This document shows positions 1-64,000 of a stretch of DNA of 64,000 nucleotides, piece by piece. Under the pieces are notes generated by a model. The model ran no database searches and was not told where the DNA came from. It worked only from the letters and a program-made list of their open reading frames with translations. Within the stretch, counting starts at the first letter, position 1; each line of letters starts with the position of its first letter. The position numbers and the translations under genes were made by a program. Where the stretch lies: contig CAIIXF020000006.1 of assembly GCA_903813345.2 (NCBI GenBank), positions 2,294,001 to 2,358,000 on the forward strand, given 5' to 3'. Source of the stretch: Owenia fusiformis. Lineage: Eukaryota; Annelida; Polychaeta; Sabellida; Oweniidae.

Positions 1-139
1 GGTAATCGTAAAATACAAATGTAATGAAATGTAAGGGTAATCATAAAACACAAATGTAATGTAATGTAAGGGTAATCATAAAACACAAATGTAATGTAAT
101 GTAAGGGTAATCGTAAAATACAAATGTAATGAAATGTAA
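1..139. repeat. 35-bp tandem repeat, 4 units at left edge
   Basis: Four 35-bp units start with GGTAATC at 1, 36, 71 and 106. Units 1 and 4 are identical to each other and so are units 2 and 3, which differ from the outer pair at a few positions, giving an A-B-B-A order. The array may continue left of the window. It lies in the intron of the minus-strand TFIIB gene. The rest of 140-821 shows no exon that I can recognise. Confidence 0.9.
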
Positions 140-821
140 CTTGAAAGTCATAAAATGAATTATATTTTTGAAATGTTGCCCCTTTAAGGCATTTTTGTAT
201 TTTCTAACTAAAATCATGTATCACTTATTTAAAACTTGCCACTATGATAGAAGGTTAGAAAATGCATGAACATGTAAGATTTCATGGTCGTGTATCTCTT
301 GCCATAAGTTAAACACATCAACGGTTTTTTAATTGTTATTCTGATTTCTAAATATTGACTTTTTGCTATCTGAATGAGATCATTTGAAAGAGCAGACAAA
401 TGGCGATCAATAATGCTGACTGCGGGAATATTGTAACGGTAACAAGCGGGAGGAGACAACTTTGATTCAATTCTTTTATTATTTTAAAACAATGATTTGT
501 TAATAATACTCATTTTTTAATATTGCATAAATGTTGTTTTGGCAATACGATAAGGTAATACAAAATCAACACTTGTGTAAAATTATTAACAAGCTGTTGT
601 TTAAAAATAATTTACAATCAAGATATTAATTCAAGAATTATTGGAAATAAAATAAAAATTCATAATCAATGCACGACACAACATCTCATTTTATATATGT
701 TTAAAGCATTAAAATCTTCATTTAAACCAAAGGCAGAATCATGTACATGTACAATGTACATGTGTTCCCTTAAATGTTTAGTTTTTTAATATTTGATAAT
801 AAAAACGGGTCAAAAACATAC

Positions 822-2889
822 TGTTCTTCTATTTCTATAAACAGGTTTCCCGTCAGCATCAAAACTTGCAGGCCCCGTACTCGGACCAATCATTGTAGAT
901 AAATCTCCACCTGAGAGAAGGGAATTCTCCGCTGCACCAACACGAGATGCATCTTTAGTGTCTTTATCATTGCTAAATGTTCGCCATTCTGAGCCAACAT
1001 CTACTACCCTGAAATCAGAAAACATTGAGCTGCAAATATCATAATATCTTTATTTGTATAAAACCAACAATGGAGACTTCTATTTAAGATGCCCCATTTG
1101 GGAGTCTCTCATCTGAGATAGTCACATGACTGAAACCGGCCAATCAGGTCATACAGTATATGTACATGAATTTGCAATAACCTCGTGAAAATGATTTATG
1201 AATGAGATTAGCCAATAGCCACTTCTCTACATTTTGCCATTTTCGCAGAGCATAGATGGAAGATGCTTTGGCCAACAGGTCTTTACATTACATTATGATC
1301 GATAATCATGCAACTTGATTTTGGTTATTCTATGGTTTCAATAGCTTTATTTCTGTTTGGACTTCATAAGAGAAAGCCACTTAATTGTTTCAATTTACCT
1401 ATCCCCAACGACTAGTCCACATTCTGAGCAGATCATGTCCCCTGCATGGTGATCTTCTATGAGAGTTGCCTCTGGGTGGTAGGAACATGTTACCATAGCA
1501 GCCAGTGGCTTGGGTCTTCCTGGACCACTTGAAGTAGAAATAAACATGGCATTTTAAATTACCACAAATCTCAAGCATGATGACTCAGACCTAAATATGT
1601 GGTAATGTAACATATTTTTTATAGTATAGTGAATTTTCGTAATGAAACGTTCAGAAACAACAGTTAAAATGAAGACTGTGCACATTTATTTTGGTAGTTC
1701 TCTCAGGTTGTTCTTCGATGGAATTGAAGTAATCACTGAAAAAGTAGAAAGTGCAACCCCCCTCAGCATAGCGTATGCTCGACATTAATTTTCGCACCGT
1801 TTTTGGGATATATTAGCGAATTTAGCGCCCCATCAAGCACAAAATCCTGGATCTGTGACTGTGTGTGCTTGTGGGGATTTCCAAAACAGGGTGACACTGA
1901 ATAGCTGAAAACACAATCGCCACTTCAATTACATTTCCCTCCCTTTTTATTCTGTTCATATTAACCCTTATTTACATCTACCTAATGACATGAATGGATT
2001 GCAATGATATTGAGTAAAATAACCACAAAATTGTCTGAGAAAACTCCACCCATTTATTTTACGAGTGTAATAATGGCAATACTAATCCCTGGATGTCATT
2101 TCGTTTCATTCAGTTCACATATTAAGCCCAAATTTTGAATAAACCCTTGGTCGGCAGGGGTAAAATGGAGAAATTCTACAACAAAACTTTGCTCTTCAAA
2201 AACAAAAATATAACAACCAATATGGATGGAGATATGAACTAACACTAAGATTAAAATTTTTGATAATTCAGGTTGAGTATTGGTACGCTCATATCACGAC
2301 AAATTGGTCGAGCAATTGCGGGAGGACCTACGGATCTACAGCCCACTGTTTTATTGCTTTAGTAGAGCCCCAAAAATAAGAAATCAGGAGACCATTGTGA
2401 AATAATATATGGAAAAGTATATTCATATTGTACATGGATGACATTTGTATATTTCAGATTATTAAGTTTTTCTTGTGATTTGAAGAATTTCAGCCATGTA
2501 AATCTTTTTGAAAATACTGGCAGATCAAAATATAAGACTTGCCACACACTTTATTAGCCAAACTAAAAGCAAACCAAGATAAACAAATGTCATTTATGTA
2601 CAATAGGAATATATTTTTCCATATATTATTGCACAATGATCTTTTTATTTTTTAGGTTTTACTGTAAAACAATGACCTGAAAATGAAAATTGGGCTAAAA
2701 ATATATAAAAAATTGCAAGCATTGCATCATAGTTTGAACAGTCAAACTGAGATCAACTGTCATAAAACTTGTGTTACTAATGTTTAGATATTCATAGTCA
2801 TCTTACTTTGATTTTTTTCCAACTTAACTCGATATTATTCATTGAATTCGCGATAAAAGGGACAAAACTCACCGACTCGTTGATGCCAT
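822..2889 (-). CDS. GTF2B: General transcription factor IIB (TFIIB), 5' exons, partial
   Basis: TFIIB bridges promoter-bound TBP and RNA polymerase II in the pre-initiation complex. Three coding exons join in frame on the minus strand: 2873-2889 (MASTSR, as in animal TFIIB), 1399-1527 and 822-1008, 111 codons in all. The N-terminal zinc ribbon is visible with Cys20, His23, Cys39 and Cys42 (C-x2-H spaced from CSEC). It is followed by the B-finger/linker block [19 protein letters not shown] and then LSTMIG and NRRT. Donors are GTGAGT, GTAAAT and GTATGT; acceptors all end in AG. The cyclin-fold repeats are missing and must lie left of position 1, because 1-821 holds no further recognisable exon. 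The start fits the family and lies 186 bp from the divergent ENDOG start. Orthology is near certain; exact boundaries are inferred by eye. Confidence 0.95.
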
Positions 2890-3075
2890 TTTCAATTCTT
2901 TTTGGAAACTTCCTGTTTGTTGAAAACGAGGGTCGTGGGGAATCACAAACTCAATGACCTCTCTGAAAGGAGAAATATTTGCAGTTTTTACTGTTTATCA
3001 TCATATAGAGCGGCCTGAAAACTGTGACAACGATTCAGTGTATTACATTAAGTAGCAGACTATCGAAATACAGCT
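2890..3075. promoter_or_regulatory. Shared divergent promoter region of TFIIB and ENDOG
   Basis: The TFIIB (minus) and ENDOG (plus) start codons face away from each other with only 186 bp between them. Both 5' UTRs and both core promoters probably lie here, unless there is an unseen 5' UTR intron. I see no convincing TATA box. The arrangement fits a bidirectional housekeeping promoter, which is an inference from spacing alone. Confidence 0.6.
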
Positions 3076-5578
3076 ATGAGGATGATGAAAAAAGCAGCAT
3101 GGCCTTTAATTTCGGCAATTAGTATGGGGGCTGGAACTTTTATTGGAGCCCAGTATGAGAAAATGTATGGCTTGCCAAACAAGCAATTAGGAATTGATAC
3201 AATCCATGGAGAAAAAAGTAAGGGAAGCTACATCCTACCCTTGATTGAGGCCAGAAGTGCACCTGTTGATAGTAACTCCTTGATTGCTCAAAACTCTGAC
3301 ATCAGTGACCTTAATAAGCCAACTGTACCATCTAACAGGGTGTCACAGATTATGCGATATGGGTTTCCTGGATTGGACAATATCCGAGCATTTGATGATT
3401 ATGTGTTGTCCTATGACAGGAGGAACAGGACAGCCCATTGGGTGTTTGAACACTTGAATCGGGACAATACAAAACATAACGACAATGTTAGCAGAGATAA
3501 ATGTGAATTCTTCGAAGATGACTCTGTGCATGAATATTTTAGGTAGGCCTACAGCTAAGCTACACGTATGATTGATAAAGTTGTGTTTGATTGACAGATT
3601 GTGTTTACTTAAAATGGATATCTGTGATTCTGAATGAAGATTGCCATGCATGGTATTCTTTATCTACTGCCAAGAGTTTTTATTGTTTTCATATTGTAAT
3701 AATATACAGTATTTACTTATATCTATAGGGCAAAGAACAGTGATTACAAAAAGAGTGGATATGACCGTGGTCACCTTGCTGCAGCAGCCAATCACAGACA
3801 CTCAGATTCTGCAATGCAGCAGACATTTGTTCTTAGTAACATGGCACCTCAGGTAACAATTAAACATTGAGCGCAGATATACAATGCCATACCACAAGTG
3901 TGCAACAACATATTATCCATGTCCATTCTCATACCAGAAAATGGAAAAATCTGACCATTGCCATACCTCAAAAGTCATAATGTGGGGGCATTCTCATACC
4001 AGATCCTAAAATGTGGGTTCATTGCCATACAAAATGTCAAAAAAGGTACCCCATGTGCGCTGAGGATCCCTGTCAAGGTTTATATACAGTGAACCCCCCG
4101 AGACTCTGGGGTGGTTTATGAGCATTGACTAAGGGAGGGTGATAGAACAGTAGAAATACTTTTTAAAGAAAGATGGCAGGCAGTCAATCTTTAATACATG
4201 CTGCCATCTTTATATCAGCCTAAAACCTATGATCCTGTCATAATGTAAAATATTTATCTGCAATCTAGTTCCAGGACTATAAACTATAGTTCTAATGATT
4301 CTATTGTCTGATTTACTTGTCATGTTAGCCTTCCATTATTTTCAGTCAATTTGGATAATTTTTTTACAGGTTGGAAAAGGATTTAACCGAGATGCTTGGG
4401 CAATGCTGGAAAAATATGTACGGAGTTTAACAAAGCATTTTGTTAATGTCTATGTTTGTACTGGGCCATTGTACTTACCAAGGTATGTAGGCTTGAAGAC
4501 AGTGTGGTTAAAGGAAATTTCTAAATCATATACCTCAAATATGTCAAAGCCTTATATTGTATTTTATCTCAATCATACACATTGGAGTTTTCATTGTGTT
4601 TTGTCTCAATCAAACACTTTTGAGTTTTTCATTGTGTTTTGTCTCAATCAAACACCTTGTAGTTTTCATTGTGTTTTATCTCAATCAAACACATTGGAGT
4701 TTTCATTGTGTTTTATCTCAATCAAACACATTGGAGTTTTCATTGTGTTTTGTCTCAATCAAACACTTTTGAGTTTTTCATTGTGTTTTGTCTCAATCAA
4801 ACACTTTTGAGTTTTTCATTGTATTTTATCTCAATCAAACACATTGGAGTTTTCATTGTGTTTTATCTCAATCAAACACTTTTGAGTTTTTCATTGTGTT
4901 TTGTCTCAATCAAACACCTTGGAGTTTTCATTGTGTTTTATCTCAATCAAACACTTTTGAGTTTTTCATTGTGTTTTGTCTCAATCAAACACCGTGGAGT
5001 TTTTCATTGTTTTTTGTCCTAATCAAACACTTTGATAATTTTTCATTGTGTTTTGTCTCAATCAAACACATTGAGTTTTCATTGTGTTTTGTCTCAATCA
5101 AACACATTGAAGTTTTCATTGTGTTTTATCTCAATCAAACACTTTGATGTTTTTCATTGTGTTTTGTCTCAATCAAACACCTTGAAGATTTTCTTTAGGT
5201 TTTGTTACAGTAGAACCATTAAACGTTCTTCATCACATCAAACTTCTATAAATTTGTTCTTTTGCGAGATTTTTTTTTTCGCCTATGATGATTTTTTTCA
5301 GGTATGAAAATGATGGCAAGCTGTATGTGAAATATGAGGTGATAGGAAAAAACAATGTAGCTGTGCCAACTCATTTCTACAAGATAGTTGCATGTGAAGA
5401 CAAAAATGGACAAATTGAACTGCTTTCTTTTGTAATGCCGAACCAACCCTTGCCAGACAATTTACAGCTTAATGCTTACCTTGTGCCATTGGATACTATT
5501 GAACGAGCATCTGGATTTTTATTTTTTGATAAACTACCCCGTAACTTAGTTAAAAGAATAAATGGAAAGAAAACATAA
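3076..5578 (+). CDS. ENDOG: Endonuclease G, mitochondrial, complete (4 exons, 326 aa)
   Basis: ENDOG is a Mg-dependent DNA/RNA non-specific nuclease of the mitochondrial intermembrane space, linked to mtDNA turnover and apoptotic DNA cleavage. The exons 3076-3542, 3729-3852, 4370-4482 and 5302-5578 join in frame to 326 residues. The N-terminus (MRMMKKAAWPLISAISMGAG) is basic then hydrophobic, as expected for a targeting/anchor segment. The beta-beta-alpha-metal signature DRGH is present at residues 168-171 (catalytic His171), followed by LAAAANH, LSNMAPQ, and Asn203 before AWAMLEKY as the likely metal ligand. VYVCTGPLYLPR and VIGKNNVAVPTHF are also family hallmarks. The length matches the family. 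Intron 3 (4483-5301) carries a long minisatellite. The gene is divergent from TFIIB. No defect is seen. Confidence 0.97.
4560..5205. repeat. 36-39 bp minisatellite, about 17 copies, in ENDOG intron 3
   Basis: The core TCTCAATCAAACAC recurs about 17 times with spacing 36-39 bp, separated by TTGGAGTTTTCATTGTG-like spacers. Two spacer versions alternate: a short one (TTGGAGTTTTC) and a longer one (TTTTGAGTTTTTC). The array has almost no stop codons on the plus strand in any frame, so it makes long spurious ORFs between 4295 and 5307. It ends about 95 bp before the last ENDOG exon. Confidence 0.95.
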
Positions 5579-5659
5579 TTAATTTGAAACACCACATCTT
5601 TATTGGAAGAAATTATTTAGCTGATTATTAAGTCCATTCTCATTTTAGAGGTATATTTA

Positions 5660-5665
5660 AATAAA
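5660..5665 (+). promoter_or_regulatory. Candidate ENDOG polyadenylation signal AATAAA
   Basis: An AATAAA hexamer lies 82 bp past the ENDOG stop codon in AT-rich sequence. This is the first such signal downstream. Confidence 0.5.
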
Positions 5666-7213
5666 TTAAATATAAATTAATTTCACAGTGAATGGATTTT
5701 TCTATACTTTGAGTGGCATGGCCTAGTACCTGGCTTTGGATGTGAGAAAAGGATATGGCTATATGGCAGCCTTCAATGGAAATGTCATTATTATATGAAT
5801 GGCAATTACCTATGGAAGCATAAAATTTTGTTTATGCCATTTTCATTTGGGTAGCTGGATTTTGATCATTCTCTGTATTTCAATTTGCTAAGGACATATA
5901 AAAAGGATTAATTATCTTTAAATTAAGAAGTTGACGATGCTCTCCTTTTAGAAATAATTAAAATCAAACAGTGCAATAGGGTAAAAGATTTAACCCCCTG
6001 GGTCAATGAAGTGTGGATGAATTTAAACACAAATGTCTTTATCAAGACTTTGGATGAGGACTTGTAGCTAGAGTGCAAAACATGAGTACATTAATTCACT
6101 CACACAGTTCATTGATTGCAGTATTTTCACCATGGGCTTTCAATACCAATGTTTTCACACATTCCAAAAGTTTCAGCTCAGCATCATCACTAAAAATAAT
6201 GAAATGAAGGTTTGCTTTTTGACATTTTGACCTGCTAAGTCTTGAAAGTATGAGATTGATGAGGATTATTAATTACATTGAATTTAAAAATAACCATTCC
6301 CTCTTGTCAAATATGGAATCCATATTATTTTAAAATCAAACACCATGTTCTGATAGGCTGGAATTTGATATGCCACATGCCTACAGTAGCTATGTGCGAA
6401 TATTGTACAATCTGTTACCAGGACACATATGGTGGTCAAGGAATTTGATAACTGTACATGATGTGCATAATTTCTTTGCATCAACAGCTACCTTAGGCTC
6501 TTGTACGATTCTATTATCTGACTTCATCAATTTATAGGACTGCGGTTGACCGCTCGCTCTCCTGCATCACCTTCCTTGGATGATAATGCATACTACAGTA
6601 CATGCACCTGCAATATAACCACTTTGTCAGCTTATCTGAATGTGCAGTTTTATTGAGCGAATTTGAACCAGTATTAACCTTTACTAATATCAAATGCCCA
6701 AATAACTGATAATAGTTTACCAAGAAAATGAATCGTATGAGCCATCGTACATAATTATTTCATATGGCCCAATCCGCAAGCCGTAGATTCAAATCTCGGA
6801 TTGTCTCGTCCAGCGTGAATCATCGAGATTATGAAATTCGTTTAAAATTCGTGAACAAAAAGCGATTCTTTTTATCAAATATCTTGTTTAAGTCCGTATT
6901 TGAAGCATTTGTAGTAAGTATACATAATATTCCCTATGTATGGAGTATTTTAAAGGAAATTTTAGGGATTATCCGTGGTAAATTAGTTGAAATTTGACGA
7001 AATGATTTTTTCACTTTTTTTCATTTTTTTGATCAAAATTGATGAATCTTTTATTTCATAAAAATTATATGTAGAATAAGAAAACTTTATAAGATAGGCC
7101 CATTGCTCGTAAGTCACTTCCCCTCTTGATTTTATATACTATATCGGGTATAATGGAGAATAGAGTGGGGGGGTGTTGACTTTGTAGATAGGCATAAATG
7201 TTGATATTTCCAC

Positions 7214-7694
7214 CACAGACGTCAAGTAAGTTTCTGGCTGGAGCATAGATTATTTAAGAGGACCGGAAACAAGAATGGCCTACCTTTTTATTTCCAGAAT
7301 CTCGCCTGAAATTAGCTCATCTTGGTGACTGTAACCTGTAAATCTGTATTAATAGAGTCTTTGTATCGCATCTGCCTCAATTTAAAATTTTTATTGGTAT
7401 TTTTAATATGATTTCACTGTTTTTGTGGACTGCTAGGATTGGGCCAAGCAAATAGCAGCTGACCTGTTCAAAGTACTTTTAGTACAAATTATCGCAAATG
7501 ACAATAATTTTGGAAACAATATTATACTAAATAGATTACTAAGCACCTAAGGTAAGTAAAACTAGATGAACAACTGAGTCAATAGTGATAAATAGGCCAA
7601 ATTGGCAGAATTGAAATAGACTGCCATCTTGTTTCCAGTCCTCTTTATAATCTATGCTCCAGCTTTCGCCAGAAACTTACTTGATGTCCGTGAT
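7214..7694. mobile_element. Foldback/MITE-like element with about 65-bp inverted ends
   Basis: The left arm (about 7214-7280) contains GTCAAGTAAGTTTCTGGC, TGGAGCATAGATTAT and GGAAACAAG. The reverse complement of the right arm (about 7621-7694) contains ATCAAGTAAGTTTCTGGC, TGGAGCATAGATTAT and GGAAACAAG in the same order. The right arm has a 4-base insertion (CGAA) relative to the left. About 350 bp lies between the arms, with no coding potential. The superfamily is not assigned. Confidence 0.8.
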
Positions 7695-7995
7695 TCCTGC
7701 TATCAGGATCATTTCAGCTCTGTCTCAGCACAATAACTAAAATAATACAGCACTGTACTTAAACGCCCAGAATTGGTAAATTGAAGGATAGTACAGTCTA
7801 CACCATAGCAAAATAAAGCCACAGCTTCGGGTAGCACCTCATCTACATTTAAAAATTTGCAAGAGGCTAATGACCTAAGCTGATTTAAATAGCCGCGAAA
7901 TGTTTCAATCAAAAGTACCACTTAAAGAATGGGATTTAGTTGAATGCTTTATCACAAACGGAATTCTGGCTGGTCAATCTATATGACCCAGGTCA

Positions 7996-8229
7996 CAGGA
8001 GAAGGGGTCTTATCACAGATCTTTTCAATATTCTGATTTTCCGTTTAGCTTAAAAAGCACAAAGAGACCTTTCAAATGAGCCATGGCCTATGTCTTAACA
8101 ATTTTTCCTTGCATGTATAGACCAAAAAGTCGGATTTGAATTTAGCAAATTTTCCTCTTATCTTTGGCACATTTTTGGCTCTGTGTATAGCACAATTTTA
8201 ATTTTTGTGATAAGACCGTTCTTCCTATG
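7996..8229. mobile_element. Short foldback element, about 230 bp
   Basis: GGTCTTATCACA at about 8007 and its inverse TGTGATAAGACC at about 8205 form imperfect inverted ends, extending outward with AGAAG-like sequence. No coding content. It lies directly upstream of PRPF38B and might contribute to its 5' region. Confidence 0.45.
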
Positions 8230-8308
8230 GCCTTGAGAACTGAAGCTTAATTTTTTGAATGATTAAGGTGAATATATATTATTTATGTTTTAGAGTTGAA
8301 CACTGACC

Positions 8309-11300
8309 ATGGCGCCAGGGAATGTTCTGCCATTCCATGGCAATGAGAAGACGATGAATATGAACACAATGATCCTGACAAACATACAGAGCTCTCCCTA
8401 CTTCAAAGTAAATTTGTTTGAACTGAAAACATACCATGAGGTAGTGGATGAAATCTATTATAAGGTCAGTCACAGTAGAGTATTTATCATTAATAAATTT
8501 ATCATTATAAACTTCTTGTGCTGTAAACACTTCAAATCATGACATTTAAAGACATTTTGGTACTTCTTATTTTAACATTGTGAGTTGTTTCGTTACTTAT
8601 GTCTTATTGATATTCAGGTGTCCCATATGGAACCATGGGAGAAAGGAAGCAGAAAGACGTCTGGCCAAACAGGAATGTGTGGAGGAGTTCGAGGCGTAGG
8701 AGCTGGAGGAATAGTCTCAAGTGCATACTGTTTACTCTACAAACTCTACACTCTGAAGCTGACAAGGAAGCAACTCACAGGGCTGATTAACCATTCAGAT
8801 TCCCCATATATTAGAGGCATTGGATTCATGTTCATCAGGTACTAGAAATTATTTCTTAGACGATACCACTTTAGATTCATGTGATTCTGCCTGTAGGGGA
8901 TAATTCTATATAATTCACCCTAATTTCCTTTCACTGGTACTTATAATTGCAAAAAAGGCGAAAAATTTCCACTTATTTGCAATTATATTACTTTTTTTTA
9001 CCATTTATTTATAAATTTCACAATTAATACGACAACTGGTGTGGGTTGCTCTTGCTCCTGTGGATCTGCTTCCCAATTTTATAAGATTTTTCATAAGATT
9101 CTGGTACAAGCATAAAAAGAACATTCTGTCATGAGGAGACTGAAATATTTCCTCGCCAAAGCTGATGGTCTCAACATTTTTTGTTTGTTTCATCAGGACT
9201 CAAAACATATTGCTTGCATATCAGCAATGATCTATGATTTCTATGGAATAAGGTATAAAATGTTGTTAATTGTGATGTTCTTTTTTTAGATACACTCAGC
9301 CCCCTGCAGATTTATGGTCCTGGTATGAGGAATATCTTGATGATGAAGAGGTATGTCACACCACACACAGCCCATAATGCATCTGTCAGTTCATCGCAAC
9401 CTCATTTTCATATTACTTGATTTCACACTACATCATCTGCTCATTTCAAGGTCTCAATGATTCTAATTTTTTGCATTAATTTCTGAAACCTTTTAAACAT
9501 TTAGCTATCCGATCATCCACATCCTTTTCAATCATTTGTCTTCATATGTTTTCTAGTTTCATATCTTTATACATCACTTCACACATGTAAATTGTTCCAT
9601 TCGATCAAAATACATATCATTTATCATATATAACGTGTTGCTGGGCTGAACGTGCTGTATTTTAATATTGGTGAGTAAAACCTATTTTATTAATTAAGCT
9701 ATGTATTCTATGTCTCAATATGAAGTTGGTATAATGTAATTTTGTTTTGAATATAATTAGTTCAGTATTTGTTTTAATCAGTAAAAGTGGTTTCTATAAA
9801 AACTGTTAAGTTTTAAAAAATGTTTAGTAGTATATCTTATGAGAAAAAATGGATGATAAATTTCATTATTTTCACTGTATTTTCACCGCAGGGTATTGCT
9901 CTATGCCACGTAGCTGACAGTCACCTGACCTGATGACATCATCAAGAAATGGCGGACCTCAAGAGAGGTTAAACTTTAACAATTGATTCTCAATTTATCC
10001 TAAAATGTTAAATTGGCAAAATGGATTCTATACAATACAGATAGATTCAGATATTCTTAACAATACATTTGTATGTAAATGTAACTCATTTTGATACCTT
10101 CATCACAGTGCATATCATGTCTCATTTCAGATTTAACCATAATTTTTAAAAAAAACTCATCATTCAAGTGAAAAATGAAAAACAAGAATTTCACGCTCTC
10201 ATTTGATTCAATCAGTCTGTTTAGTTATGATTTAAATGAAATTGATAATTCTAAAGAACAAACTTCTCACAATTAGAAGATTAGCAATGCAACCTGATAC
10301 TGAAGGTAAGCAACCATGGTATGAAGTTCTATACTTTCTGTCCCAAAGAACAGTAGATGAACATAACTGGAGTCTAGACCTTTCTGATGAAAGCAAGTGA
10401 AGTTATTAAAATCCAGTGCAATTCTACTAATTTATGGAAAATTCATTTGTAAAGAAAAAAAATTGAAATACCATGCAAAGATTTCTTGTTCTTATTTGGC
10501 ATAGATAGGTATATTCTCTTACAGCGCCCATGGCTAGAGCAAGTCCCTCAGGCTGAGTCAACAGTCCCCAAAATAAACATTTTTACACTCCCCACTCACG
10601 TTCCAATGTTCTTGTATGTTACAGGAGATTGATGTTAAAGCAGGAGGAGGTCATTCAATGACGATAGGGGAGATGTTACGTCAGTGGTTGACCAAACTGG
10701 AATGGTACTCTACTTTATTCCCGAGACTTCCAGTTCCCGTACAGAAGAATATCATGGCAGAACTTTCCCAGAGACCAATGGAGGTATATACAATGAGTGT
10801 ACACAAGGGATGTACAGGGGTTTTTATACAGGGTTTATCCAAAGGGAGATACACGTATTTTCCTAGGAATAAACTCTATTATCTCAAATTGAGAAAGAGG
10901 GTTAAATACAAGGTTGTATATTAGAGGGAGAAACACACATTTTTTGAGGGATTCACCCTGTATTTAAATTACTTACACAAAAGTTCTTTCCCATTCATGC
11001 CAATTTTTTTTAATTTGTCAAATTTTAATATATTTTAGATCTATTAGTCATATTTACATATGATCCCTTTCTCTGCTAGGAAATATTTAAAATGTTTTTT
11101 GAATTCAACATTTTTGGGAAACATTTCTTAAATCCTACACAGACTAAAAATAAATCTTAAAATATTACAATGTCTCAGAATTGGGGAGAAGCGGAGCAAG
11201 AGTCCAACAAGATGGAGGAGCACATTCCAAGTCACCGGGACGACAAGGAGCCATACTTTGGAGAGGCCGCACGTGTCTCACAACTCAGGAATCCACGATC

Positions 11301-12197
11301 TAGCAGGTATGAGTGTAATGTTTTTATGGGCATGTTTTAGCAAACAAATTGTGACTCTTACTCCACTCAGAGGAAAGATAAAGCTGGTTAAAGTTACTGA
11401 TGTGACCATATTGTCAATAAACGATAAACCTATGTTCTTAGAATAAGAATTTCTTCGTTAATAATGGCTCAATATATTTAGAAGTAAGCTGAAAATACTG
11501 TGAATTGAATAACTTCTAATGATACCTAGTAGACCCTCCTATGATTGTTCATTTCCGAGATCATATGGGGAGATCCCCCCAACTGTTGGTGTAATTTTGT
11601 ATAGCCTAACTGTTTAAGTATTATATCATTTGCGAGACCATAACTGAAGTCATTTCTAATGAAAGTGTGCAGTATATATCTGTTCTGATATTTATATTAT
11701 TCTTTTCATATCATCATGTCAAAAGTATTATGTGTTATGAAATGTTACACTTAATATTAATTCATTGTTTCAGGTCTCCAGATCAATGGAGCTCAAACAG
11801 TCGAGGCGGAAGTCGCAGTAAGGATCGTAGATCACCCGTTCGCCGACCAAAATCTCGTTCACCAGGCTACAGACGGAGCAGTGATAAGGATCGTCATAGT
11901 TACAGGGACAGACATAGATCTCGCTCAAGAGATCGTCAAAGGCGGTCACATGACCGTGACAGAAGGCGATCCTCAAGTCGGGATCGAGATCGTAAACGTC
12001 GATCCCGTTCACATGAGAGATCAAAATCGCACAAACATTCAAAGAGGTCAAGGTCACGAGACCGACACGAAAAGCACCGCCATAGGAGTAGATCTCGGGA
12101 AAGATCCTCTAAGCACAGAGGAAACTCTTACGAAAGAGACTTGGATAGGGAGAGACAAAGACACAAGCACAGCTCAAATGGAGATAGATATCATTGA
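8309..12197 (+). CDS. PRPF38B: Pre-mRNA-splicing factor 38B, complete (6 exons, 382 aa)
   Basis: PRPF38B is a PRP38-family spliceosome protein with an RS tail. The exons 8309-8464, 8618-8838, 9290-9350, 10625-10783, 11179-11306 and 11774-12197 join in frame to 382 residues. The PRP38 domain covers about residues 5-195, with GNEKTMN, NIQSSPYFKVNLFELKTYHE, EPWEKGSRKTSGQTGMCGG, LTRKQLTGLINHSDSPYIRG, DVKAGGGHSMTIGEMLR and FPRLPVPVQKNI, all very close to the family. Residues from about 240 are an Arg/Ser/Asp/His-rich RS region ending GDRYH. The ATG sits in a strong context (GACCATGG), and the protein lacks the Gln/Gly-rich leader seen in vertebrates. Exon 5 was chosen in the frame that leads into the RS exon; an alternative acceptor at 11189 would open another frame but breaks the RS reading. 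Confidence 0.95.
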
Positions 12198-13272
12198 TGT
12201 TGTCTACTCATACAGATCATCAGGTGTCGCTCTTGTTATATTTAGTCTACTTCACAGTGTTCTTCCCCATGATTCTTTCCATAAAGTGGATGCAACATTC
12301 TCATTTTCAAAATTTTGATCGAACTTCTGATTTTCAAGTTGGTGAAAATTGGTTTTCAGTTAGGTGCAATTAATAGCGTATTTCAGAGGTGAGTGCATTG
12401 GCACTTTCTTTAATACTGGGGAGATCACTGCTACTTGATCTACATTCTAAGATTAAGCACACTGTTTCACTCATAGTGTACTTAATCATTTATTCTTCAA
12501 CTTATTATACAACTATTCAGTTCTTAACTGTTGTAAAAGTTTGTTCAAACGCACATTTCATTAGAGATTGGTGCATGGTACCAAATGTATTTCTCTATGA
12601 TTTCATCAGTTTTTATATTTTTGCAATTTTTTTGTATTTTTAGATTGGATTATTGGAACAATTAAAATATTGAAAATAATGATTAAGGTAGTAGATGTAT
12701 TAATGAAAAATCTGTTTAGATAAGGTCACAATGTTAAACATGTAATGGCACAATATTATTAGGTGCAATCTCTGCTTCACACTAAATTCTACGTAAGAGG
12801 TTCTGTATTTGGATTTCTCAATTTAACTTAAAAGTTTGAATATAATGTTTTACCATATTATTTTTATAAAGCTTTTGAGACAATCGTTTATTAGTTATAA
12901 CAAGCTTTTGTGCATACTTATATGTACTATAAGGGTCTTTTCTCATTTTAAGATCTTATATAGTAACCAGTAACTGTGTCCATACATTTTGATGACTACA
13001 TTCTGATGTCATTCATAGTGTTACTGAATATGTCATACTTAACTAAATATTTTGGAATAATTTTGCCATGCTAGATGGCTGGAATTTTTGTAGGAATGGT
13101 CAATGTTAGAAAAGTTACATTTTACAATTAATATAATTGCCACACGGGAGAATATTTAGCAGAGAGTACTTTTGAGCTGTTTTATGTAAACAGAATTTAA
13201 TTCTACATAATTTTAGTTTTTCATCCATATTCAGTGTATCATAAATTGTATAAAATGTATATTTTAAGTGTA

Positions 13273-13287
13273 AATAAACATAATAAA
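13273..13287 (+). promoter_or_regulatory. Candidate PRPF38B polyadenylation signals
   Basis: Two AATAAA hexamers at 13273-13278 and 13282-13287 lie about 1.08 kb after the PRPF38B stop. The sequence 12198-13300 is AT-rich and without exons, consistent with a long 3' UTR. Confidence 0.5.
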
Positions 13288-13417
13288 AGTGTAACGATTA
13301 TGTTCATGTTGAATGTGTTTGATGTGTTAAAGGCCAAATCTAGATGGCAAATGTTCCAAATAATTGTCTCAATTCTAGAATATGTTGGGCTTATCTAATG
13401 AATCTTATATCATAATA

Positions 13418-14225
13418 CAGTAAAACCTGCGTACAGGGAATGCTCTTGGGACTGGAAGAAAGTTTCCTTGTTCATAGGTTTTCCCTATAGAGAGGGGCCG
13501 CACTTTCAGCAAACTCAAACTTGCCGAATAAGCATATTTATATTGGCATACATATTATGTATATATATATGGGCATTAATTGATCGTACCAATGCCGACT
13601 CCATACTTGGTTACTAGACCTTATTTTGAAATCTTGGAAGATGTATGAAGGTCTCCCACCTCCCTCCATTGGCTTAGGAACGTTCTCCCTATGTTGATTT
13701 TAGCTGCTGCTACTGCTGGGTCTAATGATGTCTAGTTGATGTAATTATTGATAGATTTGGCTCAACATGACACATGTACTTCTGTTATTGTGTCATTCCC
13801 TAGATTATCACAACTGATTTGTTGTAAAAAGGTTTGTTGAAAGGAAGAATTAGTGTCATGATAATAAGTAACAAACAGATTGGTATTAGTTTTAAAATAT
13901 ATCAGGGTAATTAACAGTAGGTGGGATGCTACATCTTGGCTACAATTGGCTTATCTTAATCTCATTCATATTAATCAAAGCTTTTTAGAATCAGATATTG
14001 GCTAAGACTTTCACACCTCTGAAAAATAATGGAATATACAGTGTCACCAATATTCCATATTCCTTGTTCACAGGTGAATTTTCATAATTTGCCCCAAAAT
14101 AGTGTTCCTTGTTCCCTGTTCACAGGTTTTCCCTACAAAGAGGGTCCATTAACATGTAAGTCATTAGAAAAATATTTGGTTCTTTTGAAAAGCATTCCTT
14201 GTTCATAGGTTTTCCCTACAGAGAG
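13418..14225. repeat. CAGTAAAACCTG-type dispersed repeat cluster
   Basis: The block begins CAGTAAAACCTGCGTACAGG and contains at least three copies of a CCTTGTTCATAGGTTTTCCCTA motif (about 13469, 14116, 14198), each followed by an AGAGAG-like stretch. The terminus resembles pogo/Tigger-type inverted repeats (CAGT...AAACCT). Related sequences occur at 20249-20426, at 37605-37725 and loosely at 63678-63845. No transposase is seen. Confidence 0.5.
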
Positions 14226-15409
14226 AAGAACAATCCCCAGAATTTAATATACCCAATAATCATTAACTTCACTTTTTCATTTTGGCCAAATGCTGTCATA
14301 CTCTGCCTTCTTTAAGCAACTGGTAGGTCTGGATGGGGGACCATCCCACTAAAAGATCTAGCCATTGTGCCTGAAGGGATTGATTAGAGCCATTGAAAAC
14401 ATTTTGAGGAATTTTCATCCCATCCCTTCAAAAGCAATACAAAACTCTGATTTGTACATGGATAGAAAGATGTATTTATTACATAGAATAATTCAATAGC
14501 AAATAATAACAATCTTTAGAATAGAAAATACAATTATTTGGTGTATAAAACCTAAAACTGATTAGAAAAAACAAGTATATAGTAAGGCCAAATCCAAAAT
14601 TATAGTGTATTGGTGATCTTCTTAGGAATTTTGTCAACATTTCACCCCTTCGATAGGGTGCAAACAAATTCTCAACAGGTTGGCATGTGAATTTCAGATG
14701 TTCAACAAAGTGAAGCACCCCGTTGCCAATATGCTGGTGAGATCACTGTGAACTAAACTACAAAGGCAGTTGCTGGCTTGAACAAATTATAAATATACAG
14801 TGTGTAAAATAATGCTATAAACAAAATTCATCATTGTTAATGTTAACAATTTCATATAAAAAAAGAATTTCAAGAACATAAATTCTGTGTTTTTCTGTTC
14901 ATAATTGCTTACGTTTACAAAAATATAAATACAGCGAATGATATTTAATTATATGACATCAGACACAATTCTGATTTTGATGTGAATCTGATTGCCCAAT
15001 TATATAATGATACATATCCCAACATGAGATCATACTTAAACCCTAATACTATAATTTAAAGTGCAGTACTTACAATTACCTACACTTATAATTTTCTGAC
15101 AGAATTAACATTAAAGATATAAACTCTTATACCCTGAAATTTTTAGTAACAGTACCTTATGTTTCGGGCAATTACTGCGTTAGGTAGACCACCCAAAATA
15201 ATGCTTTGATTTTACAACTATGTCATGGTTTCTTTTGTAAAAAATGAAAAGTGGTAATAAGTGATGACTGATAATGAGCATGAGAATGAGCATTTAGTTT
15301 TGTTTTAAGCTCTTAGGACCCAACCAACCCCTTTATCATTAACACTGTATATTTCATTTGCTTGGTTGGGCATGTAAATTAAATGGTAAACAGGGTAACT
15401 ACTTATTAA
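14226..15409. other. Intergenic sequence without recognisable features
   Basis: I see no exon, RNA gene or clear repeat here on either strand. A 79-codon minus-strand frame at 14479-14718 has no recognisable motif and lies in AT-rich sequence; I do not call it a gene. Confidence 0.5.
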
Positions 15410-15729
15410 TAGTGTTGTCGCGATTAATCGATACATCGCGATATACATCGCCAAAGCTGATTCTGGCGATGCATCGATGTCTGAAACAAAACAACGATGT
15501 TTTTAAAAAAATTTAATTTGCTAAAAATCACCCTTTCTTGTCTTATTTTGACGTAAATCGCTCACCTTTCTCATGTCTTATTTCATTTTCCAATGTTTTC
15601 TGATATTATTTCGCTTTTAAACTGTTTTAGCTAGTCGAAATGAATTAGTACCGTGGGTACTGGGCTCACATGGTCACATTTTTTGCTGATTTTTTGTTAT
15701 AAAATTATTTCAAGCCATCTGTCTCTCAG

Positions 15730-18385
15730 TCAATTAAAATGGCTGAAAAAAAAATGGATATAATTTTTTGCCAATAATTTGTAACAAAATTATTTCATAC
15801 AACTACTCTTTACAGTGACATGGCTTTTTGCAATGCAAAACACCTGAAATTATTTGTAAAGCTAGGAAAAATGGGCCAAAATTGAATTTCGCGAGACAAA
15901 AATGGCGACCATTTTGAAATCAGGCAAGCTTTTGAACCAGGAGTCATAGGGGAGTTTTTTGTATTGATGTTGAACAAAAATAACTTGAAACTGGAATCCT
16001 ATCAACAGAGGTTTTAAGCAAATGGTCCAAAAGAGGATTTCGCGAGACAGATGGACAAATCAATGTTAACTAAAATGGCTGAAAATAAAAAAAACGGATA
16101 TAATATTTTGCCGATTTTTTGTAACAAAATTATTTCATACAACTACCTTTTACAGTGACATGGCTTTTTACAATGCAGGACAGCTGAAATTATTTGTAAA
16201 GCTAGGAAATGGTCCAAAAGTGTATTTTGCGAGACAGATGGACAAATCAATGTTAACTAAAATGGCTGAAAATAAATAAATGGATATAATTTTTTGCTGA
16301 TTTTTCGTAACAAAATTATTTCATACATCTACTCTTTACATTGACATGGATTTTTACAATGTAGGACACTTGAAATTATTTGTAAAGCTAGGAAATGGGT
16401 CAAAAGTGAATTTCGCGAGACAAAAATGGCGGCCATTTTGAAAATAGGCGAGCTTTTGAATCAGGAGTCATAGGGGAGTTTTCTGAATTGATGTTGAACA
16501 GAAATAACTTAAAACAGGAATCCTATCGACAGAGGTTTTAAAACGTGCCACAGAAAGTGGATTTCGCGAGTCAGATAGACAAATCAATGTTAACTAAAAT
16601 GGCTGAAAATAAAAAAATGGATACAATTTTTCGCTGATCTTTTGTAACAAAATTATTTCATATATCTACCCTTTACATTGACATGGATTTTTACAATGTA
16701 GGACACCTGAAATTATTTGTAAAGCTAGGAAATGGGTCAAAAGTGAATTTCGCGAGACAAAAGTGACAGCCATTTTGAAAATAGCCGAGCTTTTGAACCA
16801 AGAGTCATAGGAGAGTTTTTTGTATTGATGTTGAACAAAAATAACTTAAAATGGGAATCCTATCGACAGAGGGTTTAAGGTAAATGGTCCAAAAGTGAAT
16901 TTTGCGAGACAGTTGGACAAATCAATGTTAACTAAAATGGCTGAAAATAAATAAATGGATATGATTTTTCGCTGATTTTTCGTAACATAATTATTTCATA
17001 CATCAACTCTTTACTTTGCAATGGATTTCTACAATGTAGGACACTTGAAATTATTTGTAAAGCTAGGAAATGGGTCAAAAGTGAATTTCGCGAGACAAAA
17101 ATGGCGGCCATTTTGAAAATAGGCGAGATTTTGAACCAGGAGTCATAGGGGAGTTTTCTGAATTCATGTTGAACAGAAATAACTTAAAACAGGAATCCTA
17201 TCGACAGAGGTTTTAAAACGTGCCACTGTTATTGACAGAAAGTGGATTTCGCGCGTCAGATATTTATTTATTTATTTTTTATTTATTTTATTTGACATTC
17301 GCCTTAGAAACGGCGGCACACTAAAATAGGTGCGTCACATTTTAAAACAATAATACATACTAAAAACATTTATACAAGAACTTTATACACTTCTCGGTTT
17401 AAAAATCTTAATTAGAAATCTCTTGACTAAATTGTCAAAGACAATTCCATTAGCTTGCCCCCAGTCCTCAAAGATTACATCACCTAACATGCAAATAAGT
17501 TTTCTCCTTAAATTTGAGGATAAAAACATGGAGCTTAATTCTCTTGGACATTTGGACTCAATATCGAAATAAAATCCTGATCTCTCCTTAGTAAAGGCGG
17601 GGCATTCTAGGAGTCTATGTGTGATATCATCTTTACATTTACAATTACCCAACTTACAAATCCCATCACTTTTATTCCATCTTTCGTAATTAGATTCTAA
17701 ACAAAAATTATTTGTCCTGGCCAGGAACTTCAGCTTGGCTCCATAAAAATCATTGTCATTTTTAAAATAGTTTTCAATCTTAGGGTGAATCTTCAGTGTC
17801 TTATAAAAGTCAAGCGAAGGATGTTCTGTCATGCTATCAAAAAAACGTTCTGTATTTTGTATTTTACTTATTGACTGATATGCATCATACCAGTTACTGT
17901 CTTACTGTCAGATAGACAAATCAATGTTAACTAAAATGGCTGAAAATAAAAAATGGATACAATTTTTCGCTGATTTTTTGTAACAAAATTATTTCATATA
18001 TCTAATCTTTACATTGACATGGATTTTTACAATGTAGGACACCTGAAATTATTTGTAAAGCTAGGAAATGAGCCAAAAGTGAATTTCGCGAGACAAAAGT
18101 GACAGCCATTTTGAAAATAGGCGAGCTTTTGAAACAGGAGTCATAGGGGGGTTTTCTGTATTGATGTTGAACAGAAATAACTTAAAACAGGAATCCTATC
18201 GACAGAGGTTAGCTAGGAAATGGGCTAAAAGTGAATTTTGCGAGACAAAAATGGCGGCCATTTTGAAAATAGGCGAGCTTTTGAACCAGGAGTCATAGGG
18301 GGGTTTTCTGTATTGATGTTGAACAGAAATAACTTAAAACAGGAATCCTATCGACAGAGGTTTTAAAACGTGCCACTATTGTTGA
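15730..18385. repeat. Tandem array of about 345-bp units inside hAT element
   Basis: Blocks containing TTTCGCGAGACAAAAATGGC, AACAAAATTATTTCA, GGTCAAAAGTGAATTTCGCG and CAGGAATCCTATCGACAGAGG recur with alternating spacings of roughly 155 and 190 bp, so the higher-order unit is about 345 bp. The array ends in a GACAGACAGACGGACAAG microsatellite and an AGCTCACCATGTGAGCTA palindrome. The same family recurs at 25145-26163 without the hAT ends. Confidence 0.85.
17262..17906 (-). mobile_element. 5'-truncated LINE insertion (reverse transcriptase C-terminus)
   Basis: A minus-strand LINE 3' end is inserted in the hAT internal array, flanked by GTCAGAT at 17255-17261 and 17907-17913, a perfect 7-bp target duplication. 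The 3' end (left) is an (AAAT)n-type tail. The open frame runs from the truncated 5' end to a stop at 17383. It encodes the C-terminal zinc-knuckle-like block CKLGNCKCKDDITHRLLECP seen after the RT domain of many non-LTR retrotransposons. RT catalytic motifs are absent because of 5' truncation. The clade is not assigned. Confidence 0.85.
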
Positions 18386-18704
18386 CGGACAGACAGACAG
18401 ACGGACAGACAGACAGACGGACAAGTGAGTGATTGCAAAAGCTCACCATGTGAGCTAATGAACCATTAATCTAAAAAAATTACTTTACTTTCATTTCACC
18501 GTTACTAGAGGTTCCCGGATGTACCAGCGTACTCTTATTAATTTGTTCTGTTCGGTATTTTAGTGCATTGGCGTTCGGTATTTCAGTGCACTTTTCTCGG
18601 ACTTTTTCTCGATGAACATCGCGATGTGCATCGATGTTTACTACTGAAAATTGCTGATGCATCGATGTATGATTATGGCACATCGCGACAACACTACTTA
18701 TTAG

Positions 18705-20248
18705 TATGAATTACTTTTTTCTGTGCATCAATCAAACCTAAAAAAAAAAGCAATCAACAGACAATGGTGCAATATTATATGGAAGAATGCATTGAAAAAT
18801 GGAATGTACTTTTCGAAATAATATTACACTGTGGTCCTTTGACTGCTTATTTTTTAAGTTTAATTGAAGCACAGAAAAGGTGATTCAACTATAATTAAGT
18901 ACATTGTCAGTTTTTGCTCATTTGCAAAATACTATTTGTAAAATTATTCTACTGTTACAAGACCAAAACAGTACATAGTAATCTACCATTCTACTATGTG
19001 GATTGAGTTTATAACAAAATATATCATATATCACACTTTACAAGGAACTGTAGAATGATATTTAAAGGAAGTGAATAATAAATACATACCAGTTTACCAG
19101 TTTGATTTCCAATCATGAAAAGTTCATACCTTGGTAATTCAAAATGTAATAAATAATTCACACTTATTTTTCTGACTTACAAAGTTATTGCTTGGTTTAC
19201 AAGCCTCTCTATTGATCCTATTATTTAAATTAAATAATTTCAGATATATCCTAAAAGAGCACTGCTCAACCTTGAAAATCCACATTTAATTTCATTCTTT
19301 CCAGAAACCTGTGATTTGCCATTCTATGGTATTTAATGCCTTTAATAGTCAAACACTAACATATTTATAATAAGTTTACTCTGATTTAATCCTTCCCTAT
19401 AATGAACTAGATTCTAATATTGTATAAAACCTGTTTCTAAATACTGTTTACAAAAATGGGCCTAAAGAGATAAGTTTCTTGTATAAAATATTGACACTTT
19501 TTGTATAAAAATTTATCAATATAATAATTATATAAAGCGAAACTATTATTTGTCTTTATTACATCCTAGAACTGTAAAAGTAACCTGTATAAGAAGATGA
19601 CCCTTGATAACTTGGAAATACATGTACTATAGTACCACTTTTCTATTTTACAGGTTTTAAATGTATAACTGGATAGGAACACTTTCATATCACATTTAAT
19701 TACTTGTATTACAGTTAAGTTGGTACAATGTAATTCATGTACATGTATAACAATTTCAAACTGTATCATTACGAATATACTTTGACCTCAATAACATGTA
19801 AGAAAATTATAATTGTAAAAACAAATCAGAACAGGAAAATATAAGTGCATTAAAACCTGTCTAAGGTGAATGCCCTTCACATTTGCTGTTAACATAGACA
19901 GATTTTATACTGTAAACTGCTACTCCGGTTGAGACTGAGGCTGAGAGGAAATCATAAATTTAAGTCCATGTTTGAAGTTCAATCAAAGTCCAACTTTGCC
20001 ACTAATATGGAAATGTGCTTCCAAACATTTCACCACAATAATGCTGAGAGTTTATATGACACAGTGCTTTTTTATTTTTGAGTTAAGACATCTTGGTTAT
20101 GTCTTCATGATGTCAGGTGACACCATGCATGGGAGAGGAATGCCTTCTTGGAGATATGGACTTAGTACCATGAGGCCTTGAGGTCCTGAAATAATTTTAA
20201 CAAACATGTATATATACGGCATGTCACAAACAATGTGATCCCAAACAA
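18705..20248. other. Intergenic sequence downstream of the ARM-FN3 gene
   Basis: AT-rich sequence with no exon recognised on either strand. At about 19850-19916 a short inverted pair (AAAACCTGTCT / AGACAGATTTTATACTGTA) looks like a small relic of the pogo-type repeat family. Part of this span could be 3' UTR of the minus-strand gene. Confidence 0.5.
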
Positions 20249-20426
20249 TGTACAATAAAACCTGTCTAAGTGGAACACATTTAGAACCTCTAAAGTGTTC
20301 AACTTGGGAGTTGTTCCACTTATAAAGGTTCATTTAACAATAAGTCAGTTGATCTTTGAAAAGTGTTCCACTAACAGAGGTATTCCACTTCTAGAGGTGT
20401 TCCACTTTACAGGTTTCATTGTAATT
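20249..20426. mobile_element. Pogo-type MITE, about 178 bp
   Basis: The ends TACAATAAAACCTGT and ACAGGTTTCATTGTA are near-perfect inverses with TA at each edge. The interior holds five GTTCCACTT-like words in tandem (AAGTGGAAC on the other strand). The TIR type (CAxTxAAACC, TA target) fits pogo/Tc1-mariner-derived MITEs; assignment is an inference. It lies 3' of the ARM-FN3 gene stop. Confidence 0.6.
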
Positions 20427-20482
20427 CCAACTTCAATCTAGTTTGTATTACTACTGAACTGCCTTATAAATTACATGTACAG

Positions 20483-20488
20483 TTTATT
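20483..20488 (-). promoter_or_regulatory. Candidate polyadenylation signal of ARM-FN3 gene
   Basis: On the minus strand AATAAA lies about 190 bp past the stop at 20679. Other weaker sites exist farther left, so the true 3' end is uncertain. Confidence 0.35.
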
Positions 20489-20678
20489 TTTCCAAGGGAA
20501 CATTGTGAATCCCAACTTGATGAACATGTTCCTTTTATGTCTTTCTTGTAGCAAAAATACAATCCTTTCACTTATTTGTTATATTACACATTTTTCATTC
20601 AGTTTGAAATTGAGACTGAACTAAAAAATTGTATTATTTCATGGATGGTTCAGCAAGAATATTAATACTTGTAGAAAC

Positions 20679-23600
20679 TTACTGGTCCCTAGCAACTGCT
20701 AATTTAGGGGGAGCTCGCTGGCCCACCCCCATCATACCTAAGTGGGCATCACCAGAGGGCCCACCAGCAGAGTTTGGATCATGAGAGCCACCTATGTTTC
20801 CAAAGGGATCCATCTGGGTTTGACTTCTAGCAAGGGCTTCTAGCTGCCTCACATGAGAATCTGAATTGTAGAAAAAAGACTGTGTTCTTAATGGTTCCTG
20901 TATTTGATGACCTAAAAATATCCAAACTTTCGCTCCTAGAATGGCAAGAAATTCAAATATTTGAAAACTAAATATCCATCAGCTTTGGTTTCAAAAGTCA
21001 CTTTTTAAAAAAAAATTGAACAATTAAGTCATGACAATTAATATTTGGCAATGAATGATTAAACAATCATCAAATGAATATTTTCAAACTTGAAAAACTG
21101 TTTTTGAGTTTTTGATTCTAAACTTCTTACCTGAAGTCAATCATTAAAATTGCATCAACTGATCAAAATATGCTGACACTTCAAAATCTGAGGGTTGCCC
21201 TTTCTATTATGTTAAAACAAACATCTCATTCACAAAATAAACTCTAAAATCTTACTCCGCTCAAGAACATTAAGATTTGTGTTTCCCCTTCGCAGATTAG
21301 CGCCCACATGGCCAGGTAGATTTAGTGGTTGGGTTCTGCATTGCATGGGTACAAATCCCTTTCCTGGAACACTGTGTTGGACCTGGCTTGTTGGGAAATC
21401 GGGTTGCCATTGATGAGTGGACATTGTGTTAGATAGCGCCACTGACTTCACCGTGGGTTTCTCAAGGTTTCTCTTTAGTATAGGCCTGAAGAGTATTCAA
21501 AATTAATATGAAGTATACAGAATACAAATTAGTAATATTGATTTTTTAAAAATAATTTCATAAAATTTCTGTTGGATAGTAGTCATTGCCTATGTAAGCA
21601 TGTGATACTCACTTAAAATACTTTCTGTATCAAGTCTAATTATGGTATGATTAGAAGTTAGAAGTTATTTATATTTTTTGTGTATTTAAGATAAAAGCTA
21701 GGCACTCGATCCCCATTATGTCATAACCTAAAACTAAGAACAGTTACCTCAAGTATTTACTAACCTATGAGCACCTAGAAATGTGTTAGTCCTGTGTGGT
21801 ATTTTTGGAGCAGGTAGGTCAATGTCACCATAACCTTGTTGAGTGGAGGGGTAGTTCCTAGATGCCTTTCCCGTCTGTGTCAGGCTAATACTTGTACTAA
21901 ATTGTCTGTTAAGCTCCTGGTCTTGGTGTTTTTGGGCCTGAGCAAGCCACGATGGATCAATTTCAAATCCTGTTAGGCCAGGACGAGTGTCCCCCTCAGG
22001 AGGTAATTTCCCATGATGCCTAGACATATTGGAGTAGAACTGCTTGGTAGCAGTGGACTGTTCTATCCCCCATTGGGGTGGAGCCTCCTCAGGACTAGAA
22101 ATTTTATGTCTATGCAGGGAGTCTTTACTAGATTGTTCTTGAGATTCTGTCTTGACGAGATTATCAGTCTTATCTATTTTCTCACTTTTAGTTGAATATT
22201 TTGATGCCATTTTTGTTAAAACATCCATTTTGTCATTTTTAGCTTTCATATGTTTATGAGGGTCAAGCTCGTGTAAATGTTTTGGTGATTTTAGTCCCTC
22301 ACGGTTTTTGTTTTTATGTTTTTTCTTGGCAACCGTAACTTCAGGGTCGGTGTCCTCACTACTACTTGTTGGCTTTAAAAGATGGCGCTGAGCCATCTGT
22401 GACATGTCTTTTGATTTTGATGAGTGTGAATTATCATATTGAGCCTTAGGCACATTAACTGTTAACTTGGTACTCTCACTCTTAAGTTTATTGGGCGAGT
22501 GCATCTGCTTTGAATGCTTTTCCCCACTGTTTGTTGATTTTGATGAATTTTCTATATCTTCTTGTTTCACAGTTGTAAGGCCCTCCTTCCTATTGGCACT
22601 TTCGCTGCTAGAGGCTGCAACAAAAATTAATATGTATTCAATATACTGTGAATGTTACTGTGTTGATTCAAATGTCAACTTGAATAATGATGAAATAACA
22701 ACTGATGTCATCTTAAAATGACATGAATGTAATTTTAAACTGACATTAATATCATCTTAAACTAACACTAAAATCAGCTAAAGTTACTCCAAGTGTCACA
22801 ATTCTAATTTTTCCTGATATTTATATTAAACTAACATTGATATCAATTTAAACTGACACTGATGCAACATTATTTTGACTTATATCATTATATACTTTTG
22901 TCTTATATCAACACATTTCTTTAATCCCTGTATGTGAATTAAGGAAACACGTCACTCACCTGACTGTGGCCTGGTCAGATCTAGAGACTCAAGGACGGGA
23001 GTATTCGTGTCATCTTTTGCCTTGTTCTGAAACAGTAGCAAAATCATATTATCACCATCTCCATTAGGTTTTAAAGCATAGTAGAGTTTACTTAATATAA
23101 CAGTACATTAGCTAATAATTTTGATTTTTTATTGTTTTCTATATCATAATAAACATTAATCCAAGTGACTGACCCATTGTAAAAATGTGGGTCAGTATAA
23201 TTTAATGCCACGCCCTGTAGGCATGGACTACCATGATAAAGGATTTATAGTGGTCATCTCACAGGAACAGTAGTTAATAAATATTAGTAGAAAATCTGCA
23301 AACAATACAGTACATTTTGAATTAAAACCCCTTTTAATTTGATATCAAGTTTCCAACTTCAAAAATTCACCTGGAACCCTACATTAATATCAAATGGGAA
23401 GTTGTTTTAATTCATAATTACATCTTGCATTGGAGTTGTGGAACATATGTTAATACTAGTTCAATTTTACAAAACACACACCAGTTTAAAAATTCACAAT
23501 ATCTACATATAAATTATTGAGAAGTTATTTACTGGGGGAGGATATCGAAAGTGTAGAAAATGTGCTATTATTTTGTTTTCTACAATGTGAATATGAATGA

Positions 23601-26600
23601 GCCATGGAATGCGAAAATGTACAAAGGAATCCACTACCATTTTCAAATGTTGACTCATTAATACCACAAATACAGTTACCCATTGAACCCACAAAGCGTG
23701 CAATTTTCTATGGGTCTAACTTAACACTGTATGTGCTCATTATTTCTATGGTAACTAGGTATTTATTAATCATTACTAATAATTATTTCATGTTAAATGA
23801 TCAAAAATATTATCACAAATTAAAGTTGCAGTTTTTGGCTATACTCATGAAACAATTAATGTAATGATTACAGGATAAAAGATAAAAAATATTACATCCC
23901 CACTCTTACTTGTATACTCATTTTGGTGGTATACCTAATATGTAACTGATAAGTGAGACATCTTGTTAATTAGGGAGCATGTCAACTCTATAAAGTATCC
24001 AAAACAAGGCATGCACATGACAAAATGACTCCACCTATCAAAAGTGAAACTTGTAAGGGACGCTAATATGAAAAAATGTACTTGTGCAATATCGTGTTTG
24101 TCAAAGCAAAATATAAATTAGAACAATTTTGGCCAAATGTTTATCTAGATAATATACATGGTCCCTATTTACAAGACTGAAAGCAATTAGTATATTGGGG
24201 ATGCAACTGATACATGAGAACCTATACTCGTACCTTTCGTGATTTTTTGTGCATGCTGGCGGGGGCACTCCGTGGCTGCCATGGTAATAACACATACAAT
24301 AATTATATGTGAGGAACACACAGTGACACAATAGATACAATGTGTGATAGTTGTTATGGTTATACAATATGAAGTGTTCAGCTTAGAAGATCGAGTTTTC
24401 ACTATGTAAACTTTCAAACAAAATAAAAAAATAATTTATAAATTGATTCATGGTTAGGATTACATGAACAGGAAAAATAAGGGAACACAACATAGTTTTT
24501 GAAAATAAAAGTTGTTCAAAACAAAAAATCAGTAGAATTTATACATATGTGTTTTACATGTCTTTCAGTTTAATATAGGGAAAACTCTGACCAAACTTTT
24601 CAACAAAATCCTTTGTGTTAAAGCACACGTAATTAAAGAAAAATGGGTTGAGGGAACATAATTTCAGATAACTAAATTATGGAGGATTTTAATTTTAAAA
24701 TGCATATTCTAAAAACATATGTCTCAGAGTGACGATACCAGGATTGGACAAATTTTTATATGATGTATCAAGAACACGTTAAAATTATCAATTATTTTTG
24801 CTATAAATGTAAAAGGATAAAAATGAAGTGAACTCAGAGATTGAGCCAACATAATAAGTAATAAATATATTGTGACATGGTTCATGTAATTGTATAAATA
24901 GTGTAAATAACACATGCTATACTTTCTCAAGCACATTCTACACAATGTCATGCATGCATTCAAGCACATGCTATTGTGTAAAAGATAAAGGGTCTGTACT
25001 ACCCTGTGAGGGAAATTCAACTACTGAAATACTATTATTTAACTCAACCAAGACTGAACCTTTAAAAGGTCTATTTTATACAAATCACAGAAAATCCTCA
25101 TCTACATGCTGTATGTTCTACTCTCTGCTACTTTAAATTAATGTCCTATCAAAGAGCCAAGTGTTGACAGACAGAGATTTTAAAACTTGCCACTATTTTG
25201 GACTGACTGAGAGACAGATGGACAAATCAATGTTAACTATTCAATGGCCGAAAATAACAAGAATGGTGACCATTTTGAAAATAGGCGAGCTTTTGGACCA
25301 AGAGTCATAGGAGAGTTTTTTGTATTGATGTTGAACAAAATTAACTTAAAACAGGAATCCTATCGACAGGGGGTTTAAGGCAAATGGTCCAAAAGTGGAT
25401 TTTGCGAGACAGATGGACAAATCAATGTTAACTAAAATGGCTAAAAATAAAAAAATGGATATAATTTTTTGCTGATTTTTCGTAACAAAATTATTTCATA
25501 CATCTACTCTTTACATTGACATGGATTTTTAAAATGTAGGACACTTGAAATTATTTTTAAAGCTAGGAAATAGGTCAAAAGTGAATTTCGCGAGACAAAA
25601 ATGGCGGCCATTTTGAAAATAGGCGAGCTTTTGAACCAGGAGTCATAGGGGAGTTTTCTGTATTGATATTGAACAGAAATAACTTAAAACATGAATCCTA
25701 TTAACAGAGGTTTTAAAACGTGCCACTGTTATTGACGGAAAGTGGATTTCGCGAGTCAGATAGACAAATCAATGTTAACTAAAATGGCTGAAAATAAAAA
25801 AAATGGATATAATTTTTCGCTGATTTTTTGTAACAATATTATTACATATATCTACCCTTTACATTGACATGGATTTTTACAGTGTAGGACACCTGAAATT
25901 ATTTGTAAAGCTAGGAAATGGGTCAAAAGTGAATTTCGCGAGACAAAAGTGACGGCCATTTTGAAAATAGGCGAGCTTTTGAACCAGGAGTCATAGGGGA
26001 GTTTTCTGTATTGATGTTGAACAGAAATAACTTAAAACAGGAATCCTATCGACAGAGGTTTAAAAACGTGCCACTATTGTTGACGGACAGACATCCGGAC
26101 GGACAGACAGACAGACAGACGGACAAGTGAGCGATTGCAAAAGCTCACCATGTGAGCTAAAAAGAATAAACAAAAACATTTTGACAACATTAGTTACTTA
26201 CAATAAAAAAGCATCAAAAGCAACATTTGACAAACAAAAGAACAAATATATAAATCTTATATAAGTAAGAATAATAAAAAACTTTTCAACAGTATATCAC
26301 AATACATAATGACACAAAAAGAATATTTACAAGTTTGCAATGCCAATTTCCCCTACTGACATATGTTCTGACATTAGCAAATGATGTTCATACAACAATT
26401 CACTGAAGCAGTTTGAGACACCATTAAACGCTATTGATGTACATACAACATTTTACTGAAGCAGTTTGAGACACCATTATATGCTATTGATGTACAGTAC
26501 ATACAACATTTACTGAAGCAGTTTAAGACACCAACCATTAAAGAGACATACCGCTGAGAAACATCTATGGATTTCACAACCACATTTAACCTTATGACGC

Positions 26601-29600
26601 TTTAATCAAATAAATTACATGTGAACAAAAGTTATTTATCCCAGAGGATTAATGATTTGGTATTAATAACATAGTGCAGTATATAGTTAACATGCTGTAT
26701 TAAGAAATCGAGTTAGATGTGAAATATATTTTGTTAAACAATTGTCAATGTTAGGACATACTCTAGCTTATCTATCCCAGAACAATGATGGTTAGCTCTT
26801 TGTGAAAACATGTATTGTTATTGTCATGCTTCATTTCTGGACCCCTCTCTTTATTTTGTTCACATCCATAGGATCTAGGTTGGGGTGAGGTAAGGTGTGT
26901 CGGGGTAGGGGGTCACAAGGCAATGAAACAATACAAATCAAGTCACTGAAATCAAGAAAATTGAATGAAATAATTTAGAAAGAAAAACTAACCTTTGATA
27001 TTGCACTTGTTGATCGAACATGGTTATTATGAAGCTTTGTGCCATCAGGTGTCAATGGATGCGACTTCTTTTTCTTGGATTTTGTTGTTTTGACCCCATC
27101 ATCGACATGGATAGTGTTATGTCTAACAGTGGTTGGAGCTGGATACAGAGGTGGCCTGGTAGATTCATCAACTGCAATTTAAGGTGAAATGTTGAATGGA
27201 AGTACATCAGGGAAGAAAACAGTTCAGAAAAATGGCATCACTCAGTTAATTCACAATGCCTCACATGTTGATAAAAGCCAGATTCTCCAAAATGAAGCAA
27301 ATGTAGAAGTATGGACCATTGGTGTAAATTTCCAGCAGGGACCCCCATAAAATGGTTATATGAGCAAAGTTTCAGGAATTTGACAGTATTCACTTCACAC
27401 AAACATCATACCAAGTTTGTTCTTCTATTTAACAAATCTTTACTTACACTCATCCTTTGCGGTACGTTTCTTAGAAGGTTTGCTTTCACAACGCCCTTCA
27501 TTGGTTATTGCAGCCACCTGGAAAGATGAACAAATGATAAATATGATAAATGTCAACTTAAAATGCAAAATGGATGTCATATAAATTATCCATCATGCCC
27601 AAAATCTCACATCTGTAAACATTTTGAGTTGCATGGACAGTTTTCCTGGAATGTTGATGACAAAATTTATATCGTCCACCAATCAGCATTAAGATGATGA
27701 CAATAAAACAAGTTTCAAAGTGTGATTAAAGAACAACATCAAAAATTTAATATAAACAATAATACTAAAAAATCCTAAAAAGTTTGGAGGTCTTAATGGA
27801 CTCAAGACAAATGAAAACTGAGTAATAATATTTTTATAAATTAATGTACTCACTGTTACAACATATTCAGTATCAGGAGTTAGTCGGTGTGGAGAAAAAC
27901 TGTAAGCATTTCCAGAATATACTACTTTCCCATTCATTGTGACCTCATACTTAGATATTCGTCCAAGTGGCACCTCTGGGGCATCCCATGTTATCTTCAG
28001 TTCATTTCTACCAATCACATGCACCGTTGGTTTGGCTGGGGCATGGGCACCTAATGTATTAGAAGGCATACAGTACAAGAACATCAATTCTTGTTGCTTG
28101 TTAAGTTGTAATAGTGTTGATCCATAGGCTCATTGAAAATGACGTTTTACTGTTTCAAAAAAACATTTTTGATGACTAGTAATTCAGTTTTTTGATCACA
28201 CAAGTAGCACCCTAAAACATTTTAGCCTTCAGCATGGCTAACAAAAAGACATTCATGGAATCATCAGAATCATTCACGAAGTATTTCTATTAGGCATCAA
28301 GGTAAGGTTTAAACAATTGAGATGAGGTCTATTGACACCTGGCCAACACAATGAGAAATGTAGGATGCTAAAAGAATTGTGTACATACCTAACTCAGAGG
28401 TTGAACCACTCATAGATGCTTTAGGTCCCTTGCCTTTAGAAGTAGAAGCACACACCTGGAAACATATTTACATAGACCATATCAACATATATATGTATAT
28501 GTGTTCTCCTCAGAATTTTTTTCCTCATATCAGGTAAATGCAAAAGGTCTGTTTAACACAATTATGACCATAGTTGGTCGAATATTTATGCCATTTTTAT
28601 GATGTTTTTATTATCAAGAGATTGAAAATAGACTTTCCAAGTGGATGCTCGGGGTATCAGTAGATTGTCTTTCTGAACTTAGTCAAATTTTTAAGGAAAT
28701 CAATATGAAATTGACATTTTTAAAGAAAAATGGAAGAAACACAAAATGGTTCTTCTTTCTGCAGAAGAAAAATGTTTTCTTAATAGAGTATGAACAGTGC
28801 TGTACTTACATGGACTTCATAAGTCGTGTTTGGGTGCAGCCCACTTATAATGGCACTCAGTTCAGTAGTATGGTCTACACAACTGTTTCCTTAATAACAA
28901 AAATCAATTTATAACTTTAACATCTGTAAAATATGTAACTGTTAAGATTATATTAGGTATTATCTTGTGTTTTGAACATGTTACGGCTAATGTTAAGACA
29001 ATTTTTTTGAGATTCTGAAAAAGTTCATTTTCACTGTAAACAATTCGAATCTTGAGCTAGCCCCTTTCTCTGAAATAACATACTTGTTTAGGGAGAAGGG
29101 GAGGGGGTTCACAAAGGCTTTATGCAAAAATATGGTAAACGAGAAGCAATAATATCAAGTACTGTAGTAACTGTTCACCAACGGAGTTTAAAGGTCTTAC
29201 CTTGGTATACAAAGTAGTTCTTCAACTGCCCATTACTGTTCTCAGGGGGTTCCCAGCCAACCTTCAACTGTGTAGTTGTGCTACCTAAGAACCTAAGGTT
29301 TGTGGGTGCTTCAGGCACTGAAAATTAAAAAGAAATTAAAGTTTCATGAAATTCAATAATGAATATTGTATATCTCATAATAGTCTTTCAGAAATAATCA
29401 CCTTAAAATGATCAGACTAACTGCATTTTGGAAAAAATCAACTGTGTTTCTTTTATACAACTGTTACAAGGGTAAATTTGTCAGAGCGCACCTGAAACTT
29501 ATTTCAAGCAATCAATACATGTATGTGTAAAACTTTAACAGATTAAAAATTGCACCTGATTCTTCTGTTGTCACGGTAACAGGATCACTACAAGGGCTGT

Positions 29601-32600
29601 CATCCCCTGTTGTTGAAGCCCTCAGTCTGAAGTTGAATGTGGTATAAGGGGCAAGATTTGTGAATGTATGACTGAGCTCTTTGCCCTGGTACACTGCCCT
29701 GTTGCCATCATAGATGATGTACTTTACATTAAAGCCACTCTTGGTTGTCACCTCAGCCCAGGTCAGCTCTATTTGTGTAGGGCCTTGAACTGAAAACAAA
29801 TTGAGGAAAGACATATGAAGCTTTCATAAAACTATGAGAAACATAAATAAATTTTCCATTTTCCATTAAGTTTGTGTCATTATTAGTTCCAGTATGAGGT
29901 ACACCAGTAATACATGATCTGTAGTATTGGAAATAGGGTTTATCCTGTGGGGAATATGTATGTATATATATCCACTAGGTCCCTTCAGAAGGATAAAATA
30001 GCTTTATTGAAAACAGCCATGAGTACCATTTCCTTGGGATAAACCTGATATTTGAAGTTGCACAAAAATATTTATACCTTCAGCGGAGGGAGGAGGTGGT
30101 TTAGAGAGACGTTTGAGAATCTCTAAAGTTGAAACTACCTCCTCCAATAGGTCTGGGCTTACTTCACTCTGCTTCTCCACTTCCTAGAAACAACAAAAGT
30201 GTGAGATTAAGAATGAATGCTTAATTGTGGCAGGTTTATGGGTAACGTGTCAGAATCATTCTTTTCTCAATATACTATACTATTTAAGCTGGACTTAGAC
30301 AAGTTTTTAGACTGTTTCAGTCATTTCTTAGTGTTTTCAAGTATTTATGCAGGGCCATCAGATGGGGGGGTGCGATGGGTGCGACCGCACCCCCCTTTGT
30401 TACCCCCCAAAATAAATTTGAGAAATTTTTTTTTTGAAAAATATTTTTTTGTAATTTTTTTTCATTGACTCATACACTTTGAAAGTACCCAGAAAGCACC
30501 AAATAGCATCTTAAAATTGTAAAATTTCTAGGGGTATTGGCCACCCCTCACACCCCCACAAAACAATGGAAAAGTTCTAAATTTATTTTAGCGTTTTGTC
30601 TCAGACACTTTTAAAGTGCCCAGACATCATCAAATAGCTCCTTGATATATTTAGTGTTTCTGGGGGACTTGCTCCCCCTCTTGCATCTTGCACTTGCATA
30701 ACCCCCCCCTCTGGCGCCCCCCTTGACCCCCCAACCTCTGGCGCCCCCCCTCCTCTTGACCCCCCCCCAAAAAAAAAATTGTGATTTTCTCAAATTCAAA
30801 AATTGACTCATACAATTTGAAAATGCCCAGAAAGCACCAAATAGCGTCGTAAAATTGTAAAATTTTCTAGGGGGAGTGGGCCACCCCTCACACCCCAAAC
30901 AAAACAATGGAAAACTTCTGAATTTGTTTTATGTATTGTCTCAGACACTTTTAAATTGCCCAGACATCATCAAATAGCTCATTGATAAAGTTAATGATTC
31001 TGGAAGACTAACACTTACTCGCCCTCTGGCATCCCCACTCCACCTCCCCCTCTGGCAGCCGCCCCCCCCCCCTTAACACCCCCCCCCCAAAAAAAAAATT
31101 GAGATTTTTCAAATTTTTTTATTGACTCATACATTTTGAAAGTGCCAAGAAAGCACCAAATAGCATCTTAAAATTGTAAAATTTTCTTGGGAAATATGCG
31201 CTTTTAGGCACAGACACTTTTAAAGTGCCCAAACTTCTAATGGAATAGCACCTTGATATTGTAAGTTTTGATATGGGGGACAAACACTTGCTCCCCCTCT
31301 GGCACCCCAGCCCCACCTCCCCCTCTGGCACCCCTCTCCCCCCTCTTTGACACCCCCAACATTTGAAAAAAATTGTGATTGTTTTTTAATGTTTTTATTG
31401 ACTAATACCTTTAAAAGTGCCCAGAAGCACCAAATATCATCTTTAAATTGTAAAATTTTCTAGGAGAGTTAGCTACCCCTCACATCCCCCACAAAACAAA
31501 ATAAATATTCTGAATTTCATGTATTGTCTCAGACATTTTTTAAGTGCCCAGACATCATCAAATAGCACCTTGATATGGTCAATGTTTCTGGGGGACAAAC
31601 CCTTGCTCCCCTACTGGCACCCCACCCAACTTCACCCTCTCATCCTCTTTGACACCCCCAAAAGAATTTGAAAAAAAATTCACATTTTTCTTATTGACTC
31701 ATAACGCACAGGCGTACCAGATGGTTCCAAATTCGCTCCAAATACAAGCAAATTTCAAAATTTTCATGGGGGAGAACCCCCAGACCCCCCTGAATGATCG
31801 GTTTTTTATTCACTCAACTCTTATTTTTGTGCTGATGGCGTACTGGACTATATCCTCTAGTCTGAAATTTTTTTGAAATTTGGAATGAAAATATTCAGAC
31901 TATAGCCCACATATGTTAAAATTTGGGATTGAAAAATATTTGTTTACATAGGAAGTGCCATTCAAAATGGCCGACTGGGTAAATTAATTTGCATACTTGT
32001 TACTTCCCCTAGCTTTATTTCCATTTGGCAATATGCTGTGTTACTTTTCATAGCATTTAATTGTACCTTACTACTTAATTGAATTGTTATAATGCTTATT
32101 TTTGGGAAGGGAAGTTTCCTAAAATTGATAATTGTGTGCCTGAAATTTCCTGTTTTTTCCCACAGGAGGGACATAATGATCAATAGACTGAATTCTCAGG
32201 AAATTCAGTCTATTGGATATAGACTAGGTGGCGTACTACTAAGAAACTTACACTTTGAAAGTGCCCAGAAAGCATCAAATAGCATCTCAAAACTGTAAAA
32301 TTTTCTAGGGGGAGTGGACCACTCCTCACACCCCCCACAAAACAATTGGAACGTTTGGAAGTTGCATTTGTTAATTCAAAACCAATATAGGGAGTAACTG
32401 ACACCCCCCCCCCTCTGTCTTACGCGATTTGATTTACGCGGCAAAAATTTTTTTTTATTAAAATATTTATTCACAAAAATAAAACAAACATATTTACAAA
32501 ACATATCAAGTATTTAGTTTTGAAATAATATTATCGATTGCATGATTAAAAATACCTGTTGACATATGATCCAATAATCTTTTATAAAATATGAAACTTG

Positions 32601-35600
32601 ATTTCACTTTTAACTGTAAATTACAATTTAAAAGTGATTGTTCATCTTCAGAGTTTTTTGACCATTCGGAATGGATTGTTTTTGCAGTAATTGCTATGAT
32701 TAAATTTTTTATTACAGCTACATTATTATTTTCACTAAATCCTAAAACAATATGTTTCCATTTTATGTTCAAATTTAAACTGGTTCCTATAGTATTCCAT
32801 ATGTCGACAGATTTCTTGCACTCATACAGCATATGTTCCATGGTGTGATTTTTATTACAGTGAACACATTTTGAAATAACTTGTCTGTTCCATTTATTAA
32901 CAATATAACCACAAGGAAGACAATTATTTACAATTTTAAAATTCAGTTCTGCTAAATATTTACATGGCATTTTCAAAATCTTCTGATTATATACATCTTT
33001 ATAAAATTCACAATCACTAGGTGTTTTAAATTGCCTACTCCAAAAAGCTTCAGTATAATTTCGTTTTCTTATCTTGTTAATTAAAATATTATAAAACAAC
33101 TTTGACTTTTTGTTAATTATATAATGGTACTTATTGTTAGCAAGGATGTTATATTTATATTGTATATTTGTAAAGTTTGCATACAGTGTATCAACAGTAT
33201 TTGTTATACATCTCATTATATTTCGAATGACTGAATATTCATAAAACCAATTTTTTTTGTCTTTAAGACGGTTAAATACATAGTGTTCTGATAAAATATT
33301 TCCGTTTTCATCAAAGAAATCTTTCACATATATGAAGCCTACTTTTACCCAGTTTTTAAAAAGAATGACCTTATCTTTCCATTTAAAGTTAAAGTTAAGC
33401 CAAAGCACTTCATTAAAAATGCTGTTATTATTAATTTTCTTTTTATCTTTGCACATGTTAAAATCTATAAAAATGTTCCTGTAAAACAAAGATTCTTTAA
33501 AGATATTATCAGTAGTGTTTGTTTTCAAAAAATCTTTAACTTGAAACCCCATTTGATTTATATAATATGTAGGAATGCTTTTCCATGCACTTGTGCTATT
33601 TATCAATCTGGGTACCCAGGCACATCTTAGACTGGCAATTTTAGTGTCTATATCAACTAAATTAAGACCCCCATCTATAGTTCTTCCAATTATAACATCT
33701 CTTTTTACACATTCCCTTTTCCATAAAAATGCAAAGATCATTTTTCTTAATTCTTTTTTCACCCATTCTGGAACATCTAGAATTGTAAAATTATAGATAA
33801 ATTTTGAAATGGCTAGTGAATTTATAATGTGAACTTTTCCAAATAAACTCAATTTTCTTTTTTTCCAGGATTCAAAAAGTTTTTCCATGTCTTTTATTTT
33901 TGGTTTCCAGTTTAATTCTTCACAAAGCTTCTCGTTATGACCTATGTATACTCCTAAACATTTTATAGGGTCGTTTGTAAATTGTACTCCATGTATTTTA
34001 CTGTTTTCCTGATTTTTAAGATTTCCTAACAAAATTCCCGTAGTTTTCCCCAAATGTAATTTTAAACCTGAAACCTTTGAAAATTGTTTAATTGTTTCCA
34101 ATGCATGAGAAATAGAGTTTTCATCTTTCATAATAAGTGTCGTATCATCTGCATGCTGAATTATTTTCAGAACATTTCCATTTATATCAATACCACTTAT
34201 ATTTTCATTTTGTAAGATTGCTTTAGATAAAAATTCGACACATAGATTGAATATCAAAGCCGATGCTGGGCAACCTTGCCGTATGCCTTTTTGTAGTTTA
34301 ATTTCTCTTGAAAGATGTCCATTGTTTTTTATTACCAGTTTTGGGTCATTGTAAAAAGTCTTGATCATTTTTATGAATTTTGGACCAAAATTTAGTCTTT
34401 TCAAAATTTCCATCATAAAATCCCAATTCAAACTATCAAATGCTTTTTTGAAATCAATACACAATAATAAACCATTTACTTTATTATAATTTGTGTAATC
34501 GAGAATATCTAGTAAAAGTCTTGCATTTGTACCAATAAAACGACCATTAATATATGCTGATTGATCTACATTGACTAATTTTTTAATAACTTTTTGAATC
34601 CTGTTTGCAATTACATATGCCAAAATTTTATAGTCATAATTAGCTAGACTTATAGGACGATAATTTTCAAAAAGTTCTCTTTCCCCTTTTTTAAATAATA
34701 ATGACAAAATAGATTGTTTCATAGATTCTGATAACTCACCATATTCAAAACTTTCAATTGCTACATCAATAAAAATATCTTTGATTTGTTCCCAAAAAGT
34801 TTTATAAAATTCAGGTGTAATACCATCGTTACCAGGGCTTTTGTTATTCTTAAGATTATGTACGGCGGCATATAATTCTTCTTCAGTAACATCATTTTCA
34901 CATTCTTGTTTTTCATTGTTATTAAGTACATGTTCTATATTTACATTATCTAAAAAATCAGTTATAAGTTCCTTTTCAAGTAAATCACTGGAATACAAAT
35001 TTTCATAAAATTTAGCAGATTCTTCTAAGATATCTTTATCAGTATATGCATACCCAGAGCTTGTTTTTATTTTTCTGATTACATTGTGTTTCTGCCTTGT
35101 CTTTTCAAGGGAAAAAAAATATTTAGTACTTTTTTCACCTTCTTCCATGTATTTTGCTTTTGACCTTACAAAGTATCCATTGATCTTATCATCATATAAC
35201 TTATTAAGTTTTGATTCATTTTCTAATTTGAGTATGTCAAGGCTTTTTCTGACTTCAGCATTTGAGCATTTTTCTATAGCATTAGATAATTCATCAATTT
35301 CCTTTTGAACATATGACATCACATTTTGTTTTAATCTTGATTTGGTTATTGCATACCCTATGGATGTCCTTTTGATTTTGCTTTTTAAGATTTCCCAAAA
35401 TATTCGTTTTGACTTAACATATGAATATTGATTTTTAACCCACTGTATACACTCATTTATTTTGTTTTTTGCGGCAAAAAAATTGACAATTTTATATTCT
35501 CTTTAGTAAGCTAAAAACCGCACCCCCCTTGGAGAAAAGTGTCTTACGGGCCTGTTATGGTATATCGAATATATGTACATCATGAAGCAGATTTGTCAAA

Positions 35601-38600
35601 GTAAACATTACAAACATATGATTTATTAATATTACAAATAATTAACTTTTATCATAAAGACTTGTACTGATATTTAGTTTACTGTAATATTTCATTTTTC
35701 CCTGACAAAGTGTCACATGATCATCTATTTAAACAAACTCAATGCTTTAAAATTGCATTTACCAGAAGTGCTGGGATGACAATCTTGTGTTCCCTCAGTC
35801 TCAGGCAGCCTACAGGTTGGCTAGCTAGGGTCCTCAGGGTCCTGGAATAAAGGCAAAACATCAATTGTGCATTCAATATTAATTACAATTAAATCTGGCC
35901 AGTTTGCAAACACATAATATGGTGATTCCACCCACCCTAAGGTAAGCTTCAAAAAAACTAAGTTCTGAACTTTGTTTTCACTAGATTCATTTGTGGTATT
36001 TCAACATACACTACATGTTTATCTGATTATGTTGATTTTGCGATAAAAAACTGTCAAATCAAACTGGTGCCCAGGAATGTATTCAATGGAAACTCAAATG
36101 TCAACTAACTAAATTTTGATGGAAGTTGTCATACAATAGATGCTCTCTATGAATTGCCATGGATACCATATATAGAATTCAGTTATGCAGATTCAAAACT
36201 TTATTCTTACCCCTTACAAAAACAACTTATCAAATTGGTGCCAATGGTTCAAATTAGAAAAATGCAGTGCTACCTATACAGAGAATAAAAACCTTGGGCA
36301 GAACAGTTCTTAACAGTTAAAGGTTCAATGAGTTTACAACTTACATTGCAGCGAACCAGCCAGTTTCTCCATCCTCTGCACACAGTAATGTAGCGAGGGT
36401 GCGAAGTACTTCTTCAGAATGTGCGTTATTCAACAAGCGGGCGTGGCCATCTTTATTGGTTGCTAAGCAACTGAGTGCAAAACAAGCATTCTTACTGGCT
36501 CCTGTATCATTACAGCACAGCATCTTGGCTAGAGATGAGATCTGAAAGTAAAGAAATACATGGATGTAAACTATAAAAATGACTGCACGAGCAAGATGTA
36601 AAGTTTACATCATATTCCAACAAATACCATACCTTTTTTTTAGAAATGAAGGTTATTTGTGATTTGTCTACTTAGGACTAGTTTATGCATAACTAACATA
36701 TTTGATCCACTTTTAACATTAACTTTGCATTATGATTTGGTATTTTACTGGTTACTGTCCTTAAATGTTTCATAATGCTTGTGTTGAATCCATAGATTTA
36801 ACCTTGTGTGTCTCGTATGTGGTTGTTTGTCTTACCATTCTCTCTGACTCAGGTATCTTCAGAAGTCTGGTTCTGCCTTCTTCCATGTCACACATACGAC
36901 CAATAGCAAATGCTGCATTCATTCCACGACCAGCCTCATCAACCCCCAGGGACATGACGATCTTGGAGAGGATTACAGATGTGTCTTTGTGTTCCAATAG
37001 TCGACTACAGCCTTCCTCTGCTATTGTCAACCTGTCAAAGAAGAGAATGAGCAGAGGATGAGAACATTTTGGGGAAAAGGACCATGCAGATTGCAGATAT
37101 GTAAAAGTGTTGTTACATGTTACTGTTCTTGTTAACATACACAAATACAGAAATGTTCTTAACATACAAAATGTTTATTATTACTTTTTATTACAATTAT
37201 AAATTCAAAAACAATCAAGTACCTCGCAAGGACAAGTGCAGCATTACTAGCTGTCCACATGTTTTCATTATTGAGCAGTGCTGTTATGTGTGTTATTGTA
37301 TCATCAAGGCAACTCTCCCCTAGCATCCACTCCCTCCCTTCATGAGATTCCGCCTGAAAGCAATTAAGTTAAACAAATTATCAAAATTAGGACTTAATAG
37401 GTTTTAATAGAAATTGTCTGTCATTGAAAGAAATGTTTGCTTTTACAAGTCTTAATACTTCAATATATTTAAAATTGCACTCTCGCTAAACAGAAAGGCA
37501 GATAAACATTTTTTGACATGAAAACAGCTAAAGTAAAATTTGTCCATCAGGAACACCACAGGGACTGGACAAAAAAGTTCAGATTAGTAGGTGTTCATAT
37601 TTCAAGGTTTTAACACATTTATGGTAATTTATCATGCAGATGATAAATGGGACTTCAAGAAGTGTTCACATCTAGAGGTGTTTGGATTAGAGAGGTGTTC
37701 AGGTATACAGGTTTTACTGTAGTGCACTAATTACCAGTGTTCCCATGGTGCCCGCTGCATTCATCACACTCTCTGAATCATCAAAGGTCAACATTCTGGT
37801 CAGATCTGATAGGATTTTGTGAGCTTCAGGTTGTGTGGAGGCTAACAATCCCATAATTCTTACACAGCCTATCTCACTCTCAGCAATGGTGCCAATTATG
37901 TAGGCAGAATTCCCAGCAACTCTAGAAAATACAGATATCATATTCTAATAAGCTTAATTCTAGAATTATGGAAAATTAAATTATTGTTGAATTTGCAAAG
38001 TATAATGTCAAATGGTTGTTTAAATATCTAATGTCATCACAGGTGCAGCTATAACACAATGTAATAAATACATTTAACATATTGGGAATTGTGTGAATAT
38101 TTACATACAGAAAATTACCATGACTGTTGATTAAATAAAAAAAAGATAATTATAAGTGCTTATTCAAATTTAGCTATCTGATGATATTTAGAAATAACAA
38201 TACAATGTAATTTTATTCAACATTTTATTTGAGTTTGTTCTGTTCAGCTGAAGACAAGAAAGGTAATTTAGATTTTTTATCAAATCCTTTTTTTAGGAAA
38301 AATATTCTAAAAAAATATATTACTCATACATTTAGAATTCATATTAATTTGGAACTTGATTCATATTTCACATTCTAAATGGTCGACACACCTTTAATTA
38401 TATATGTAACCAATATTTTTGAGTTTTATAAATTTTGATTTAAATCTGAAATGCTTCACATTACTTTAGATTACTTTTATTATTATATCTTGGTTACCGA
38501 CATATTTGGCGAGCAATACCTCATTGGTATATTCCGTATTTTACACTCAAAGACAGAGCCAGAAACCCCTCCTTGGAGGAGCCCTGTGTTATTTTTTGTG

Positions 38601-41600
38601 CACAAGTACACAGACATACAGGTACACACCACAGCCTTTTATACAAGTCGTGAACCACTCAGTCAAACACCCAGAATTACATAACGCACAAACAAACTTG
38701 TCTGAACCGGGAATCGAACCCAGGGCCAAGCGATATTGGTAACCTTGCTCTGCCACTGAGCCATAGCGGGTTTTAAAATAATGTTTTCAAGCTCAAAAAC
38801 ATCACAAGGAGGTTTTTATGACATCACTCTGACTCCGTCACAAGAAAGGGAATGGACTTTTTTCATAGATGTGGACTTATACAGAATAAATGTTTCTGTT
38901 TTTGAATTGATTATACATGTAATCTTTAAATATTTTTTTCTCCTGATTAGGACTTTTAAGTGGCTTAGAGTGTGAATAATTTCTTTGGGGAGGGGATTTT
39001 GGGGGACAAATAGTGATAAATTAAATATGCATATTCCTGAGACATCCAATTTATCCATACATACATGCAGTCTTGTTAGAATTTCCATACTTAACTTTAT
39101 GAACAATTTTATCAAGTTCATACATACATTATAAAATTATATTATATACTTTGACTGAGTAAACCCCTGATATTGCTAGCAAGTATGTAAAAGAGACATG
39201 GGAATGAGAACTGTATTGCGGGAGATATTATAATACAGGGTGAGCCAAGAAAAGGTAACCAAACCTAATGTTTGTTAATAACTCCGTCATTCAGCATGGC
39301 TTTAAAATCAAATTTGGCACAATTAAGCTGTTTGATGTTCTTTCCTTCTTCTTAGTTTCAATGATATATTTCAAATTGTCAGGATTTTATGGCCATTTAC
39401 AAAACATGCTCAAAATGCTGAAATGTGCCTCAGTCACCTGACATAAATTCCACCAGATTTTTATCTTTGGGGCTTACGTGTATACATAAAACCCTTGAAA
39501 CATTGACGCACAAGATAAGAAAGAAGATGAGAGCCACGACACAAGATGTAAATGCTCATGTCGTGAAAAAATGCCTGATATGTTAAAGTAAGCCTCCAGA
39601 CAACACTGTTAGCATGTTTTGTAGAATGGCTATATAAAACCATGACCATAGGAAATAGTGCTAATAAACTTTGCACGTGGTCTTTTGCCATTAAACCCAT
39701 GCTGTAAAACGAGTTATTAACATTTGTTTGGGTTACCTTTTTTGCTCATCCTGTATAGCCTAATAACTACAAAAACACTGACAAAGCAAACCAAACTTGC
39801 ATATTTAGCATGACAGATATATGAACGTACGTATAATCAAATTGGCAGGAACAATATAAATATCACTTTGGTAAAAAGAATATGTCATAATAATTTTGGA
39901 ATATATTTATAGACTTTACCATTCAAAAAACAGATCACGATGCAGATAACAAATGGAAGTCCTTGGAAGCTTGTATTGGTATCAAACATGATCTTTGGAG
40001 CCAATATAGGTATTACTGTCTTTCACCTAATATTATGCACTTTCAAAGTCTCATTAAAATCCCTCCTGAACCACATTTATATATAAAGGTAGAGTATGTG
40101 AATACCAGCTAGGCAGTATGAAATACGTAATAATACAAAAAGAAAAAATACCCAGGAATGCATTTGAGAGACTTCAATCAAACATCCAAATCATTGGATT
40201 TCACACACATCCAAATGAAATATATGAAACCTAAACCTCTGAAATAAAAATGACTGCCTTTTACTGACTCACGACTCAACTCTTGCATATTTCAGCATTT
40301 GTTGAGACAATAGACAGCTGTCCTAAGAGAGAGCAGATGTTATGTAAGAAGAGAGATATCACCAGTTTATCAGATGAACTGAAACAGGAGATGGTTGACA
40401 TAAAGGAAACTATGAATGAATTGAAAAAGGAAATACAAGGGCTCAAGAATTCAATGCAGGGTAAGGGTAATCATCCTTTGTCTAAGGGTATTTCACTTCT
40501 TTCTATAAGCTAAAGCAAAGTCCAAATATGTGGAGCTTACATAAACATTTACTTAAATGTCAATTAAGGTACATTACAGTATAACATATACAGGCCTGTC
40601 AACTTGGGAACACCTAACATGAGTGACTTGGAAATGTTGAACACCTCCCCTCAAAATGTGGACACCTTGGTCCAAATCTGAACACCTTGATCCAAATTTT
40701 GAACACCTTGGTTTAAATTTTATTACATCTTGGCAAATTTTGAACACCTCAAATTTTTCGCGCTCGCTACGCTCCCATTTGAGACATCCGTCAACGGGGG
40801 GGGGGGGTAGGTACGAAAGATTTCGAACGGAATGCGTGACATATACGTAATTCGCGTGAAAAGTCCGAACGAAATGCGTACATTTTTTTCCGGCGTTCGT
40901 ATTTTTGCTGTGTAGACGATCTTTTTTAGAAATTTTTCTGCAGAAATATTTTTGCTTGGTAAAATGCGTATTTGCGTGACATTTTCTGTCACGCAAAAAT
41001 AACTGGCGTGACTTCAAATTCTTCAGCAAATGCGTGACAAATACGCAAAATGCGGGACAGTTGACAGGCCTGCATATATATGAACACCTCTCTATAGTCA
41101 AAATCACTGTCCATGTGAAGACTTTCACCCATTTTGATAATCTCTCATTGAACATGTCCTAATTGAAACATTTGGCTGGTCCTTTCGGTTACCACCTTAT
41201 TTTGGCGAGTGATACCTCATTGGTATTTATAAGCATAGGATGTCTGGCCTGTGTTCTGTAACTTTCTATTGATCAGAACGTTGGCTTCCAAAAAAATCCT
41301 CCAAAACAATATGCTTTATTTAGCCGAGAAGGTTTATTTAATCTAAGCAACATAAATATAACTAAGTGAATGTGATACTGTCTCAAAACTGGATAGTTTC
41401 TGAACAGATGAATGACTTAGAAATTGAAGTTTAGGTGGGCCTATTCAAAGTGAGTGATTCAGACCTGATATCTGATTTTTTCAGTTCCACAATTTCATAG
41501 AGATTGCAGTGAAAACACAAGCTTTACTGGTGTTAGAACAATCCAACCGCAGGGACAAAATGCATTCAGAGTATACTGCAGTGGGGGATGTGTCTACATG

Positions 41601-44600
41601 GCCAGGCGATTTGATGGGAGTGTTGATTTCTACAGAGGCTGGACTGAGTATCAGTCAGGATTTGGTAGCCCAGGAGGAGAATATTTCATTGGCCTGGACA
41701 ACCTTCATGGTTTAGTAACTCAAGGGAACTATAAACTCAGAGTTGAACTTACCATGTGGCCTCCACAGAGTGAAACACGTCATGCTGAATACTCCATATT
41801 TGATGTGAGTGATGAAAAAGATAACTACAAACTGACAATTGGAGGATATAATGGAACTGCAGGGGACTCACTAGGCACTTACCACAATGGTATGGCATTT
41901 ACCACAAAGGATCATGACAATGATAAACGCAACAGCAGCAATTGTGCTGTCACATACAAAGGGGCTTGGTGGTATAAACATTGTTATGACTCAAATTTGT
42001 TTGGTTTATATAGTGCTGGCCCTAACTGCCCTGTTAGTGATGAGTGTGCATCATGGTTCAACTGGCCAAACAAAATTGCCTCACCAGACAATACTTACTA
42101 TTCTTTCAAAAAGATTGACATGAAAGTTTGTCCAAAATAAAAGTATCTTTGATATGATTACACAATGTCACACATAACAGAAGACACCAAAATTGGAGCT
42201 AGGGGAAGGGGAATTCATATTGGTGTGATGAATGACTTAAATATTTGTTAAATTACCTTCTAATTAGAATTATATACATGTATAGCTTTGAGTATACAAA
42301 GACTTTGATTCTATGATTTATTCTATCTATTTATTGCCATTCTTATTTAGAAAACACAAATATAAATTATCATAGTGAATAAATATTAATAATAAATACC
42401 TTAATTCCATAATCAAAACTTATATTGCAATGATAATATTGCAAGGATACAAATGAAATATATTGATGATTCACAGTCTTATGTTTTCATTAATTTACCA
42501 TCATGCTATAGAGTATATTTAATTACTTTTTCTTTTGAAGGGAAACTGAGATTAGTTATTTACATGTACCTTTAAGATAATATTTTACATGCAAGTGATA
42601 ATTTCACAGTTATTATAAACTTATACAAATAAAAATGAATCAATGTAGAAATGATGAGCACAAAGGGAAACATTCAACAAGCAGGAAGTTACATGCAAAG
42701 AAGTACATTTTTGTCTAATATGGTGAAGTGTTTGGATTTCAGGCTTCAAGGTCAAAACTGAAACAGGAAATACCTGTAGTTAACAATTTTTAAAATGAGA
42801 TTTTTAGATGTTAATTTGTACAGTATAATTCAAATCTGTTATCAATTTCATTAAATTTTTAATAATTCATTAAAATTAAAGTTAATTAATTTACAGATAG
42901 GATTAATCAATGTCAGTCCATCAAGAAACATGTCTGAAAACTTCAAGTTACACTTTGAGACACAGCTTATAGCTCTTACATATGAGAACCTTGCCACTTA
43001 TACCAGCTAAGCCTCTGTGTCAACATCATTGAATGCCAATGCATGTACTATTACCTCAATATAATATCTAAGATTGAACAAGTATATTTACCAATTTTCC
43101 TAATCTTGATTTCAAATATTTGGAAAACTGACCTGTGCTTGTTAACAGCTAGTACATGCTCACTTCAAAAGCTACATGTATTTACATTAAAGGGCTCAAT
43201 GACCTTTTCTGAAGTGCACCAAAATCAAAATAAATTCTATATAACCTGCATCTTGCACCAAACCTTCTTTTCAGCAAACATAAGAGCAAGAAATAATCTT
43301 CACTGGTTTTATTAGAATGCAACTGTGATAAAAAAATGGTTTGATCATCTAAATGAACTTTTATATGTACTCTTTTTGTATGCACTTTTATATATCTAAA
43401 AACAACAAAAGGCAAAGGGCTTGAGATAAAATAAATGAAAAGAGATAGTTGTAGAGACCCACTCTATCTATTAAAGCATAAAGGGCAAAATAGGGAAATG
43501 CAGTATGGTTTTAAAATCCCTTAATGGTCTGTGGTTTTGGAAAGTATAAATTGCTTGTTGTATTTTGTGGAATAATCTAAGTGCATTGGGAGTTAATGGG
43601 GACTTTTCTGGGTAGTAAATTGTTTTGTTGTTGTTTTGCCTGGCTTTAGTGAATGCAGACCTTGATCATGAAACTTCACTCCGGTAATCAGCTGATAGTG
43701 ATAGTGGGTTCCTGGCTCTGTGGTGTAAAGTTCCTCATAAATTATATCTTGTGAATCAGTGTTTAAGCCTTGAGAATGCCTTCGGTTGCAGAAATTGTAG
43801 TGGAATTTAGAAAAATACCTCACAGGAATTTCGGGGATTCCCCGTTTCTGCATTACAGCAGGGCAGTGAGGGGATCCATATGTTGCCTTGAAGCCTGGAT
43901 TCCTGGTAGGAATGTGCTTACCCGGCATTCACTGGGACCCTAAAAACCTTTAAAATTCCTCTAAAATATGTAACCTTGTGCAATCCTGGTAGGAATTTCT
44001 TTCAAATATCTATTAGAAATGCAATATCATGCATTCCTAGGTGGAATCTTTTAAAATACCGGTCTTTGAGCGTTTAGTATAAAATGCTCTTCGTACCTGC
44101 TTTGTTGTAACAGTTTTGACACCTACCGGCCCGGCACCCAGCATACGAGAAAGCATTTGGACGCTTAACGATTTTTCCGGTCTTTTGCAACTTTTTGCGG
44201 TACACTACAAGACGCGTGAAACATTACTTCAATTCTATACGAATAAAAGACATTGACGGAGATTTAAGATGTCATCTACACCAATGAGAATGTTTGTAAG
44301 TACAAATTGATTATTAAATCGCCAGATCATAGTTTCAAGGAGATAATTAAAATATAAAATCATAATCAGCCAACATTTAATAATATTTAATTCAATGAAT
44401 ATCTTTGAAGAAGATTTCTATAGTCTATTAAGTTCAAACAATAAGGTTTGGAAAGAATAGAAGAGAGATTTAATTTATTAATCTTTGGGTAAGATTTCTA
44501 TAGTCTATTAAGTTCGAACAGTAAGGTTTGGAAAGAATAGAAAAGAGAAATTTGATTCAATAGTTTTTGATTAATAACTTGCAATAAGATTTCTATAGTC

Positions 44601-47600
44601 TATTTGAGTTCAAATAATAGACCGTCTGAACGGTAAAGATTTGGAAGGAATAGAAAAGAGAAATTCAATTTAATTGGTATCTTTGAATAGGATTTCTGTA
44701 GTCTATCTAGATTCGAACATAGGTCACTTGGATGGCAGAGGTTTGATTAAGAGATAGAAAGAGAGAAATTACAATTAGTTTATGATTAGAATAGGTTGAT
44801 TACTCGGGGAATTTGATTGGCGATTGAATGATTAACCTGATTTCTCTTGTTTGTACTTTATATCGGAAAGTTAGGGCTGATTGATTGTCATCGATTTCTT
44901 ATTCATTTTCTGTTGACTGTTTAGTTCGAACATTTGAGGTTCGGAAGAAATAGTAGAAAATATAAGGAAGCTTTGAACGTAAATATCGGACCATTAAATA
45001 GTTATTTATATCTGCTTTGGATGAATATTTCCATTGTCTATTTAGTTCAGTCAGAGATCACTTGGTGTGGTAGAGGATTGAGAGAGAAATAGGAGTGAAA
45101 TAATCATCCCGCTGTCAAAATCCATAATTGTTTACAATTTACGTGTAGCCGCTAGAGTGAAAAAGCAAGTAATTACTTTGAAAGAGTTCAAGAAAGAGAG
45201 TTAATTGTCTAATTAGCCGATAACTTTTGAGTGTTGCGGTTTATTTGTAATTGAGCTATCACTTTAAAGGGATAATCGTATCAGCAGTTTACAACCCGAG
45301 AACATTATATCAAAATAAGTCATACCTGCCAACCTAAGACCAAAATTTTGCGGTAGATTTTTTTTAAATTGCTGTATTTTTGCGGTAGATTTTTTCAAAA
45401 TACGGTAGTTTTTGCGGTATTTTTCAACAAAATTGCGGTAGTTTTTGCGGTAGATTTTAGAAAAAACGGTAGTTTTTGCGGTAGATTTTAAAAAAAACGG
45501 TAGTTTTTGCGATAGATTTAAAAATACGGTAGTTTTTGCGGTAGATTTTAAAAAAATACTGAAGTTTCAGAGGTTTGCGGTAGAATTTTGAAAAAAGCGG
45601 TAGTTTTGCGGAAGATTTAGAAAAAATGCGGTAGTTTTACGGTAGATTTAAAAAATGCGGTAGTTTTTACGGTAGTTTTTTGAAAAACCGGTAGTTTTGC
45701 GAAAGATTCTGATAAAAATGCGGTAGTTTTACGGTAGAGTTTGAAAAAATGCGGTAGTTTTTACGGAAGCTTTTTGAAAAACTGGTAGTTTTGAGGAAAA
45801 TTTTGAAAAATGCGGTAGTTTTACGGTAGATTTTGAAAATTGCGGTCGTTTTTTACGGTATTTTTTTGAAAAACCGGTACTTTTGCGGAAGATTTCGAAA
45901 AAATACGGTAGTTTTACGGTAGATTTTGAAAATTGCAGTAGTTTTTACGGTAATTTTTTGAAAAACTGGTACTTTTGCGGAAGATTTGCCAAAATGCGGT
46001 ATTTTTCGGTAGATTTTGAAAAATGCGGTAGTTAAACCTTTATACAATGCGGTTTTCTATATTAATACAATGTTTACGTGGTCATATTGTTGTTGTTATT
46101 GTGATTACATATTTTACTGCAAGAGTGCTTTTTGATAATAACAGTTTGTAAAGCAGAACTACCACCTGAGAATTATACGAAACTATTATTTTCAAGAAAT
46201 AATAGATATACTATTTCCAAGAATAAATAGAGACTAAACACTTTTTATTCTTCATTTACCATGCCTACAATGGACTGACAGCAACTTTGGATTTTAATGT
46301 TTCAGCAACTCTTTTACAATAAATCTAGATTGATTCAAAATACGAACACAATATTCATATCTCCACTTTTATTCACCTTCTAACCATTTTTTTTAGATAT
46401 CAGGATGTTTGGAAATACCATGAATGAAACATTTACTGAAATACAAAATATGGATTTTACACATTTTTACTCACCATCTTAGATGATCTATCACTTTTAC
46501 GAATTGAAATGACAGACATAATGTTCATATAACATTGGAATCTTATGGTATTAAATATTGATTTGTTCACTCGCAAGTCTCTAATGATACCAATGTGTTT
46601 GTCTGGCACAAATAGAAAATAAGTACAGGTCAATTGTCTTTCAAAAATAATCTGTTATGAGCATTTGCTGAAACCTTTCCCCTGAGACATCGTTCAGATT
46701 CGGATATCACAATACTTTTATAATAAACCAGAACTCAATGCTTTATTTTTTAATTATGTATTTGTTACTGATAATGTGTTCTGATGAAAAATACAACATT
46801 TTATCGTTCTGTAAACAAATTGATTAAACTATGTATAATGTATATGTGGCGTTCATTATTGATCATAACAAATCAAACTACGCATATTTCATACGCTAAA
46901 TATGCATACGCATTTCCACTCATTTATTTAGATGAAGCGCAACTAAAATCATATTTTTGTTGCATTCGGAATAAAGATCTGTGTACAAAAGGGTTTGGTT
47001 AACTACAAAAATCATGGCAGAAAGAATTCTTTCTAGCAAGTGGTAGTTGGTGTTTGGACTGATTACACGAAAGCTTACTTAGATAAATGCGCAATAACCT
47101 GATAACCTCAGACCTGACGATACCTATTTATATGGCTTATGGGCCATGTAAACCAGCATAGAATATGCAAATTAGATAGATACATACATGTATAAATACA
47201 TATATCTATGTATTCATGCATATATATATATTATATGCCAGCACAGAATATGCAAATTAGATAGATACATACATTATTATATGTATTCATATATATGTAT
47301 GATATATATACAAGCATGGAATATGTTAATTTAGTTGGCATAGAATATGTTAATTAAATAACAATAATTCATGAATATCTTACATTGAGATATCTATGAA
47401 TATGCTTTATTTATGAGATATATGTGTATTCTATACATGTTATATATGTATGTATTTGTATATATCTTCTAAGCTGGTCCCCAGTCCCCAGTTACCAGTT
47501 TGAGATATCTATATGCTATATATAATATGTATGTATTTGTATGTATCTTTTAAGAAGGTCCCCAGTCCCCAGTTCCCAGTTTGAGATATTTATATGCTAT

Positions 47601-50600
47601 ATATAATATGTATGTATTTGTATGTATCTTTTAAGAAGGTCCCCAGTCCCCAGTTCCCAGTTTGAGATATCTATGTTTGTGTATATATGTATTTGTATGT
47701 ATCTTATAAGTTGGTCCCCAGTCCCCAGTTCCCATTTTGAGATATCTATGTTATATGTATGTATGTATCTTCTAAGCTGGTCCCCAGTCCCCAGTTCCCA
47801 GTTTGAGATATCTATATGTAGGTATTTGTATTAAACATTGACAGAATATGAAATGAATATAACATCGTAACAAAAAAGTACAATTGTAAATCTAATAATA
47901 GATTATTTATTCAAAACCGATCATCACATAACCAATTTATCCTATGAAAAGTGAGGTTTTACAAGAGAAGTTTTCAGGACACCCTGCATATCTAGTTTTT
48001 TTAAGCGTTCTCATTCTCATTATTTTCAAAAAATCCATCATCATTTTGGTTAAGAAAAATTCTACGGTCTGCTGAATCTATTTTTACAGAGAGAACAGGA
48101 AAATCCGCCCACGGCCAAGAAAACAAAACTGGACATGAATATTCTAAAATATTTCCACGATTGAACAATGTGAACCAGATGACCAAGATTGTTATGGGAT
48201 AAACATATTATCCTTTAGTCGGTTCAGGATATTGGGATTATCCTTGGCCAATATAATATTTTTTCCCTCTGGACCTAGCTGCGGGCCTCGGACAGATATA
48301 TTATATTTACCTCGGGAGAATCCCAATATCCTGAACCTCATATAGGATAATCTCTATATATGTCACGCTCCTCCAAGATATCAATTCTTTATCCTATACT
48401 TGGACATGTTACGGGTAAACAAAACTGAACATGAATATTCTAAAATATTTCCACGATTGAACAATGTGAACCAGATGACCAAGATTTGTATGGGATAAAC
48501 AATATTATCCTATAGTCGGTTCAGGATATTGGGATTATCCTTGGCCAATATAATATTTTTTCCCTCTGGACCTAGCTGCGGGCCTCGGACAGATATATTA
48601 TATTTACCTCGGGAGAATCCCAATATCCTGAACCTCATATAGGATAATCTCTATATATGTCACGCTCCTCCAAGATATCAATTCTTTATCCTATACTTGG
48701 ACATGTTACGGGTAAACAAAACTGAACATGAATATTCTAAAATATTTCCACGATTGAACAATGTGAACCAGATGACCAAGATTTGTATGGGATAAACAAT
48801 ATTATCCTATAGTCGGTTCAGGATATTGGGATTATCCTTGGCCAATATAATATATTTTCCCTCTGGACCTAGCTGCGGCCCTCGGACAGATATATTATAT
48901 TAAACTCGGGATAATCCCAATATCCTGAACCTCATATTGGATAATCTCTATATATGTCACGCTCCTCCAAGATATCAATTCTTTATCCCATACTTGGACG
49001 TGTTACGTGTACATAAAGCCGGTTTGTAAAAACTTATATTTTCATCAGCGGGCAGATATAGCTTTACGTCCCGCTCCGAGCGGTCAGATATAGTATATCT
49101 GCCCGCTACGTCATAATCGCTGTTCCCGTATTGGTTCTTTTTTGTAACGTTCGCATACTGTAAACTACAATGGAGAAAACACAGACAATCGCGATCTGTT
49201 TGATGTGTTAAAGAAGGGAAGGAGCACCGTATACCCCATTAATAATCAAAGATTTGAACAGTAAAAGAAACAAGAATACAAAACTGGACATTTTAAAATA
49301 ATTCTACGATTGGTTGCAAAGTTTCTGAACTTTGGCCAATTGAACAGTGTGATTGGTATGGGATAAACAAATCATCCTATAATCGGTTCAGGGTATTTGG
49401 ATTATCCCTTGGCCAATATAATATATCTGCCCGAGGGCCGTAATATCCTGAACCTCATATAGGATAATCTCTATATATCCCGAAGTTTTCAAGTATAATA
49501 TTTTCAAGATATGATCTGATATGACTTGCAGAAATAAATAGGAAGTAATCGTTTAGTTGATTGAATTATGGAAGTAGTGAAGTCAATGATTTAATGAATT
49601 AGAGCAAATGTTTTTAATTTGAACAGGCCATTCATCAAATGACAACTGAAGATTAACTTAAAATAGATTGTCTATCTATATATTTATATGCATGAGAGAC
49701 ATGTTATAATGTTAGTGAACTAATGATAATTTCACCTGTTCACATCCAGTTCCTATCATGATTGAAAACTGACTGGAGTAATTCTCTTCAAATTATTTAC
49801 TCATTATGAACAGAAATTTAATATTTCAATCGCTTAAAAGGCGTAAATAAATGCCAATTTGACTTCCAATAAAATCCGTCAATAATTTACTGATTACTTG
49901 CACATTTGAAGAGGTAAAACTTACAGCAATCAACCGTGGATTTACATGTAAACTCAATAGGATAGTTTCTAAATAGCAGAAAAAGCAATGAAATCTAGTG
50001 CTGCCATCTTTTATTCAGCTTTTTACTTGGGCTAGAGTTCCCTTTACTTACATGCTAAAATCTTGGAAAAGTGGCTTAATTTCATGATTTATCAAAGAGT
50101 GTTAGTTGAATCTGTATAAAACATATGACTTGAATGATATACCACATGATGACCCTGTTTATGAACATGTTGTGATTAAACGTGCAAATGTTGGTTGACA
50201 TACAAATAATCCAGGGTTTTAAAGCTTTTTAGCATTACATCTATGGAGATTTGGCCCAAGTTTTTTTAAATTGTCATAAAAAATTATTTAAATTACATAA
50301 CTGTGTAAATCAAAGCTATTCTAGGAGAAAACATTTCACTGAATTCAAATATGCCATTTAAAAGAAGGTAATGTAAGTCGTTAGAGGTTGAATATGCAAA
50401 TCTCTTAAAATCTCACGAAAAACGAGAATTAGCGAGATTTCAAAAGCTATACGGAAACTATACTATTGCATTTGTTTTTCGCGGGAAAAAGTTTCTCTCA
50501 TTGACGTCACAGATTTCTAAGCAGCTCATTATAATATTCATGAGCTGACTTTGTGGAAAGGTGAATAACATTGTAACAAAAGAGTACAATTGTAAATCTA

Positions 50601-53600
50601 ATATTTATGTATTTAACAATTGTCTTCAAATATCAAGGTAAAATAAACCGAAATGTTATCTGAGTAGTATTACTCCAGTATATTGCATGTTTAAGTTATC
50701 TAATATTTATGAGCATTTTAAAACCTATTTTTGGCATATAGCATCAATCAATTTGTACAGATTTTTATTCTTCTGTTTGGGTATGAGCTGCTAGTTCATA
50801 ATGAAGGTGTTATATTTTTTCTCTATCTGATCTAATACTGGCCACATGAGCACACCAGGTAGATATCAGTTACACAAACTTTAGAGCAACATTTAACATT
50901 AAACTTGTATATTTAAGTTCACTGAGTTACCCTGTATGTGGAAATAAAAGACATTAGCTCAACCAGCAGACCAGCAGACTATTAGCTAGAAGCTTCAAAC
51001 AAAATGCATTTTAAAGCTCTTATTTTTATTGGTCATCGCCCCTCCCTCCTGGCTACGCCTATGATAGGTATATACAAAAATGGTAAGCGGCAATGGTCAT
51101 AGTATGTCTAAAAAATTAATATAAGTGATTCCAATGCAGATATTTTATACTTCATATTTCATTATAGAAATTTTAACTTTACTCCAGACTTGACAGAACT
51201 TTAACTTTAAAGAACTCTTTAAAATTGTCTTTGAATAATACATTGAATCAGCCTGAAACCTACGACACATCTTTCCGAACCTGTTTCAGGCCCGTAGCCA
51301 GAATTTTCCAAGAGGAAAACAGTTAATCTTTCTAGAGGAAAACAGTTAATCTTTCTAGAGGAAAACAGTTAATCTTTCTAGAGGAAAACAGTTAATCCAG
51401 TCAAGACTACAGTAATGAGACAAACTCATAACTTACATAACTTAAATAATCTGTCTCCAGATTGGAAAAGAATTATACAGTTATATGAAGCACTATAAAG
51501 CTGATAAGCTGTTAGTTATCCAAACATATGTGTCCACTTAATGATTTTAAATAGAGAGTCAGTTTCAGAAGCTTTCAGTCTAATGTATTGCATGTATTAT
51601 GAATTCTCTACCTTTTCAATATATTGAAGCAAAATTAGAAAAAACGTATAACAAAACCCCCAAAAATAGATAAAAATCAAGATAAACCTTTTATTTCATC
51701 AACAAGATACTTTTTTAAAATCAACCAAAATTTCCTTTGTACAATTACAATATTGAGAGACTTAAACATGTTGTATGTTGTTTTGTTCAAAACAGCAGGC
51801 CCGTAGCCAGGGGGGGTTCGCCCCCCCCCCCTTGGCCAAAATTTCTTTCAAAATCATGCAGTTTTTCACCACTCTGACTAATTTTTGAGTGATTTTTGGC
51901 CATTTTTGCCAAAGTGAACCCCCCCAGAATATTTTAGAAAAACGAACCCCCCCTTGGAAAATTCTGGCTACGGGCCTGAAACAGGTTCGGAAAGATGTTT
52001 CATTTCATTCTGAGCATATGATACCAGAAGCAAAAGAAGTGTTTGATGTGTTTTCTAAAACAATATAGTGAAAAGTATATACATTTTTTCAAATGTTATT
52101 GTTACCATTCAAAAGATGACCATTAAATTGACGATATGTAATTTTTAGAAATTTTTGACGACTGATTTAAGAGAAAAGTGTGTTCAAAATGTTCACCATA
52201 TCAAAACCAATCCTTTACAGATTTTCCTAAATATCCAGGATGTCAACTCTTCAGTGGAAAGGTTAAACTTGTGACTAGGATAACAAAAAGGTCAATCTTT
52301 CTAATTTTCACATATTTTGTTATATATCAGATAGACATTGAAGTTCTGCCTAAATAAAATCTGGCTGTTCTTGGATTTTAAAGTGTTATGTAAAGATGAT
52401 AACTTAATGACTATTAGATGACTCTTCCACCTACACCAGTCCAGTCTTTACCATTTAAACATGCAATAAGAGAAGTTAATATACAGGGTGGTCCAAAAAA
52501 GTGAACCCCTGCAACAGGCTATATTGTCCTTAATACTTGCATGAATAGACTCATATTATCACATGTTGTAGAAAAAGGTCTAAAATTTTGTTGATGCCAT
52601 AGTCTATTCTCTGTCTTAAATTTTGAAGAAATCACATCTAAATGAGGTTTTATATAGGATTCATCCTCAGTGTATATTGCTATCAACTCATAAAAGAGAA
52701 TGGATCAAGATGAATCTTAAAGAATTAGAATTTACTTTTTACATACTTTAACATAGAGATCTCGAAATGGGAACTGGGAACTGGGGACTGGGGACCAGCT
52801 TAGAAGATACATACAAATACATATATACACAAACATAGATATCTCAAACTGGGAACTGGGGACTGGGGACCTTCTTAAAAGATACATACAGATACATACA
52901 TACATATATATATAGCATATAGATATCTCAAACTGGGAACTGGGGACTGGGGACCAGCTTAGAAGATACATACAAATACATACATATTATATATAACAAT
53001 ATAGATATCTCAAACTGGGAATTGGGGACTGGGGACCTTCTTAAAAGATACATACATATTATATATAGCAATATCTCAAACTGGGAACTGGGGACTGGGG
53101 ACCAGCTTAGAAGATACATACAAATACATACATACATATAGCATATAGATATCTCAAACTGGGAACTGGGGACTGGGGACCTTCTTAAAAGATACATACA
53201 AATACATACATATTATATATAACAGTATCTAGTCTATCTAATTAACATATTCCATGCTTGTATATATATCATACATATATATGAATACATATAATAATGT
53301 AAGTATCTATCTAATTTGCATATTCTGTGCTGGCATATAATATATATATGCATGAATACATAGATATATGTATTCATATGCATACATGTATCTATCTAAT
53401 TTGCATATTCTGTGCTGGTTTACATGGCCCATAAGCCATTTATATTCGGGTTGGTGAAGGATTACAGGGACAGTACAGGAAGACTTAAATTTTTCAGCAT
53501 TCTCAATAACAATAACGGGAAATTTTACGGTAGTTTGAACAAAAATACTGTTGATTTTAGCAGAAATACGGTAGATTTTCGAAAATTTACGGTAGATTTT

Positions 53601-55539
53601 CAAAAATTTACGGTAGATTTTACGGCCGTTCTCATGGAATAAACGAGTTTTTTAAAAAGAAAATTTACGGTAGATTACGAAAAAAATACGGTAGATTTTT
53701 TTACGGGCGTTTTTACGGGAAAAAATAGTATTTTTTTTACGGTAGTTTGTCATTTTTTTACGGAAAAACGAAAAATTTACGGTAGATTCCCGTAAAAATA
53801 CGGTAGGTTGGCAGGTATGTAAGTGCGTAGGCCCGACGTTAGTAGTGGGTATTTGTTTTCCTTAGTCAGGCTAGTTTACAGCTCATATTTGCCATTGTGA
53901 AATTTATGAGGCATGTCTCTTTGTACTTGTTGAGAGTTTTTATTATCACTTAGGGATTGTTTTATAAGAACTATAATATATGAGAATCAGGTTTCTAAAT
54001 TCGAGGTGAAAACAGTTATAGTTGTCATTTAAGGATCTGGAAACCATTTGTTTTGGATTCGGAAGTCTTAGGGTGTTCAAAAAGGAATTTATGAAACGTA
54101 ACCTGAGGGGTGGAGCAGGGAATTGTTGTTAGTAACATAAGGCTTAGATCCCTAGAGGTTAATTACCCTTATTGTTTGGAGTTTTGTTGGGAAAGATCCT
54201 TCCGCACTTTAGGTTTAGAATAAATCAAGTTTGCTGGTTGTGGGCATTATCAAGTCCTGTTAGGCTTTTAGCTTTATTTGAAGTGACAAGGCATTTAATA
54301 CTTTCTGGCATTTATAGAGGGCGTAAAAGACAATACAGTTAGAAAGCTTACTATTTTGAGTTTAAGTTGACCTCATGTACTATAGTGTATGTCCTACATC
54401 AGTAGTATAGAAAGTATCCATTTGAAACACGTGATAGACTATAGAATTCTTGTTTGTATTAAATTATAAATATTATAATAATCAATCTGAGCAGTTATTC
54501 ATAGATAACTGAAAGGCATTTGATTGCATGCACATCACATATTTATTCATATAAAGTTTAATCGAATAAAATTAATTATAGATATACATTACCATCTTAT
54601 AGTAAGTATCTTCAGGCTTGATAGGCCTAGTTGTTGTTTTAGCACATTATTGTTGTTGCACATTTATTTAATCTGTATAAATCTGGTGTGTAGCTTTACC
54701 CTGACTCTCTCATCTTGAGAAACTGATTTTCCGTACCCTTTACTTAATTTTAGTTATAATCTTTAGAATACGAGCTCTATTATCTATTTCCGGTCACGTT
54801 TATCAAATCTCGCATTTCCCGAGATCAGTATTCTATATTTAGCATTAATCAGAGCTAGTATTCTATATACTTATTGCAATTATAAAGGAAACTGTGACAT
54901 TTCGGTTCTCAATTATTGACTTAAATAAAAAACTTGTTCCAAAACAGTTAAGTGGAAATTGATTATAAGATGCCTGAAGCTATACTGTAAATGCATAGCG
55001 TAACTTGAGAATTGGAACAAGATAATATATGAATACTCTATAACATGACATATAATACTCTATAACATGACATATAATACTCTATAACATGACGCTGAAT
55101 GTGACTTACTATATTTGCACATTACACTGTCTCCCGACTCCAACTAGCATTCTATGAATATTAAACCGATATTTTATGATGTTATACATCGATTGAAGTA
55201 GTGTAAGTGTTCCAACGATTTCTTACATTTCTCCAAAAGCCCTTTAACATGGGCTGGGAATATCCATTTTTGCTTGAGAGATAGCTTTGTGCAAACTAAG
55301 TAAAATGTGACATTGCCTGAGCGAGTAGGTCTAATTACTTACCTTGGATTGTCATTGCCAATAAGCTTCACAAGGCCCCATAGAAAATCTTCAGACCCTG
55401 AATGACACAGAAAATGGCTGATAGTGCTATCCTTTTGCGCATGGAGATCGTCGACCAACATTTCCAAGGCTCCATGTGCCCGTTTATCTGTGTGCATGAG
55501 CATGGCGAAATAATCGCCTTTCACCCAGTTTAGCGGCAT
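20679..55539 (-). CDS. Armadillo-repeat and fibronectin type III protein, complete (18 exons, 1116 aa)
   Basis: The exons, 5' to 3', are 55343-55539, 37735-37921, 37223-37353, 36836-37031, 36345-36541, 35763-35841, 30078-30183, 29556-29789, 29201-29317, 28810-28874, 28389-28455, 27854-28050, 27449-27517 (left edge 27448), 26993-27171, 22960-23026, 21765-22614, 21256-21485 and 20679-20860. Every junction keeps frame and GT/AG. Residues 1-340 form armadillo/HEAT-like helices (VAGNSAYIIGTIAESE, NMWTASNAALVLARL, GMNAAFAIGRMCDMEEG, KNACFALSCLATNKDG). Residues about 330-360 are a helical then Pro-rich linker (KPPPPSAE). Three FN3 domains follow at about 362-442, 443-520 and 527-612 (LAPYTTFNFRLRAST, LHPNTTYEVHVCAST, LTPDTEYVVTVAAIT). 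Residues 615-1116 are Lys/Ser/His-rich and probably disordered. There is no signal peptide or membrane segment, so it is likely cytoplasmic. I do not recognise a named family; a scaffold role is only a guess. Confidence 0.88.
25145..26163. repeat. Second copy of the hAT-internal repeat family
   Basis: About 1 kb of the same sequence family as the array at 15730-18385, including AGGCGAGCTTTTGAACCAGG, GAATTTCGCGAGACAAAA and the end AGCTCACCATGTGAGCTA after a GACAGACAGACGGACAAG microsatellite. It lacks the TAGTGTTGTCGCG ends, so the array family moves or amplifies independently of the hAT ends, or the hAT element captured it. Confidence 0.85.
26383..26543. repeat. Minisatellite, 3 copies of about 60 bp
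   Basis: The words CATACAACA, TTTACTGAAGCAGTTT, GAGACACCATTA and GCTATTGATGTACA recur three times in order, the last copy partly diverged. Intronic. Confidence 0.8.
30480..32330. repeat. Tandem 275-340 bp units with polyC runs
   Basis: The word AGAAAGCACCAAATAGCATC followed by TAAAATTGTAAAATTTTCTAG recurs at about 30490, 30825, 31148, 31420 and 32270. Between copies lie GACATCATCAAATAGC, CTTGCTCCCCCTCTGGCACC and runs of C up to about 9. The stretch 31680-32250 interrupts the series with unrelated sequence. Confidence 0.8.
32181..32215. repeat. Perfect 14-bp stem hairpin
   Basis: CAATAGACTGAATT (32181-32194) and its inverse AATTCAGTCTATTG (32202-32215) flank a 7-base loop. It lies in the stretch that interrupts the polyC-rich units and may mark an edge of a small nested insertion. 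Confidence 0.7.
32448..35470 (-). mobile_element. 5'-truncated L1/Tx1-like LINE with target duplication
   Basis: The insertion is flanked by GCGGCAAAAA at 32438-32447 and 35471-35480, a perfect 10-bp target duplication. It has an A-rich 3' tail at the left (minus strand). The 5' end is truncated inside the coding region, so the endonuclease and first ORF are gone. It interrupts the polyC-rich element and is therefore younger than it. Confidence 0.9.
32506..35470 (-). CDS. LINE reverse transcriptase, 5'-truncated, frame open
   Basis: The frame is open from the truncation point at 35470 to a stop at 32506, about 988 codons; the first in-frame Met is at 35322. Numbered from that Met, the reverse transcriptase domain runs about 150-450. 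It has KSPGNDGITPEFYKTFW, LLFKKGERELFENYRPISL, CIDFKKAFDSLNW, LQKGIRQGCPASALIFNLC and the catalytic IIQHADDTTLIM at about 385-396 (HADD in place of the usual YADD). KSPG-DG-PEFYK-FW points to the L1/Tx1 group. The C-terminus has the zinc-knuckle-like CVHCNKNHTMEHMLYEC. The apurinic endonuclease domain is absent. No internal stop suggests recent insertion. Confidence 0.92.
37605..37725. repeat. Pogo-type repeat end
   Basis: The segment carries GTGTTCACATCTAGAGGTGT and GAGAGGTGTTCAGG words and ends in ATACAGGTTTTACTGTA, the inverse of the CAGTAAAACCTG terminus at 13418. The left partner end is not clear. It lies just 3' of ARM-FN3 exon 2. Confidence 0.5.
38489..38770 (-). mobile_element. tRNA-derived SINE
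   Basis: Read on the minus strand, the head carries an RNA polymerase III A box TGGCTCAGTGG (38753-38763) and B box GGTTCGATTCC (38710-38720) at tRNA-like spacing. A tRNA-unrelated body follows, then a tail ending ATACCAATGAGGTATTGCTC. The tail matches a second fragment at 41187-41226, which supports the left boundary. A functional tRNA is unlikely because the acceptor stem does not close. Confidence 0.8.
39236..39753. mobile_element. Mariner-type MITE, 518 bp
   Basis: The left end CAGGGTGAGCCAAGAAAAGG and the inverse of the right end CAGGATGAGCAAAAAAGG are imperfect inverted repeats, each continuing GTAACC, and flanked by TA. ACAGGGTG-type ends with TA targets are typical of Tc1/mariner relatives. 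No transposase remains. Confidence 0.75.
39940..42140 (+). CDS. Fibrinogen-related protein (C-terminal fibrinogen domain), nested gene
   Basis: Two exons are firm: 40296-40460 and 41485-42140. A candidate first exon, 39940-40009 (MQITNGSPWKLVLVSNMIFG), fits the phase exactly and gives a weak signal peptide, making 296 residues. Residues about 40-78 (ELKQEMVDIKETMNELKKEI) look like a coiled coil for oligomerisation. The fibrinogen domain runs from 85 (DCSENTSFTGVRTI) through MARRFDGSVDF, EYFIGLDNLH and YNGTAGDSL. It includes a likely Ca site D221/D223/D225 and the disulfide pair Cys232-Cys245 (GAWWYKHC). Such proteins are secreted lectins in invertebrate immunity or matrix. An extra Cys (CSGGC) is unusual. 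The first exon is uncertain. An AATAAA overlaps the stop. Confidence 0.88.
40591..41072. mobile_element. CAGGCCTGTCAAC-ended MITE, 482 bp, in FREP intron
   Basis: CAGGCCTGTCAACTTGGG at the left and the inverse CAGGCCTGTCAACTGTCC at the right form terminal inverted repeats of about 14 bp. Flanks are AACATATA and CATATATA, possibly a degenerate 8-bp duplication. The interior repeats GAACACCTTGGTCCAAAT-like words on the left and GCGTGACA words on the right, with a run of G at about 40797. hAT-like by terminus; no transposase. Confidence 0.65.
41187..41226 (-). repeat. Fragment of the SINE 3' tail
   Basis: GGTTACC and GGCGAGTGATACCTCATTGG match the left end of the SINE at 38492-38526 with few changes. 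The tRNA head is absent, so this is a truncated copy or an independent use of the same tail. Confidence 0.6.
44269..44295 (+). other. Possible orphan first coding exon
   Basis: An ATG in the context TTTAAGATG opens nine codons (MSSTPMRMF) followed at once by a perfect donor GTAAGT at 44296. The 170 bp upstream is locally richer in CG dinucleotides than the surroundings (GGCCCGGCACCC, ACGCGTG). This looks like the start of a plus-strand transcript, but I find no convincing downstream exon, and transposon sequence begins about 1 kb later. It could be a transposon-derived or noncoding transcript. Confidence 0.25.
44405..45085. repeat. Degenerate tandem array, about 6 units of 75-120 bp
   Basis: The words GATTTCTATAGTCTATTAAG, TTCGAACA and GGTTTGGAAAGAATAGAAAAG recur in order at about 44415, 44490, 44588, 44692, 44905 and 45025, increasingly diverged to the right. 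No coding content. Confidence 0.75.
45340..46045. repeat. GCGGTAG-rich arm array, left arm of foldback
   Basis: GCGGTAGATTTT and GCGGTAGTTTT words alternate about 30 times with 20-50 bp spacing and short A/T runs. The right arm (53500-53819) has the same word inverted in fewer copies, mostly TACGGTAGATTTT. Confidence 0.85.
47465..47820. repeat. CCCCAGTCCCCAG array, left copy
   Basis: Five units each contain GGTCCCCAGTCCCCAGTT, CCCAGTTTGAGATATCTAT and a TATGTATGTATTTGTAT spacer, 65-90 bp per unit. About six inverted copies form the right partner at 52745-53215. Confidence 0.9.
47853..47895 (+). repeat. Direct repeat, partner at 50562-50602
   Basis: AACATCGTAACAAAAAAGTA then CAATTGTAAATCTAATA recurs at 50562-50602 with about three changes, in the same orientation, 2.7 kb apart inside the foldback element. 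The span between them holds the palindromic 297-bp array, so this pair may record an internal duplication or insertion. Confidence 0.6.
48121..49011. repeat. 297-bp tandem array, 3 copies, each with an internal palindrome
   Basis: Copies start at 48121, 48417 and 48714 with AAACAAAACTG and are nearly identical; a diverged fourth lies at about 49265-49490. Each contains GGTTCAGGATATTGGGATTA and, about 75 bp later, its inverse (23-bp arms, one mismatch), so each copy could extrude a hairpin. A related CAGATATAGTATATCTG palindrome lies at about 49085. Confidence 0.9.
51268..51997. mobile_element. Foldback with perfect 45-bp inverted arms
   Basis: The left arm 51268-51312 is an exact inverse of 51953-51997 and includes CAGGCCCGTAGCCAG, a common hAT-like terminus. 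A 23-bp word GAGGAAAACAGTTAATCTTTCTA is tandemly repeated four times next to the left arm (51313-51395). A partial inner copy of the terminus with a G run lies at about 51798. Confidence 0.75.
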
Positions 55540-55965
55540 GGCGATCTCTTTAAACTATTCGCCTTACTAACAGTGTACATTCATAGTGTAAATGAATCCC
55601 TCATTTAGGTCTATCTTGGCATTTTTCACGGTGAAAACACTGAAAGTATTTATATAATTTTGTTCCATTTTTTAAATGTTGTCCACCATATTGTTGACTG
55701 TTGCCAGGTCTCGCAGGTGCACGAGAACTTACGAGATAATTGTTTTCGTTCAGTGCAGATATAAGAAACACAGTTTCCTTTGATTCCCGGGAATCAAAAA
55801 AGGAAACAATTACATAGATCTACATAGAAACTCCAATAAAGGAATGGGTATTCAGCTCTATGATCAGAGGCTCCTTCAAGGGTCAAAATTATATAACCAT
55901 TCAATTAAGCCATGATGCACTACAGGCCATGATACTAGTCAATAACAGGTAACAGCAGATCAATA
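55540..55965 (-). other. Upstream region of ARM-FN3 gene
   Basis: The sequence upstream of the ATG at 55539 must carry the minus-strand promoter and 5' UTR. I see no TATA box or other clear element. The next gene (LNX) ends 3.05 kb away on the same strand, so the promoter is not shared. Confidence 0.4.
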
Positions 55966-56855
55966 CAGGGTGGGGCGCAGAAACATTGACCCCAAAATAT
56001 GATACCATATCATGTCCTTACTATAATATTTTTCTTTTTACTATAAAGCATGGTGGTTTGTCTGTCTCTCTGTCCAGACATCTCCTCCCCTCCCAGATTG
56101 TTTTACCTTGGACCCTCATACTTGGTCAACATTAAAGTGATTCGGTGGGCACTCTATGAAGGTCAAAGGTCATTCCAAGGTCAATATCTAGGTTTTATTT
56201 GGCTTTTTATGACCCTTGAACAATGATTAGGTAATTGGCGTTTTTAAAGGACCTTCAGGGCTGCTGTGACCTGGCCATGGCGACCCATGATTAGGTGACC
56301 TGAGATCAAGGTCATTCCAAGGTCAAAGGTCGATATCTAGGTATTTGACGTTTTAAGACCCTGGGGTCTGCCATGACCCTTGGTGACCCATGATTAGGTG
56401 ACCTGATGTCAAGGTCAACGTTAAATTGGGCAAGGTCATCTCAAGGTTAAAGTTCAGTATCTAAGTATTTAAGGACCTTCAGGGTTGCTGGGACCCTTAG
56501 TGACTCATGATAATGTGACCTCAGGTCAAAGTCATTTGAGACTGTTGCCATGTGAGGGCTGCTGTGACACTTTGAGACCCAATCAAACGGGTAGATTACT
56601 AATAGTATTTAAGTCATTTTATACATCATTTAAAACAGAATTAACAAATTGGCTGAAAATAAATTATTTTGCATAGTAATGATTCCTAGGAGACTGATCA
56701 AATATAGCAATATCTGATTATCACAAGAAAGGTCTAAAGCTTAGAGCTACAGGGTTTTAGGGATATTGTAGGATTGAATTTAAAACTGCTATATACTTCA
56801 GTGAATGGGTGTATGAACTATAGGGGCAGGAGGTACACATTTTTGTACCACCCTG
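55966..56855. mobile_element. Mariner-type MITE with internal AGGTCA array
   Basis: CAGGGTGG at the left and its inverse CCACCCTG at the right form short inverted ends; TA precedes the left end. Inside (56140-56560), units of about 150 bp recur three or four times with GACCTTCAGGG, GACCCATGATTAGGTGACCT and AAGGTCATTCCAAGGTCAAAGGTC-like words. The boundaries are weak because the inverted ends are short. Confidence 0.45.
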
Positions 56856-57887
56856 TGTATGGGCATAAATTCTTTATTTTGTTTTCTTAAATATATAATT
56901 ACTTGAAGATCCTCTTTTAGTAGGTGATGTTCCTCTCTTAATTATACTTAAATGACAGACACAGTTCTTAACTTATCTCAATTTTGTATTTGTATGACAA
57001 ATATTTGATATATACATGGTATCATAATCTTTTTATCCAAAGAACTGGCATTTTGATAATATGTAGGTAATTGACTGTTAGGCTCTCTATTGAAACTTGA
57101 TTTGGACAAAAGTTGACTTACCCAGATGATTGGGATAATTTCATCTTCTTTTATAATGACACTTTTAGGATCTATCTTAACAAAGTATACTTATGAATAT
57201 AAGGTTATTTAAAATTCAATATTTCAATAAATATATTAGGCAGCTACTAAATACTGCTCAATAAAAAAATAAATAATGAAAAAAAGTAATTTACAGAAAA
57301 CAAACAAAAAATTCAAGTGCCCAAATATGTACGGGAGTTTCTCGCAAATAGGCCCATGGGGTTTATTTGAAAGAGGAGTGTATGAAAGTTTTTTCCTTCT
57401 TCATGAAGGCCCATGTTCATTTCGAGTACTTCTAAATTAATGTCAAGTGGGTGAAAACATTCGAGAAAAGGATTGAAATTGCTTAAAAACAAAACAGGCT
57501 GGAAAAAAACAGAAGTGGCAAACAGAGCAGAAAATTGGGGCAAAAATATGACAAAGGGTCATATGTTGGTCAACGTTCATGATATTATTGCATGAGTATG
57601 AAGGCCATGTGTCAACTTTACTATCTACAACCCTCGAAATAAATGCCCAATGGTTTGCAAAAGCTATTTTTACGTCTTAATGACTGCAATCCCCTTGGAA
57701 AAATTATTTTTAACTCTTAATAAATGTTCATGGCTGATTATTTTGAGTTCTTTCAAATAAATGCCCTGTATAAAATTGCAAAATAAAAAAATAGAAAAAT
57801 TTCATTTTGAGAGAGCACAAAAAAAATATTTATAGATTGTAACAAAAAAGTCATTCTTTTGTCACTGTCTCAATTATATTACACAAT
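56856..57887. other. Spacer downstream of LNX
   Basis: AT-rich, no exon recognised. Around 57610-57780 a pair of related words (AAATAAATGCCC, TTTTAACTCTTAAT / TTTTACGTCTTAAT) suggests an old repeat. Confidence 0.4.
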
Positions 57888-57893
57888 TTATTT
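57888..57893 (-). promoter_or_regulatory. Candidate LNX polyadenylation signal
   Basis: AATAAA on the minus strand lies about 695 bp beyond the LNX stop, after the minisatellite. If used, the whole exon-derived array lies in the LNX 3' UTR. Confidence 0.4.
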
Positions 57894-57944
57894 AACAATT
57901 TACATTCTGTGTTGATAATTTTAATGTTCATAAAATATGTGACT

Positions 57945-58650
57945 GGAGATTTAGTGTTAAGACTGGTGCTCCTGACCTTGATCCAATGTCACTCACTAGA
58001 CCTTAAGTGTTTCTTGTTTAGACTTGCAGTGCCCATGGCCATGATACCACATCTAATGTCACTAGTATATAGCTTTAGGGGTTTTGATTTGGACCAGTAC
58101 CAAGGTCATGATACCACATAAAATGTCACTGGACTTTTAAGGGTTTTTATTTAGACCATTGACCTTGGCCATAATACCACATCCTATGTCACTAAAACCT
58201 TTAGTGTTCTTGATTTAGACGTGCCCCTGGCCATGATAGGACATCCAATTTCACTAGACCTTTAGTGTTCTTGATTTAGACGTGCCCCTGGCCATGATAG
58301 GACATCCAATTTCACTAGACCTTTAGTGTTCTTGATTTAGATGTGCCCCTGGCCATGATATCACATCCAATTTCACTGGAACTTTAGTGTTCTTGATTCA
58401 GACTATGCCCGGGGCCATGATACCACATCCAATGTTATTAGACCTTTAGTGTTCTTGATTTAGACTAGTGCCCCTGGCCATAATACCACATCCAATGTCA
58501 TTAGACCTTTAGTGTTCTTGATTTAAACTCGTGCCCCTGGCCAGATGAAACCACATCCAATGTCACTAGGCCATTAGTGTTCTTGATTTAGACTAGTGCC
58601 CCTGGCCATGATACCACATCCAATGTAACTAGACCTTTAGTGTTCTTGAG
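57945..58650 (-). repeat. About 11-copy array derived from the LNX terminal codons
   Basis: Units of 60-66 bp contain CTTTAGTGTTCTTGATTTAG, GTGCCCCTGGCCATGATACC and ACATCCAATGTCAC (plus strand). Read on the minus strand each unit corresponds to the last LNX codons (KNTKGLVTLDVVSWPGALV, then stop). The rightmost unit (about 58586-58650) is the coding one; copies become more diverged leftward. Confidence 0.9.
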
Positions 58651-61600
58651 CAATTGCACGACATATGCATGGGTCATATTTGTAATGTCATCACCATTAA
58701 CACTAAGTACAATATCACCACACCTGGAAAACAAACAGAAAATATTACACAGACTTGATCATTTTGGGTTATAGTAACATCTCAAGGGGAAATAACCTCC
58801 TGTCCAACCATGGCCCTATTTTCCTGTAAAGATGAACCTCTATTTTAAGTCAAAGACACATATCATCAACACTGATAGGTGTGAAAAAATTACTCATCTC
58901 ATCACTATAAGAACCTAAATACATGATGCGAGTTTTCAGATAAAACGTATATGCCCTTATAAGGGGGCCTGAATGTGGTACGTCAGCAACAAATAGGCAG
59001 GAAATGATGAGATGTGAGATTTTATATGTTGATCAGAATTGTTTATTTAAAGAGTGTAGATAGGGTGACAATCTTATAAAGGGTACATACTTTAGTCTTC
59101 CATCTCTGAATGCTGGTGTACCAGGGACAAGGGACTTGACGTGTATACCCTGTTTTCCTGGTGTGCTGTCTATTCCTCCCACTATGGAGAAACCAAGACT
59201 CTGCGAGTAACCCTTCTGAATTGTTATGGTTTTTACAATTTGGCACTTTCTGGAAGCATAACGGTGTTTTGAATTAGATAATGGTTTGATTTCACATAGA
59301 ACATTGAATGAAAATAATACTTATGGCATATTTTGTCATTTTCTTTCTAGTATGTCATTATGTCAACAGATATCTGTGTGGTTCTTTAGAATTCAATTCT
59401 CTACCAAACTTGAAAACAATTTAGAAATCAAATAAAACAAATACACAAATACTCCCATTTCAAAACTAAATTTTGAATCAATTGGGCAGATATAGTAATT
59501 TTTCAAAAATATTTTAGATATTAACCTTAATTCAATGAACTTACTTTGGAAGATTCAACCAGTACAACCATGAAGGGGAGAAGTTTGTAATGCCATCACT
59601 TGACTCCACACTGCTGATTGTTCGAAGTGTCACACTTTTAGCATCTGCACTTGCCTTGAGAGCTTTCACCGCCTCTTTGTGTGTAAGGCTCTTCAGGCTG
59701 GTGCCATTGATGGCCAAAAGAACGTCACCTTTCTGAAAATTACACAAATATTAACTGTCACATTCTCTATGGTGATAATAAGATTATCTATACAAAATGT
59801 GTATGATTATGTAATAACCAGCTTCTGATCTGGGATACACAGTGACAGTCGTGGAACCTGTGCAAGGTTATCGATTCTTGATGAGCTTTGATAAATTCTT
59901 TATTGAGTCTAAGATGCCAAATTCCACTTCAAAGAAAAATAATTTGTTGTTGATTGAATCATTATATGGGCTTTTAAGAAAAAGAAATTAGTCTCTTGAA
60001 AGTCCATGATTGAATGTTTTCTTCAATATATGAACATGCCATTCATTTTAGTGGGTTGAATGTATGATTTATTTTACAATCTCTTACTTTGATTTGCTTG
60101 CTGCGTCCTAGGCACCCATTAGCTTGTATGTTAGTTACATAGAGAGGAATATCACCACGTAAGCTCTCCAATCCACCTGCGACACTAATTCCTAAAGATT
60201 CTTTTGAGTCCTTGAAAAAGAATAAGCCTTCAGTTTTGACACTTCAAACATGACATACAGGGGAAGACATTCACTTCTCAAAATCTAAGACATATTCCTA
60301 AAAAAGTCATCATTTCCTCCCATTTTTGTGTAGTTAATTAGCTTATTTTCCAAAAGCATTTTAGACCTGGAGCTTGTTAATCCATTAGTTATAACAACAG
60401 ACCCCATGAGATAAAAAAAATTGTAGCTAACTTGATAATACAGGCAAGGAGCTTTAAAGTACCTTGGCTACAGTGAAGTGCTTTTCTTCACATTGCTTAC
60501 AAAGAGCACCATCATCTGCTAAAGAACCAGAAATCTGCTCATGTGACGTTGAACGTATTAAATCGGGAGTTTGTGGTCGACTACGTCTTGAAACAACAAA
60601 TTGCACTTTGTCCACACTGGCCTGGAAATGAGAACTTTTATTAGTTTCTTTAATTGAGGATCATTTGCAAAAAACAGTTAACTTGAGGACATTTAGCTTG
60701 AGTAATGTCAAGCAAGGGGAATTTTGCCTTAATAGAATCAAGCAAGGGGCATTCTTCCTGAATTGAGTTAAACAAGGGGCATTTTCTATACACTGTTCAC
60801 TAAGGTAGGGATGATTTCTGTGTGATATTAAATATCTTCCTGTTCAGTCAACAGGTTACATGGATATGCACTGAAATAAAACTGGTATCCCTTGTAGGCA
60901 TAGGATATCTAGTTTAAAAGTGTTTACATCGAGAAGTGTTTGGATTTTAAAGATGTGTTTGGACATAAAGGTGTTTGGATTAAAGATGTGCTTGGACATA
61001 ACGTTTTCATTGTTTTTGTATCTACCTGTATTATATTAGCTGCTTGTTCTTGGGTGCCAAATGTCAAATCTTGGCAGTTGATCTCCAGTATTCTATCATC
61101 ACGCTTCAAGCGGTTGTCTTGAGCAGCTAGTGATTCTGGGATCTAAAAGTATGGCAGAATATTTATGGAACTGTTTGCAGTTTATAAATATAACAGTTGA
61201 TATAAACTTTTGCATAATTGTTTTCTTCGTTATGGATAGATACATTTATTTATTTCGTAATGACTGACGCAAAATGATTGAAATTGAGTGGGTTACTTTC
61301 AAATTAAGAAAAATAAGAAAAATAACATTTTCAGTTATTATGTAAATAGAAACAACATACCACATCCATTATGTAAAGTCCTGGAGAATGCCTGGAAATA
61401 AAATAAGAAATTTAATATTCAATGCCATTCTTATAGACAATTTCATTTTTGACGAGTGATGGGCAGTGGGCACTATAATGCTCGATATTATAAGCAAAAC
61501 GATCTATATATCTTGTCCTCATTAGAACTTTGGGCTAAAGCTAGGGTAAGTGAAATATTTCAAATTTTGAAAACAATGATGGAATTGTGTTTTATCTCAC

Positions 61601-64000
61601 AGTTGTTCTGTTTTTAATTCTATGCTGTCTATGTATTAAAGCCCTAATCATGCTTATATTGTGAGAATGTAAACATAGATGTCACTGTAGTGGGCTCTTC
61701 AGAAAATGCTATTTATCTCAAATACATAAACCTTGTGAGAAATAGATTGAGTATCAGGCCTCCATTCATTGATTGTTTTTAGAATGTTAATAATTTTTCA
61801 TGACATATTAAAAAATAATCTTACCTTTTTCCTACAAGCTTTATACCAAGCTGTTTTCCTTTCTGTTTCACTAGGGAAATTCGAAGGATCTCTGCAAATG
61901 AGAACAATTAGCATTAATATCAACTTAGTGAAATATACTAGGCCATTGAGATATATTTAGGCAAATGAACTGGAAAAATGATAGGATAATTCTACCCAAA
62001 ATATGCACTTGGTACTTAAGTTACAACTGAATAATTTCATCAGAATATGTCACCTCAAATTAACTGTTTAATAGATTTGAAAACAGAAGAACTGTGATAT
62101 AAATATAAACTTTTCGAGAATATACAGAGAAATACAATAATAATGAGAGTAACAATTCCAATAAGAATTTATCGAAAAACTCTTGGAATATTATTTCATA
62201 ACAGATCAATAATAAAACCAATTCCTATAAAAAAATTAATCTTTTTCTATCAATAGTCACCATTATGTAAAACATTTCTTATTGATCACATGACATGACA
62301 AAAAATACCTGACCTAAATTTAATTGTACATTCACAATTATCTAATAGAATATGTGTTTGATTTTAAGAAGGCATTAAGAGTTTTTCTTATTTATCTTGA
62401 CTGCATATGTAGAATTTCTATTCATTTGCAAATGCAGTTGTATTTTATGAAAATCTTCCATATAAAAGCCATTTGATTCATCTGAATCTTGGATATTTTG
62501 ATATAGACCTTTATGTACATATCGTGTTAATTTCCTGTTTTTCTCACGTCATTCCTTTTTCTATGAATCAATACATTAACAGTTATTCAACTTTTCCAGT
62601 TTCAATTCACCTTGCAAACAAAATCGACATGTACAATGCACTCTTTTACACTTATGGCTTTTGGCATTTTGCAAGAAGAATAAAGTACAGAGGGGAGAAA
62701 CTTTGAGAAAAACCTTACATGGATTAATTTTTTTTTTTTTTTTACATACTTCATATTTATTTCTAAAAATCAATTGAAATACAATACAAAAACTCAGAGT
62801 GGGTGGTTATACTAGGGGCATTTCTGTGGTCATAGCTCATATTTCCTTTGAACAGCATTGTTTGTCTACTGGAAATAATCAATGATAAAATACTTTAATT
62901 TGTGAGCTGTGATAATTTCAAAAATCAACCCTGTGTTAATACAGAATCTATTAGACTACAATTTACTCTAACATTTCAATCTTCATAAATTTAAATTTTG
63001 AATAACTTCTCAATCCTTTTTCAGAAAATTAGATTTGGATTATAAATAAAAATAAATATATAATTAAAAAAGGAAACATGCCTTTTAAGCTTTTTTAAAA
63101 AGTTACTTTCAAAATTTTACACTCTCTAAGCTTTGTTGCCCCTTTAAATAACAATTTTATTGATATTTCATTATGCTCGTTTCACATTTTAATCTTTTTT
63201 CTTTGCAATTTTGTATTTCAACAAAAATGAAAAGCAAAGTTTTTTCTAAATTTAGATACATAAACGTTACATGGAAGTATCTTGTTTAGCTATTTGAGAA
63301 TATAATATTTCAAGTTAAAATTGTTCAACAGATTGTATATTGATTATGCCTCAAGCCCAAAACCACAAGACATTTTTTCATAATTTAGTTAAAGTGTGCA
63401 ATCACCACAATAGGCTGCAGATATTTAGTTTTCTCAGATGAATCGTATTCAATTATTAATTAATTAACCATATTTTGAACTTGCGGAACAAAAAGTGTTG
63501 AAATTTGTGAGAAGCTAATCTCATGAGTAATAGAAATCTAGGGTTGTATGCTTAAATATTTTGTTACAATGTATTATATGAGAATTTGTTTTTAATTGGT
63601 GTTTTGGTCTTATACAGGGTTGGCCTTTTACATGGAGTCAAATGTCAGAGAATGTTTGTTTCTTTCATTTTATATTTCATATAAAATATCAAATCAAAAC
63701 CTGTGTTCCTGGAACAAGTTTGGTACCTCAAAATAATGTTCAACTTTTGAGGTATTCAACTTTAGAACAGATAATTTCTGATGATGGATAATTGAACTTT
63801 TAATTCTGATTCACTTATGGAGATGTTCCACTTCCACAGAATGTAATGTATCTAAAATATCTCCTACCTTCTTTTTCTATTGGACTATTATCCTCTGATT
63901 TTTCTCTATAAACAGTGAGGCGACATATTGAGTAGAGGAGTTCCAAGGCTTTCCTGGCCTGGGTGTGGGTGGCTTGGGTTAGGTCCTCACCATTCACCTG
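58588..64000 (-). CDS. LNX: E3 ubiquitin ligase LNX (Ligand of Numb X), C-terminal part with four PDZ domains
   Basis: LNX proteins are RING-type E3 ligases whose PDZ domains bind Numb and junction proteins. Nine exons join in frame, 5' to 3': 63868-64000, 61825-61891, 61361-61391, 61026-61142, 60463-60621, 60088-60210, 59545-59732, 59091-59249 and 58588-58723 (370 codons). PDZ1 is partial (VNGEDLTQATHTQARKALEL). PDZ2 has QLGIKLVGKR, RDDRILEINCQDLTFGTQEQ and ANIIQ, then VVSRRSRPQTPDLIR. PDZ3 has ESLGISVAGG and GDVLLAINGTSL. PDZ4 has QSLGFSIVGG and CGDIVLSVNGDD. The linker PSWLYWLNLPK and the C-terminus VVSWPGALV are LNX hallmarks. RING and NPxY regions must lie beyond 64000. One or two vertebrate paralogues exist (LNX1/LNX2); which one this matches cannot be told here. 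Confidence 0.93.
61892..63867. other. LNX intron, 2 kb
   Basis: No exon or RNA gene recognised. A MITE-like end (ATACAGGGTTGGCC at about 63614) and pogo-type words (AAAACCTGTGTTCC, GTTCCACTTCCAC) at 63678-63845 are visible. AT-rich elsewhere. Confidence 0.5.

Follow-up and report, generated by a model that had tools for sequence, protein, structure and literature searches.

A tandem array behind the stop codon of an LNX1/2-like gene of Owenia fusiformis, probably a 3' UTR minisatellite that arose from the gene's terminal codons

The VNTR in the 3' untranslated region (3' UTR) of human SLC6A3 is an example of a 3' UTR minisatellite, and to our knowledge it is rare that the sequence from which a minisatellite grew can be identified. 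The array analysed here follows the stop codon of an LNX1/2-like gene on the minus strand of a window of Owenia fusiformis DNA, the window being the whole stretch of 64,000 nucleotides that was analysed. Like 3' UTR minisatellites and VNTRs, it had a unit of tens of base pairs, repeated in tandem about ten times downstream of a stop codon, with local duplications. Unlike 3' UTR VNTRs, it began with a unit that is a coding C-terminus, the unit included a copy of the stop codon, and the seed could be identified by protein homology. The zinc-finger coding minisatellite of Prdm9 (PMC3890296) is similar in that its unit comes from coding sequence and that homogenisation of units is possible; it differs in that the downstream units of the present array lie after a stop, are mostly off frame and showed no codon constraint. 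Mammalian LNX1 and LNX2, as presented in the parts of PMC5679597 and PMC7373230 used here, likewise carry a short tail with a hydrophobic final residue behind their last PDZ domain. Among the open-access titles and abstract openings listed, none described a 3' UTR minisatellite whose seed was coding sequence running across a stop.

As shown in Table 1, the last coding exon of the LNX1/2-like gene was preceded by the acceptor TTTTCCAG, followed by G, as found by sequence inspection. Its translation was CGDIVLSVNGDDITNMTHAYVVQLLKNTKGLVTLDVVSWPGALV, followed by TAA at 58590-58588, and the exon therefore ended in LKNTKGLVTLDVVSWPGALV and the stop, just as an earlier note on this DNA had stated. 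Together with the preceding exon it made up a PDZ domain, with a Pfam PF00595 match (E 4.2e-21) over residues 7-88 of 96, and the short tail LDVVSWPGALV came directly after this domain and before the stop. The carboxyl terminus of LNX1 is given as TIVSWPGTFL in a table of proteins purified with GFP-LNX1 from HEK293 cells (PMC5679597), and the mammalian ends are given as -GTFL for LNX1 and -GSLV for LNX2 in the part of PMC7373230 that was cited. The tail in the window thus had VSWPG in common with LNX1, at an equal distance from the stop, and resembled the -GSLV of LNX2, as far as these excerpts go. At the end of the tail (58588-58602, minus strand), the third-last residue was Ala, where these sources give Thr for mammalian LNX1 and Ser for LNX2. 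The -GALV end therefore lay outside the class I PDZ-ligand motif (S/T third-last) reported for mammalian LNX1 and LNX2. As far as we have seen, a class I ligand end is not required of invertebrate LNX members.

When the last PDZ domain was compared with solved structures, the best single-domain chain among the best 60 of 310 matches was 'Multiple PDZ domain protein' 2fne (65.1 bits); in the same 60 matches, LNX chain 3b76 scored lower (51.8 bits), and multi-PDZ chains outscored 2fne. The PDZ domains of LNX1/2 are described, in the passage cited from PMC3162930, as related to the last four PDZ domains of MUPP1. The MUPP1 similarity of the last PDZ domain agreed with this published relation, and taken alone it cannot tell an LNX gene from MUPP1. 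The strongest sign for the LNX assignment is the SWPG tail, which here makes the distinction. Four gene pieces were scanned with Pfam PF00595, of which two passed, one scored 22.2 against a cut-off of 23.2 bits and one had no match. The gene ran off the window, and the RING end of an LNX-like gene would fall past the window edge at 64000.

Table 1. Gene end, array units and poly(A)-signal match (window coordinates; unit lengths from the alignment)
Feature	Coordinates	Strand	Description
Preceding exon region	59090..59245	-	First half of last PDZ domain; translation and Pfam
Last coding exon, LNX1/2-like gene	58588..58723	-	Second half of last PDZ domain, tail SWPGALV and TAA; acceptor, translation, Pfam PF00595; splice sites predicted from sequence
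U1, exonic seed unit	58589..58651	-	63 bp; 3/63 positions differ from U2-U11 consensus
U2, first copy past stop	58524..58588	-	65 bp; frame lost after VVS
U3	58461..58523	-	63 bp; the one copy past the stop that is as long as U1; WPGALV and stop still encoded
U4	58399..58460	-	62 bp
U5	58338..58398	-	61 bp; length form common to U6 and U7
U6 and U7	58216..58337	-	61 bp each; 100% identity; most recent visible duplication
U8	58152..58215	-	64 bp
U9 and U10	58017..58151	-	62 and 73 bp; group together; U9 starts AATAAA at 58151
U11 and terminal fragment	57937..58016	-	U11 60 bp (58016-57957); 15 differences from consensus over 58 aligned positions
AATAAA poly(A)-signal match	57887..57892	-	Just past array, 696 nt after stop; one of several matches, in AT-rich sequence

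Tandem Repeats Finder (TRF) reported a tandem array at 57993-58649 with a period of 63, 10.4 copies and a score of 763. Alignment resolved eleven units including the exonic one (58651-57957, minus strand), followed by a fragment reaching to about 57937. Ten copies and a fragment of the terminal stretch of about 63 bp, stop codon included, thus continue past the LNX stop, in agreement with the roughly ten copies described before. The best single-lag self-identity was 0.416 (lags 55-75), while the maximum in 1000 first-order Markov simulations was 0.331. In the stretch that holds the terminal fragment, just beyond U11 (57860-57956), the top score against the consensus was one that 2 of 1000 shuffles attained. 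Copies stood head to tail with units of 60-73 bp, within the range of about 10-100 bp that is typical of a minisatellite, and growth by internal duplication of units could be seen as well. The array behaves as a minisatellite; less usual is that its first unit is a conserved protein end and that the unit carries the stop.

The earlier note had proposed that the LNX terminus seeded the array and not the reverse, and had named copies dispersed elsewhere as what would speak for capture. In the reverse case, a pre-existing satellite or dispersed repeat would have supplied the LNX terminus. The differences between U1 and the consensus of U2-U11 were two at the upstream coding junction and one synonymous change (GTT vs GTG); such near-identity would be expected under capture too, so that the argument about direction is carried by protein homology. 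Other repeat families were also common in the 64-kb window. However, the exonic segment completes a PDZ domain, and its tail is shared with mammalian LNX1 at the same distance from the stop in the sources excerpted above, which indicates that the LNX protein came before the repeat and that the coding state is ancestral. The rest of the 64-kb window held no copy above shuffled controls: the top consensus matches, at 29 and 30, fell among the scores that 30 shuffled controls gave (26-35), and no BLAST match outside the array was better than E 0.36. On the protein homology and the search of the 64-kb window, capture is considered extremely improbable, and the LNX terminus is taken as the seed. 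Relatives of the LNX end were also sought in viral contigs, where 29 stretches fitted the peptide pattern and none was confirmed, and a 23-base exact unit core gave 0 matches in prokaryote genome contigs; animal DNA is not expected in either, and these results carry little weight.

Tandem repeats were abundant, and TRF covered 8056 of the 64000 bases of the window; where repeats are so plentiful, it is no great surprise that one should be seeded at the end of a gene. Two inverted copies (47126-47831 and 52750-53445) with 76-91% identity in pieces of 150-701 bp are turned towards each other across about 5 kb, in which a 297-bp unit occurs three times (48121-49011), and they may be the two termini of a large mobile element. 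Three related repeat blocks (15729-17262, 17907-18458 and 25170-26160) were built of long tandem units of 152, 186, 337 and 348 bp, and two of the three end in a GACGGACAGACAGACA microsatellite (18384-18423 and 26082-26125). These blocks look like one dispersed element family. The tandem arrays at 45346-46033 and 53567-53621 had units that both contain CGGTAGATTTT, as judged by eye from the TRF table.

Copies had been described as more decayed with distance from the stop. This trend was present over U1-U11 as a whole (Spearman 0.79, p 0.004), but it was not significant within U1-U8 (0.49, p 0.22). The most diverged units were U9 (15/62 differences) and U11, and they carried much of the trend. 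In the unit tree, U5-U7 grouped together with a support of 0.74 and U9-U10 with a support of 0.89, and the tree was otherwise star-like and poorly resolved. The identity of U6 and U7, together with these groupings, indicates growth through several local duplications. That the array might homogenise its exonic unit was considered and rejected: U1 had 1 synonymous change, while about 2.4 were expected (hand arithmetic from 20 third positions at the array rate of 23/195), which is indistinguishable from plain constraint or drift.

The downstream copies decayed without codon constraint. Their differences from the consensus (U2-U11) were spread evenly over exon codon positions 1, 2 and 3 (23/198, 21/204 and 23/195; chi-square p 0.87), and nothing therefore indicated that selection preserves them as coding sequence. 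The copies with a coding-type core had been said to be in phase; only one of the ten downstream units was 63 bp long, and only two (63 and 60 bp) had lengths that are multiples of three, so that the array does not keep phase. It had further been suggested that stop-codon readthrough could vary the LNX C-terminus. The conceptual translation beyond the first TAA in the LNX frame did begin with IKNTNGLVTLDVVS, as described, and the frame was open for 28 residues in total, continuing as SGQGHEFKSRTLKV up to TAA TAA. However, because U2 is 65 bp long, the frame of the unit is kept only as far as VVS, no second SWPG tail follows and the double stop comes next, and the copies had no visible codon constraint. 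We also know of no strong readthrough context in which TAA is followed by A, which counts against this explanation. The idea that readthrough readily supplies variant C-termini was not supported and is judged highly improbable.

Matches to poly(A) signals are common in AT-rich DNA. If the AATAAA at 57892 is used, the array would lie inside the 3' UTR. Further matches in the 2500 nt scanned were AATAAA at 58151 (inside U9), ATTAAA at 57925 and three more AATAAA; the farthest AATAAA matches reach 2389 nt past the stop, which weighs against this placement being certain. The array might instead be kept for a regulatory role in the 3' UTR, through protein binding, alternative polyadenylation or RNA structure. 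The AATAAA at 58151 (minus strand) would fit such a role, as it begins U9 where eight downstream units (U2-U8 and U10) read AATCAA, one base away. The folding energy of the sense array was -204.0, compared with a mean of -188.6 (SD 14.0) in 50 Markov simulations. RNA structure was therefore rejected as the reason for the array, since predicted folding lay only about one SD from the simulations, and we regard a regulatory role in general as quite unlikely.

We are fairly confident that the array is a minisatellite of the 3' UTR, that the final ~20 codons and the stop of the LNX1/2-like gene were its seed and that it arose through slippage or unequal exchange, and a harmless repeat with a conserved protein tail as its seed is the most likely description of it. 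Early on, the terminal segment would have been duplicated in tandem, so that a second set of the codons and a copy of the TAA came to lie after the real stop. The array would later have expanded to about eleven units as they slipped or exchanged unequally with one another. Duplication of a segment that bears the stop would not alter the protein, since translation would already stop in the first copy, and growth would therefore be tolerated. Expansion by unequal exchange would likewise leave the coding copy intact, and gains of units beyond the stop should not affect the protein. We assume here that such gains are neutral. Downstream copies would then drift as non-coding DNA, whereas the exonic copy would stay under selection. 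Only a contraction or conversion joining the exon to a later unit would alter the protein. Given this asymmetry, such an array could grow, and it is contractions into the exon that would become visible.

Such contractions are the basis of a further explanation, in which the array is a reservoir of cassettes and the LNX tail is swapped when the exonic unit undergoes unequal exchange or gene conversion with a downstream one. Contractions into different units would then produce different C-termini and different PDZ-ligand tails. Homologous breakpoints would keep the codon phase at the join, although indels further along the unit can still shift the frame. In silico, the exon was joined to all ten downstream units in turn, with each of 75 alignment columns used as the point of joining. 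Joins to U2 would end in SGQGHEFKSRTLKV in 49/75, WPGARV in 14/75 and WPGALV in 11/75, and those to U3 in WPGALV in all 75. WPRA would be the end in 57/75 joins to U4, AHLNQEH in 64/75 to U5, and ARLNQEH in 64/75 to each of U6 and U7. For U8 and U10, WPRSMV (22/75) and WPWALQV (35/75) are predicted, respectively. However, many of the modelled joins would truncate the PDZ domain or leave the frame (for U8, 23/75 out of frame and 12/75 truncated), joins to U9 would mostly end at VVS and those to U11 mostly in other sequences. The exonic tail retains VSWPG, and an intact tail gives no sign of a past swap; nor was there a sign of selection on the downstream units. A store of alternative LNX C-termini, as modelled from a single sequence, thus appears unlikely. 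If it did exist, the PDZ-ligand tail could be replaced in one step with the join in frame, and the specificity of the LNX tail could be polymorphic in the species.

The seeded minisatellite is a sound and modestly interesting case, from which the readthrough and in-phase readings should be dropped. Protein homology points here both to the seed of the minisatellite and to the direction of its growth. The suggested rule is that a tandem duplication of the last codons and the stop would be invisible to the protein, and that arrays can in this way grow from coding DNA, with selection seeing only contractions into the exon. The locus would be suited to testing whether C-termini are swapped by unequal exchange.
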